A stretch of DNA of 64,000 nucleotides from Lineus longissimus (lineage: Eukaryota; Nemertea; Pilidiophora; Heteronemertea; Lineidae), in the NCBI RefSeq assembly GCF_910592395.1, contig NC_088309.1, positions 28,956,599 through 29,020,598 of the forward strand, in the 5' to 3' direction. Each line of letters begins with the position of its first letter. The first letter of the stretch is position 1. Positions 1 through 64,000 of the stretch are shown in pieces. Both the position numbers and the translations under genes were made by a program. Below the pieces are notes generated by a model, which saw only the letters and a program-made list of their open reading frames with translations, did no database searches and was not told where the DNA came from.

Positions 1-1655
1 GGGCTAGTCCATCTCCATTACAAGATCCAAGCTCTTTATAGAACTGTCAGTTGATCAGCCACACCAATGCAGCATTCTGTTTCAAACCTGATTCATTGTT
101 GCCATCCGAGACCCTCACCGGAACTACTTAAAAAATTATCATGACTGATTGAAATTTGGATGGCCCCCTGCCTAATTGGGATGGAAGAAACTGTCCTGGA
201 AATGACTTGTTCCTGCTGCCATCCATCCACTGAATGTGGACTTGGTGCCTCATCATAAAGACTTGATCTTGCCACTTTCCACTCTCAATGCTTTAAGCTT
301 TACTTTAGCCTCAGTGGAAATCATCGATGCCAGTTCACAAAGACTTGGTCTTCCACCCATAATGTCTACATGTTAATAGCTACGTTTTCCAGCTTTAGCC
401 CAGTGGAGATCATTCAATGCCAGTTCACATAATCTTCTTGATAAAAACTTCACTCATGACTGCTTCCATGGTTTCATCGGTGAACTTCTATCGATCTTTT
501 TGATTTATTTGGTTGTGAAAGATGTCAAATCGTCTCCATCACATGATCTTGGATTCTCTTAAAACTTTTATGGAGCCAATCATGAAAGGCTGAGCTATGA
601 ATAGGCACTGTTGGGATGGCTGTGTTGGTTGTGGCTGTTAGTGTTATGGTGTGAACAGTTTGCTAGAGGTTTGGGAGGGTATACGCCATTGGATTGTTAT
701 ATGACTAATACGTTCAGCTAATACCATTCTCTAGTACTCTAATACCACTCTGACATGGCCCTGTCTCTAGTATTGTGGTGATATTTTAGGATGTTGGCTA
801 CTGTCCCTCGGCTTGTGAACCGATACTCTATGATCAGACCTCCGTGTTGCTGCCAAAGACATCACAAGCCACACGAAGACCTTCAGAATTGTGTTGCATC
901 CCACTTCATCACATGAAAAGCTACACTTGCGACTATTGATACTGGGTCCTTGGGGAATCAATTGGAGCTTGTCGATATATTGCAGGATCAATAATGATCA
1001 TTATCGAAGGCGGGGATTAGAGTGTGGCTTGATGAAGCTCTAGTCCAACGATAGCTCTAACAAAAAGCAAGTTAACTTACCGCCCACTATGGGTCCATTG
1101 CCCTCCAGCCTCATGTACAGCTCTACCTGTCCATGAGGAGGATGTATGAGTCATTTGTACGATGATAATGGGATAAATCAAGCTGCCCTAATCTGACAAT
1201 ATTTCATTACGAGACAGGCCAATGTACACTCTCCACTCCCCTTTACAAAATGATAAGATAGAGATGTGGGTGGGTGGGTGTCTATCAGTATCACACTATC
1301 ACATAAATGTCAAACCGCCTCTCATCCACATGAGCACAACTTAATACAGCATGCTTGCCACTATATCATGCTCATATTTGCCGATATGTGCTCGACTCTC
1401 GAGGTAACGGCTAGCGGCATTCTTGCATTTGTATTGATCTGCCCTCGCAGTGTATCTTCTTGTACAAACCATGGTGTGCATTGTGTGAACCTTAGCAAGG
1501 CCATCTAGCCATGTCATAGTCACTCGGTGATTCGCCTGGTACTGTAGAGGGAAGAGGATGAGAGCGGCCAGGGCATGTGTGTTCGCAGATAAACCTGAAC
1601 CACACAGTGACCATCTTTGCCATCAATGTTGTTATCATCAATTGACAGGTGTCAA
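1..1655. other. Presumed intron of the syntaxin gene, no gene seen
   Basis: I see no supported exon here. The syntaxin exon at 4033 starts in the middle of the protein and inside a codon, so its upstream exons (N-peptide, Ha helix, start of Hb) must lie 5' of the window, and this stretch is most simply intron. Short open frames exist on both strands but none resembles a known protein and none has a convincing splice context. Confidence 0.5.
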
Positions 1656-3745
1656 GTTGGTTTCTTGGCCTCCCCACACTTGCCTCTCCATGTTATGAGG
1701 CATTCACGTATGGAAGGAGGTGAACCCTGGTATTCATGCTGGTGATTGATCTCTTGGCCTCCCCCTACCTTGCCTCTCCATGTTATGAGGCATTCACGTA
1801 TGGAAGGAGGTGAACCCTGGTATTCATGCTGGTGATTGATCTCTTGGCCTCCCCCTACCTTACCTCTCCATGTTATGAGCCATTCACGTATGGAATGAGG
1901 TGAACCCTGGTAATTCATGCTGGTGATTGATCTCTTGGCCTCCCCCTACCTTGCCTCTCCATGTTATGAGGCATTCACGTATGGAAGGAGGTGAACCCTG
2001 GTATTCATGCTGGTGATTTATCTCCTTGCCTCCCCCTACCTTGCCTCTCCATGTTATGAGGCATTCACGTATGGAAGGAGGTGAACCCTGGTATTCATGC
2101 TGGTGATTGATCTCTTGGCCTCCCCCTACCTTGCCTCTCCATGTTATGAGGCATTCACGTATGGAAGGAGGTGAACCCTGGTATTCATGCTGGTGATTGA
2201 TCTCTTGGCCTCCCCCTACCTTACCTCTCCATGTTATGAGCCATTCACGTATGGAATGAGGTGAACCCTGGTAATTCATGCTGGTGATTGATCTCTTGGC
2301 CTCCCCCTACCTTGCCTCTCCATGTTATGAGGCATTCACGTATGGAAGGAGGTGAACCCTGGTATTCATGCTGGTGATTTATCTCCTTGCCTCCCCCTAC
2401 CTTGCCTCTCCATGTTATGAGGCATTCACGTATGGAAGGAGGTGAACCCTGGTATTCATGCTGGTGATTGATCTCTTGGCCTCCCCCTACCTTGCCTCTC
2501 CATGTTATGAGCCATTCACGTATGGAAGGAGGTGAACCCTGGTTATTCATGCTGGTGATTGATCTCATGGCCTCCCCCTACCTTGCCTCTCCATGTTATG
2601 AGGCATTCACGTATGGAAGGAGGTGAACCCTGGTACTCATGCTGGTGATTGATCTCTTGGCCTCCCCCTACCTTGCCTCTCCATGTTATGAGGCATTCAC
2701 GTATGGAAGGAGGTGAACCCTGGTATTCATGCTGGTGATTGATCTCTTGGCCTCCCCCTACCTTGCCTCTCCATGTTATGAGGCATTCACGTATGGAATG
2801 AGGTGAACCCTGGTAATTCATGCTGGTGATTGATCTCTTGGCCTCCCCCTACCTTGCCTCTCCATGTTATGAGGCATTCATGTATGGAAGGAGGTGAACC
2901 CTGGTATTTATGCTGGTGATTGATCTCTTGGCCTCCCCCTACCTTACCTCTCCATGTTATGAGCCATTCACGTATGGAATGAGGTGAACCCTGGTAATTC
3001 ATGCTGGTGATTGATCTCTTGGCCTCCCCCTACCTTGCCTCTCCATGTTATGAGGCATTCATGTATGGAAGGAGGTGAACCCTGGTATTCATGCTGGTGA
3101 TTGATCTCTTGGCCTCCCCCTACCTTGCCTCTCCATGTTATGAGGCATTCATGTATGGAAGGAGGTGAACCCTGGTAATTCATGCTGGTGATTGATCTCT
3201 TGGCCTCCCCCTACCTTGCCTCTCCATGTTATGAGGCATTCATGTATGGAAGGAGGTGAACCCTGGTAATTCATGCTGGTGATTGATCTCTTGGCCTCCC
3301 CCTACCTTCATGACCTTGTCTCTCCATGTTATGAGGCATTCACGTATGGAAGGAGGTGAGCCCTGGTATTCATGCTGGTGATTGATCTCTTGGCCTCCCC
3401 CTACCTTGCCTCTCCATGTTATGAGGCATTCACGTATGGAAGGAGGTGAACCCTGGTATTCATGCTGGTGATTGATCTCTTGGCCTCCCCCTACCTTGCC
3501 TCTCCATGTTATGAGGCATTCATGTATGGAAGGAGGTGAACCCTGGTAATTCATGCTGGTGATTGATCTCTTGGCCTCCCCCTATTTTGCCTCTCCATGT
3601 TATGAGGCATTCACGTATGGAAGGAGGTGAACCCTGGTAATTCATGCTGGTGATTGATCTCTTGGCCTCCCCCTACCTTGCCTCTCCATGTTATGAAGCA
3701 TTCATGTATGGAAGGAGGTGAACCCTGGTAATTCATGCTGCAGAT
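1655..3745. repeat. Minisatellite, 90-bp unit, about 23 copies
   Basis: The unit begins TGCCTCTCCATGTTATGAGG and recurs every 90 bp (for example 1681 and 1771), with some 91-bp units carrying one extra A in a GTAATTCATG variant and one unit near 3310 with a small insertion. Because 90 is a multiple of three, the minus strand shows long open frames of a 30-residue repeat, broken wherever a 91-bp unit occurs. Variants come in a recurring order, suggesting blocks of several units were copied together. I read it as intronic satellite DNA, not a gene. Confidence 0.93.
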
Positions 3746-5067
3746 CTATCTCTCATGTCTCTTGGCCTACCCCTTGCCTCAGGTTGCGAACTTGTAAACT
3801 TAGATATCATTCACAACAGACATGAGAAGCGTATGAGAGTGGCAGGCCGTTCATGCCTTCTTGACCTAATGCAATGTTGGGTCCTTTATGGCCATGATTC
3901 ATTTCAGTTTGTTGTTCTATAGATATTTCCCACCAAAAAGAGTAAATGACCAGTCGTTTTTTAGATCAGAGTAAGTCCCATACCTGATCAAAGCCTCATG
4001 TTCATGTTGTCATTGTGTATTTCTCATTGCAGAGGTGAAAAGTGAACTGGAGGAACTAATGTCTGACATCAAGAAGACAGCAAACAAGGTTAGAGGGAAG
4101 TTAAAGGGTAAGTAGCAACTCCTATAGGCCGTGCATATGATGTCATCACAGATAAAGACAACTTTTTGGATGTCGAATGTCCATCATTGAGCCACATGGT
4201 ACACCCTGTCCTCTGACTTTGCAAGTATTTTGTATTCAAAATCTGGTTGGCCCTTTCAGAAGGGGACACTATAGTTTGCCAATTTTATCATCATTGTATT
4301 TCACTGCAAATGGTTTACAACTACATACATTGTGAGGAGAAGGTATCCTACTATTGGCACTCTGTAATTACTGCTGAATACACAGACCTGTTATCACCAA
4401 ATTACTTTTATAGTGTAGGTCATAAATTCATAATACTATTACATGTATTGTATGTACATGCTTTATGAATGACAATGAATGAAGCTTGATGAATAAATGA
4501 CCAGCATAATCTTATTAATGGTCTTTTGTTCTCATGGGACAAGGTGACTTGTGAGAAGGCCTCACAGCTGTGGTAGTATTCAACCCTGTTTGTTCACCAA
4601 CAGTGACCATGCTTTCACCAGCCATGCTATGAGAATGTATCCCTTTTTGTGCTCCCTGTGTCGCTGGAACTATGATGGACAATCCCTTGAAAAAAATGCC
4701 AAGATTAATGGAGAACACATTGGGAAAAAATGTATGAAGCTGGATTGTGATGAAAGGGATGGTCTTTGAAGCAAGGCTGACCTTTACTTGAACCCTTCCT
4801 TTAGCTAGTGCCTTGATTCCTTCTTATTATCTGCCAAGTCAAGATGCAGTCACATCTTGGCTGCTAGGTCCTACTCGATTCTATATTGTAACTATTTGGT
4901 CAGTCTGTAATCAGGCCTGTGGCACACATACAGCCAAATCAAGCCTAAACTACATCTGGTGCAACAACTGAAAATGGTCAGCTACTCTTCTACTCCATAG
5001 GCAACTCAATCATAACTCCATACCAAAATTGTCTGATACTACATGTACTGTAGATGCATTGCATGCA
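3746..5067. other. Intron sequence around syntaxin exon A, nothing else seen
   Basis: Apart from the exon at 4033-4107 this stretch is AT-rich intron. The short open frames at 4247-4468 and 4551-4769 have no recognisable similarity or splice logic. Confidence 0.5.
4033..4107 (+). CDS. Syntaxin exon A: Habc domain, end of Hb region
   Basis: The exon lies between TTGCAG and GTAAGT. It begins with two bases of a split codon and ends one base into the next. It encodes [20 protein letters not shown] followed by GKLK, matching human STX1A around residues 69-92. It is the first syntaxin exon in the window, so the gene is 5' truncated by the window edge. Confidence 0.93.
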
Positions 5068-8000
5068 GGTCTCAGCAGCTTTAGAGCCATGTCACCAGAC
5101 CCAGCACCTCAAGTATTCAGTCTCAAGCTGAGCATATTCTGGGAACGTATCTGGACTGTATAGGTCTCAGCAGCTTTAGAGCCATGTCACCAGACCCAGC
5201 ACCTCAAGTATTCAGTCTCAAGCTGAGCATATTCTGGGGGTAACCGGAAAAACGCCGACCGACCGACCGACCGACCGACCGACCTACTGACCTACCGACC
5301 TACCGTCATATACAGTATCACTTTCGCTTTTCTATAGCACATGTATCTGTGTAGTGCCCAGCGCAATGGACGTGATGGATTCCGACATGTCTGACAGCAG
5401 CATCTCCAGTCAATTATACGGTAACCGGAAAAACGCTGACTGACCGACCTACCGACCTACCAACCCAAGGAGTTTCGTAGTTGAGTCTCAGGTCTCATAA
5501 GTCAATGTGATATATCCAATCCACGATAGCAGGTCATGTGAAATGAAATTGTTTATATCTTTAGAGTATCGTTATCAGTTCCTTACCGCGTGGGCTCGTT
5601 TTCCTGGTATAATTGACTGGAGATGCTGCTGTCAGACATGTCGGAATCCATCACGTCCATTGCGCTGGGCACTACACAGATACAGGTGCTATAGAAAAGC
5701 GTAAGGGATACTGTATATGACGGTAGGTCGGTAGGTCAGTAGGTCGGTCGGTCGGTCGGTCGGTCGGCGTTTTTCCGGTTACCTATTCTGGGAACGTATC
5801 TGGACTGTACAGGTCTCAGCAGCTTTAGAGCCATGTCACCAGACCCAGCACCTCAAGTATTCAGTCTCAAGCTGAGCATATTCTGGGAACGTATCTGGAC
5901 TGTATAGGTCTCAGCAGCTTTAGAGCCATGTCACCAGACCCAGACTCTCAAGCTGAGCATATTCTGGGAACGTATCTGGACTGTATTCCTGTTTCACCAC
6001 ATTCCAATACAACCCTGTCACACTGTGCGTTCCTCCACTATTAGCTAGACAACACTAGCTTGGTCCTGCTGTTACCATGACAACGTATCCAAATTTTCGA
6101 ATTTGTCAACTTGCCATGCAAACCCACAAGATCAAAATTAGGCGCATCATTTGATTATAAAGTCTCTTCTTGATGGGGAATAAATCATTAGTGTCTGGTG
6201 ATGGATCGATTCCTTCAATCTGATGCTTAGATAGCCACGCTATAAATAGAACACAGCCTTGGCTTGTCAGGTCACACTATCACTCTGTAACGGACTATTG
6301 AACTATTGATGACGGTTGTGTAGAAATCGGCCAGGTGAAGCCAGGCCAGGTTGGTCACACCAGTCATCTGAACCAAGCGTCATAGATGTTCGCAAATTTT
6401 TGGCTGTAGTTTGGTTGCTGGTTTGGTGAGACCATCAGTCTGAATCTGGCACTGTAGTTGCGGGGCGTCGTCTAGTCAGGTCGGGTATGTAACCAGGCCA
6501 GGTTGTGTTAGCTGGACAAACCACCTCTGAGTGGCTTAAAACCACCATATCAGCCAACCTCTGATGAAACATTTCAACTGTCTTGCCAAGGCATCTCGTT
6601 GCTCTCTATATGAGTTATTGGGCAACGCCAGAATCAACATAGAATGTCAACTAATGATAACCTGTATCCTATAGACACAAGTCTATAGACACAAGTCTAT
6701 AGACACAGACTGTAGCTTCATGTGCCTGCCTGGAGTCTGTAGGTGTTTATATGCCTGCGCTTTATTGATCTCGTTTACCAATCAAAAACATGATTACAAG
6801 AGAACAAAGGTAAATTGAGCGTGTTTCTTTATTGCGATGGAATGATTCATGAAGGCAGGGTTGGAGTCTTTGATCGATGAGCGATGGTTTGTCGCTGCTT
6901 TCAGGGCACGATGAAATCTACATTTGATGTAGCATTTGACTGTTTAGGAATAGGTATCAAGATTAACGTATGTCATTTGAGAAGGCGCATGCATTTTCAT
7001 CATTAGAGGGATAAGGCAAAGCTACATTTCACATACTGGAGTCAGATTGACCAGATAGTCTGAAAGTGTACCTCAGTAAACTTTGATGAGCCAACTTGTC
7101 GTTATACAAGCGAAAAGGGCATATTTTTAGGAGACACAACATCATATTAACAAGTGCGCAAATGTCCTGATAATTTTCCTGATAATCAATATGGTCTAGA
7201 TCAGTGAATATGCCATGCATATACAATGTGTTCAGAAACATTAAACTCAAACGCTCCACCCATTTAGAAAAAGTTTCACATAATTGCGCCAGAGTGCTGT
7301 GGTTGTGGAGTCTCCATCATCGAGGTCTGCCGTTGCTCGTTGTTGGAGATTGAGGTGGATGCGAGACAGACCTCTGCTCACAATAACATAAAACCTGCAT
7401 TGATTGGCTGTGAAGTGACTGCTATTGAAGAGTCCAGCTTTCCTGGACTTCCTGCAGGACTGGTGGGAAGGACCGCAACTGCAGAATGTTGTCAAGACAA
7501 ATCTGCCTGGTTTTGCCAGTACAGTCTATACATGAAGGTGGTGGAAATGTTTGTTTGACAATCCCAGACTCAAATGGCTGCACGAGATCGATGGGTTTGA
7601 AGTGACCAAAATTTGAGAAGAAGCCCATGAACTGAAGTGTTCAAATTACTCTGTCAGCAGTTAGGTGTTTTCAAATTGATATGTTTTCTTTATTTCAGTT
7701 ATTGAACAGAACATAGAACAAGAAGAACATTCCAACAAATCTTCAGCAGACCTTAGGATACGCAAAACACAGGTAACCCAAAATAATAGGCTTTTATGAG
7801 TGAACTGCAGTGCCAATTCCACTGTGGAAACCTTAACCGTTTGCAAAGCTAACCACTATCGAACCTATTATGAAAAATGTCACTCTATGCTTGCTCTGGT
7901 TGAGAGGTTTACCCAGGAGTATTCGAGATAACAACAGTAGCAGAGTCCAATCATTATTGAGCAGGGGAATCAATTCATTTGTTATGAGCATGAGTTAAGG

Positions 8001-11000
8001 TTGCGTCTTGTGGGTTTAGTAGGGGGTGTGACTGATCAAAGATTTCTCAGAGGTGGAAGGGAAATGACCTTGTGTTTGTCCTCAAACATGTTGGAAAGTT
8101 GGGCTTCAAAGGGACCAGTGATCCCTCCCTCTCAACCACAATCACAAAACCGTTGACTTATTTGATGTGGAAAGTTGCATCGTTGTGCAGTGTTGAACCC
8201 TCTGTGGGACCACAGAAGGATGTCACACATTGCGTACAGTATAGTTGACAGTTTTTACACTGTCTAATTGTGGTCATTCAACCAAGTGACACTTTGTTCA
8301 AAAGATTGACAAACACTTCTGATTACAATTGATCAAGCATACTGTGCTTTATTTGTATTGTTGGTTGAAAGTGACACTTGTGTTGTTCCAAGCTGAAAGG
8401 TCATTTGCATAGATCATCCAAAGGAGACCAGACCTCACAGTGCTTGCTTCGTACATCACTGTACACTGTGTGTGGTGAGCTCAGGATCGGTTGGTTGGTT
8501 GGAATGAGAGGCCATCAAGCAAACTTGAGTGAGCTGGTCCATTCTCACAATGGTCCTGCGTTCAGTGTCGGAAGAGCCCAAAGCTGCTTTGCAGGGGTGT
8601 TCTGTTACAGTTTTATCTCTCATTGTTTGTGTCCCTAACCCTTCTTGACCTATGCAAATGCCTGGACAAAAGGTCATGTTTGGTTGGCCTCATTGTGTAC
8701 ATGAATGTAGAGTGACTCTAATGAAAGAAATCAATTGATTATTATGGTCAGTACTACAACTGTGATTTAATAAGTCAGATTATAGAAATACATTCTGTTG
8801 CACCTACCATGTCTATGCAAACCATTGATGATAAATGTGTGATGATTGTGCATGAATCCTTTTATTTGTTTGATAGCCTTGATGCTGTTGTGCTTTTATT
8901 TGACCCTTTCCTATCAATCAGAGTGAGGGTGTGGTGATGCACATAACAGACTATGCATTGAATGTAAGGAGTTACGCTAAGTTCCAGTCCATGCTCACTT
9001 TATGGTAAGAGGGGCTTCTGGCTAGTCACCTCACCCCTCTCATGGTGATAACCATGGCTTGGGGACCAGTCCATGCTCACTTTATGGTAAGAGGGGCTTC
9101 GAGCTAGTCACCTCACCCCTCTCATGGTGATAACCATGGCTTGGGGACCAGTCCATGCTCACTTTATGGTAAGAGGGGCTTCGGGCTAGTCACCTCACCC
9201 CTCTCATGGTAAGAGGGGCTTCGGGCTGTCACCTCACCCCTCTCATGGTAAGAGGGGCTTCGAGCTAGTCACCTCACCCCTCTCATGGTGATAACCATGG
9301 CTTGGGGACCAGTCCATGCTCACTTTATGGTAAGAGGGGCTTCGGGCTGTCACCTCACCCCTCTCATGGTAAGAGGGGCTTCGGGCTGTCACCTCACCCC
9401 TCTCATGGTGATAACCATGGCTTGGGGACCAGTCCATGCTCACTTTATGGTAAGAGGGGCTTCGAGCTAGTCACCTCACCCCTCTCATGGTGATAACCAT
9501 GGCTTGGGGACCAGTCCATGCTCACTTTATGGTAAGAGGGGCTTCGGGCTAGTCACCTCACCCCTCTCATGGTGATAACCATGGCTTGGGGACCATTATG
9601 TTCCGCTGAAGCAGATCAAAGTGGGACTTCTTACAATGTTGAGTGTGTATTGTGCATGGCCACACTGCTTACATCTGACCAACTTGTGCCTACCTGTGGC
9701 AGATCATCCATGCAGGATAAACATAGAACTCTTGATCTTTGTCATCTCACCCAATTGGGAGTAATTTGGCCCTTGGGTATTGTCAAATGTAAGAAGACTT
9801 GTGAGGGCACCAACAGCAATGGCACTGTGCAATGAGTCTTGGTTAGGCATTGTTAGGAGTAGATTAGAATAAGATTGATATTACAACATGGAATTTCAGG
9901 GTGTTGAGAATACATGTTTTATCAGGGTCCTTACTACACATGTTAAGGGTGATGAACCCTAACACAGAAGTGATCATGGGTTATCAAAGCCTCATGCTAA
10001 CAAAACCGGAAGCACCTGATTCATTGGAAGCAAATGATACAGAGTAATTGCGTCAATGAAAAGCGTTGCCTGACCTTTGTCTACCCTCGCGCTCCATTCC
10101 ACCGCGGCTAACAGTTTGACAAATTGCTCGTACTGCACTAAGAACAGGAAGGTGGTGGGTGGTGGGAATGATTCTGTCGGCAGTTCTGACGGCAGTTGGT
10201 GGTAGTAAGATTGTCTGCCAAGAGCTTCTTTGATGAACCTGCAGAGGTGTGCAACTTGTTCTGTATGTAAAAAATGAAATGTTGTGGGAGGCTCAAAACC
10301 ACTTCGCTATAGGCCTACAGTGGGCAGGTATTTCGGTGGGATGCGTCATAACGTCATAACTGCCCGAAATACCAGTTCCATGTTGTTATGACACAGTTGA
10401 GAGTCCTTTTGATAGGGATTGGGATGGCCCAAGCATGTCCAGCGCCAACATTGGCCAGAAGTGCATTGACTGGCGATATTGAATGATGGGATGTGGAAAT
10501 CTATAGGAAAATACCATTACTTGCTGATTGTACTAGCTAATAAAAAGCCCCCAATAATGTTCTAATATGAGATTTCAGTTTCAGGTTTTCCTCCTCCGTC
10601 TTCCTACCTTTTCTCCAGATTGTTTTGCGTGTGGCGTGGTAGTGTAGTGCTCTCTCTCTCTCTCTGAGTGCATTCTCACTCATTCCGCATGTCCCCTGCC
10701 TGCTATATCTCTAAGACAAGTCTTGATTTGTTGTTGGTTCATTTGTAGTACTCCACGATTTCACGTAAATTTATCGAAGTCATGAACGATTACAACAAGG
10801 CACAAATAGACTACCGTGATGGGTGCAAAAGTCGCATCAAACGCCAGATGGAGATCAGTAAGACGTTTTTCTACGCTAATTTTTCCTCTTCTTCTCTTCT
10901 GCTCAATATGTGTTTTTCTTTTCCTTCAAGTTTAGATTATCTCAACTTTTTCATCATCTCCTTTTGTTCTTCATCTGTTTATTTCATTTTATAGCACGCC

Positions 11001-14000
11001 ACATTATCACGTAAATTTGTCGAAGTAATGAACGATTACAACGCATGTCAGATAGACTACAGGGAACGATGCAAGGGGCGTATCCAACGGCAACTGGAAA
11101 TCAGTAAGATATCCTATAGTTTTTTCTTCATCGGCCCGCGCCGCGTATCGTACATGCACTCTTCCCTTCCTAGCACTGTTTTATAACCTGTTCAGTCTTT
11201 CAAATAACCTTTGCTTAACCCCCAGTATCATTTCCTCAGTATAACCTCGTTCAGCATCCAAATTGCAGGTTCTTATAATGAACTAACATTAACACTCAGA
11301 TTCGCAATGAAATGGTAGCTAACTAATCTAATTCACCCCAAAAACTAACCAGTTCAACCACCTTGGCACCGTCTATCCTTAATTCGCTTGATCACATTTG
11401 GAGAGCAGTGTTGCATAACAGCTGATCTAGAGGTAGACACGATTGTGGTACCAGATCTCAGCCTCAGCCTCATCCTCTCTGGTTTCACCCCAATATGAGT
11501 GAGCCACAAGAGGGACAATTGTATATGTCCTCGTACACCAGGATCTCAGGCTTCAACCCAATGTTAGGGAGCTGAGAGGGGACCGACTGTATCCGGCCAC
11601 GTAAACCTGGATCTCAGGCTTCAACCCAATGTTAGTAAGCCAAGAGGGGACCGACTGTATCCGTCCATGTAAACCTTGATCTCAGGCTTCAACCCAATGT
11701 TAGTAAGCCAAGAGGGGACCGACTGTATCCGTCCACGTGACCTGGATCTCGGGCTTCAACCCAATGTTAGTAAGCCAAGAGGGGACCGACTGTATCCGTC
11801 CACGTGACCTGGATCTCAGGCTTCAACCCAATGTTAGTAAGCCAAGAGGGGAACGACTGAATCCGTCCACGTAAACCTGGATCTCAGGCTTCAACCCAAT
11901 GTTAGTAAGCCAAGAGGGGACCGACTGAATCCGTCCACGTAAACCTGGATCTCAGGCTTCAACCCAATGTTAGTAAGCCAAGAGAGGACCGACTGTATTT
12001 GTCCACGTAAACCTGGATCTCAGGCTTCAACCCAATGTTAGTAAGCCAAGAGGGGACCGACTGAATCCGTCCACGTAAACCTGGATCTCGGGCTTCAACC
12101 CAATGTTAGTAAGCCAAGAGGGGACCGACTGAATCCGTCCACGTAAACCTGGATCTCAGGCTTCAACCCAATGTTAGTAAGCCAAGAGGGGACTGACTGT
12201 ATCCGTCCATGAAAACCTGGATCACTTTCACCCCTCCTAACTCATTCCTGCATGTCATGCAAGGACATCTTTATCGGCGACCTTTTGCATGAGCAGACAC
12301 CGGCCCTGACCTTTGACCTTACCTTCCATTTTCTCCGCATCTTTGTCAAGTTTTACACTGATTCTCGTCCCCATGCATGATTTGTTCACTCTGCGCAGTT
12401 TTCTTGGCATGATATTCCTGTTTTGTCTAAAATGTGAAATTCCAAGTTTCATTGTCATAATAAAAAATGGCTTGGTTGCTATTTGGCGAAAGCATAAAGC
12501 GTTGAGACATGAATCAAGCCTCCCACTCCGTGCATCAAATGGTGTTCACTAACTGTAAATGACGCACCATGCGTTGATTGCATAGCCCAGGGACGGTTTG
12601 GCCTGATAAAACTCATATTGAAATTCTATAAATGTGATAGAGACTCTGATGACAAGATAATGTCAAGGTGTAGGCGCATGTCCACGGCAAAAAAGATCTT
12701 CAAAAGACAGATGAGCTTTCCCGTTATGGCGCCTCAAATATCTTGGATGCACAGCCTACGACCTTGTTAGCACGTTGTCATCCCTTGCCTAGTATTTCCC
12801 ACCTCTGTGGATAAAAGGGTTCAGCTTAATAATCAGTCTTGAGTGTTTCTTGTCTTTACTGAAGGATGTGACAGTTGCATCTAAGAGGTTTGACTTAATG
12901 AACCTAACCAGCAGCAGTTATCGAAAACAAGCCAATCCTCAATACGTGTCTGAAGGATGATTTGAGCGAACATGAGTAATGACCAAAAGAAAGCGGTTTG
13001 GAAAACATCAGCCAAGGAGAAACAGTTTAATAACGATTGAAACTTCAATTGTCGTTGTGACGTAAACCAATCAGATATACCTTGACTAGCATAGATCTTG
13101 CCATCGCCCAAGGTGTTTGTATGTAAATCGATTTAGTAATGGTGATGTGTGTGGCGTATAAGTATGGTGATTGAGTCGGGGAGTCTAGACAGTGTTGGGG
13201 CTTCTTGAGGTTTCTATGCCAAGGTGTCCCCTCTAAGAGCTGCTCGTGCCAGCTGTCATGAAACAGCTAATTGAAGTCAAGTCAAAGTTGATTTTGTCAT
13301 CAATGCTTGTGTATCTTCTTACGTTTAATGGGGTCTATTTTAAAACGTTGTTGAATTCTTAAAGGCCTTTATCTTATCTCTAAACTGTGAATAAGTGGTA
13401 ACTAAATCAACTACAACTAAGATTTTATATTGGAACGTTGGTATGTGTTATTCTGATAACGTGTCTGGAGTTATGATTTCCTCTGTCAATAGATATGATT
13501 ACCTCTGTTAATAGATATGATTACCTCTGTCAATAGATTGGCCAAAAAATACCAATTTGTTGTAAACATTCAAGGCAATAGCATTGTCCGCCCCACCACA
13601 CCGTTCAACGGTGTTTTAATATTCCCAAGCCAAATGATAAATGAACTGAGCAGGTTATGAAGTAATTGCCATTGACTGATCTGGTTAATAAACAGTGCTA
13701 GGAAACCGCATAGAAATTGACTATCTCGCCCTCAAGCGGTTGGTCGTCAAGATCAAGTGAACAGACAAGTACATGTATATTCTGTGAATGTAAGTAACAA
13801 TGTACTCTATGTACCATACATGTAGTTAGCCGTTTGTCCAAAAGGTGTCAGAGCGTCCATTCAGTTTCCGTAGGTAAAAGCCGCATGCCCTTGGATAGAT
13901 GTAGTGGCTCACTTGTAAACACACCATTTGTTGTCTTCTTAGACGCATGATAGCAAGCTCCTCCCTTACATACCTCTAAAATAACTTTCAAGATTGGGAA

Positions 14001-17000
14001 ACAGACAGGAGTCCTTCGAATGGTCATGACTGTGTAACAGTTGGTGATGTCTATCATGACAGATTTCGTACAGAATGCTGGTCCGCTCGAGTCCGATGTA
14101 TGCAAGATTACTGCATGTGATCACCAATTCAACAAGGATGACCAAGTGAGGCAGAATCAAACTGTTGTCGTCATGTGATGTATGACTTTATATCGGGACA
14201 CTCAACATGTAGATATGATGTTGGGGCTTCTTGTTGACCACATTGGACCGGTTGTGTAAGAGAGGAGACTCCGCATTCTTCTAAGGAAGAAGCCTTCGGT
14301 AGATCTAGTCTACTATTAAGGTGTAGAGATGTTCATGAGCCACAATAGTGATAAGTTGTGAAATCTTGTCCTAGGATGAAAAAGCAGGCTAACTAAGGTA
14401 TAACAAAGTCTTGCCTAATGTACAAAACCAGAGTCGTATGATCTTCAGTACTTTATCATTGAAACTGAATGGAAATGGATGAAAAAGAAGTTGAAGTTTT
14501 GAGAGTGATAAGACTGAACATAGCATATTCTGAGCGCGCTTGCTCTAGGCAGTATGGCTCTGACACCAAAAACCTGTGCCCAGCTGTCCTGTCAATATCT
14601 GTTTAGACAGAAGATGCAGTTCTCTCAATGTACATAGCTGTATATAATAGCCCTGTCATTACGCTTCAAACAATCTAAACTTATTTCAGACAAATGTCTA
14701 GAATTCACAAATCTTGTAGAAATACACTATTCAACCAATTATCCTGATTATTAGTAATTATTTTGCTATTTAAGTTGTTTAGATGTTTAATTTCAATACT
14801 TTGTAGGTTATCATTTATAGATATTGGTTGCTTTTATTGATGCCAGCTCATAATATTCAAACATGTTTATTTTGACACTTAACTCCATTTTCATTCCGTC
14901 GTCGATGGTTAACTTGCAGTAACCTGATTCTGTTTGCAGCCAAGATGTCCACAGAGCTGTTCAATGATGCAGGAGCAGACCATATTTATTTGCTTTAAAT
15001 TTTTGTTACCAATAAATGCTTCAACAATCATTCAATTCTTAATAGAAATTCTGTTTCGTTTCTGTGTATGATAGTTGTCCTTTGGATGTTTAAGATAATC
15101 GCGTATTGTAAGTCTCTATAATTCAATAATCATAGATTTCTCAGAGCATTCCTATTCAAGTTTGCTTTCTCTAAAAAGATGGCTTGCAGAACCACCTTGG
15201 CCACTGGGTGGCAAAACCTGTGACCAGGAATTTGTCCATTGGTGAACATCATCCCTTTAGCCGTCTATGACCAGGTTTGTTGTCCAGTGTGGTGGTGAGG
15301 TTCTGCAGGTCATCTCTATTCCAAGTGAGAACGAAGATGCCTTGTATAAGTTGTAGTTATAACTCTCAGGCTTTGTTTTACTTCACGACTTTTCAAAACA
15401 GACCAATCAAAACTCCTCAACTAAAACAGAATCTTTCTACTTTCACATGACACATCAAACAGTAGATGTTTGACATACTTTACTACTGCTACTCTCCTTT
15501 ATAAATTCATGTTATTCCATTGTGCCATCTTGTATATGAGCTGTAGCAAGTTATTGTTATTGAATTGGGTTCACTCATTGACTTCACACCTGTTGACTCC
15601 ATTGTCAAGTTGAGCTTTGGATGAAAGGATTACTTCCCCAAATGATGTCATATATTCAGTCATTACAAACCTTCTTTGCAATTTGTCAATTAATTGTTGG
15701 TTTGCTGAGGAAAAAACCCAAAGCTCTAATTATGTTGTTACCTGGTTAATTGGACTTCTATAACTGTATGATGATATGTTTTCATTCTTTATTCCTAATC
15801 TTCTTTCTGCTCCTTCTTTCAGCCGGAAAAACAACAACAAATGAAGAATTAGAAGACATGTTAGAATCAGGCAATCCTGCAATATTTACACAAGGGGTAG
15901 GTCTTAGAATCAGGAAATCCCACAATCCCCAAAAGGGAGAGGCATTAGAATCAGGCAATCATGTTATATTCAGGCAATCCCACAATATTCACCCAAGATG
16001 TAGGCGTTAGAATCAGGCCAACCTGCAGTATTTACAAGGGAGGTTCAGATGGTAAGATGGTAGGGAGAGGAGCAGTCTTTAGGCAGCATCCATGCCTACC
16101 TGGGTTCATGTGAAGATAGATTGTAATGGCCTACAAGTGCCATATCGTCTTCAATCATAATGTTCTCCACAATTTCATTTCAGATAATAACAGAAACACA
16201 ACAAGCGAAACAGTCGCTAGCTGATATAGAAGCCCGCCATGCAGATATCATGAAATTAGAAAAGAGTATAAAGGAATTACATGATATGTTTATGGATATG
16301 GCCATGCTGGTTGAAAGTCAGGTAAGAGAAGAAAGCAGCTTGGTGGATTTGTGGATGTCTCAGCAGATTATGTTTACGGTTGAGAACGTTGTTCCAACGA
16401 TACTTTGTAAAGAGACGTCTCTGGATATAAAGAACATGTTCTACTTGGTAATCTTCAGTTAGTTGAGTTTTGACAGCTTCGCTAGAGCTTCTGTCGACAA
16501 GATGGGGGGGGATTGAAGCCTGTCGTTTATAAACTTTCAGTTTGAAGATGTTGATTTCCAGGAAAGCAGTTTATGAATTATAGAAACACACATATGTGAA
16601 GGATGTGCTGGGTGAATGTCAAGTCACAGGTATACCTTGCAGCAAACCTCTCTCTGGCTATGTGTGTTTCCTGTACTTCATAACTAGCTGCAGAAGAGAC
16701 CAAGATCATCATATCTCGTTCAGGTTGGTTAGTGCTGAGAGATGCCCTGATCATGTCTCTGGCAGTTCTCTAACTTAGGAGATTTAGTCAATTGCTTAAC
16801 TCCAAGTATTAGCTCATTCAATAGGACCTAATTCACAGAAATGCCAATATTTCTTGAAGAAAGTGATTGTTGGCCTTGAAAGCCTTTGTCCTACATTGTG
16901 TGGCATAGACTATTCAAGAGATGTTTAGTCTCAAATGTTTTTGTGAATTTGCTGCTTTGCCATGTGTGTGGTTTTGATTCAGAGGTGCTTGTTGATGCAA

Positions 17001-20000
17001 AATCTGTGCAATGAACAGGGTCTGTGCTAAAATGGACCAACAGTCTGTATGGGAAGTGGAAAGGAGGGGATCTGAATGCTTAATCCTTTTGAAATCTGCC
17101 AGCTATTTGCTCTTCTGTATTGTCATAAATGGATAGCAGTTTTAATAAGTGACTTGAGTGCTGGCAGCCCATGCGTATATTGTAGGCTGATCTTTCTTGT
17201 ATAGATTTTGTATTGATTGTTACTAATCCTCTTGTTCCCCAATTAATCTCATTTACATTATTTGTTTATGCCCTTTTAGGGAGAAATGATTGACAGAGTT
17301 GAATACAATGTTGAACAGTCAGTAAATTACGTTGAAACTGCCGTTGCGGATACCAAGAAAGCAGTCAAGTACCAAAGTAGCGCACGAAGGGTAGGATAAT
17401 TGTCTTATTATATTATGACTTTCTTCATTTATTCTCATTTGCACATTATTTGTTTATGCCCTTTTAGGGAGAAATGATTGACAGAATTGAATACAATGTT
17501 GAACAGTCTGTAGATTACATAGAAACTGCTAAAATGGATACCAAGAAAGCAGTCAAGTACCAAAGTAAAGCTCGAAGGGTAGGTAATTTGTTCCATTGTC
17601 TGCTAGTAGAGATGGTACCCCTCTCCCTGCACTCTCCACCTGTTGAATATGACCATCCTGTTAGATCAGTGGGGGGTGTACCTCGGAGTTACCAAAACAA
17701 AACTGAACAACCAAAAAACTAAAGCAAATGAGACAAATAAATAAGAAATCAAGTCATTCTCCCGTTTTGATATTTTATGTCATAGATATCAGAGATTTTA
17801 TTTTATTCTTAATTGTTGAATTTCCGCCTGGAAATCCCAAACAGTTGTTTCTTTTTTTGTGAACATTTTAGCTATTGTAAAACTTTTAGATTTTCACTTG
17901 TCAAGCAGTCTAGTCCTCTCTCCACCCCCAGAGTTATTTTCTTTAGGAAATCACAAAAAACATACATCAGCAGAAATAAGTTCTGCAGAGTGAACCAAAC
18001 ATGAAGCCATCTAGCTGATGATATTCCAGCCTACAATATGGCGTGGCCATTTCAAAATGGAGTTAAAACATCACAGTAGAAAGGAAGGCGTTCTAGTTAT
18101 AACCTGAGGGTGGAAAGACTTTGCACATCTTAGATGAAACAGTCCTAAATGGCACATCATTTTTTTCTTTCCAAAATTCCTCAACTGATCTAGCGGTCTA
18201 CCATGTGTCCTTCCCCCATCCCTTCACTTGATGATGCTAGGCGCACAGTGGGTTATTGGGACAATTGGTGCATGTTCGCCTGTTGTGCTACTGCAACCCA
18301 TCACTGGAGCTAGGCTACCTACACTTGGTGTTGGTCATGTTGGCAAATGTGTCTGTTGTCAACTCGTGGTGGTGTGTTCTCCTTAACACAATCTACTCTT
18401 CACTCACAACCATGTTTTGCATTACTGTCATTATCAAACAGGCAAAAGAAAACTCCTTTTAAATATGTCCAGACTAAACTTAGACATCATCGATGCTTTT
18501 TTGTCGAAGGACAAATGGTCACCTTGAAGATTGGCTGCTTCAATGAAACATCGACAGTATGACTGGGGATCTGGTGCGACTTTGTTTCCTTTCAAAATAT
18601 AAGCTTGGTAAAGTGTGATAAACATGGTTTTGAATGAAGTGTTTGAACGATAAAAGAGGCTGGGTCACTTGGGATATGAGGGTGACAGGGTGAACGCACT
18701 CAATGGGAACTCTCTCCATTGGTACAGATAACGTAACATTATCAGAGAGGTCTCATCATTAGGATATGGTCAATATAAAACAGTGATGGAACTTCATCAA
18801 ACCAGAGATGATCTGATGCTTGTGAGTCCAACTGCTCGTTCCTAAGTATCTGAGAACATGCGGGAAGCAAGGGCTCCCCCTGAGTACATGAGCTCTCTCT
18901 TCACGTTACTCATAGCTGCCTTTGATTACCTTTGATCCTACAATGCACTTATAATGCCCATGCAGTTGTATGTAAGTTTGGTGCCACATGGCCACTAACG
19001 CTTCATCAGTGTACCTTTTGGATTAAAATTGTCCCAGCCTCTTTCAGTTTACTCTCCTAACCATAGTCAACTCGATTTGACACTATGACGTGTGTCGAAT
19101 CTGGTTCAAGTTGCAAGTTCAGTTCAGTGTGCTCCTGAAAAATGTAAGTCTTATCACAACATGGAGGTGTTGACAGCTCAACTGTGGAAACCTACTGCAG
19201 GAATCAAAATGGGGCTCATGCATGGGGACCTCATTAATAAGGACCTCTTACATGAGGTACTCAACCTTGAGCATGTTTCCCTTTGAGCAGTGTATATGTC
19301 TGTTGTGGTGTGACAAGCATTCAATACCAACAGATCTAACCAGATCTTACCAGGGGTAACCAACCTAACCTTACTGTAACCAATCTAACCAGGGACATTA
19401 CATACATCGGGTTTGACCTTCAGTCTCTTAACCAAGTCTACCAGGCTCAAGATTTAGAGTAGCTTTGCTTTCCATTGCACGATGGACTTGATCCTCGCAT
19501 GATTCTGCTGTTTTACTCAAGGGATGGTAGTTCTCTTCATTCTTTGAAGGTTTCTGGTTGCAAACTTTATGTATAGACATGGGATAGGTTTAACTTGGTC
19601 ACTTTGTCTGAGATGATGAGCTGGTTGACCTTGCCGAGGTGATGAGTAGATGACCAGTGTTTGTCTCACATGGTCACCGAGTACTTGGATGAGCTTGTTT
19701 CAAACATCTTGGGCCATGAACTGTTTATACGGTTATCAGATAATCTGTCTGCCTCTTGGGCAACTTCTGCAAACAAATCATCAGTGATCAGTCGAGCTTC
19801 AAATCAATTTGGTGAGTGATCAATAGTCATGTCAACCTTTCAACTATCATATCATCATCGTATCATTTGATGGATGGAGACGATCAGCCAATAATCAGTG
19901 GCTTCGCTGCATGTCTCCAGGGTGACATATAGGTGGAGCTGATAAGGTAGTCTGTAAAAGGTCATCATGCCATTCTTTGAGCTTTCCAGATTGGCTGTGA

Positions 20001-23000
20001 AGTAATTACATGACTAAGCTTTGACATACATGAAGTTGTATTGTCTCTAATATGTTGAACTAGTGGGAACAATGTCACCTGGTGTGATGTCATCAATCAT
20101 TGCACTTATAATGTAAATAGGATAAAATTGGAGTAGCGATGACATTCAGTGTTAATGCACCTGTTGTAGAGTTCAATGAGCTAGTTCATTCAGGTTCAGC
20201 CATGTTGGATGGCAGAACAATGATTTGTCATGCCTGACTTAACTGAATCAAATGCTGTCATGGTCATTTGGGCTCGCTGTCTTTTGTCTGTCCTCTTACA
20301 TAACAGACATCACATGAAAGCAGGTGGTGTGAATGCAGTGCATGTTGGCTGATTTTGGGATGACTGTTTTTGATTCACTTTCTCTTGGCATGGTGATGGT
20401 TAGAGGGAATTCTGTAGCATTTTAGTCCAAAGTGGTCAATACAAACATGACTAACAGATCTTTGCTCAACTTCTTTTGTTCTATCTATTCATTTGTTGTT
20501 GGCAATATTGGTTCCATACTTTTTGTAAAGAGGTCGCTGAGATTGCCACAAGGTTGCAAATGATGTGCAAAGGTGGTCACCGCTGTCATCCTCTATACAT
20601 TCAAAACGGAATCTATTTTGCCTACAGCTGTTAGCAACATGTTGAGCAGACGCCAGCTAACACCTGTATTCACTGACACAATAATCAGTTTACCAGTTCA
20701 GTTTGCCCTACTACTAGTCCCAGTCCCAGCTCACTCTGTTCAGTTTATCTGAGACAGGCTAACCAGTCCTCACTCATAACAGTATTACTAACAGTCGTCT
20801 TGCTTGTATACCTGCCTGCAGGGTACCACATGCCATGTCTTTTCACACAATATTTTAAAAAGAACTTTGATAGCTTGACCAGGCCTTTCACAATGCTGGC
20901 CGTAGGCAACTAAATTTGTGGTAATGAACAGTAGCGAGGATGAATAAATTGTGACATGTAGACTGGAAAAGATATTTGTAAGTTAGAACAGCTCGACTTG
21001 AAATCTTGGTTGACTTGACCAGCAGCTTGAGCTATATATAGTCTGTATAAAAAGGGTTACCCCTCATTTGTATTTTGTTCCTTTCATTCCTTTGCAGAAG
21101 AAGATGTTGATCATCATCTGTTGCGTTGTGCTAGCTTGTGTCCTAGCTCTCATCATTGGCTTGTCTGTAGGACTCTCATAGCCAATCACACAGCTGCTTC
21201 CTTTCCTTCCTGCAGCATGAATCATGTACAGACTCTTATCTTGGGGCTGATTGGCTGCATCAAAAACCTGGAAATCACTGAGTTCCTAATCGCATGTTGG
21301 CAAACCAGCAGCTTTTGCCTGAGATATCATTTGGTGCAAAAGTAACTTATGGCTTCTCATGACCTTGACCTCAGTTCAAATTATATGATATGTATCCAAG
21401 TCATATGGATGGGAACCAATCTTGAAGACATAGAAATAATGATAGACACTATGAATAAAGTAAGATACTTGTGTGATCAAAATAGTGGCCTTTGAAAATG
21501 GTTCCTTTCATGATTTATTTGTTTTTGTTAACTTGATAAAGTATTGTTCGATACTTCTCTGTAGCGGTTATGTACAATGCTAAGTTAAGCTAGACTTGCC
21601 AATGGAAGCAGCATCCATGACATTGACAGCAAAGATGTGAAGAAGGTGGAAAGAGCTTTCAGCTAGAATGTTCAAAAGACTGTCCTCATCTTTTGCTGTG
21701 ATCGGTACTCTGAAGATGTTTGATGAGGGTGGTGGCTTTCAGTAAAAAGAAAGATGTTGTATTGATGTTTTCTACTAAAACAAAGGGGCATTTTGGTTAC
21801 TACTGAAGTGAACAATAGGTGGCAATAATGTAAATAAATCTGTGTGAATAGTTGAACTATGTAAATAAAGCCTCTGTGCATGTGATAGACTTTGGCACTA
21901 AGTGCATTGAGATCATCCTGATTCTTTCTTCTCCTTTACTCCAATCTGTGTCAATCTATTCATATGCTCTCGGCCTGTAATATTCTCCTCCAACTCTTTG
22001 TTTGGATAAAACCTCTCATCTGGGACCATACTCCTAAGATTCCATTGATTAAGCACCAATCCAAGTTGGAAACCTACATTCCTCTCCTGTGGGACCATTC
22101 TCATGTTGGATCAAATGTGAGCAAATGTTACTTCAACATGTATAAGATGGCATAGCCATGTGGGTATTCCTTTGATTGGAACCACTCCTTTCTTTTCATC
22201 ATCTGTGAGTGTGACCAACAAGCTTTATCAATGCATGCAATACTATTGAAGTGAAATTGACCAGACCTAAACCCACTAACCATGCAGCTGTGCTGATGTT
22301 TACCTCCATTGTTTGTTAATCCTTTTCTTCCTCCAATTGGTGCACTAGTATTGTACAGGTGAGTGCTGTCCTTGATAGGAAAGGATCAGTAACTGGTCAC
22401 ACTTGATAACACAAGCCGTCTGCTCATTTGTCTCTTCACTATATGGTCAGTTGGTTTGGGCTGTGAGGGAGTCTATGCTCGCCTGCCATTTCCTTTCTCT
22501 CTGAGCATTGTCCCTCTGCTCTGTCACCCTCTATCCAGATATTCCAAGCTTTATCAATGAATGCAATGCCCCAAGACCTTTGCTCTATCTCTGTCTATCC
22601 AAGCATATTCCAAGCTTTGTTAAAGCATCCCAGGTTCTTTGCTCCATCTACTCTGTCATAAAGTCACATTCAGATCTCATGATTACATCAGCAGATTGGA
22701 TGATGACTTTTCGTTAAAGTCTGTTTCGTTTCTATTTCATTTCAGAAAAAGATGATGATCATAGCATGTGTGGTGATAGCACTAATCATTCTCATCCTAA
22801 TCATAGCGATACCCATTGCTATAGAACAGAGTAAATAACTCCTTGTATACATAGGCCTACTTTGGTGGTCCTTGTAACTCTTCTGTCTTCCTTTCTAACT
22901 ATTCAATCTCTCAACCCTTGGGCCCAGTAGTTTATGGACCAGAGACAACTAGCTCTGCCTTCACATGTGTGTGGTCAAGGTGCAGCCAATCGGGGTCATA

Positions 23001-26000
23001 CAGTGACATTATCTGGGTATCGTGCTGACATCATGGTCGATGTCACCGCACCTTACCCGCTGATGCACCAACAACAGAATAGACCACCACGTGACTCCTG
23101 AATGGCATCTGCTTGGCTTTGATACTTAATGTGCTGATTGGTTGAGAAGTCTTGCCGATTCTGGCTCGCGCTGCCATTGACTTGTTTGAGCCAGTCAGTA
23201 CATTCTGTATTGGTTGCATAGGTGGACAGGGCCAGTGTTTCATAAGGCCTAGGGACGGGTCCAAATGTGTCTTCCAGTAATCCATGAATGGTGCTGATTG
23301 GAATATGAGATTAAGTTGGATTGAACAAGCAATGTTTGTCCTTTGAGAAGTTCAGTCGATCGTTATTGCGGACATATTTCTTGTTTTCCTCTCTCGGACG
23401 AGGAAATGAGCAAGGTCAAGTTTTGTATGAAATGTGTATAAAGCTGTGTATATTTTGATAGTGGCGGGGTAAACGAATTTTAGAGCACTTTATAGTGAAT
23501 GTCTGCATCAGTGATGCAATTTAATGAATTTCTTATTGTCTGACCTAAGAAAGGGAATGGGTTAAAGTAGTGATTTCATTATATTGGGCGAATGTGTTTA
23601 TAGCTGCCACCTTTAGTCCACTGATGTTTAAACTGGTCACCATTATTTAAGCTATATACTGTTATAGTCTGCCTCTGTAAATAAATGGGCATATAAATAG
23701 GTTGTAAGGTTAGGATATTTGAATGTGACTTGGTGAGTCTACAGAGAGCAGTAAGCCAATCATCATCAAAACCTGTAATCTCTCAGCAAGCTTATCCCAA
23801 GGAGACAAGAGCTTGGAGTTTGTAAGCGGAGATTGAATTCCAATACGCGTGGCTCCCCCTAGTGAGATGATTGTAATGAATGCGGCCATCATATATCTAG
23901 TCACCTGTATTTAGTTACCTTATGATTAGAAACAAGATTATTTGTTTGTCTATCTGCTGTGCAATGTTTCTTGGCTGGCTTGTTCAAGATCGAGATTACA
24001 CTCCTTTAGTTTTAACCTTTTATTATCATAAAGTCAGTAGGACTGAAGCTTACAGACATCCAGTTTAGTTGCTTGTACTTGAAGGTTGAATCTGTTTCAC
24101 CTAGTCCACATAGCTGCCTCAGACAAGACTGTGATGTTGAGAAAGAGACATGAACAACATCAGTCCTGAGGCTTCCATTGTGGACAAGAGTGAGACAAGT
24201 CATAGGAAACCGACTGAGTGAATTTCATTGCTTTGAACTGGCAAGCAGGCATGAGTTCTCTGGAATCAAAGCCGGTGCAGCCAGTTCTTCAGTTTTGTAC
24301 ATAGAGCTATATTTGTAAGTTTTATTTAGAACTATTATGTTAATGCATAGAGAATCATTTGTAAGAATGCTTACAATATGTTTCAGTCATTGGTCATTGC
24401 AATGACTATAGTTGATATTTATTTCTTGTTAGTTGGGGATTATTTTATGGATGAGTTCAATTTGGTGACATTGTTGATGATGAAAAAGCCAGAAAGCTGA
24501 AGAATCTTGTTCCAGTATGTTAAAGGTTGAAAGGTTTCACTGATTGTAGTATTCATAGAGATCAAAATCATCCATTTGATGCCTATTTCATCGTTTTGAA
24601 ACCTTATTGGATCTGATGTCTGATATGTGGATCTCAACCCCCACTCCTGAGAACAAGAACAATACCGTGTCTGCCGGTCGATCGAGACTGTTGAAATCCA
24701 TTGGTTATCTCGGTGTTGTGGAGGGATGAGTTGTTATTTCTTTTGTGACTAAATAAAGGGTTGGTGTTGAAGCAAGCGTCCTGTTTGCCAATTCGTGTAT
24801 GGTCACTTCGGTGATATTTTGTTGCCGAACCTGTTACGCATGTCTTTCATTGACAAGGCAGCATATGTAGTTTATGGTTACCTCAGAAATAGCCCCATGT
24901 CTAACTGTAGGGTTAATGCCCTTTTTGATTGCCTGCATATTTCTCAAATGATGTATATCAGTTCACCAGATTAGGCGAAGGTCACATGTTGTAGTTGTGT
25001 GAGGTTGCTAAAGATTCACCGCCTAGCCCTTCCAACTGGCCTTTTGGGTATATGTACACCAAAGTGCTTCATCTTGAACTTGTGGGGCAGTAAACCTGAG
25101 TGTGATTGCTCGTGGTGCCTGGGGACTTCTGGTGGCAGACTCATCTCATATTCGTGTTGGAAGATGGTTGTGTGAATCTTTTGCAGCCAGACAGTTGAGG
25201 TACGTCAAGTTGTCTTTCTTTTCATCCTCTGCCCTGAACTTCCTGACTCCAAATCCAAACAGTTTCTAGTCATCTTTTATGTAAAGAAATAACATTTTCC
25301 CCAAAAGTTGCAAAAAGTTATAAAAACATGCCTCGAGCTGCACTGGAACTCCATTGATGCATCACTGTCAGAATGCTAAAGGATAATCTGGTTATCTCTG
25401 ATGACATGGCATTCTTGTGTTGCCATGCTCAACATCCAGCGTGACAAACTGAGTTGTGAAATTTCGGGCAGAGGAGCTGTAAAGCACTTTGTGAACATGA
25501 AACTGATTGTCCAACATGATTTGACCAGACGATTGAGTCCGGTTCATTGTGATCACAGACTTGGACACAAGTGTCATGTCAAAGTGACATTATAGCATCT
25601 GTTCCTTCCAAACAGCACCTTTCAATATTTTCAAAGAAACACCATCTTTCATTTTCTTAGTCATGTTCCATTGATTGGAAGGAAATATTTTTTGTACAAA
25701 TCTTTGCAAGATATTTCTGTTAGAAATTGTAAAATTGTATAGGAATATTAAATGAACATATTTTTAATTTTCATTGTTGTTGTTGTTGTGGTTTTGTATT
25801 GGTGTTGTGTTTGACGTTTTCTGTTCCTGACTGATTGTTGTGTGCACCTCGGTATATCTCAATGGTACGTTTTGTCAGGTTCTGGCCAGTTTGAACCGCA
25901 TCTAGATATATCTCTTTTGTCTTGGTCATTCAATAGTTTCAAGAGATAATTTCCATCAAAGTTACTGCAAACTCACTCAGGATCTGTCACGACTTGAAGT

Positions 26001-29000
26001 GGCAGGAGTGATGCTGCCATATAGAGTAGTGACTGCTCCTGATGGATTCCACAGTAGTGTTGACCACTCACTAACGGCCAGATCTATTAAACAAATTGGG
26101 AATAAGCAAATTCTGATGAGAATCACCTCCATGGCCAGAACCAACTGAACGTTACCTTCCTTACTGTTGCGTGGATTTTCCAATATGCTGGAGTTCTTAC
26201 TTAGAGGTAAGCGGATACCTTGTTTCTTTTACTCTTTTCGTCGGATCAAGCGGACCATGACATGGAATCGGGTATAAAAAGGATCTCTCGCCCCCTGAAC
26301 CACCTGTAGGGACGATCTTTGTCTTTAAGAGAACACTTATGACAAGGTTTCTCCAAGTACCATAGACGTTTCTCAACCTATACCTGGCTAACACCCAAAA
26401 AGGGTGGGTCTGAGGTGTTTTTGAGGAATATCACCGAACTGAGAGTCCCCATCCATGGAAAAGTTGAAATCATGCCCAGCTGGTGTGATAGTTTCAATAG
26501 TTCCATGCGATGTATGCCAGACACTGGCTCCCTTGAGGACCAAGCAATGCCACAAACTAAGGTTCAAGGCGGTACTAGCACAACCATGATGCTGTCTTCA
26601 TCGAAGAATGGTTGAACCGTGGACAAGAACAAGCCCCTAGTTGAACTTGAGCATAGGAAGACCCCTGCCTATGTGTGGTGCTTTGTTGTGCATTCTTGAT
26701 GGTTCCCCCATGGCACATGTGTTGTATCAAACTGTCGCCTATCAAAATATCTGTTGTCTTCCACCCGTAAACCTTTGCTTTCTCTACATACAAAAGTCCT
26801 CTGGGATGTCTTGTTTCAAATTGGCTTCTTTTAGTTTCTATTGGAAGGTGATAAAAATTCATGTAAACCAACAGAAGTGTCTGTTAACTTCTATCCCTGC
26901 ACAAATATTGATGGGAACAGTGGTCTGTTGTGTTATTTAGGCTGAGAGGGAGAGTAAATTTGAAATGGTGAGGGAGACGACAGTGTTTTGGAAGTGAATC
27001 AGTTTGATATGCTTGAATCCCTGATGAGGAATATTCCTCTACTGAAACCCGGGGCCTTTCTCTACCATGGTGGTTGGACTGAACATGCTCCCCAGGAGTC
27101 TTCACCATGGTGGTTGGAGTGGGCGTGCCCCGCAGGCTAGGGGTCACTACCATGGTGGTTGGGACTGGGCGTGGACCTCCTGCTAGGGGTCTCTACCATG
27201 GTGGTTGGACTGGGCATGCCCCTCATGGAGTGTTTAAGCTTTGGATGAATCATGCGACGAACTGGTCCACTCGTGCAGACGAGTGACCAGTTGGAAAGAG
27301 ATGAACAGGTTGGCTGACTGTTGAAGTACATGTACTTGGCTATCATTCAGAACTACTGGATGTGAAGTGCTCAATGAAACGCCCAAGACTTCTTCATGAT
27401 ATTGGGGGCACAACAGAAGGCCCATTTGCTCAAATACCCCCTTGCACTTATCAGAATGGAACATAGGTCCACTTGAAGGTAGCCTTGTCATCAACTCTAT
27501 GGTTCAGGGTAAGTTATGAGGACCTCCTTCAGGTTGCCAGACCTGAAGACCAAGGAGGAGGCCTCGTGTGAAGTTCGACTATTCATCAGCACACAGCTTC
27601 ATGTCGGTGTTGGGGCTGATCATAGAGTATGTACACAGTTTCATTGTTCCCCTTGCCCTCTATGATCATTGTGTGGTTGTAATCAACCCCATGTTATGTA
27701 CGTCCTACCTGTCTGACGCCCTCTCCTTCTTGTGTGCATACTCCATGGACGGTCCCTTGCCAGCGTTGCAACAGCACTCTCATTCAATTGATGACCATTT
27801 TCAGCCCTGATTTTATGTTTGATTATGAAATGTTCTTTGCCTTCATCAGCATTGAGTGATTACAGCTCACTGAGTAATGGGAAGATGTACATGAACATAA
27901 GCTGTATGTGTCAAATCAAGTCGTGCTGAATGAAACACCTGTTGTGTAGTATTTATCGGGAGGTGGTCTGGGAAACGAGGCAAACATTCTGTTGAAGTAG
28001 AAGCAGCAGCCTTGTTTTCTCAGTACTCACCAACATTGTGTGTTTTATCATTCAGGTGGATTCTGGTTGATGTTGAATCCAGCTGCTATCCACTCCAGCA
28101 AGAGCTCCCAGAGCAAGTCATTGTGACATCTCCCCATGTCGTCAGGGTTGGGATGTGATCATGGAGGTGACAGTGACTAGATTCAATATGACATTGGAAG
28201 TAATGGCTGAACAGACCACCTGCTAACTCATTATTCATGCACTTAACCTAACATCTCTTGCAGAAGAAGATCGCGATCATCATCTGTCTGATCATCCTGG
28301 TAGTGGTGATCGTCGGCTCCGTGGCTGGCTCTCTCAGTTAGATGCAGACATCAACTAAAACCTTCCCTATTTTCAAAGTAGGACATTCATTATAAGTGTA
28401 GCATGATTGACAATCATTTGTTTCTTTAGGTTCCAAGATAGTAGTTTGCAGTAAGCGCGGTGTCATATGTTCTTATCTTTCTTGTATGGACAACCCATTC
28501 ACTCCTTGATGTTGCAGAGAGGTCTGCTAAAGCTCCCCAACTATAACATGTGTGGGAGAACTCTTGGCAACAGACTGAATGGACTGTCTTGTCTTTCTTT
28601 AGGGGACCATTGATTTCTTCCTCAGTGTTTCAGAGGCGGTGGTATACTAGGCCACTTGTAAACTCATATTATTACTCTATGGTTTATTTTCTGACTGATC
28701 ACCCTGGATCACCAATGGCTGAGCAAGCTTGCACTATTCATGTAACATAGAGACCCTCAATGATCAACCAAGAAGTTGACGTTCAGCTCAGTCGGCCGAT
28801 AACCTTCTGGATATGTTTGTTTTCAATAGAGAGAGGTCAAGGAAGCAGCAGCCTTGCTCATTCAGGATGGTCAGCGTGATTGGATACATAACAATACTGT
28901 GTTGGTAAAGGATGTCTCGGAAAAGGTCACCCAAAATGTTTTACAAACTACAAATCATTCTCCCTGAACCTGCACGGTTTATTGCTGAGTGGTTTATCGT

Positions 29001-32000
29001 ACAGTGCTGCCGTTTGGTACGGTTTCTTATGGACAGACTTACGTACAGAGACTTACAAGCTATGAGCTTGGTGAAAACGATCTATATCACCAAATATGAG
29101 GGGGAACTTCAAAAACCTGTGTAATGTGAACTTTTTCAAGACACCCTGTTGTTGCACATAGCCTCCTCAACATGAATGCTCATTGATTTCCTGCATGTTT
29201 CCAGAAACAGTTGATGATCGCTGCTTGTGTCACTGTACTCATCATTATCATAGTTGGTGCAGTTGGTGGTTCCTTGGCTTAACCCTTTACCCCAGGTAGT
29301 TGATACATTTGGCTGCCGACAGACCCCTAGCAGGCCTGACTCTTACATAGACTGTGCCAACCGTTTTGTCCAACCTTCCTCAAGAGGGAAGAAAAGCACC
29401 TTGGTCTACATGCAAATTCATTGAAAGAGTCAACTTCAAAGTCCATTGTCTGTCGTGACAGTATACAGATCACCAGTGTAGTAACAAAAAAAGGGCTGAA
29501 CATTTATCTAGCAGTATCCCTGTAGAGTCAGCTACTCGGACCTTCAAAAGGGTGTCCATGACCTAGGGGTTTGTCCTGCCAATTTCTTTGCCTCCTATTT
29601 CATCCGATCATCTTTTCCTCCATCTTTTCTGTTCAAACTTGTGGCCACTTACTTGAACCACCATCATGTGATGTTCTCCAGAGAGTGTAGATAGTGGCAT
29701 TGGATGTGTGATCTGGAGGCTTAGCTACTGCCAGTCTCTACTCTCTCATACCCTGGATTGTCCAAGAGACTGCATGCATGTTCTCCAGAGAGTGTAGATA
29801 GTGGCATTGGATGTGTGATCTGGAGGCTTAGCTACTGCCAGTCTCTACTCTCTCATACCCTGGATTGTCCAAGAGACTGCATGCATGTTCTCCAGAGAGT
29901 GTAGATAGTGGCATTGGATGTGTGATCTGGAGGCTTAGCTACTGCCAGTCTCTACTCTCTCATACCCTGGATTGTCCAAGAGACTGCATGCATGTTCTCC
30001 AGAGAGTGTAGATAGTGGCATTGGATGTGTGATCTGGAGGCTTAGCTACTGCCAGTCTCTACTCTCTCATACCCTGGATTGTCCAAGAGACTGCATGCAT
30101 GTTCTCCAGAGAGTGTAGATAGTGGCATTGGATGTGTGATCTGGAGGCTTAGCTACTGCCAGTCTCTCTGATACCCTGGATTGTCCAAGAGACTGCATGC
30201 ATGTTCTCCAGAGAGTGTAGATAGTGGCATTGGATGTGTGGTGTGGAGGCTTAGCTGCTGCAAGTCTCTACTCTCTGATACCCTGGATTGTCCAAGAGAC
30301 TGCGTCCATGTTCTCCAGAGAGTGTAGATAGTGGCATTGGATGTGTGGTGTGGAGGCTTAGCTGCTGCAAGTCTCTACTCTCTCATACCCTGGATTGTCC
30401 AAGAGACTGCATGCACTCGTTTGTTTCCCATGAAGGCCTCTCGATTTGGCTGGGTTGAGAATGTAAAGCATAATGAGACTTACCCAGTGATATTGAAGAA
30501 CTTACTTTTATTTTTCAATCCTATTTTTTAAATCCGTTCTTCATTCAAATCCTCTTCCCTTATTCAATTCTCTTGATTTATTAGTTTCAAATCCATCCTT
30601 CATCTGTCTCCATTACATTTCCATTTCCCTTATATCTTAAGGCGGCATCAGTCTTGCTTCATGTCCTTTTCTCTCATATATTCCTACACATCCTCGGCTC
30701 AGAGCTGACAACCCAACTTCACTGAATCATTTATGCAAGCCAAGTTTTTTACGAACTGCTGCTGACTTGATAATATATCAGCACAAACTTAAGGAATCAT
30801 TAAAAAAATCTATGTGGAACTGTGTAAAAAAAGAAATGCGTCCTTGCGGGGATTTGAACCTGGACCTCCAGATCTGTAGTCCAGTGCTCTACCACTGAGC
30901 TAAAGGGACTTGTCACCAAGCCAAGCCAGTATTAGCCTCTAAAGTGAACTGGAGAATTCATACTGCCACCTCTTCTCTGCAATGGATCAGCTTGGATTTG
31001 CAGGCAGTTTATGTTGACTGTGATCTGCTGTGATGTAATGAATAGGTCCGAACACAAACCAGTATAATAATGGCTTGGGCATTAAGTGTGATGAGCTGAG
31101 GGCAGTGCTTGGGTCTAGGAGATAGCTTAATCAGCTGAGCTATCTCGCAGTGAGGGAGATAGCTTACTCGGCTGAGCTATCTCGCAGTGAGGGAGATAGC
31201 TTAATCAGCTGAGCTATCTTGCAGTGAGGGAGATAGCTTACTCGGCTGAGCTATCTCGCAGTGAGGGAGATAGCTTACTCATTTGAGCTATCTCGCAGTG
31301 AGGGAGATAGCTTACTCAGCTGAGCTATCTCGCAGTGAGGGAGATAGCTTACTCAGCTGAGCTATCTCGCAGTGAGGGAGATAGCTTACTCATTTGAGCT
31401 ATCTCGCAGTGAGGGAGATAGCTTACTCATTTGAGCTATCTCGCAGTTAGGGAGATAGCTTACTCATTTGAGCTATCTCGCAGTGAGGGAGATAGCTTAC
31501 TCATTTGAGCTATCTCGCAGTGAGGGAGATAGCTTACTCATTTGAGCTATCTCGCAGTGAGGGAGATAGCTTACTCAGCTGAGCTCTTTGTGTTGTCACC
31601 TCCTGAACAGGACAATGTCACAACAACAATAACACGCTGTCTTGTCCCAGAGGAGACGCCAGTGTCACAACCTGACTCTCACTGTTGAGATCTCAAATGT
31701 GTTCATGCAGGACAGGACAATGTGACAACCTTGCAAAACATCAAGAGTTGAGCTTTTTTATTTGAGGATTCCAACTTTCCACTTTGCTTATAGATATAGA
31801 ATGTTGTAATTAAATATTTCATTGATTATTTCAGCTTTGTTTCTTAGCTTTTAGGAGTCGTTTTTTTTCAGGGATGCATGTTTGGGAGCTGTGTGATTTT
31901 GTGTTGCTTATCAGAGTAGTTTTGTACCACTGTTTAGGTGGATGAGTTATTTTCAAGTGTCATAGCTTTCTTCTGCAGTTGGGAGGTTGAATGTTTTGTA

Positions 32001-35000
32001 AAAAGCTGTTTTCCACATAAAGACAGCTTATTGTACCTCTGATCATCTGTTGGACATTATCATTTCTAATCTCTTGATCAAGTTGAACATGTTTGTGTGG
32101 TGTTTGCGTGTATGCACCGTGGGTTTTCAAGTGGAAAAAGAGAAAGAGGGCCATAAAGAGAACTTGTAATATGAATTCTGTTTGGAGACAAAAGCAAATG
32201 AGACTTTTATGAAACATCACCAGAAACTGTTGATTGTTGTTCTTTGCACTCATTCCGGTCTTTTCTCGTTTTTCAGAAGAAAATCATGATTTTAATCTGT
32301 GTCGTCGTTCTGCTGGTGATCATCATTGGAGCAGTCGCAGGATCCTTAAGCTAGGTGTCGCCATCCTCAAGCAACATGACTGCCATCTATTGTGTGAACC
32401 TCATATCAGTGGGAATCAGATGTTTCTGCTGCTATTCTCTGTCTCAGGTGAAAGCGAGAGACGGCCATTATACACCTCACCATCCTCAGTCTCAGCAGTT
32501 CTTTTCCCGTGCGTAGACCTGCCCTCCTATGCAGGGGCATAGGCCTACCCTCCTATGCAGGGGCATAGGCCTACCCTCCTATGCAGGGGCATAGGCCTAC
32601 CCTCCTATGCAGGGGCATAGGCCTACCCTCCTATGCAGGGGCATAGGCCTACCTCCCTGTGGTGCGTAGACCTGCCCTCCTATGCAGGGGCATAGGCCTA
32701 CCCTCCTATGCAGGGGCATAGGCCTACCTCCCTGTGGTGCGTAGACCTACCCTCCTATGCAGGGGCATAGGCCTACCCTCCTATGCAGGGGCATAGGCCT
32801 ACCTCCCTGTGGTGCGTAGACCTGCCCTCCTATGCAGGGGCATAGGCCTACCTCCCTGTGGTGCGTAGACCTGCCCTCCTATGCAGGGGCATAGGCCTAC
32901 CCTCCTATGCAGGGGCATAGGCCTACCCTCCTATGCAGGGGCATAGGCCTACCCTCCTATGCAGGGGCATAGGCCTACCTCCCTGTGGTGCGTAGACCTG
33001 CCCTCCTATGCAGGGGCATAGGCCTACCCTCCTATGCAGGGGCATAGGCCTACCTCCCTGTGGTGCGTAGACCTGCCCTCCTATGCAGGGGCATAGGCCC
33101 ACCCTCCTATGCAGGGGCATAGGCCTACCTCCCTGTGGTGCGTAGACCTGCCCTCCTATGCAGGGGCATAGGCCTACCTCCCTGTGAGGCATAGGCTTAC
33201 CTCCCTGTGGTGCGTAGACCTGCCCTCCTATGCAGGGGCATAGGCCTACCTCCCTGTGAGGCATAGGCTTACCTCCCTGTGGTGCGTAGACCTGCCCTCC
33301 TATGCAGGGGCATAGGCCTACCTCCCTGTGAGGCATAGGCTTACCTCCCTGTGGTGCGTAGGCTAACCTCCATGTGACGTGTAGGCTAACCTCCATGTGA
33401 CGTGTAGGCTAACCTCCATGTGACGTGTAGGCTAACCTCCATGTGACGTGTAGGCTAACCTCCATGTGACCACATAGGCTAACCTCCATGTGACGTGTAG
33501 GCTAACCTCCATGTGACGTGTAGGCTAACCTCCATGTGACGTGTAGGCTAACCTCCATGTGACGTGTAGGCTAACCTCCATGTGACGTGTAGGCTAACCT
33601 CCATGTGACGTGTAGGCTAACCTCCATGTGACGTGTAGGCTAACCTCCATGTGACGTGTAGGCTAACCTCCATGTGACGTGTAGGCTAACCTCCATATGG
33701 TGTGTAGGCTAACGTCCCTGCGATGTGAGGAGTCTGTACAAAGGCCCTCTTAACGATGTCTTCTCACAAGACATGGCTGTGATAGGGGAGGGACCAACAT
33801 ATTCCCCTAGTTTCTATTCTGAATGAGTCTATCGCAACAACTGTGGACGGATGCTGCCAAGACGGTTGGCTGCCAGTTGTTAGTAACTGATGCACACTTA
33901 CGGCCACCCGATAACGACCCTGGTAGTGAGGTTGTGCCTCTCATCCTGCTAGGTTTTGTCGGCTTATAAATCAAGGTGTTGCGTGTTTGATAAACCCGAG
34001 CTGAACCCTGTACTGCAAAACTCTATCCATTGATTTATCTTTTGTTTATATTACTGATTATGAAGATGTCCACCAGGGGGGTTGAAATTCATGCATCTAT
34101 GCACGTAATTTGATGAAAGCTTGTTCACATGTCTGTAATTCAGGACAATGAATGGTCCAGCATTGCAAGCACTTGCCTTTAGTCATAAATCTTAAAACTT
34201 CCAATCAAATACATGTGTATCAAATGAACATATCAATGTGAAAAGTTGACACACTCATTAAAGATTTACTAAGCACCACTTATTTGACATAATGATAACA
34301 CACAAAAGTTGCTGAAGATTAGGGGCAAGCTTCACCTGATGAATCACCAGCCTCAAACAGGCTGAGTCGAACATGCCAATTCTTTACCATAATACTATTG
34401 TCTATCTTTGGTTTTGATTCATTTCAGTTTCCCTCACCAGGCATGAACAAGTTGTTCCTGTGTCTTGACCTTCCTATTTGACCTTATTTCATCCCTGAAC
34501 CTGTTGATTCGTTTCAGTTCTTTCAGTTCTTACACTAATCACCAGTGACTTTCTTTAGGTTGCTCTAATAACTAGCTCTTGGCTTCCTTCCAGCATCCCC
34601 CACTTCACCATCTACGACATCCTTGCTTGGATATCTAATCATTTGCCTTCTTTCAGTTCCTTTCGGTTTGTTTTCATTTTGAGCCAAGTATCTAATGTGT
34701 TTATGGTTTTCCTTCCTTTGTGATCTGAGACAGAGGCTGAGTTGAATGAGCCATGCTCATCTCAGAGAGAACCTAATGACAACCAGCCTCATTCTACAGA
34801 GTGATAGATCCGCTCTGTTGTCATTAGATTTTCCCTCTTTAACCTTACTTTGCATCATCTTTCCTGCTGTTTTCCTGATTTTGACAAACTTTTCTTTTTC
34901 TTTTGTCCTCATGCTCCCATCAACAGAAGAAGATTATAATCATGATCTGCCTCGTCATACTGGTTGTGGTTATTTTATCAACCGTAGGGGGCGTTCTCGG

Positions 35001-35010
35001 TGTCAAGTAG
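4033..35010 (+). CDS. Syntaxin of the STX1/2/3 family, 3' part of gene with alternative exons
   Basis: Plasma-membrane Qa-SNARE that pairs with SNAP25-type and VAMP proteins to drive vesicle fusion. Constitutive exons read here are 4033-4107, 7699-7772, 15823-15896 and 16184-16321. Alternative pairs are 10749-10857 or 10995-11103 (Hc helix) and 17280-17390 or 17468-17578 (SNARE C-terminal half). One of six terminal exons follows: 21098-21181, 22746-22838, 28264-28341, 29205-29282, 32277-32354 or 34927-35010. All junctions have AG/GT borders and phases match. The product aligns from about human STX1A residue 66 to the end, with [24 protein letters not shown], the linker [15 protein letters not shown], the zero-layer Gln in LVESQ, and [10 protein letters not shown] before the anchor. 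The first roughly 65 residues are outside the window. The gene is tail to tail with BUD23. Family identity is very secure; assigning it to one vertebrate paralogue is not, because the alternative exons resemble different paralogues. Confidence 0.96.
5068..5985. repeat. 95-bp tandem repeat, about four copies, split by a transposon
   Basis: The unit starts GGTCTCAGCAGCTTTAGAGC and recurs at 5068 and 5163, then at 5812 and 5907, a 95-bp period in both places. The last copy is shortened. The gap between the two pairs is the inserted foldback element at 5239-5783. Confidence 0.9.
5239..5783. mobile_element. Foldback transposon with 9-bp target duplication (Mutator-like MITE candidate)
   Basis: A 545-bp element with long terminal inverted repeats. 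The left arm spans 5239-5419 and the right arm 5607-5783; the ends are GGTAACCGGAAAAACGCCGA and its complement. Each arm holds a GACC-type tetranucleotide run then about 130 bp of unique sequence. The insertion is flanked by TATTCTGGG at 5230-5238 and again at 5784-5792, while uninterrupted units of the host 95-bp repeat contain this sequence once, so the target duplication is well supported. A partial inner copy of the terminus lies at 5420-5470. There is no transposase, so it is non-autonomous. A 9-bp duplication with long arms suggests Mutator-type mobilisation, which is inference. Confidence 0.88.
5986..7698. other. Intron, no gene seen
   Basis: Contains only a short triplicated TATAGACACAAG motif near 6673-6708. 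No exon, RNA gene or transposon recognised. Confidence 0.5.
7699..7772 (+). CDS. Syntaxin exon B: Habc domain, Hb-Hc connection
   Basis: The acceptor TTTCAG completes the split codon (G|TT, Val) and the exon reads [20 protein letters not shown] then RKTQ before GTAACC. It matches the human STX1A segment containing [10 protein letters not shown]. It ends in phase 0, so either copy of the next exon can follow in frame. Confidence 0.94.
7773..8980. other. Intron, no gene seen
   Basis: AT-rich, with several short open frames (for example 8378-8638) that have no similarity I recognise. Read as intron between syntaxin exons B and C1. Confidence 0.5.
8983..9595. repeat. Compound minisatellite, GTAAGAGGGGCTTCGG family
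   Basis: About eight alternations of a long unit (CCAGTCCATGCTCACTTTAT, GGTAAGAGGGGCTTCGGGCT, CACCTCACCCCTCTCATGGT, GATAACCATGGCTTGGGGAC) and a shorter unit lacking the first and last parts (9200-9275, 9350-9400). Higher-order copying is visible. The open frames on both strands are by-products of the repeat. Confidence 0.9.
9596..10748. other. Intron with a small hairpin, no gene seen
   Basis: A short inverted repeat at about 10325-10372 pairs CAGGTATTTCGG with CCGAAATACCAG and contains a tandem CGTCATAA. A CT-dinucleotide run lies near 10650. No exon other than C1 at the right end. Confidence 0.45.
10749..10857 (+). CDS. Syntaxin exon C1: alternative Hc-helix exon, first copy
   Basis: 109-nt exon between TTTGTAG and GTAAGA. 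It encodes [20 protein letters not shown] then [16 protein letters not shown], and ends with the first base of a Thr codon. It is the same length and phase as the second copy 137 bp downstream, so using both would shift the frame (109 is not a multiple of three); the two must be used mutually exclusively. It is the more diverged copy relative to STX1; the initial Tyr-Ser and the Ala-Gln after YN are reminiscent of vertebrate STX2/STX3. Confidence 0.92.
10995..11103 (+). CDS. Syntaxin exon C2: alternative Hc-helix exon, second copy
   Basis: 109-nt exon between ATTTTATAG and GTAAGA. It encodes [20 protein letters not shown] then [16 protein letters not shown], nearly the canonical STX1 sequence ([26 protein letters not shown]). 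Same boundaries and phase as C1. The Hc helix faces the SNARE core in the closed conformation, so the swap could change how the protein opens or how Munc18 binds it; that is inference. Confidence 0.93.
11104..11500. other. Intron after exon C2, no gene seen
   Basis: Unique sequence leading into a minisatellite; no third copy of the Hc exon is visible. Confidence 0.5.
11500..12235. repeat. Minisatellite, about 66-68-bp unit, about 11 copies
   Basis: The unit starts GGATCTCAGGCTTCAACCCA and continues ATGTTAGTAAGCCAAGAGGG with GACCGACTGTATCCGTCCAC. Copies start at 11541, 11609, 11677 and onward. Copies differ by single substitutions such as TGTATCC/TGAATCC. Confidence 0.92.
12236..15822. other. 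Long intron, no gene seen; one short tandem repeat and one imperfect foldback
   Basis: At 13480-13545 a 22-bp unit (GATTACCTCTGTCAATAGAT) is present about three times. At 15178-15325 an imperfect inverted repeat pairs GCTTGCAGAACCACC and following bases with GGTGAGGTTCTGCAGG, suggesting a decayed foldback element. No exon recognised before exon D. Confidence 0.45.
15823..15896 (+). CDS. Syntaxin exon D: linker between Habc and SNARE motif
   Basis: The acceptor CTTTCAG completes the Thr codon and the exon reads [20 protein letters not shown] then FTQG before GTAGGT. The [10 protein letters not shown] linker contains the Leu-Glu pair whose mutation in mammals gives the constitutively open form. 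The exon's 3' end and donor are copied three times in the following intron (see 15897-16050). Confidence 0.94.
15897..16050 (+). pseudogene. Three decayed tandem copies of the 3' end of syntaxin exon D
   Basis: Directly after exon D the intron repeats the exon's own end. TTAGAATCAGGNAAT-type motifs recur near 15904, 15944 and 16007, followed by degenerate versions of CCTGCAATATTTACAC and a GTAGG or GAGGT donor-like end. The copies carry substitutions and an internal duplication (GGCAATCCCACAATATTCAC), and none has an acceptor or the 5' half of the exon. They look like slippage copies of the exon-intron border rather than usable exons. Confidence 0.7.
16184..16321 (+). CDS. Syntaxin exon E: N-terminal half of SNARE motif up to the zero layer
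   Basis: 138 nt (46 codons), phase 0 at both ends, between ATTTCAG and GTAAGA. It reads [20 protein letters not shown], then [20 protein letters not shown] and MLVESQ. The final Gln is the ionic zero-layer residue equivalent to human STX1A Q226, so the duplicated exon that follows encodes exactly the membrane-proximal half of the SNARE helix. Confidence 0.95.
16322..17279. other. Intron, no gene seen
   Basis: Unique sequence between syntaxin exons E and F1. The open frame of exon E runs on for about 45 codons past its donor, but that extension has no similarity to syntaxins. Confidence 0.55.
17280..17390 (+). CDS. Syntaxin exon F1: alternative SNARE C-terminal half, first copy
   Basis: 111 nt (37 codons) between CCCTTTTAG and GTAGGA. 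It reads [20 protein letters not shown] then [17 protein letters not shown]. The [13 protein letters not shown] stretch is close to vertebrate STX1 ([13 protein letters not shown]). It is followed after 77 bp by a second version with the same phase and length. Confidence 0.93.
17468..17578 (+). CDS. Syntaxin exon F2: alternative SNARE C-terminal half, second copy
   Basis: 111 nt between CCCTTTTAG and GTAGGT. It reads [20 protein letters not shown] then [17 protein letters not shown]. Compared with F1 it changes V/I, N/D, V/I, VA/KM and S/K, leaving the layer residues intact. The 77-bp intron and about 30 bp of duplicated acceptor sequence (TTATTTGTTTATGCCCTTTT in both) show a tandem duplication that included the splice site. 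Joining both would repeat layers +1 to +8, so mutually exclusive use is expected. Confidence 0.93.
17579..21097. other. Long intron, no gene seen
   Basis: About 3.5 kb of unique sequence between F2 and the first terminal exon. I looked for further SNARE or anchor exons and found none with an acceptor and KK start. Confidence 0.5.
21098..21181 (+). CDS. Syntaxin terminal exon G1: transmembrane anchor, STX2/3-like end
   Basis: Acceptor TTTGCAG, then [18 protein letters not shown] and IIGLSVGLS followed by TAG (28 codons with stop). The ending LIIGLSVG is characteristic of vertebrate STX2 and STX3. Potential poly(A) signals AATAAA lie at 21454-21459 and 21864-21869, so this can serve as a true last exon. 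Confidence 0.92.
   Translation, partial: KKMLIIICCVVLACVLALIIGLSVGLS
21864..21869 (+). terminator. Candidate poly(A) signal for terminal exon G1
   Basis: AATAAA in GTAAATAAAGCC, about 680 bp after the G1 stop codon; another AATAAA at 21454-21459 is nearer. Either could end a transcript that uses G1. Hexamers occur by chance, so this is suggestive only. Confidence 0.45.
22746..22838 (+). CDS. Syntaxin terminal exon G2: transmembrane anchor with short luminal tail
   Basis: Acceptor TTTCAG, then [18 protein letters not shown] and [12 protein letters not shown] followed by TAA (31 codons with stop). It is the longest of the six and adds a charged, polar EQSK end beyond the membrane span. AATAAA hexamers at 23680-23685 and 24752-24757 could end its transcript. 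Confidence 0.9.
   Translation, partial: KKMMIIACVVIALIILILIIAIPIAIEQSK
24752..24757 (+). terminator. Candidate poly(A) signal for terminal exon G2
   Basis: AATAAA in ACTAAATAAAGGG about 1.9 kb after the G2 stop, followed by GT-rich sequence (GGGTTGGTGTTG). A nearer hexamer is at 23680-23685. Suggestive only. Confidence 0.4.
27060..27235. repeat. Short minisatellite, CTACCATGGTGGTTGGACTG family, four copies
   Basis: Units of about 40-60 bp, each with ACCATGGTGGTTGG and a following GGGCRTGCCCC or GACCTCC block. Four diverged copies are seen. Confidence 0.75.
28264..28341 (+). CDS. Syntaxin terminal exon G3: transmembrane anchor, STX1-like
   Basis: Acceptor CTTGCAG, then [18 protein letters not shown] and SVAGSLS followed by TAG (26 codons with stop). 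The small-residue end resembles the STX1 class of anchors rather than the LIIGLSVG class. It shares length and pattern with G4 and G5, suggesting those three are the most recent copies. I see no AATAAA before G4. Confidence 0.92.
   Translation, partial: KKIAIIICLIILVVVIVGSVAGSLS
29205..29282 (+). CDS. Syntaxin terminal exon G4: transmembrane anchor, KQ variant
   Basis: Acceptor TTTCCAG, then [18 protein letters not shown] and AVGGSLA followed by TAA (26 codons with stop). It replaces the second Lys of the membrane-proximal KK with Gln, reducing the basic juxtamembrane patch that in mammals interacts with acidic lipids. Confidence 0.9.
   Translation, partial: KQLMIAACVTVLIIIIVGAVGGSLA
29670..30415. 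repeat. Minisatellite, 107-bp unit, about seven copies
   Basis: The unit starts GTTCTCCAGAGAGTGTAGAT and recurs at 29780, 29887 and onward with a 107-bp period. The last two copies carry GGTGTGGAGG and GCTGCTGCAAG variants, and one copy has a small deletion near 30160. Confidence 0.93.
30839..30909 (-). tRNA. tRNA-Cys-like sequence, degenerate, apparent anticodon ACA
   Basis: Read on the minus strand this has an A box (TAGCTCAGTGG), a B box (GGTTCAAATCC), a D arm and an anticodon arm in normal spacing over 71 bases. The region GGTAGAGCA then GACTACAGATC then GGAGGTCC parallels animal tRNA-Cys, in which the loop is normally GACTGCAGATC; here GCA is replaced by ACA. By my folding two of seven acceptor pairs and two of five T-stem pairs are mismatched. 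A run of seven T follows 3' of it on the minus strand and could act as a Pol III stop. The mismatches and odd anticodon favour a pseudo-tRNA or tRNA-derived SINE remnant over a working gene. Confidence 0.6.
31088..31590. repeat. Hairpin minisatellite, 37-bp unit, about 13 copies
   Basis: The 37-bp unit is GGGAGATAGCTTACTCAGCT followed by GAGCTATCTCGCAGTGA. Each unit contains the perfect 9-bp inverted repeat GAGATAGCT / AGCTATCTC around a variable centre (TACTCAGCTG, TACTCATTTG, TAATCAGCTG), so every unit can fold into a hairpin. On the minus strand each unit reads GATAGCTCAGCTGAG, resembling a Pol III A box. Confidence 0.92.
32277..32354 (+). CDS. Syntaxin terminal exon G5: transmembrane anchor, STX1-like
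   Basis: Acceptor TTTTTCAG, then [18 protein letters not shown] and AVAGSLS followed by TAG (26 codons with stop). KKIMILIC is the typical start of animal STX1 anchors. The exon lies between the hairpin minisatellite at 31.1-31.6 kb and the compound minisatellite at 32.5-33.7 kb. Confidence 0.92.
   Translation, partial: KKIMILICVVVLLVIIIGAVAGSLS
32505..33360. repeat. Compound minisatellite, 26-bp and 23-bp units
   Basis: A 26-bp unit (CCCTCCTATGCAGGGGCATA then GGCCTA) alternates irregularly with a 23-bp unit (CCTCCCTGTGGTGCGTAGAC then CTG). The minus-strand open frame at 32923-33396 is a consequence of the repeat. It lies about 150 bp downstream of terminal exon G5. Confidence 0.93.
33355..33725. 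repeat. Minisatellite, 23-bp unit, about 16 copies
   Basis: A nearly perfect array of TAGGCTAACCTCCATGTGAC plus GTG, continuing directly from the preceding compound array. One unit has CACATAGG in place of GTGTAGG near 33470. The TAGGCYWACC core is shared with the neighbouring array, so this is probably a homogenised offshoot of it. Confidence 0.93.
33726..34926. other. Sequence before terminal exon G6, nothing else seen
   Basis: Rich in pyrimidine stretches and TTTCAG acceptor-like motifs (34430, 34515, 34660), but none is followed by a Lys-Lys anchor frame except the one at 34927. Confidence 0.5.
34927..35010 (+). CDS. Syntaxin terminal exon G6: transmembrane anchor, STX1-like, last of the array
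   Basis: Acceptor CATCAACAG, then [18 protein letters not shown] and TVGGVLGVK followed by TAG (28 codons with stop). The STVGG end matches human STX1A (STVGGIFA) best of the six. It is the most distal terminal exon, and may correspond to the ancestral one. Confidence 0.92.
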   Translation, partial: KKIIIMICLVILVVVILSTVGGVLGVK

Positions 35011-36434
35011 AGTTGTGTTGATTAGTATCTGCTCCCACAATCATCGAATCAATGTCACATGGCAGGGATTCCTAGCGCTGCTTGACAGTACATGGACACT
35101 CAAGTGTATATATTTCACACAGGAATGCATGTGGACCTTTGAACAATAAGAGGACAATACTTCATATGGATCGCCAAGTACTGTGCTTATGTAAATTTAG
35201 TAAGGTTTTATGGGCTTGGGTCTAATCAGTACTTAGCTGTTGAATTCCATGGAGACGTTGGATTATGTTTTTACTGTGGAATCCAAAATGTGATTTGTGT
35301 CTGGTACATGTAGATTTCATCTCTTTGAATGATATGGTTGAAAGATATGTGACTGTAAATATTGACAGCATCAGTTTCCATCCATATCTGTGTGACAGAG
35401 AAATCAAAATGAAAGTAGATGCCAAAGATGGGCAGAGTAACGTGGTGGTGGATCCCCCCCCCTTCAAGTGGTGTATTTTTTTCACACATTTTCTCTATAC
35501 TTTGAACATTTTACATGTTATGACCCTTGTTTGCCTCTCCCTATTTCGTCTGGACCTAAAAAGAATATCTCGGAATGTTTTATCCTACTGCAACTAACTA
35601 TAGGTAGTTTTGGCATACATCAAGCTTAGGAACTGCAAGCCTCCTATGCAAAGAGGTGCAAGATTGAAAACAGATCATTTTTGGAGGTTTTGACACTATT
35701 TGGTCAAATTGGCTGTAGGGGTTGTTATTGCTGATGGGTGGTGTGATTGAATAAGGAAATGTATCTGAGGTACCTTAGATAGTCTGCTCCTGGGTGGTAA
35801 GGACCACATTGAGGGAACGGCCCACACTGTTTGAATCATAAACATTTCATTCTGTCAGCGTCATAGAAATCATGCTGAATGCGCACATTGTTAAACTTGT
35901 GATATTGTTGTCATCTTGATGTGGTTATACTTTATGGACACAACAATGAAGTTAGTCATGATTATCTCACCTCAGATGAATTGTGGCGAGGTCCAATTGC
36001 AATCACATAATTGTAGTGACCCGAATCCCAATAGTTGCTGCCCTGCGAAAACAGCTCGATAAAGCTATAATAAGATCATCAACAGTGAATGGAAGAAACA
36101 ACCTTTTGTTGAGATTTTTCATAATCGAGTTAGAAAACTTGAGTGTTTCAAGAGCTGTCCTGGTCGACTGTGAAGTGTGTCAGGAGCTGTTCTAGCTGAT
36201 AATACCACTTCTGTAAAGAGTATACTTTGCAAGCTTTGTCATATTGAAGGTCACAACAGCACATGATTGACAGCTGTCATGCTTAGTTTTCTCTAAGCAG
36301 CTAATTGAATAGGCCCACATCTGTTGGTACCCGTGGTACATTTCGCTTCAACCACTTTAGCATATTTTCATATTTGCCCGGTCCATGATAACCCCTAGCA
36401 TCATTCTTTATGAATTAAAATGTTTCTGTCATAA

Positions 36435-36560
36435 GTAGGTTTAGAAGTGTCCTGTTGTTAGCAACACTGGACTTGGTAGGCTTAGAAGTGTCCTGTTGTT
36501 AGCAACACTGGACTTGGTAGGCTTAGAAGTGTCCTGTTGTTAGCAACACTGGACTTGCTA
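36435..36560. repeat. Short tandem repeat, about 50-bp unit, three copies
   Basis: GTAGGCTTAGAAGTGTCCTG followed by TTGTTAGCAACACTGGACTTG occurs three times in a row with very few differences. Confidence 0.85.
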
Positions 36561-37883
36561 GTTTAGGAAATTGTCACTATTTATGATAATCAACTCACAT
36601 GATTTGCTAAACACACACAGTGGCTTATTGGCAGAGGCTGAGATTGGAGAAATGGCCCGTTATATTAAGAACACCCGAGCTATGGTTTGATGGTATGGTA
36701 TCAACTTCAGCCTGACTTGATATCATGTATGAACACGAACTGCACTATCATATCTTACTGGGTGCAGGCTTACCCATAGGACGGAGTCTAGAGCCTGTTT
36801 CTTGTGTGACTCGGACTCCCCTTTCACACGATCTCACAAGCAGTAATGTCAACTATTTCTTCAGCTTCAACTCCTTTTTTCAAGGGAGACATTGTGTGTG
36901 TTTGGACTAACACGACATATTCTTTCCCAATATTTGGGTCGAATAGGTTTCATTTTTAGTAAAAAATGTAAGAAATGTATGCAAGGATTATTTTTATAGT
37001 TGATCAAACTTAGTTTCATTCAATGTGACCTTGAACTGAGGGTCACGATGGTTATGTGAAGTCAGGGATGACCTTACAATATGATGACGTTGACCTTTCT
37101 CTCGTCACCATTTCCCTCTCATCAGTTTAAGCATTGGACATCAAAATGGTTCAGATTTGGCAGTAAAACACTGGCAGTACTGTAGCCTACTGCTTCATTC
37201 ATATTTCTTAATTCATCACAATACAGTAGATTTGTATGGCATCATAATTTGTACTTTTTGTATTTTGCCTTTTGATTCATTTTTGAGCTGTTCTAAAAGT
37301 ATGTTTTTTTCATCTAAATCTGGGGCAAGAAGAGGAAACGCGAGTGAAAATAAGGTGTTTTGAGCATTCCTGGCAGTTAAAAGATGACCTGTGCCATCTG
37401 CCCAAACGTCTTGTCATCTCTGACTTCACATGTTGTTCAACTTCAGGGCTGACAGTCATTTCATCTGAAGCTTCTGTCAAAAGATTTGGGAGTTTGGGAG
37501 GTGTGTTCTGGTCACCAAGTTTAGTCCATCGTACGCATGCTAATCCATTCTCTTTGATCGAGGCATTAAATCATGTCACCATTCTCATCATGAGCCTTTG
37601 ATGAGATGTGTCAGCCTTTGAAGAAGTGAGGTGCAGTTGTAGCTGTGTGATGTCATGGGCATGTGCTGGTTGCCATGCAAACAATCAATAGGGACAACAA
37701 CAATGGGTCCCATGGCAAATGGTTTGACACTTTTTCAACTGTACTTTGATTTTAAAAGCTAACTTTTTCTCTTTACTTGTTGTATAACAAGACAAATGCA
37801 TATCACATGTGGTATATTGTTGGAGCTAGTTTTCAAGATGTGCACCGAGTAGCTTTAATTTCCGCTTCTAAATCTACCAGCCT

Positions 37884-38360
37884 GCTATGCATGATGTACA
37901 CTGACCATAACACATAACTGCATGGCTGTCTGGTACCAGAGCCAGCTATGCATGATGTACACTGACCATAACACATAACTGCATGGCTGTCTGGTACCAG
38001 GGCCGGCTATGCATGATGTACACTGACCATAACACATAACTGCATGGCTGTCTGGTACCAGGGCCGGCTATGCATGATGTACACTGACCATAACACATAA
38101 CTGCATGGCTGTCTGGTACCAGGGCCGGCTATGCATGATGTACACTGACCATAACACATAACTGCATGGCTGTCTGGTACCAGAGCCGGCTATGCATGAT
38201 GTACACTGACCATAACACATAACTGCATGGCTGTCTGGTACAAGAGCCGGCTATGCATGATGTACACTGACCATAACACATAACTGCATGGCTGTCTGGT
38301 ACCAGAGCCGGCTATGCATGATCACTGACCATAACACATAACTGCATGGCTGTCTGGTAT
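37884..38360. repeat. Minisatellite, 61-bp unit, about eight copies
   Basis: The unit starts GCTATGCATGATGTACACTG and recurs at 37884, 37945 and onward. Variants are mainly CCAGAGCCGG versus CCAGGGCCGG, and the last copy has a small deletion (ATGATCACTG). Confidence 0.93.
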
Positions 38361-39285
38361 GTTTGGGTGGAAATGGCGTCTGGGGCAATTACTGTTGTGA
38401 ATCATGATTCAAGACTCTTATACTCATTCTTATTGTACACAATCATGGCGGGGTTGATCCATGTTTCTGACATCCCCCTCTGGATCAACCTGCGGTGTCA
38501 TTAAGTGACATCTTTCATTGCAAATACTAAGCTCTAACCTGATACTCTTGTGGTAGAACCATCAACAATACCGAGAGTGTAAGATTGGAGTTCAGTCATG
38601 CCAACCATTTTTCATACCGTTGTTGTCCATCGTATTTTACAACCTAGAAGTAACATTTCTCTAAGTGTGGCTTGTCATTGATGTAAGATTCACCCTAATG
38701 TTTTCCTCAGTTCTTTCACACAAAGCTCTGGTGACAAAAGTTTTGTGAAATAATGGCACTTCTTGTGTGAAACGTTAAGGCCAGGTTTACCAATTATTTG
38801 ACTCGACCCTAGAAAAGAGAAAAAAAGGGTTGGTTTCGTGTTTCTATCATTCAGTAAAATGGGCTGCTGATGCATTTCCTACATCACATCAGATATCATT
38901 GCATCCAAACATGGTCAACATTTTTAGCATACTAATGGATCATCACAACTAAACTCCAACCTAGATCATGCCATCACGTCAGCTGTTGAGCCACATAACC
39001 ACTGGCTTCCATCTACGACATGACCAATCTAGAATTCACATTCCCAAGTATGATCATTTAGTTCCAAAATAATGTCTTAAACGAAGGTTAGGACTGACCT
39101 ATCCAGCCAGAACTGACATATCATTTCCCTCTTCACTCGCCCAGACCATGAGAGGATTGACCTTTCTACCAGATAACAGTTAGTTCAGTTCTGTAATTGT
39201 ATTCAGTGCAATTATAAACCATGATGAGGCGATTTATTTCCTGTTTAAGTCTGGATTTCATTCTAACACGCTTTTGTGCAACCAT

Positions 39286-39358
39286 TCTAGTCAATAGTAA
39301 TGCATTCTAGTCAATAGTAATGCATTCTAGTCAATAGTAATGCATTCTAGTCAATATA
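39286..39358. repeat. 20-bp tandem repeat, four copies
   Basis: TGCATTCTAGTCAATAGTAA repeated about four times without change; the last copy is incomplete. Confidence 0.88.
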
Positions 39359-39721
39359 CAGTCATGACAGTGTTAATGTTGGCAATTCTTGGACATGTTT
39401 ACATCGGCGCTGATCACACAGAAATGTCCAAACCAATCTCTCATATCCCTCTCGTACCTCGGTCGACTCTGACTGATCACTGTGACAGATACCTGTCCTT
39501 GCTGCTGCTGTGGTCTGTACCCGATCTACCCGAGCAACGTCCCGTCAATCAACTCTTGAACTCGCACTGAAGCCGTAATGCTGTCCTCAGTAATGTGTAA
39601 TATCATTGAGCCTAAATAGTCAAGTCAAGCACAGAGTTATTGACCAAAGGTGTAATTTGCCTGCACTAAACAATCTCTGTTGCATAATGTTACTGATCAC
39701 GGAGGAAGACCTTCACCCCTT

Positions 39722-40235
39722 TAAAGACACTTGAGTCTACACACGTCCCAGCCTGTGTGATCAGCGCAAGGCTCATGGTAAAGACACTTGAGTCTACACA
39801 CGTCCCAGCCTGTGTGATCAGCACAAGGCTCATGGTAAAGACACTTGAGTCTACACACGTCCCAGCCTGTGTGATCAGCGCAAGGCTCATGGTAAAGACA
39901 CTTGAGTCTACACACGTCCCAGCCTGTGTGATCAGAGCAAGGCTCATGGTAAAGACACTTGAGTCTACACACGTCCCAGCCTGTGTGATCAGCGCAAGGC
40001 TCATGGTAAAGACACTTGAGTCTACACACGTCCCAGCCTGTGTGATCAGCACAAGGCTCATGGTAAAGACACTTGAGTCTACACACGTCCCAGCCTGTGT
40101 GATCAGCGCAAGGCTCATGGTAAAGACACTTGAGTCTACACACGTCCCAGCCTGTGTGATCAGAGCAAGGCTCATGGTAAAGACACTTGAGTCTACACAC
40201 GTCCCAGCCTGTGTGATCAGCCCAAGGCTCATGGC
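39722..40235. repeat. Minisatellite, 57-bp unit, nine copies
   Basis: The unit is TAAAGACACTTGAGTCTACA, CACGTCCCAGCCTGTGTGAT and CAGCGCAAGGCTCATGG. Because 57 is a multiple of three and few stops fall in frame, open frames of 159-183 codons appear in three reading frames on both strands. The only variable position is GCGCAAGG/GCACAAGG/GAGCAAGG, which changes in a repeating order. Confidence 0.94.
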
Positions 40236-41358
40236 TGGTACTTATCTCTCATATATTCCGAACGTTGAAGTGTGTATCTGCCATCATGAGTTCACCATTG
40301 CCGTTTAGTTGGTATAGATGACACTGCAAAGGTATCACACAATGAATGCAAATAACCATGTGTTATTAGCTATTACCATTTGAATTCTTTTGGTTGTGAG
40401 GAGTCTTCAGCTTTGTTCCAGGAGTTTTACCATGATGGTTGTGTCATTTCAAGGTCAAACTGGTACACATCTGTCCAGGTGATCATTTTGGTCAAATTGG
40501 AAAAGTTCAGTGTTCATTTTCTGCCTCCAGACTTGTTGACACCAACAAACTGGCAAGACATATCATGTTCCTGATTGATATCTCCCTCCTGTTGAAAGCT
40601 CCTGGATCCAAGGTTGGGTAGTTGCCAACTTTTCTTCTGAGGATGCTTGTTTGTTGAGTTCACCTGGAACCAGGTTGGTTGCATTCAACCTGTACCCGTA
40701 AGCTTCAGGTGGACTTGAAAAGACTGTTATATCAAGATCCTGACAGCCAGGATGGAGTTGAGCAACACAGGGCTGGTTGCTGTTGCACTATTTAACATAC
40801 TTGCAGTAACGGTTTCATCACATCACACCATATGACACATTATCTTGTTGCAACTCATGACATCATTACTTCTGCCCGCAATATCATTTTAGTCCAGTCA
40901 CTAATCGGCCAGCAATTTCATCAAAGTCCAGTCAAATGTTGTGTTGGCACTGTTTCAGCTTCTGTGTTGTGGTACAACCTCCACACAACAATTGGCTGTC
41001 AGGATCGAGTAATGTATTTTGTAAAACTAAATCTCAGGTCAAAGTTGGACGTCTCTGCCAATGCACTCCTCCTGAGTATCCTGTGTACACTGATCGACCT
41101 TCTCCAACTTTGACCCCAGACTGTGGATACTGAGTTTTGTTTGATAGTTTGAAAATAGAACATGCAGTATACATGCATGTACAACTTCATTGTCAAGAAT
41201 TAACTTTTACAAAAGGTGTTTGTATTACAACAGATTTTTATACTTTAATATTTCAATGGTAAAGCAAGTGTTTCATGTGTACACTGATATGTAAATGTAG
41301 TAGTTGTTTACATAGTAGCGACTATTAGAGGCTTTTATTGAATTCCTCATTGTAAGTA

Positions 41359-41685
41359 GTGTTAATAAACAAAGAGTACTTAGGATTTCCTTTGTGGCTG
41401 GACGGATGCACTCTGCGGCAGGGCGGATACTATGGATGTGCAATGAACCAATTGATTATGGTTGAGGGAAATCCCCTACTCAAATACTCACGCCACTTTA
41501 TTGCCCAAATTACTTTAAACCACTCAGGCCTACAGATATTAAAGGAGGACCACATGGAGGCTTTGTGCCGATATGTGCCTCATCACCTCTCAACCTTCAC
41601 AGCGGGTCACATCAATGGTTCCCATGTAGATATCGAGGATGCACTAAATCAAAAATCGAATATTTGGCCAAACAAGTGTATTTAA
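41359..41685 (+). CDS. Unrecognised 108-codon open frame, doubtful
   Basis: A Met-to-stop frame outside the minisatellites and just upstream of a candidate poly(A) signal at 41796-41801. The predicted protein has no signal peptide, membrane span or motif I recognise. It may simply be chance coding potential in the distal 3' UTR or intergenic DNA. Listed because it is the longest non-repeat frame in this gap. Confidence 0.12.
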   Translation: MLINKEYLGFPLWLDGCTLRQGGYYGCAMNQLIMVEGNPLLKYSRHFIAQITLNHSGLQILKEDHMEALCRYVPHHLSTFTAGHINGSHVDIEDALNQKSNIWPNKCI

Positions 41686-41795
41686 GTCTCATGCCTCCCC
41701 CAACTTCTGTTCTCTCTCTCTGTTGAAACCTCTACTGAGGTTGCCCCGTAGACCCTGCCGAGCAGACGCTCAGTCCAGCCAGGTCACAGTCTTCA

Positions 41796-41801
41796 AATAA
41801 A
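41796..41801 (+). terminator. Candidate distal poly(A) signal of the syntaxin gene
   Basis: AATAAA in CTTCAAATAAACTG, the last plus-strand hexamer before the convergent BUD23 gene. Another is at 41364-41369. Both are over 6 kb beyond the G6 stop, so their assignment to syntaxin is uncertain. Confidence 0.3.
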
Positions 41802-42567
41802 CTGTAAAAACGTGTCCTATGAGTTGTTATATAATGAGTATATATCACCAGTCTCCGTATCGGTCGTTTGTAAATTCCTAGGAAACATTTCTGTGTTGTG
41901 AGTGGTGTTCCTGTAAATATTTCCTCAAGTGGGCTTATGACAGTGTCTGCTGATAGACAATGAAAGGTGGTGTGAAACCTTGATCTTCGTACGTCTTATG
42001 TCAATCGACAGTACTTTACAAATACACATTTGAATCGCAGGATGCGGAGGCAACATTGATACAACCAGATGTGACAAGGTTGAAATCAATCACGTCAGCT
42101 ATGAAGCCAGCTTTGGTGACAAGTCATCGTTTGAAGCCATTTTTACACAGATCAAGGACTCATCATTAAACCATCCATTGTTCATTGTGCAGGATCTTCG
42201 CCAGCTCTGGAACTACTTTCCTTGCACCTGCATCTCTGTACAAATGTAAGCATCCAAGTATGTGAATAGGTCTCATAACCAAAAATAAAACAACTGTAGA
42301 CTTCAACAATGCATTGTATTCCTTCTTGTTGCACTGAAGATTGACTATCAAAAGACATTTGTGGATTCCATGGTCCAGTCGCAAGCAATAGGTCACACAG
42401 TAAAACAGTCAGGAGCTGTCAATCTTGAAGATTGTGATGCCTCCTGACCAGTTTTACAGTATCAGTGTCGACCTGTTGATTTCCTCCTTCTGCCTTACAG
42501 ACCATGTAGTTTGCTAAGTGTGGTTGTCCAGAAAAGCACATTGGCACCATGATAGTCGAGACAAATT

Positions 42568-42573
42568 TTTATT
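42568..42573 (-). terminator. Candidate poly(A) signal of BUD23
   Basis: TTTATT on the plus strand (AATAAA on the minus strand) about 50 bases beyond the BUD23 stop codon, a normal position for a short 3' UTR. Confidence 0.6.
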
Positions 42574-42621
42574 TCATAGAATATACAGTATGTACACGTA
42601 CAGTAAAATGACTCGTTAACT

Positions 42622-45600
42622 CTAAAGGGTCGTCGGACGTTTCCTTGCAGTGAACTTTGAATCCTTTTTCGTTTCCCTGAAAAGAGAGAAAGACATTTCA
42701 TTGTACTTATGCTCCAAATTGATAACCAGCTGGACGAGTTTTGAGATGCTGTAAAAACAAGACAACAGCTATCAGAGGCCAATACAGGAATATGCTTGAA
42801 TAGTATGTCTGCTTTGGAGAGTACAAAAACCCCTCAATCTTTCCCATTTCCTTCAAACATGGCAAAAACCACTTAGTTTACTCACTTTCCCTGTTTTCTC
42901 CTTCGTTCTTTCTTCTCCATTATCCAGTCGCGACTCTTCTTGGGTGGTTTCCCACGGATTTTCTTCAGTCTTGCTCTGAGAATAAAAACAAGTTTGATAT
43001 TTCATTTTAAAGAATGATCACTAGAAACTGCAACTTGCTTCAATCGTGACCAGGGTCATTCATCCTCAGCAAAGCCCAAACCAAAATGAGTGCTTACCAC
43101 CCAGCAACCAATGTCTTAGGCTGTTACATCTGATCTCTTCAAAGCCTGGTGACTTAACAGGCCAATAAACACATCTCACATCAGAACGCATCGATTTGAC
43201 TCAAATTGTACACGTCTCTTGGAGAGGATGTCCCTTGATCTCAAAGAACTGAGGACAGTGATGATCACCTACCTTGTATCACTGTATGCTACTTGATCAG
43301 TTCTCTGTCCAGCTTCCGTCCCGAGACCTTTTGGCAGCTGTTGTACGGCACCTCCCGCAAAAAGACAAAGAAACATCCTGAAAAACAACCAACAGCTTCA
43401 TTTTGATTGAAACTCCAGTCTGTGGTCTACTCAATCACTGAAGCAGTGCAGCGTTGGGTTTAACCCTGCCTTTCTGACTAGGCCACGTCGCTAGGAGGCC
43501 TACTTGTAGCCTACTCAAGCAGAGGTAAGTTAATCCTGGTCTTCTGACTTGGCCACGTAGCTAGGAGGCCTACTTGTAGCCTACTCAAGCAGAGGTAAGT
43601 TAATCCTGGTCATCTGACTTGGTCATGTTGGTTAGAGGCGATCAAAGATCAAGGAAAACTCTCTGTTGCCAGATACACACTGGCCTACTCTTGGCACACG
43701 AGTCCAATCAGGACAGTCAATGGGAACAGGTGGTCATTATGATTGAAATAGATATAGGGAAACAAGTCATTTAACTTCATTTTGGTAACATTAACAAATA
43801 ATCAGATTAAAGTTAGGGTGGGTCTATTGTCACATTGTGCCAAGCATTAAAAGTTGTTCTGCATCATGAATCCAGTAGAATACTAGGTGTCAATTCATTC
43901 ATAAACTTGTCAATAGCACCCCTAATAAGGGATTACCCCCACTTACTTTTTAGCTTTTGTACTGTTGGGGAAATCAACGACAAGCCCACCAGTAAAACCT
44001 GCTCTCATTGACTGTTTGGTGATCAATTCCAACTGAAACAGAAAAGGCACAAACTGACGGAATCTATTGAAGTGGAAACGACCAACAATATTAGACTAAA
44101 ATCCAATCTAAAGTAGTCTGCAGATTAAGAAACCTTGGCGGGGATTGCCTAAAAGATAACATGGCATGATGAATGATTTAATGCTGGTGTTGGTGCTAAC
44201 ACTGATTGGGCAACTTGCTCCTCATTTTACATAGTAACTGACCAGATTGAGACAAAGTGAGACTTGTAAGACAAGATGGAAATGATATCGATCTAGTGAC
44301 TGGCATTACAATACACGTACATACCTGTGAACTGTTTTCAGGATAAAGTTGGAAGACAGCTCGGCTGCCTCGACACTGAAAGAGAATGAGACTAATGAGA
44401 TGGGAATCATCAGAGATCCAGTCACGCATTACCAAGCCTCATCAACTTTATAGGCTGCCCTGACAGCAGTGGGTTATCTTTCCTCACTGAACTAAATGGA
44501 ATCCACAGTGGATATCTGCCGATTGTTCCCCAAGGTCAAGTACGTTGAGTGAATCGAGTAAAACATGTCCCTACCAATGAAACAGCTTGGACTTAGCCCC
44601 ATTGAGCTAGAGTGGTTTCACATGACGTCATCACCTGCCATGCTCTGGAGGGACAGACAAAAGACAGCGAGCCCAAATGACCATGACAGCATTTGATTCA
44701 GTTTAGTCTCCAACATGGCTGAAGTGAAAACACTCTTAGTGAAACGTCCCAACATAATCTTCAACAATCTAGATGCTATTAGAATTGTCTTCTACCAGGT
44801 AGACCTACTCACCATACAGGCATATAAAGTACTGAAGAACTTGTATAATCGTTTTGGGGGACTGTGGTACTTTTTATCAGCATTACATAACCACTGTAAG
44901 GCAGATATACTGAAAGACAAGATCAGTCAATTAGAATAATCAATCGTCTACTTACTGGTGTGATGTTATGACAACCAAATCACGTTGTTGACAACGCTCG
45001 TCCCATTTCATCAGTACATCTATACCATTTAGACTTGCTTTCAATGTTGTATATTGTTCAATATTCCATTAAGCATTCAGGCCACTTAACTTTAGCAGTC
45101 ACAAGCAAACTTACCTCACCACCCCATCAAATGTTCCAGGCCTGAAAGGCATTCCATCTCCCATATCATTTAGCACCAAATCACCTTCTGCTTCCCTTTC
45201 AACTGCAACGTCTGTAAGAAACATTGTAGACTGAAGAAACTCTTTGCAAAGAATCCGAAATGCATCGATCATGAATCCATTCAAAAAATGGCAACACGAC
45301 GACAGCTGCCCACCAACATGCTTGCCTGGTTAGGACAGGCACAGTATGAGAATGTGTCATCATAGAGATGCTTGCTTCATGCTCACCAACCTAAGGGCAC
45401 TCCCTGATCAGGTCAGACTTACCCAGCATGGCTGGGCTGATATCAACCCCAATCCACATATGTCCCTGTTCGGTTATACACTCTCCACTAAGACCTGAAC
45501 CACAACTGAAACAAAAGATAGAACAGCGAAAAAATCAATACTGGTTGAACTATAAGAATATAACTTCTTGGTGAAAAATGGCAGCATTTCATTTGAATCG

Positions 45601-46653
45601 ACAGCCGTTGGCTTCATGATCTCCCTTGAGAGATATAGTTCATTAATCTTACTTCTACGTATAACCAGTAGTGGAACTGGGCAGCTCTTGTCCAGCATCC
45701 TGCTGTCGAAGAACCAAAACTCAACGTCTGCTGTATTAGCCCTTCATTATCCTCTACTTTGCAGCATCTCTGTGGCTGTGTTGTACTAACCCGATATCCA
45801 AGAGAAGACCAGGCACATCTTCTGGTAGAGCCAACAACTCCAACGCTCTCGATGACAGCTGCTGTTGAATTTCTATCATGCGAGAACTGGAATAAATGAA
45901 GCAATGAGAAGGCACAGCATACAGGAATTACAAGATGTATCAATGTGGCCTTCTCACTCTATTTACCCCTCAGTCAATGAATGACATTATTCTGTTTTTC
46001 TGGGAACGAAACAGAAATAGGCCTACCCAATTTCTTAGATTTATATGACTGCTGAACTGACTAAGGAGAGGCTGTTGGTAACCTTACATCATACTTGTCT
46101 AGAAGTAGTTACTTGCTAAAAATCGGTGTGATTGTCCCAGGACAGGCCACCGAGTCAAGGCCAAGGGTCAGTAAGGGGTTGAAAAAGCACTTACTTTTGT
46201 GTGTACTTCCTTGCTTCTTCCTCATTATAAAACTGAAAGAAAAAATCAGTGAGTCAGGTCAGAAGTGGACAACACATTGCCAGGCAACGAGGTACAGCTA
46301 CCCGCTACTGTAGGTATTGTATGTGCTAGGACAACACATCCAAGAAAAGGTACAGCTCAGTGCATGACGTCATGACGTGTGCGGTGGACAGATTATCTGA
46401 CCCTCCTCTCCCAGTCTTGATCTCGGTACTTTGGCTTTGCTGGCGTTAGCCGCCGCCGCCTCTTCAGTCTGGAGTCTACTCAACTGCTCTAGGACCCCTA
46501 CTACTGCAGCTGCCCTAGGACCCCTACTGCAGCTGCCCTACTGCACGAAGACTGGAGTATAGGCCTAATATATTTTCATGACCTAGAGATTCTAAAACAT
46601 GGAGTAATTCGTACAATTTCAGGAGGAGCCTGATGTTCTGGTCGCCTTGCCAT
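42622..46653 (-). CDS. BUD23: BUD23 (WBSCR22) 18S rRNA guanine-N7 methyltransferase
   Basis: SAM-dependent methyltransferase that with TRMT112 methylates a guanosine of 18S rRNA during 40S ribosome biogenesis. I read 11 exons on the minus strand, 5' to 3': 46615-46653, 46195-46232, 45791-45886, 45423-45505, 45115-45211, 44813-44909, 44325-44375, 43947-44032, 43273-43377, 42886-42975 and 42622-42676. They total 837 nt, giving 278 residues (human 281), and all phases match. Key segments are [13 protein letters not shown] at the start, the SAM-binding LLLDIGCGSGLSG near residues 53-65, [39 protein letters not shown], and a basic C terminus ([11 protein letters not shown], ending RKRPTTL). It converges on syntaxin and diverges from the DNAJC30-like gene with 150 bp between start codons. 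One donor is GTTAGT and exon 1 uses GTACGA. Orthology is secure. Confidence 0.96.
43466..43625. repeat. 75-bp tandem duplication in a BUD23 intron
   Basis: GGCCACGTCGCTAGGAGGCC through CAGAGGTAAGTTAATCCTGG is followed by a nearly identical second copy and the start of a third, in the intron between BUD23 exons 8 and 9. Confidence 0.8.
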
Positions 46654-46803
46654 GATGGTTCATGTACAAATTCAAATCTTTTATTACACTAAAATATTAT
46701 ACATGAAGTGCTGAGAAACCACATATGCACACGTGCTGTACAAAATACACGTGAAATTCTGGTACCTTGCCTAGCGAACATCACAGGTACCAGTCTATCC
46801 AAG
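46654..46803. promoter_or_regulatory. Bidirectional promoter between BUD23 and the DNAJC30-like gene
   Basis: Only 150 bp separate the BUD23 start codon (minus strand, 46653) and the preferred start of the J-protein gene (plus strand, 46804). No TATA box is obvious in a convincing place. The J-protein start is embedded in CCAAGATGGCTGC, a close match to the YY1 motif often found at translation starts of housekeeping genes. Transcription start sites cannot be placed from sequence. Confidence 0.6.
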
Positions 46804-47979
46804 ATGGCTGCGCCCTTGAAATGGAAAGGGAATGTTTTCGTCAATATTTTTCTCGATTCCTCGATGAAGACAAAGAAGCCCATTACAAGTGACCGTTTTA
46901 AATGTTCTATCATGCATTGGTTACACTATGGTGCTAGGTTTTATTCTGTAAAACCTTCGCATACCTTGAAAATGCACTGGAAACGTCAGTTCTGGACTCA
47001 CTTAGGTGGAAAATATCATGGGCGTTTGGTCTACTCATTTTTGGTCCCAATCCAAGGATATCATCGAAGGAACTATTCTAGACCCAAGCCTTTACTTAAA
47101 GGTGGCAGACGAAATATGGAACAGGTATTTGCAGAATTAGGTTTCCGAAGTGATGTTGTTAATATGTTCATCGCATCTGAATGTGAAAACAATGACATTG
47201 TCATCATGGAATCGACAATGACTGTGCCGACACTTGCCGATAGAAAACAAGATGACATGTGTAGTAGTGCTTCTGATATCTGTGATCGTCCTCTATTCCT
47301 CGTCCATCCGGTGACACCTTCAAGTCAGATACATCGTATCCGACTAAGTTCAGGGCATTTGTTTCAAAAAGGTTTTACTTCAGAAAAGATGTTCCTAATG
47401 GAAATGCCAGGTGACAATAGACAAAAGCGTTGGTACTCTGTGAAGCCAAGCGGAACCCGCTATTATGACGTTCTTGGTCTCACTCCAAAAGCTTCCTTAA
47501 AAGACATTAAGAGTGCTTACTATTCGCTGTCCAAGTTGTACCATCCTGATTTGAAGACCGACGATGCAAGTGAGGCTAAATTTGCAGAGATCTCAGAAGC
47601 ATATGAAGTTCTTGGAAACAAACGTCGAAAAAGGATATATGATCGTGGAGTCTTGAACCCTTTAGATCCAAGATCAGGGCATGCTGCATCAGATGTGGAT
47701 GATGATATTCATGAGGATATTCTTAGGGGACGACAGTATGGACAATTCAAGAAAAGGGGTCCTGTACAAACGGGGAGGTCAAATATCTATGATTTTGATG
47801 AATTCTATAAGCATCACTATGGCGAGTCCATCAGGAGGACCCAAGCAGAAAGAAAGGCAAAAGAGAATCAGGCCCGACAGCAGGCTGAGGCTTTAAAATC
47901 TGTCACCATTCGTAGCCGATTGGGAATAATTGCAACACTTTCTATGATTGCATGGGTGTTGGCAAAGATGATCAGGTAA
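46804..47979 (+). CDS. DNAJC30: DNAJC30-like mitochondrial J-domain protein, intronless
   Basis: Hsp40-type co-chaperone. In mammals DNAJC30 is an inner-membrane mitochondrial protein linked to ATP synthase and complex I repair. This single-exon frame encodes 391 residues from the preferred ATG at 46804 (AAGATGG context); an in-frame ATG at 46708 would add 32 residues but lies in the presumed promoter. The J domain spans about residues 219-283, starting RYYDVLGLTPKAS, with the catalytic HPD at 247-249 and EAYEVLGNKRRKRIYDRG. A hydrophobic segment LGIIATLSMIAWVLAKMI ends the protein, as in human DNAJC30. The basic N terminus (MAAPLKWKGN...) fits a mitochondrial presequence. At 391 residues it is much longer than the 226-residue human protein, because of an N-terminal region of about 215 residues with no domain I recognise. 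The human gene is also intronless and divergent from BUD23, supporting orthology. Confidence 0.92.
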   Translation: MAAPLKWKGNVFVNIFLDSSMKTKKPITSDRFKCSIMHWLHYGARFYSVKPSHTLKMHWKRQFWTHLGGKYHGRLVYSFLVPIQGYHRRNYSRPKPLLKGGRRNMEQVFAELGFRSDVVNMFIASECENNDIVIMESTMTVPTLADRKQDDMCSSASDICDRPLFLVHPVTPSSQIHRIRLSSGHLFQKGFTSEKMFLMEMPGDNRQKRWYSVKPSGTRYYDVLGLTPKASLKDIKSAYYSLSKLYHPDLKTDDASEAKFAEISEAYEVLGNKRRKRIYDRGVLNPLDPRSGHAASDVDDDIHEDILRGRQYGQFKKRGPVQTGRSNIYDFDEFYKHHYGESIRRTQAERKAKENQARQQAEALKSVTIRSRLGIIATLSMIAWVLAKMIR

Positions 47980-48305
47980 AGGACAACGTTAAAGTCTTTC
48001 CTGGTTTGGAGATTATCTAGTTCCCTCACAGTGGAGTTGCTGTTCTTCAAGCTTCTGACATTGATAGTGGACTGTCTGTTGATTGTACTTTGGGTAGCTA
48101 GTTTGTTTGCACAATACACACTTTCAAGGGACTTTGAAAAACTTGCTTTTTAAGAAGTGATATTTCATAAAGGCCATGTTCAGGTTCTTGATTACCAAAT
48201 CATTTTTAGGGTATTTTAAGTTATATTCTAGTCCAAATATATATGGATGGTACATTTTGTTTCTTTCAATTATCTTGGTAAAACAAGCATCCTATCGTCT
48301 CGTAA
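47980..48305. other. Presumed 3' flank of the DNAJC30-like gene, nothing recognised
   Basis: AT-rich sequence after the stop codon, probably 3' UTR; no AATAAA was seen before the minisatellite begins. Confidence 0.5.
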
Positions 48306-49180
48306 CAGAGGACGAAGTCACAACCAGCATGATCTAAATGAAGCAGAGCACCATTCCCCATACCATCTCAGTACTCCTCCAAGGCTGGAGATACTTAAGA
48401 TTGGATTGAGGTCACAACCAGCATGATCTAAATGAAGCAGAGCACCATCCCCCATACCATCTCAGTACTCCTCCAAGGCTGGAGATACTTAAGATTGGAT
48501 TGAGGTCACAACCAGCATGATCTAAATGAAGCAGAGCACCATCCCCCATACCATCTCAGTACTCCTCCAAGGCTGGAGATACTTAAGATTGGATTGAGGT
48601 CACAACCAGCATGATCTAAATGAAGCAGAGCACCATCCCCCATACCATCTCAGTTTACTCCTCCAAGGCTGGAGATACTTAAGATTGGATTGAGGTCACA
48701 ACCAGAGCAGGGGAGAATCGAAGGACAACCAGCATCCATCTCATTGACTAGAGCACCAATGCCTCTCCCATACCTTATTTCAGTACTCCTGAGGCTGGGG
48801 ACACTCCAGACTGGATTGAGGACGAGGTCACAACCAGTGCTGTGGAGACACCGAGGACAACCAGCATCTATCTGAATCGAGCGGAGTGTCTCTCCCATAC
48901 CTTATTTCAGTCCTCCTGAGGCTGGGGACACTCCAGACTTGATTGGGACGAGGTCACAACCAGTGCTGGGGAGACACCGAGGACAACCAGCATCAATCTG
49001 AATCGAGCGGAGTGTCTCTCCCATACCTTATTTCAGTACTGCTGAGGCTGGGGACACTCCAGACTGGATTGAGGACGAGGTCACAACCAGTGCTGGGGAG
49101 ACTCCGAGGACAACCAGCATCAATCTGAATCGAGCGGAGTGTCTCTCCCATACCTTATCTTAGTACTCCTCCCCAGGCTG
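48305..49180. repeat. Two related minisatellites, 94-bp unit then a longer variant
   Basis: The first array has a 94-bp unit beginning GTCACAACCAGCATGATCTA (copies at 48317, 48411 and two more). The second, from about 48690, has a longer unit sharing GGTCACAACCAG, CTCCCATACCTT and AGTACTCCTGAGGCTGGGGA blocks, about four copies. The shared blocks show one array grew out of the other. Confidence 0.9.
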
Positions 49181-49684
49181 AAAGATGTTTTTAATCAAGG
49201 AGTGCCTTGTGGCCCTTGTTTAAACATCTATCGGTTGACCTGATGCCTAATCTTACTTCCTGAGAAAAGTAGATGCACTGTTGGTAGACATCTGATCATG
49301 TGAAACATTCCAGCTCAATGAATAACGACTCGCCTGATAGTACAGTAACTGAATATTATTCTATCTATCTTAAATGTAAGTGTACATGCACATTTACATA
49401 ATTTACAGTGACAATATAAAATGCCGATGGGTGCCTGAATACTGCACATTGGCAACTGGACAAACCCTCGTGACTGAGTGGACTGGTTTTGTCTTTCTGA
49501 CTGTAATATTCATTTGTCAACCTGAACATGCAGGAGTATGCCACCATGCATGCAATCCGAATTCTGTTCAACATGTAACTATGTAAAGCGCTCTTGAACA
49601 GGCACTATAGAAAGTGAGTATGTAGGTATTGCATCAATGCACCAGTCCACTCCGATGAGAAAGATCAGCTGTGAAAATAATCCA
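49181..49684. other. Intergenic, nothing seen
   Basis: Unique AT-rich sequence between two minisatellites; only chance open frames. Confidence 0.5.
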
Positions 49685-50155
49685 GACCACCCTACTTCCT
49701 GTCATATCAATAACTGGCCTTGGCGAGCCCAACATGAGCAACCCTACTTCCTGTAATATCAATAACTGGCCTTGGCGAGCCCAACATGAGCCACCCTACT
49801 TCCTGTCATATCAATAACTGGCCTTGGCGAGCCCAACATGAGCCACCCTACTTCCTGTCATATCAATAACTGGCCTTGGCGAGCCCAACATGAGCCACCC
49901 TACCTCCTGTCATATCAATAACTGGCCTTGGCGAGCCCAACATGAGCAACCCTACTTCCTGTAATATCAATAACTGGCCTTGGCGAGCCCAACATGAGCC
50001 ACCCTACTTCCTGTCATATCAATAACTGGCCTTGGCGAGCCCAACATGAGCCACCCTACTTCCTGTCATATCAATAACTGGCCTTGGCGAGCCCAACATG
50101 AGCCACCCTACCTCCTGTCATATCAATAACTGGCCTTGGCGAGCCCAACATGAGC
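49685..50155. repeat. Minisatellite, 52-bp unit, nine copies
   Basis: The unit starts CCACCCTACTTCCTGTCATA and continues TCAATAACTGGCCTTGGCGA with GCCCAACATGAG. Starts of ACCCTACTTCC fall at 49741, 49793 and so on, 52 bp apart. The variants GTAATATC/GTCATATC and ACTTCC/ACCTCC recur in the same order twice, so a block of several units was duplicated. Confidence 0.93.
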
Positions 50156-50372
50156 CCTGTTGTGTTGGAGTCGTGTAACAACCACTGTCTTCACTACTGA
50201 TTTCTAAGGAGAGAATATCCATTGTGTTTGAACATGATTTCCGTTCATCCTAGATTGGTCTGAAGAGGACACGGTCAAATCCAAAAGTTTAACCAAAGGA
50301 AGGGGCTCTCACGTGAAAAGTCCGCTCCCGTTCAGGCACATTTCTTATTTCCAGCCTGACTTGATGATTGTG

Positions 50373-53140
50373 TCACTCCTCTTCATCCTCCATCTCCTCA
50401 TCCGGAGCACACTGCAAAGAGACGAGAAGAGCACTGATGAACCATTGACACTACAGTAGAAGGACACAATATCTAATCTAGACTATCCCTATTCTTGTCG
50501 GTTCCAATGTTGTCTTCTAGGCAGGTTCAATAAGTTACCAAGAAGGATAATCTTGACAACCGTTGATCTGCTTGGACCTGAACATATTGCCACCGCTTCC
50601 CTCTAAAATCACACCTAATATCACTTACATAGTATTCCACAAAACATATCTGTCCATCCTCATTCTTGATCATGTATTGCAGCGATATGAAACCCCGATC
50701 ATCCGTCCTGATTGAGATGCGACTCGATAGTGCCAACGCCTTCACTGACGGTTTTAAAAGCGAAATTTTGTACCTGAAGGAAAAAGAAAAGGTTGAAAGA
50801 CGTCTTTGTTCGATCCTGGCTGACACATCAGATCTGAAGGCTCCATCATGACTGTGGTAGAAATCAGCAGAAAGTTGAATGGAGAGGGCCTACTTGAGTT
50901 GTCCCAGAAACAGTTTGTACAGGTGTTTGTGGAAGACTTTGATAGTATGGGGCAAAGGTAGAGCAGACAGCCATCGTGAAGGAAATTTAGAACAGAAACT
51001 GATGAACCCCAGATAAGTACACTACAACCCAAGTTTGCCTGGAGAATGAGTGACTAGCTCACCTGTTTGTTTGTGTCTGTGTGCACTGAAATGATTCCAC
51101 CATATCCGATTCTTTGGGGAAATCTGACTGGAAGGGAGACAAGAATTAGGGTTCATCAAATGACAGTGAGATCTAACTAGTGGGAAGGATGGTCAAGGGT
51201 AAAAGTGCACACTTTCATCATTGGCATGTTCTGGTTAAAACCTTACAATTATAGAAATGTTGGTATCTTGACTGCAGTGATTTTGTGGCCAAATGGTCTT
51301 CTCTGTATCATTCCTGCTCTGAAGCAGCATCACGAAGCAGAGAGTCTTCCTTGACTTGGTAACCTCAGTCACATCATTTTAATCCAAGGACAATGGAATG
51401 ACTCACGTGGGTACTGCCAGCAGAACCAAATGTTGAAAGACGGAAGTATGGTTTGTCGGGCGACATTAGGATTTCTAACACCTCACTTGTCATGTCGAGT
51501 TCATTGAATGCCTCCTTTAGACACTCTGACTGGAAGGAACAGAACAAATTAACAACGAAAAAATTGTATCCAATGAAAACTGAGGGAAGGCTCTTGTGCG
51601 TCCAACATAAGAGATTAAATAATCATCATTTTAACATGTACCAGTTGGCCACAGATGGCAGATCTGGCTGTTTGTGCTGTGACCATGAAGTCTAGTTATA
51701 ACAATAAGGAATGTTTGTAGCAGTACCTTAACATCAGTTGTCCTAGTCTCTACTAGTAGTCCTGGAGTTACTCATTACTGACAACCCTTTTTTTGAGAGC
51801 TGGTCACATTAACAATGGGAGTTAAAAAGTCAGTGGACATTCAGCTTCGAGTGGACTAAGCACGCAAACCACCAGAATGTAAAATAAACGTACCTTCATA
51901 ATGACCTTGTTGATGACATTCACGCTAGAGAAGTTGAAATCTAATGTTTCATCTGGCTCTTGTGTCTTGATGCTGCAGTCTGTCAGAACACCACCTTCCT
52001 CCAGCCTGCAAGAAAATAGAACTAGCTTTGAAATGAAAGAATGTCTTTTGTTATTGTCAGTAGATACCTTCTAAAATCCTTTCTACAATTTACCAATGAG
52101 ACACCAGGATAAATCAAAAGTGACCAAATTTCTATGCAGAAATACATGAATACATTGAGCAATTAATCGGCTGTTCAAGGCACAAACGTCATATTCTTAC
52201 ATCAAAATGAGAGGTGTTCCATAGCCATCATAAGAGAGTTTGAGAGCTGTTTGAATCCCAGGAAGTGGACTGGCTCCAAAAATAAGCAGGCAATCCTGGA
52301 ATAAGAACACACAGATTATCAGACATGTTTTTGTATCTCAGGTATCCTACATGCGCTTGTGGTACAAGTTGACAGCAAAAATGCTTAAAATCGTTCACAG
52401 TTACAGTATATAACTATTTCATATCTTCTTCTTTCTGTAGATGGGACCAGTACACAGACTATAGTCTTACATTGACAGATTATAACCTTGATTCACAGAA
52501 ATTGACTGAAATATTCAGCTTGTGAACTTGTTTCAGGTCAGACATTACCTACCAAAAGAACTGTAAGGTTTATCTTGAACGTGGCTTGCTCCTCGTTGAT
52601 GGTATACTCTTGAAATACAGAGTTCTGCAAGAATGCATTGGCTTGGACACATTTGGAATCTTCCACGGTTACTTTCAATCCATTTGGGCTGGCAAATATG
52701 GTGGCAGTCTGGAAAAGGAATGAAACCTTTGTCTCTTTGGTGAAGGATACGCCTTTGTGGACATTGAGTGATTGACTGATAATGCATGATTGATTGATCA
52801 TGCACAACTGACGCCACTGTGATGAAGGCAGGCATGGTAGTGACGATGTACTAGACATATGTAGACTGTAGTGAGTTGAACATCAGAACTAGTCTACGAC
52901 TAAAGCAACAACAAGAGACACAATTCAGAATTATGCCACGGCATAGGCCTAAATCAGTGAGAATGGTGGTGCACCATAAATCAACCAATCAAAACCTGCA
53001 GCATGCGATGTCATGAATAATGGTCGTACATCTTTGAAATTGATTGCTTTCAAGACACTTGACATGTTTCTCGCTTTGTCCATTCTGACGACAAGAACAT
53101 GATGACCTTCCTCATCAGCTTCTTGGGTGGAAAGTGCCAT
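50373..53140 (-). CDS. RAD1: RAD1 checkpoint clamp subunit
   Basis: Subunit of the 9-1-1 (RAD9-RAD1-HUS1) clamp loaded at damaged DNA to activate ATR signalling. I read eight exons on the minus strand, 5' to 3': 53030-53140, 52553-52708, 52201-52295, 51894-52005, 51407-51529, 51063-51127, 50629-50773 and 50373-50411. They total 846 nt and encode 281 residues (human 282), with all phases consistent. Diagnostic segments are MDKARNMSSVLKAINF, SPNGLKVTVEDSKCVQANAF, FKINLTVLLDCLLIFG, TQEPDETLDFNFSSVNVINK, MTSEVLEILMSPDKPYFRLS, and YKISLLKPSVKALALSSRIS followed by IRTDDRGFISLQYMIKNEDG. The last exon encodes the acidic tail CAPDEEMEDEEE. The fold is a PCNA-like double clamp. It is divergent from TYW1, with 1.5 kb between start codons mostly occupied by an inverted-repeat element. 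Orthology is secure. Confidence 0.97.
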
Positions 53141-53664
53141 TTTTGTTTTTCAAAAGTGCCGCTTCTGCTTTCTGCTAATGCGGTTGTTTCGCTCCCTGAC
53201 TTTTCTCCCCCAAATCGAAGTCGTTTCGCTCCCTTGGACTTCTGTTGGGGTAGGTGTAAACTGTGGACGAAAGTGTGGACGAAAGTGTGGACAGCGGCCC
53301 TCTAAGTTTGGTGGGCTGGAATTTCTTTGTCTTTCAATATATTTAAAAGAAATTGCAGTATATTATGCATTATAATCTTTTTAATGGGTCAGCGAAAGAA
53401 AAAAAGAAAACAAAATTATTCTGATGGGTGGTTTTGATCAATGAAGGTTTTCGAAGTGGCCTTTGACACCTTATGGACGGGGAAATGCGAGGTCTGGTGT
53501 CCAAATGTGGACCAATAATCAACGAATTTGTTGAAATTGTGATATTTCTAACTAGTCCAAATAATATTCTTTCACAAAAACTACTTTTATTTGAATGACA
53601 ATGACAATATCATTCAGTTGTAGGCAAAAATAGTTGGCCCTCTCTCAGACCAACTTTCGTTGAT

Positions 53665-53677
53665 CCAAGATGGCGGC
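53665..53677 (+). promoter_or_regulatory. YY1-like motif CCAAGATGGCGGC inside the inverted-repeat interval
   Basis: An exact CCAAGATGGCGGC, the type of motif also found at the TYW1 start codon (54674). The frame from its ATG stops after eight codons. It may be a remnant of, or an addition to, the divergent RAD1-TYW1 promoter. Confidence 0.45.
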
Positions 53678-53706
53678 ACCACTGAAGCCCTGTTGAAAGG
53701 GGAAGG

Positions 53707-54424
53707 TGTAAGGTCTCATTAGGGAGTTGTTTTTTTTATTCATGCGCGGCCAAGCCCTAACCGTAGATCCTAAAATCATTGATTTCTCGGTCCTTACAGT
53801 ATGTCAGCGTTGATTCAGCAGTTGTTTTGGCAAAGACATGTTTTTTTGGAGTTTCTGAAACCTAGAGCGCTACTCAATAGGCGACTAACAAGAAACTACG
53901 CATTTATACTGTTGTTGCCGACGTATGTGTACACTGAGCTTGGGATGTGCGTCGGCCCCGTGTTGAAATTTCGTCCAGTGCCAGTTGGTGCGTTTTTCGC
54001 TGATTTGTGCAAAATTCAACATATCTCAAAAGTTCAATGGTTGACCCTCGATTTTTTTTTGATTTTTGTGTAGCGTAAGCAACTGTCTTTCATGGGAGAA
54101 TGGTCTGTGTAAGAATTATTCAGGAAGAAATGTATAATATTTGGGGTTTTTCGTGATTGTCCGGCCCAATTGGCAATATTGCCATTTGGGATGGTGAACA
54201 GAGCAAGGAGCAAATGCGAAGCTTATGATTTATTTAAAGAAATAAAATGCCCGATTTAACATCCTGCAGAATCAGGGGAATCGGGCGTTTCCAGTGATAT
54301 ACGACACAAATGGGTTGTCCTCATGTATTCACTTTGGAAACGCATTTTAAAATAGATGTTACGTCCTGTTAATGGGGCACGTCATCGTCGCGTACATTTG
54401 GGAAAAACTCCCTAACGAGACCTA
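53707..54424. mobile_element. Nested MITE-like element inside the RAD1-TYW1 inverted repeat
   Basis: An interval of about 715 bp with imperfect inverted ends (AAGGTCTCATTAGGGAGTT on the left, AACTCCCTAACGAGACCT on the right, one mismatch). It has T-rich and A-rich sequence just inside the ends. The plus-strand open frame at 53801-54073 inside it is not recognisable. I read it as a separate small non-autonomous element inserted into, or forming the core of, the larger structure. Confidence 0.55.
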
Positions 54425-54673
54425 AACTGTGGACGAAAGTGTGGACGAAAGTGTGGACAGCGGCCCTCTAAGTTTGGTGTAAGATGTAAGTTGATATGTA
54501 AGAATGACTATTAAAAAATAGGCCATAATTCATTAGTTATAATGCATAATATACTGCAATTTCTTTTAAATATATTGAAAGACAAAGAAATTACAGCCCA
54601 CCAAACTTAGAGGGCCGCTGTCCACACTTTCGTCCACACTTTCGTCCACAGTTTACACCTACCCGTGGTTTCC

Positions 54674-54686
54674 CCAAGATGGCGGC
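54674..54686 (+). promoter_or_regulatory. YY1-like motif overlapping the TYW1 start codon
   Basis: CCAAGATGGCGGC spans the initiator ATG at 54679. This YY1-type element at the start codon is common in animal housekeeping genes and supports this ATG as the start. Confidence 0.55.
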
Positions 54687-57600
54687 CTCCATGCGTTGCC
54701 GAATTTTCGCTTTTTTTGTGATTATTTTCGAAATAATTCATCAATCTGAAGCTGTGCCAGGTATTGAAAAGCCAGAGAGAAGCAATAAATATTAACATTC
54801 AAATACATAGCCGAGAATTCGCTGTAGTATGATGGCAACGCGTGTATTATTAGGTTTTACATCTTCCTCTGTGTGTTCTTCGTGTGTGCACTGTGCTGTG
54901 TGCATGCATGCTAAAATGTACATGAATTTTCGGCAGCGATATTTCGACTGGTCCACTATTTATTTCATGCCCTCACATTGTTCTTATGTGGTTCATGATT
55001 TGGGAGTTGCCATTAAAGTTTTTCATTTGATGCCCTTGCCCATGACGTATCTCTGATTAGGCCACTGTTATTCACTCTCCTCTCATTTATATCTTAGATA
55101 AAACCGAAAAGGCACTCTACGACTTTCTTCTAAGCATCAACTTCTACAGCATAATTACAACTGTAGCAGTTTTACTCTTGGGATGGTTGCTGCTGTCTGG
55201 TCGGAAGACAAGGATCAATGTCAAGGTAAGAACATGGTTTGCACATCAGTGCATGGACATCAAGTTTTTATCTCTTTTATGGCATCAATGAGAAAAATTA
55301 AGCATAAGGCTTCGTAGGCAACTGTTAACTCACTTTGCAAGCAGGGTTAGGCTTCGTAAGCAACTGTTAACTCACTTTGCAAGCAGGGTTCCCTTGTTGA
55401 TGATTTCCGGTTTCAGTGTTATTTATAAAGAGCTATCTTCTTTGAAACATTAAAGGAAGTAGACGTGACTGTGTCTGTGTGACTGTGTTTGTTGGAATAG
55501 TAAGTCTCTGTGACTGTGTTTGTTGGAATAGTAAGTTACTCTGTCACTTTAATCTTTTCCAGAAAGGTTACAATGGTCCTCAAGTCGAGAAGACAGTCCC
55601 AACAAATCTTGTTGGGAGTTTAGCTCAAAAGATTACAAAAGCAAATGTTGAGAACATCGGCTCTTCACGTGACTGCGGCTGTCAGAAGGAGAAAAAGAAG
55701 AGTTTGAAAGTATTCTATGGAACTCAGACAGGCATAGCAAAGGTGAGGGTCTCTGTTGTCTTTTGATGGTGACTTTCTGCAGGACTTCCCTTCTTTCTGG
55801 CCCCTCACGTTTGACATCGCACTGGATCATCAATGATTAGAGGTATGACTTCAAATGATACTAATTCAACGGCAGAAGGGTTCTGGTTGACGTTGAAGTC
55901 TCATCAACATTCCTAAAGTATTTTGTTATATGGATAATTTGCCCTTTCCTGTTTTGCAGAGCTTTGCAGAGAGGTTGGCGGAAGTGGCCACATTGAAGCA
56001 GATTGATTGTGAAGTAGTAGATTTAAAGTTGTATGATCCTGATGACTCTCTCGCAGATGAGACTAGCGGTAGTAATGTTTGCATCTTCATAATTTCAACA
56101 TACACTGATGGCACACCTCCAGACGGCGCCACCTGGTTCTATAAATGGCTTGGAGAGGAAGTGTCTGATTTTAGAGTAACCAAAACCAAACTGCGGGGCA
56201 TGAAGTATGCTGTTGTTTCTCTTGGGAATTCTTTATACAAGGAGAACTTTTGTATGGTAAGTGGGTCATGTTCTACAGGGATGATCCTGACCCAAAACAG
56301 GGTGTTCTTGTGTTGTGTGATCACTTGATGTGTTGTTCAGCAGGATTTATCATGATCTGTTTAGCCACGATCCAAAGGTGTGTCGTTACTTCTTCCAGTG
56401 ACTCTTGGAAACCACATGCCTCTTCCAGCATTGCCAACAATTGCCAACCACTTTACATTAGTCACTAGTCTCATAGGTCGAGCACCTTATTTCAGTAGAG
56501 TTGGTTCAGCAATAAGTGCAACATCCCACACTTAGTGTCCAGCTTCTTGTTTGTAGGTAGGTAAGAATGTGGATCAGTGGTTACACGACTTGTCAGCATC
56601 ACGGTTGATGGATGTAGGTCTCGTTGATGAGAATGTTGCTGCTAGTCAACATGGAGGTAAGTTTAGTCTCGTCTTCTTGTGTAATACATCGCCAGGTTCA
56701 TGAGATTAGGCAAATGTAGATATCGACAAATTTACAAGGGAAGAAACTGAATTGGCACAAAGGAACCATCATGTTCTCTTTCTGCCTCCTTCTCATTCTA
56801 GGTAATGAAGCAGACTTCGCTTCTTGGATGAAATTGTTCTGGCTCAATCTGGATAACACCTCATCGCAAACATGTTGCAAAGATACTGCTGAGAGTACAG
56901 GCTGCGGGGATTGTAACGACTGCAGTGAAGTAAGTCTCTGAGATCATCATTGGAATTGTTAAATAAATTTCATGGAGAGAAATGTTTTCCTGAAGCCTTA
57001 GGTCATTATTCATTGCTGAAGATCTGATGATCATTTTGTATACTGGTAATGCCTGCTGACATGGACTTTTGGAATGGTTTTGGTGATGTTCAGCATATTG
57101 AAAAGAGACATTGCTGATGGAGTGTCCTCAAAGAGAAAGTTACATACCGACAGCTGTTTTCCACTTGAATGGGAGCTTCTTACCAATGCCATTGCAGGAC
57201 TTGTATGAAACAACTAGTGAAGAGGAAGAAGACGACGATGAAGATGATGTTGATGGTGTTCAGAAATCAGATGGAGTGGTTGACCTGGAAGATCTTGGAA
57301 AGGTCATGAAGAAAATGAAACAAGCCAAGGTGAGATGTGTCTTATACTAACTCTACCCCATTCATGGCAGTATTGACAGCCCTGGTTGTTTGTCCCGTGT
57401 GGTTCCTGTCAATGGCTTGAAGAAGCTAAAAGTTTCCAGCTTCAATTCTATGATGTCGTATCCCTATTCTGGATTCATGGTTCAGAAAGTCTGTTTGTTA
57501 TTTCATCAAATGAATACTTATTCATAAGACTGGGTGCCTTTACCAGCTTACTCTACATTGGTTTCCAGGTAAATCGTAAGAAAGAGGAAGATGCAGCAAG

Positions 57601-59999
57601 TGGGAAGGAGGGAGGAGAAAAACGAGAAATGATTACGCCCATTCTGAGAAAGGCATTGGAGAAACAGGGCTATCGGCTGATTGGATCACATTCTGGAGTC
57701 AAACTCTGTCGTTGGACCAAGTCCATGCTCCGAGGACGTGGTGGATGTTACAAACACAGTTTCTATGGTATTGAGAGTCATCGGTGCATGGAGACCACAC
57801 CTAGTCTTGCTTGTGCTAATAAATGTGTCTTCTGCTGGAGGTTAGTCGATTTACAACCATATGAGATCTATTTCTGAATACAAACCTTGGCCATATGTAT
57901 CAAAACACCGCGTCATTGTTTGATGAATAAGTCAGGTTTTTGTTGTCTTAAAGAAGTTTTATGCTGAAGTTGCATCCAATACACTCTAATTGAACTTTTC
58001 TGTATCTATTATTTTGTATCATCCATTTTGCAGACATCACACAAACCCTGTTGGTACAGAGTGGCGTTGGAAGATGGATGACCCTGAGACTGTGATAGAA
58101 GGTGCTGTCAGTAACCACTGTAATATGATCAAACAGTTCAGAGGTATGTACCAGAAAAGAAGCAACATGAGGGACTACACTTTAACTGATAGAAATATTC
58201 CACACATTTGTTAGAAATGGCTCTTGTTAAAACACAGCAACCTTTGTGATCTTAGAATATGAATGACAGGAAGGAACCTTGCTGAAGTGAAATTACAATT
58301 AGGCAGGTGAATAAATAGCAGTAGTTTGCAAGTGCTTGTCAACTTCAATGCCTGTTGGTCCATTTCCTCGCCGTCACAGACCTGATATGTTCTGGTTCCA
58401 GGGGTTCCTGGTGTTCAACCAGAGCGACTTGCTGAAGGCCTGACACCACAACACTGTGCTTTGTCTCTAGTCGGAGAACCCATCATGTATCCAGAAATTA
58501 ACCGATTTGTTGAACTCCTCCATGACAAGGGAATCTCATCGTTCCTGGTGACGAATGCTCAGTTCCCAGATGCCATCAGGTAGGTACTTGACCTTGACCT
58601 TTCATGACAGAGGAGGCTCTTTATTGCTTTCCCAACAAGTTGTTGCTCTTCCTCTTGTGACAAATCCACCATTTCCCACAGAACCTACATTCTGTCTAGA
58701 AAAATGTTGTGAGTCACATTCATAAGTTCAGGTATATTCTCGGGTGTTTTGACAACATTTTATTGTGTTTTTTTAGAAATCTTGTGCCTGTTACCCAGCT
58801 GTATGTGAGTGTTGACGCCAGCACCAAGGACAGTCTCAAGAAGATTGATCGACCCCTCTTTAAAGATTTCTGGCCTCGCTTCATCTCCAGTTTAGAAGCC
58901 CTTGGGGAAAAGGGTCAAAGAACGGTCTACCGACTGACTCTAGTAAAGGCATGGAACACAGATGAAATAGACAACTATGCAGATCTGGTGAGCAGAGCAA
59001 AGCCAGATTTCATTGAAATTAAGGTAAGTGATGTCGTTTTCCTTGTTTACTTGCCAGTTGAACCTCCCAAGAAAGACAGATCACAATGCTAGCTGAGAAA
59101 TGCATGTTAATAGTCACAAAGATAGTTGATACATATGGCAGAGGGGTGATAAAAGCTTTATTCAGGCACTACTTTGACCAGATATCTACAAATATCTACA
59201 GACTTCTGACCAGACATCTTAAAATGCCTATCACACAACTCTGATATGAACACTTCAAGATTCTGTCATGAGTACTGTCTGTCTGATTCTCTTGGGTTGT
59301 TCTCATGTTTCCAGGGAGTGACCTACTGTGGTGAATCTAAGGCAAGCACTCTGACCATGAAGAACGTCCCGTGGCACGAAGAAGTCGTCTCCTTTGTCCA
59401 ACAACTTGCTGACCGTCTTCCAGACTATGAGATCGCGTCAGAACATGAACACTCTAATTGCATCCTGGTTGCGCACAAGAAGGTTAGAATAGCATGAGCT
59501 GTGGCTGTATCATTCCATGTGAATCAAATCATGACTAAACTGGTCAGCATACAATGTACAAAGTGTTATGATGCATAGTTTGGCTTCAAGCTTATTCATC
59601 AAGAGAGTCTTCTTCAAGCAATGCAGCTCAAGCTTGAATTAGCTGTTTATTACACTACTGCATAAAGGAAGTCTTTTTGTGCGTCTGCTGGCATGAAGGG
59701 GCAAGTCTAGACATTGGTCTCAATTTGAAATCTTGTAAACATTCTGATAAACATTGATTTCTTGAATATTTCAGTTTAAAATCAATGGTGAATGGTGGAC
59801 GTGGATTGATTATTCCAGATTTCATGACTTGATTAAGGTGTTCAGAGAAAGCAATGGTACACAGACTTTCAAAGCTGAGGATTATATGGCTAAGACTCCA
59901 AGCTGGGCTGTGTTTGGGGCAGAGGAACGTGGCTTCGACCCCAAGGAAACCAGACATTACAGGAAGAAGAATAAAGAGAAGGATGTAGGGGGCTGTTGA
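54679..59999 (+). CDS. TYW1: TYW1, tRNA 4-demethylwyosine synthase
   Basis: Radical SAM enzyme making the tricyclic 4-demethylwyosine ring at G37 of tRNA-Phe, second step of wybutosine synthesis. I read 13 exons: 54679-54760, 55098-55225, 55563-55742, 55960-56256, 56557-56656, 56802-56929, 57198-57329, 57569-57840, 58034-58143, 58402-58579, 58777-59023, 59315-59482 and 59775-59999. They total 2247 nt, 748 residues (human 732), phases consistent. An N-terminal membrane segment (FYSIITTVAVLLLGWLLL) is followed by a flavodoxin-like domain starting FYGTQTG near residue 122, a Cys-rich stretch (CGDCNDC), an acidic linker, and the radical SAM domain with CANKCVFC (Cys near 431, 435, 438). Then come CALSLVGEPIMYPEINRF, YVSVDASTKDSLKKIDRPLF and the C-terminal FKINGEWWTWIDYSRF. 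Exon 1 (a signal-peptide-like MAASMRCRIFAFFVIIF) is the least conserved part. AATAAA at 60565-60570 fits its 3' end. Confidence 0.97.
55313..55535. repeat. Two small tandem duplications in TYW1 intron 2
   Basis: GGCTTCGTAGGCAACTGTTA through CAAGCAGGGTT is duplicated at 55308-55390, and GTGACTGTGTTTGTTGGAAT through AGTAAGT is duplicated at 55480-55535. Both are intronic. Confidence 0.8.
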
Positions 60000-60564
60000 G
60001 GCGTGAAGGACATTCTTGGAGTTCAAAGACAATCCGAGACTTTTGTGATGGCTCTGGAGATGTCCTGGCTGTTGAGGGGTGAAGGAGACAGGTTGTAAGA
60101 ATTCAAAGGCAATGACCGTATCTGGGTTGTTCAAGGCAGTGTATTATTGTCTTAACCTCATTCTTGCACCTTGAACAAGCACGTTGGCCATCGCATGTGA
60201 ACTATTTAGCGGTTTGCCAGTTGTGGGGATGAGTGGAAACATTCCATATATCATTGCTGAAAGGTGGTCAAGGATGACATCTTCAGCATTGCAGATTTAA
60301 CTGACCGAGTCCCTTGGGCCCACATGTTGTTAAAGATGCCTTTGCTCGGGCATCTCAATGGATCATGCTCAACTGGTCTAATGATGCTAAGGTAGTCATA
60401 CATCCAAGAGTCGAGGCCATGGTTTGACAGCTGGCTGTTCTTTGTGAATCGGCTGTAATGGCCGGCATTGGGCATATTCTGATTCTACATTGTATTTTGT
60501 ATAAAAACCGGTAAATGAATGTATTGGTGTAGAAAAGGAAGAGTTACGTTGTTTCAGTGTCACA

Positions 60565-60570
60565 AATAAA
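60565..60570 (+). terminator. Candidate poly(A) signal of TYW1
   Basis: AATAAA in CACAAATAAACAC about 565 bases after the TYW1 stop codon, followed by GT-rich sequence (GTCTTTGTGTTGTCTC). It is a plausible 3' UTR end. Confidence 0.6.
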
Positions 60571-61786
60571 CACATTCATGAAACTCCAGTCTTTGTGTTG
60601 TCTCCTGGCTGGCATGCCTGGTTGTGACAGTCGTCTTAGTCCACGTGATTTGCACAAACTCCTGCAAGTTTGTGACAGTCTTCATGATGTGGGACAAATC
60701 CAAGATTTACATTGCATTCCTGATACTATGGCTGTCTATAAAGTACATCATGCCTGAAGTAGCGGCATGGAGGTGTTTATGCGGCTGCAAAATACATGCA
60801 TTGTTTACTGACGTACAGGACATGACTATGTCCAAGGTCAATGGTGGAAGTGAAAGCAAAAGGAACAAGAGTGTAGAAGGGGCATAGTGTGCGCATGTGT
60901 CTGCTTTCTCATGGGAAGGATGAGAGTTGGAGGCTCGTGGCACTCGGTACTTCCAATCGGTCGGAAATGGCCAATGCACACGCCTTGGTTTCTACCGTTC
61001 ATTTTCAAATTGATGAAAAGGCCCCTCTATGAAACAAGTCATGTTCCTGGTTTTGACATTGTCCTCAAGATATTGAAGCTCCCAGTGGTGCTGCCACCTA
61101 TGTGAAGAAAGACGATCTGAAACCGTTCCAATCTACGTGTTTTCAAGATAATAGTAAACAGAGAAAGACCATGATTGATGAAATACATGTAGTTCTCTTC
61201 AGTAGTCAATAGATCATTTAGAACGGAAATCGTCTCTGAACTGGTCAGGGTGGTAGTTATATAAGAAAAGATGACTTGGGCAAGGCTACAAACGCAACAT
61301 CGAGGAAGTGTTGGTGTGTGAAATCAGGTGTTCGGGGACAATCAGACCTATCGCGCGTTGAGCCCCTGTCCGTCTTGACCCACACCCTTAATGTCCGCAT
61401 GTCGAGGTGCAGTTGATAGAATGCCTGCTTACATTATCTAATCATACAAGAATTGCCATGTCTACAGGAGACTTTGCTATTTTTAACTGGAATACTCCAA
61501 AGCATTACACGTGCTCCATGTAATTGAAGTTCGATTATGTGCTGAGGGCTGGTTTCTGAGACTGGCCAAACTAGATATTTCTGATTCACTCTTGACAGCT
61601 GTCAAGTGGGTCACGAATGTACAAAGGAAATAAACAACACAAAATGCTTGCTAAGTTTACGATTGTACATTCCGTTGTGTTAGATAAATAAATGATAACA
61701 TTTTGATACAAATAGTGTTTAATAGAACAAACTGGAAAGCGCTCAGTCAGACCAACAGTGATCAGATATATATAGGCCTAGTCTAA
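60571..61786. other. Intergenic between TYW1 and the GPCR gene, nothing recognised
   Basis: Unique sequence with chance open frames only (for example 60557-60887). Part may be the 3' UTR of the minus-strand GPCR, but no AATAAA is seen on the minus strand close to its stop. Confidence 0.5.
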
Positions 61787-63097
61787 TCACCCATCGGTAA
61801 AACCCTGGAAAAGAGAGGTTGCTCTTCGTGAGCAGTAAACAAGGAATTTAAAACTCGACCGTCTGACCTTCTTATTTGAGATGAAGTAGAATATAGGGTA
61901 TGCTGGGCCAAGCAAGAAGTAAAGCATATTCCCTATGTATCTCAATATCATGACCTCGATGGTGAGCTCCGAGAACAAGACGATTACACAGGTACACATG
62001 GCCGGGGCAGTGAATATGGCGTAGATGGAGACGAGGATGAAGCCATTTTGAAGAGCACTGGTGTGAGTATTGGTGTCTCTCCGGATCGCTAAGGTTCTCC
62101 GTAAAGTGGCTTGGTTATAATTTTTGAGCTGAGCCCCGGGGGAAATGTCCGAGAACTGTGGTGATTGGGCCTGCACAGAGGTCAAATTGCCCCGGCTAAA
62201 GTTGCTACACTGCCGTCGTGTTCCATTCTGCTGTGGATGCTCCAAGATGTCCTTGAACGCCACACTCTGCTCCGCTTTCGTGTAGAAGACACTGAATATG
62301 TTGAGCGGCTCACCGAAAACGTACGGGCGACCTGTCTCATTGGGTTGTGTCTGGTCGAGATGAAAGGATGACATGTTCCTGTTGATTCGGAGTCGGAAAG
62401 CGCTTGTCCGTTTCGGAAGAACTTTATTTTTGCCAATGCGACTCATTTTGAAGAGTTGAATATAGAGGACAAAGATCGAAATTAAAAAAGCAGCACAATT
62501 GGCAAATTCAATGGCGAGTGCTATGATCTGTGGCCAGGCTATTGTTGTGGTGCGCTTGTACGATGTCTGAGAGTAGGAGATGGCGATGTTGCTATACAGA
62601 TCGTCCTTGACACACAGCACCACCATCAGGCTCATCACAGGAGCATGAATGCGAGAAATCCACACTAACCTATGGATCAACTTCTTCCGCGCACACAGCG
62701 TCAACACTGGAGTTTGAAGCATCCTCCGCCGAAAATACCCAATGAAGGTGAAGGTCGACAGATACATGAAGTTGGGCCAAGCCTTAAAGAAGAGCGAGAC
62801 GTTTTCAATGATTCTGTGGGTGGCGTAATGCTCTGGTTGAAGGAGATGTGTCAGTAAAGTGGCCGCCATTGCCACCGCAAGGATGAGATTGGCGTAGCAA
62901 ATGTTGAGAAGGAAGGTATTGGGTGCGGCCTGTAAACTGGTGCTACGGGAGATGATCAATACCAGGAGGACGTTGGTGAAGATTGTAACAATCATGTTTA
63001 TGCCAATAGTCGCCTGAACTCCGAAACACAGGTCTCCCGTCACCAACTCGCTCACGTTCAAGATCGACTCAATCAATGAACGGTTCATGTCACTCAT
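61787..63097 (-). CDS. Divergent rhodopsin-family G-protein-coupled receptor, orphan, intronless
   Basis: A single-exon frame of 436 residues with seven hydrophobic segments: TM1 about 30-52 (INMIVTIFTNVLLVLII), TM2 about 60-88 (TFLLNICYANLILAVAMAA), TM3 about 106-120, TM4 about 145-162, TM5 about 187-213, TM6 about 353-375 and TM7 about 382-405. N-glycosylation sites (NRS, NVS) lie in the short N terminus. The third cytoplasmic loop is long, about 140 residues. Class A signatures are altered: the TM2 Asp appears as Asn (ANLIL), no Cys precedes TM3, the DRY site is replaced by YFRRR, TM6 has IFTAP in place of CWxP, and TM7 has YPIFY for NPxxY. The start at 63097 gives the full N terminus and is the only good Met before TM1. 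I cannot name a ligand or a vertebrate orthologue. Single-exon lineage-expanded receptors are common in marine deuterostomes. Confidence 0.8.
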   Translation of the reverse strand: MSDMNRSLIESILNVSELVTGDLCFGVQATIGINMIVTIFTNVLLVLIISRSTSLQAAPNTFLLNICYANLILAVAMAATLLTHLLQPEHYATHRIIENVSLFFKAWPNFMYLSTFTFIGYFRRRMLQTPVLTLCARKKLIHRLVWISRIHAPVMSLMVVLCVKDDLYSNIAISYSQTSYKRTTTIAWPQIIALAIEFANCAAFLISIFVLYIQLFKMSRIGKNKVLPKRTSAFRLRINRNMSSFHLDQTQPNETGRPYVFGEPLNIFSVFYTKAEQSVAFKDILEHPQQNGTRRQCSNFSRGNLTSVQAQSPQFSDISPGAQLKNYNQATLRRTLAIRRDTNTHTSALQNGFILVSIYAIFTAPAMCTCVIVLFSELTIEVMILRYIGNMLYFLLGPAYPIFYFISNKKVRRSSFKFLVYCSRRATSLFQGFTDG

Positions 63098-64000
63098 CGC
63101 GTCTCTGTCATACCTTAGAGTACTAAGGCCAGACGGTTTATATTGTTACATAGTTCTGCGGTTCCTTTCAAGTTTATCCAAGGTCAGATGTCGGATGGAT
63201 GCTGCGGTCAGAGTGTGTGATAACCCCTCTATCCATTCTCCATCGTCCATATACGGTATGGAAAGGATACACCTTCACAATGAATTTTCCTGTGTAAATA
63301 GTCTCCCAATTAAAATCGAATGTTCCAGTGGTACTTTCTCATTATATCTCCTGAATGAACTCTATCAATTGGCTTTGCCGAGAGTGATTGAAGAAGCTAA
63401 GGTGTACATCCCGAGTAGCTATTGTGTGGAACGACAGTAACACCATGGCTAATGAGATTACGTCAAAGATGCCACTGATACCAGGTCTCCAACAGCGAAT
63501 GTAATGTGACATTCGTAATATCAACGAATAACAGCTTACGTATGACAGTTGCTAATTAGCTTCACTAACCTTCCCTAGGCAGCGAGGAGAAAATAACATT
63601 TGGTCACGTGGGGTATTTCTGGACCTCAAGCCAATATTCAGTATAGCACCACTGCATGTGGAAAGAAGGGGAAAACATGGCAGACATCGTTTACAGAAAT
63701 TTAGGATTTAACTCGATTTTGTGAGCAGGTTCGCCGTGCAGAATCGTCTGATAAAGCAATAACACATCGACTGATCTAACTGCTACTAACTAATGCCATG
63801 AAGTAAGCGGTTATAACAGATATGAAACATATCGGAACGTCTCAGCTGACTGCAAGTTCATCTTCAAACAACAGATGACACTTTTATGCCTCGTAAACAC
63901 CAGAATCGATCTGTTACTGTTTCGAATAATCTCGACTCGAATATTGTCTGCTTCTCAGTGATTTTGATGAAAATGAAATCTACAGTGCTTGGATGGCATT
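63098..64000. other. Upstream flank of the GPCR gene, nothing recognised
   Basis: Unique sequence. The plus-strand frame at 63087-63440 overlaps the GPCR start in antisense and resembles nothing known. A short frame after ATGGCAGACATC at 63677 stops after 15 codons. Confidence 0.5.

Follow-up and report, generated by a model that had tools for sequence, protein, structure and literature searches.

A syntaxin-1-type gene with six alternative terminal anchor exons in the ribbon worm Lineus longissimus, and the possible ancestry of its splicing choices

Background

How many membrane anchors can a single syntaxin gene offer, and how old is the choice between them? The question is raised by a 64 kb stretch of the genome of the heteronemertean Lineus longissimus (the window, by which we mean the whole of the DNA analyzed), in which an initial annotation had noted six tandem terminal exons, each providing a syntaxin with a different membrane anchor. 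The share of the transmembrane segment of syntaxins in fusion is still debated, and has been tested with engineered mutants (PMC9183232).

Alternative anchors as such are already known from UNC-64, STX2 and STX3. The annotation had correctly named vertebrate STX2 (PMC4946901) and STX3 (PMC11476516, PMC8263458) as genes with alternative C-terminal exons, and unc-64 of C. elegans is a further precedent. According to PMC4946901, this single syntaxin gene has alternative last exons (8a/8b) that give rise to different membrane anchors, the choice being regulated by UNC-75/CELF, with UNC-64A mainly neuronal and UNC-64B only non-neuronal. It is, however, without a six-fold array. In vertebrate STX3, the products of exons 9A-10A and 9B-10B are the same up to layer 0 of the SNARE motif and then differ in the SNARE C-half, a juxtamembrane residue and the anchor (PMC9183232, PMC11476516, PMC8263458).

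Results and discussion

Most of one syntaxin-1-type gene lies in the window

The window holds most of a syntaxin-1-type (Qa-SNARE) gene, namely its 3' part (Table 1). When the exons are joined, the product matches the Pfam domains Syntaxin (PF00804) and SNARE (PF05739) with 107.7 and 67.7 bits, against cut-offs of 26.7 and 26.8 respectively; its best solved relatives in the PDB are Syntaxin-1A; and a C-terminal transmembrane anchor, present in six alternative versions, stands behind a basic juxtamembrane segment. The first 72 residues, with the N-peptide and the first helix, are coded outside the window and are present in the public gene models. All upstream exons (3, 4, 5a, 5b, 6, 7, 8a and 8b) have AG and GT sites, the donors behind 17390 and 17578 being GT. 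Apart from 8a and 8b, no SNARE C-half exon occurs among the 45 best tblastn rows; this single set indicates one syntaxin gene in the window. A third duplicated exon was considered behind exon 6 (15901-16044) and rejected, as it has no visible acceptor; the sequences there, directly behind the exon 6 donor, look like incomplete copies of that exon's 3' end in a state of decay.

Table 1. Features of the Lineus syntaxin gene, with coordinates in the window
Feature	Position	Strand	Evidence
Exon 3 (part of N-terminal helical domain)	4033..4107	+	translation equals Lineus isoforms; AG/GT sites
Exon 4	7699..7772	+	equals Lineus isoforms; AG/GT sites
Exon 5a, alternative to 5b, 109 nt	10749..10857	+	model X5; frame test; 5a-type clade of nemertean and mollusc rows
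Exon 5b, alternative to 5a, 109 nt	10995..11103	+	models X2, X4, X6-X9
Exon 6	15823..15896	+	equals Lineus isoforms; AG/GT sites
Exon 7, N-half of SNARE motif, last residues VESQ	16184..16321	+	tblastn; Lineus isoforms
Exon 8a, C-half of SNARE motif and juxtamembrane SSARR	17280..17390	+	X4, X7, X8, X9
Read-through behind 8a (Val-Gly-stop), anchorless isoform	17391..17399	+	end of model X9, ...SSARRVG
Exon 8b, C-half of SNARE motif and juxtamembrane SKARR	17468..17578	+	X2, X5, X6
Terminal exon 9.1, putative class A anchor, Cys 8, 9, 14	21098..21181	+	X2, X5; class profiles and tree
Terminal exon 9.2, most hydrophobic, proline and EQSK tail; fits no class well	22746..22838	+	sequence only
Terminal exon 9.3, putative class B anchor	28264..28341	+	X6, X7
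Terminal exon 9.4, putative class B anchor, KQ start	29205..29282	+	sequence only
Terminal exon 9.5, putative class B anchor	32277..32354	+	X8
Terminal exon 9.6, putative class B anchor, top STX1-profile score among the six	34927..35010	+	X4; profile score

The L. longissimus isoforms X2 and X4-X9 were among the best 120 of 4385 matches in a protein search, and all seven, which are computed models and may be partly inferred, equal exons of the window letter for letter over 196-221 residues. They are composed as follows: X2, 5b+8b+9.1; X5, 5a+8b+9.1; X6, 5b+8b+9.3; X7, 5b+8a+9.3; X8, 5b+8a+9.5; X4, 5b+8a+9.6; and X9, 5b+8a followed by the read-through. The public models consequently use both exons 5, both exons 8 and four of the six anchors (9.1, 9.3, 9.5 and 9.6), and five of them (X2, X4, X6, X7 and X8) have a common body ahead of exon 8 and four different anchors. 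The proposal of six alternative anchors on one gene thus stands for the four that are joined to the same body; for the other two we infer it.

In the anchored models 9.1 occurs only with 8b (2/2), and 9.5 and 9.6 only with 8a (one model each), while 9.3 is joined to 8a in X7 and to 8b in X6. The latter excludes a strict pairing of SNARE exon and anchor of the kind seen in STX3; as to a looser coupling of exons 8 and 9, six anchored models are too few for a claim.

Six terminal exons and the question of their use

The six terminal exons start exactly where they had been placed. Each follows a CAG acceptor, is read in phase 0, begins with Lys-Lys (five of six) or Lys-Gln (9.4 only), and ends in its own stop. 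The hydrophobic span that had been noted is likewise present in every exon, the uncharged stretch behind the first two residues amounting to 23-25 residues; in 9.2 it comprises 24, with an internal proline that is preceded by 20 of them. A scan of both strands of the 64 kb for AG, followed by K/R and K/R/Q, 20-45 codons to a stop and a 19-residue hydropathy of at least 2.0, returned exactly these six exons and no others. Chance open frames can be rejected as their source, since none of 100 first-order Markov shuffles of 17580-36000 (given strand) yielded a comparable exon.

The anchors differ in mean hydrophobicity (from 2.59 in 9.4 to 3.60 in 9.2), in their tails and in their cysteines: 9.1 has Cys at positions 8, 9 and 14, and the other five only Cys8. 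By residue count, Cys8 would correspond to Cys271 of STX1A. A set of 150 distinct tails, from 237 of the 239 retrieved proteins, includes 145 with this residue, a proportion favored by the use of Cys8-bearing queries; the two proteins left out are P0049, which is anchorless, and P0109, in which the boundary was not recognized. Poly(A) signals of the form AATAAA lie behind 9.1 and 9.2, and only ATTAAA was found behind 9.4, 9.5 and 9.6 (to position 38000). Neither form occurs between 9.3 and 9.4, so that an own 3' end is not evident for every anchor.

A recent duplication of the array was also rejected: the exons are only 45-68% identical in DNA, and their flanks lack similarity beyond the exons and acceptor tracts, except for matches of 12-18 bases. 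An apparent identity of 337 bases between the flanks of 9.3 and 9.4 arose from an overlap of the two extracted stretches.

That all six are intact, and hence probably all in use, had been argued at the outset. This agrees with the public models for four anchors and meets no protein for the remaining two: neither 9.2 nor 9.4 was found in a protein search aimed at them (40 matches among 1140 candidates), nor in any of the 239 retrieved proteins. A like search for 9.1 placed X5 and X2 first, at 61 bits (among the best 120 of 875), which indicates that the method could have seen 9.2 and 9.4, sequences inside clusters excepted. It is therefore possible, if doubtful, that only 9.1, 9.3, 9.5 and 9.6 work, and that exon duplication left behind 9.2 and 9.4 as relics, without use and still to decay. 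The poor class fit of 9.2 (6.5 bits to class A, 5.8 to D and -5.6 to B; the classes are defined below) and the combination of lowest hydrophobicity and KQ start in 9.4 accord with such a fate. The absence of the two from the proteins is, however, incomplete evidence, as X1 and X3 are missing from the matches listed (the best 120 of 4385, the best 120 of 875 and the 40 of the aimed search) and as the nemertean clusters P0009 and P0049 contain two sequences each, of which one is displayed.

The divergence of the exons also speaks against relics. The third codon positions of the six anchors are saturated (mean identity 0.34), whereas the second positions are 56-96% identical, and despite this saturation all six, 9.2 and 9.4 included, keep the AG, the frame, Lys1, Cys8 and hydrophobicity; relics of such age should have decayed. 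In a simple simulation of neutral decay, with equal rates and the amount of change set from the third positions, all the kept features survived in 5 of 100,000 trials. From the kept features, the saturation and this simulation, we think that 9.2 and 9.4 are in use.

Duplicated exons 5 and 8

The anchors are preceded by two further choices. Exons 5a and 5b are homologous, adjacent and 74% identical in DNA, and as each copy has 109 nt, using both or skipping both shifts the frame and leads to stops. An either/or choice is indeed seen in all seven models, each of which holds 5a or 5b and never both. The arrangement resembles exons 5a/5b of SNAP25, another SNARE gene with a tandem duplicated exon and an obligate either/or choice, although that exon is neither an anchor exon nor terminal (PMC2581893). 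In a tree of 27 segments and 36 columns, with segments and labels chosen by hand, nine 5a-type rows (Lineus, Octopus, Haliotis, Dreissena X2, Mercenaria X2 and four more) form a clade with branch support of 95/96, present in 94% of 200 bootstrap trees. The 11 positions that distinguish the Dreissena models X1 and X2 all fall within exon 5. Since the clade spans nemertean and mollusc rows, the duplication is probably older than the split between nemerteans and molluscs. Going beyond the initial annotation, the pair 5a/5b would then represent an old either/or switch in lophotrochozoan syntaxin.

Exon 7 ends in VESQ, whose Gln we take to be layer 0 of the SNARE motif; exon 8 hence supplies the C-half of the motif and the juxtamembrane segment. 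At the position of STX1A Lys260, 8a has Ser and 8b has Lys. Whether the residue at this position is basic influences both anchor palmitoylation and spontaneous release, and substitutions have a graded effect (K260E<A<Q<R), as reported in PMC9183232; STX3B has Glu there (PMC9183232, PMC11476516). A lowering of palmitoylation by 8a is a prediction from this analogy, serine being absent from the K260 series as cited from PMC9183232. The two exons 8 are 87% identical in DNA and have an upstream flank in common, and the pair accordingly looks young. Their joint use leaves the frame open, and the choice between them is therefore not forced by the frame alone. The anchorless product X9, which reads through behind 8a, is comparable in kind to the soluble STX3S (PMC8263458).

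Two tandem SNARE C-half exons are also present in several public models from other animals (P0002, P0109, P0123, P0164, P0212 and P0234). These models probably join alternative exons by mistake, which hints at pairs of exon 8 in a pearl oyster, an ant and vertebrate STX3.

Two anchor classes and their possible ancestry

We compared the anchors with three profiles built solely from deuterostome tails: 1) class A, from two hemichordates, one model named syntaxin-3-like and two models taken for STX3; 2) class B, from ten STX1-type tails and one frog model named syntaxin-3-like; and 3) class D, from eleven STX2-type tails. The STX3 rows are the models with two tandem SNARE C-half exons, and exon arrays in other animals were judged from proteins alone. 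On these profiles 9.1 scores 33.8 to A against 22.8 to B, whereas 9.3-9.6 score 19.4-30.6 to B against 0.1-5.8 to A. The mussel Mytilus galloprovincialis has three isoforms with an identical body of 265 residues and different tails, of which X1 is of class A (49.9), X2 mixed A/D (25.8 and 27.5) and X3 of class B (30.4). Five of the six Lineus anchors thus appear to fit two old classes that are also found in vertebrate syntaxins: 9.1 would belong with the STX3A-like, hemichordate and Mytilus X1 anchors, and 9.3-9.6 with the STX1, STX3B-like and Mytilus X3 anchors.

Published data on STX3 point in the same direction. The anchor of STX3B is close to that of STX1A, from which it differs in two residues, and the anchor of STX3A is described as being without cysteines (PMC9183232); the two types resemble Lineus 9.1 and 9.3-9.6, although STX3 has two sets and Lineus six anchors, one of which, 9.3, goes with both 8a and 8b. 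The three vertebrate class A models that we used have anchors without cysteine. STX2 (epimorphin) is different, in that the STX2 tails retrieved group with a bivalve tail, Mya X2, and not clearly with any Lineus exon.

Segments as short and hydrophobic as these could also have converged. The likeness of 9.1 to STX3A and of 9.3-9.6 to STX1 would then be fortuitous and the Lineus array wholly nemertean in origin, a reading that we judge unlikely. It can draw on the small number of columns (25-27), on rows and class labels picked by eye from the same tails, and on a sorting that is not clean. When positions 9-25 were shuffled 20,000 times, 9.1 beat its own shuffles for B as well (0.0001), 9.5 did so more strongly for D (0.00025) than for B (0.0016), and 9.2, which fits no class, reached 0.0035 for D and 0.029 for A. 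Furthermore, 9.3-9.5 and one further tail group together (94/78), as expected of a lineage-specific expansion. Against this, profiles made only from deuterostomes sort the five Lineus anchors as given above, and shuffles match the best-class scores of 9.1 and 9.3-9.6 only at p 0.00005-0.0016. In a tree of 38 tails, moreover, classes A (12 rows) and B (16 rows) are split at 96/87, in 100% of 200 bootstrap trees, and Mya X2 groups with two STX2 tails (100/85); this tree has 27 columns, rows and labels chosen by eye from the same tails, ten unlabelled rows, a bootstrap that is not fully settled, and long branches for 9.2, 9.4 and Melipona. The relation of STX3B to STX1A and the cysteine-free STX3A anchor likewise argue against convergence.

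Classes A and B each occur in protostomes and deuterostomes, and both occur within one gene in Lineus, Mytilus and STX3, which suggests an ancestral gene with two anchors. We consider it moderately probable that the bilaterian ancestor had a syntaxin-1/2/3 gene with at least two anchor exons, one of each class, which vertebrates parcelled out and in which nemerteans multiplied B. The ancestral gene would have carried the class motifs ...LIIGLSVGL (A) and ...S(T/S)xGG... (B). In vertebrates, STX3 would have kept both anchors, and once the gene had duplicated the types would have been distributed among STX1 (B), STX2 and STX3. In the nemertean line both classes would have been kept in one gene, and multiplication of class B exons, giving rise to 9.3-9.5, would have led to the array of six.

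A probable combinatorial gene and its surroundings

Taken together, the exons very probably belong to one syntaxin-1-type gene, from which splicing takes one exon 5, one exon 8 and one of six anchors. A transcript would include 5a or 5b, 8a or 8b and one of the six last exons, which amounts to 24 open combinations, with the anchorless form produced additionally by read-through behind 8a. Each last exon would supply the whole transmembrane anchor and a stop, and its choice would set the chemistry of the anchor, namely length, hydrophobicity, cysteine number and tail. The choice of 8a or 8b would set the adjoining charge (Ser or Lys at STX1A position 260), a control point of palmitoylation in mammals (PMC9183232). 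The array had been described as a cassette for choosing membrane behavior; a choice of anchor is present in the public models, and the choice as a whole is wider than that description, as it extends to the juxtamembrane residue of 8a/8b and to the exon 5 pair. Regulation by cell type, and effects on palmitoylation, sorting and fusion, may follow, as may the influence on cholesterol partitioning and clustering that the annotation had invoked.

An assembly artefact, or a row of separate tandem syntaxin genes, is an extremely improbable source of the copies, despite the long minisatellites between the anchor exons, because these exons are only 45-68% identical in DNA, because the models join one body to four anchors and because a single set of upstream exons was seen in the 45 best tblastn rows.

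Minisatellites occupy parts of the introns at 1663-3740, 11476-12223, 29671-30415, 31118-31585 and 32514-33717, with units of about 90, 68, 107, 37, 26/75 and 23 bases, the last three stretches lying between anchor exons. Between 9.4 and 9.5 there is a tRNA-like gene (30838-30909, minus strand), called as tRNA-Cys with the unusual anticodon ACA, which may be a tRNA-derived element. Downstream of the syntaxin gene lie 1) a DnaJ-domain protein (46693-47979, plus strand); 2) fragments that contain a flavodoxin domain and match the wybutosine enzyme TYW1 only in part and below the cut-off (55897-59092, plus strand); and 3) an open frame without Pfam or NCBIfam match, whose product looks like a receptor that spans the membrane several times (61787-63145, minus strand). 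As STX1A, DNAJC30 and TYW1 are linked on human 7q11, an old synteny of syntaxin with its DnaJ and TYW1-like neighbors is possible.

Conclusions

Among the matches listed from the titles and abstract starts of open-licence PMC articles, there was no description of a six-fold anchor array or of an ancient A/B switch. Within this literature, the new elements are the six anchors in one gene, the juxtamembrane switch and the putatively old exon 5 switch. The locus offers a natural series, in which the same body comes with six anchors, with a juxtamembrane segment in two variants, and in a form without an anchor. If the classes A and B are ancient, part of what distinguishes vertebrate STX1, STX2 and STX3 would go back to an old splicing switch split among gene copies. 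If this is true, splicing in ribbon worms would do the job that gene duplication does in vertebrates.
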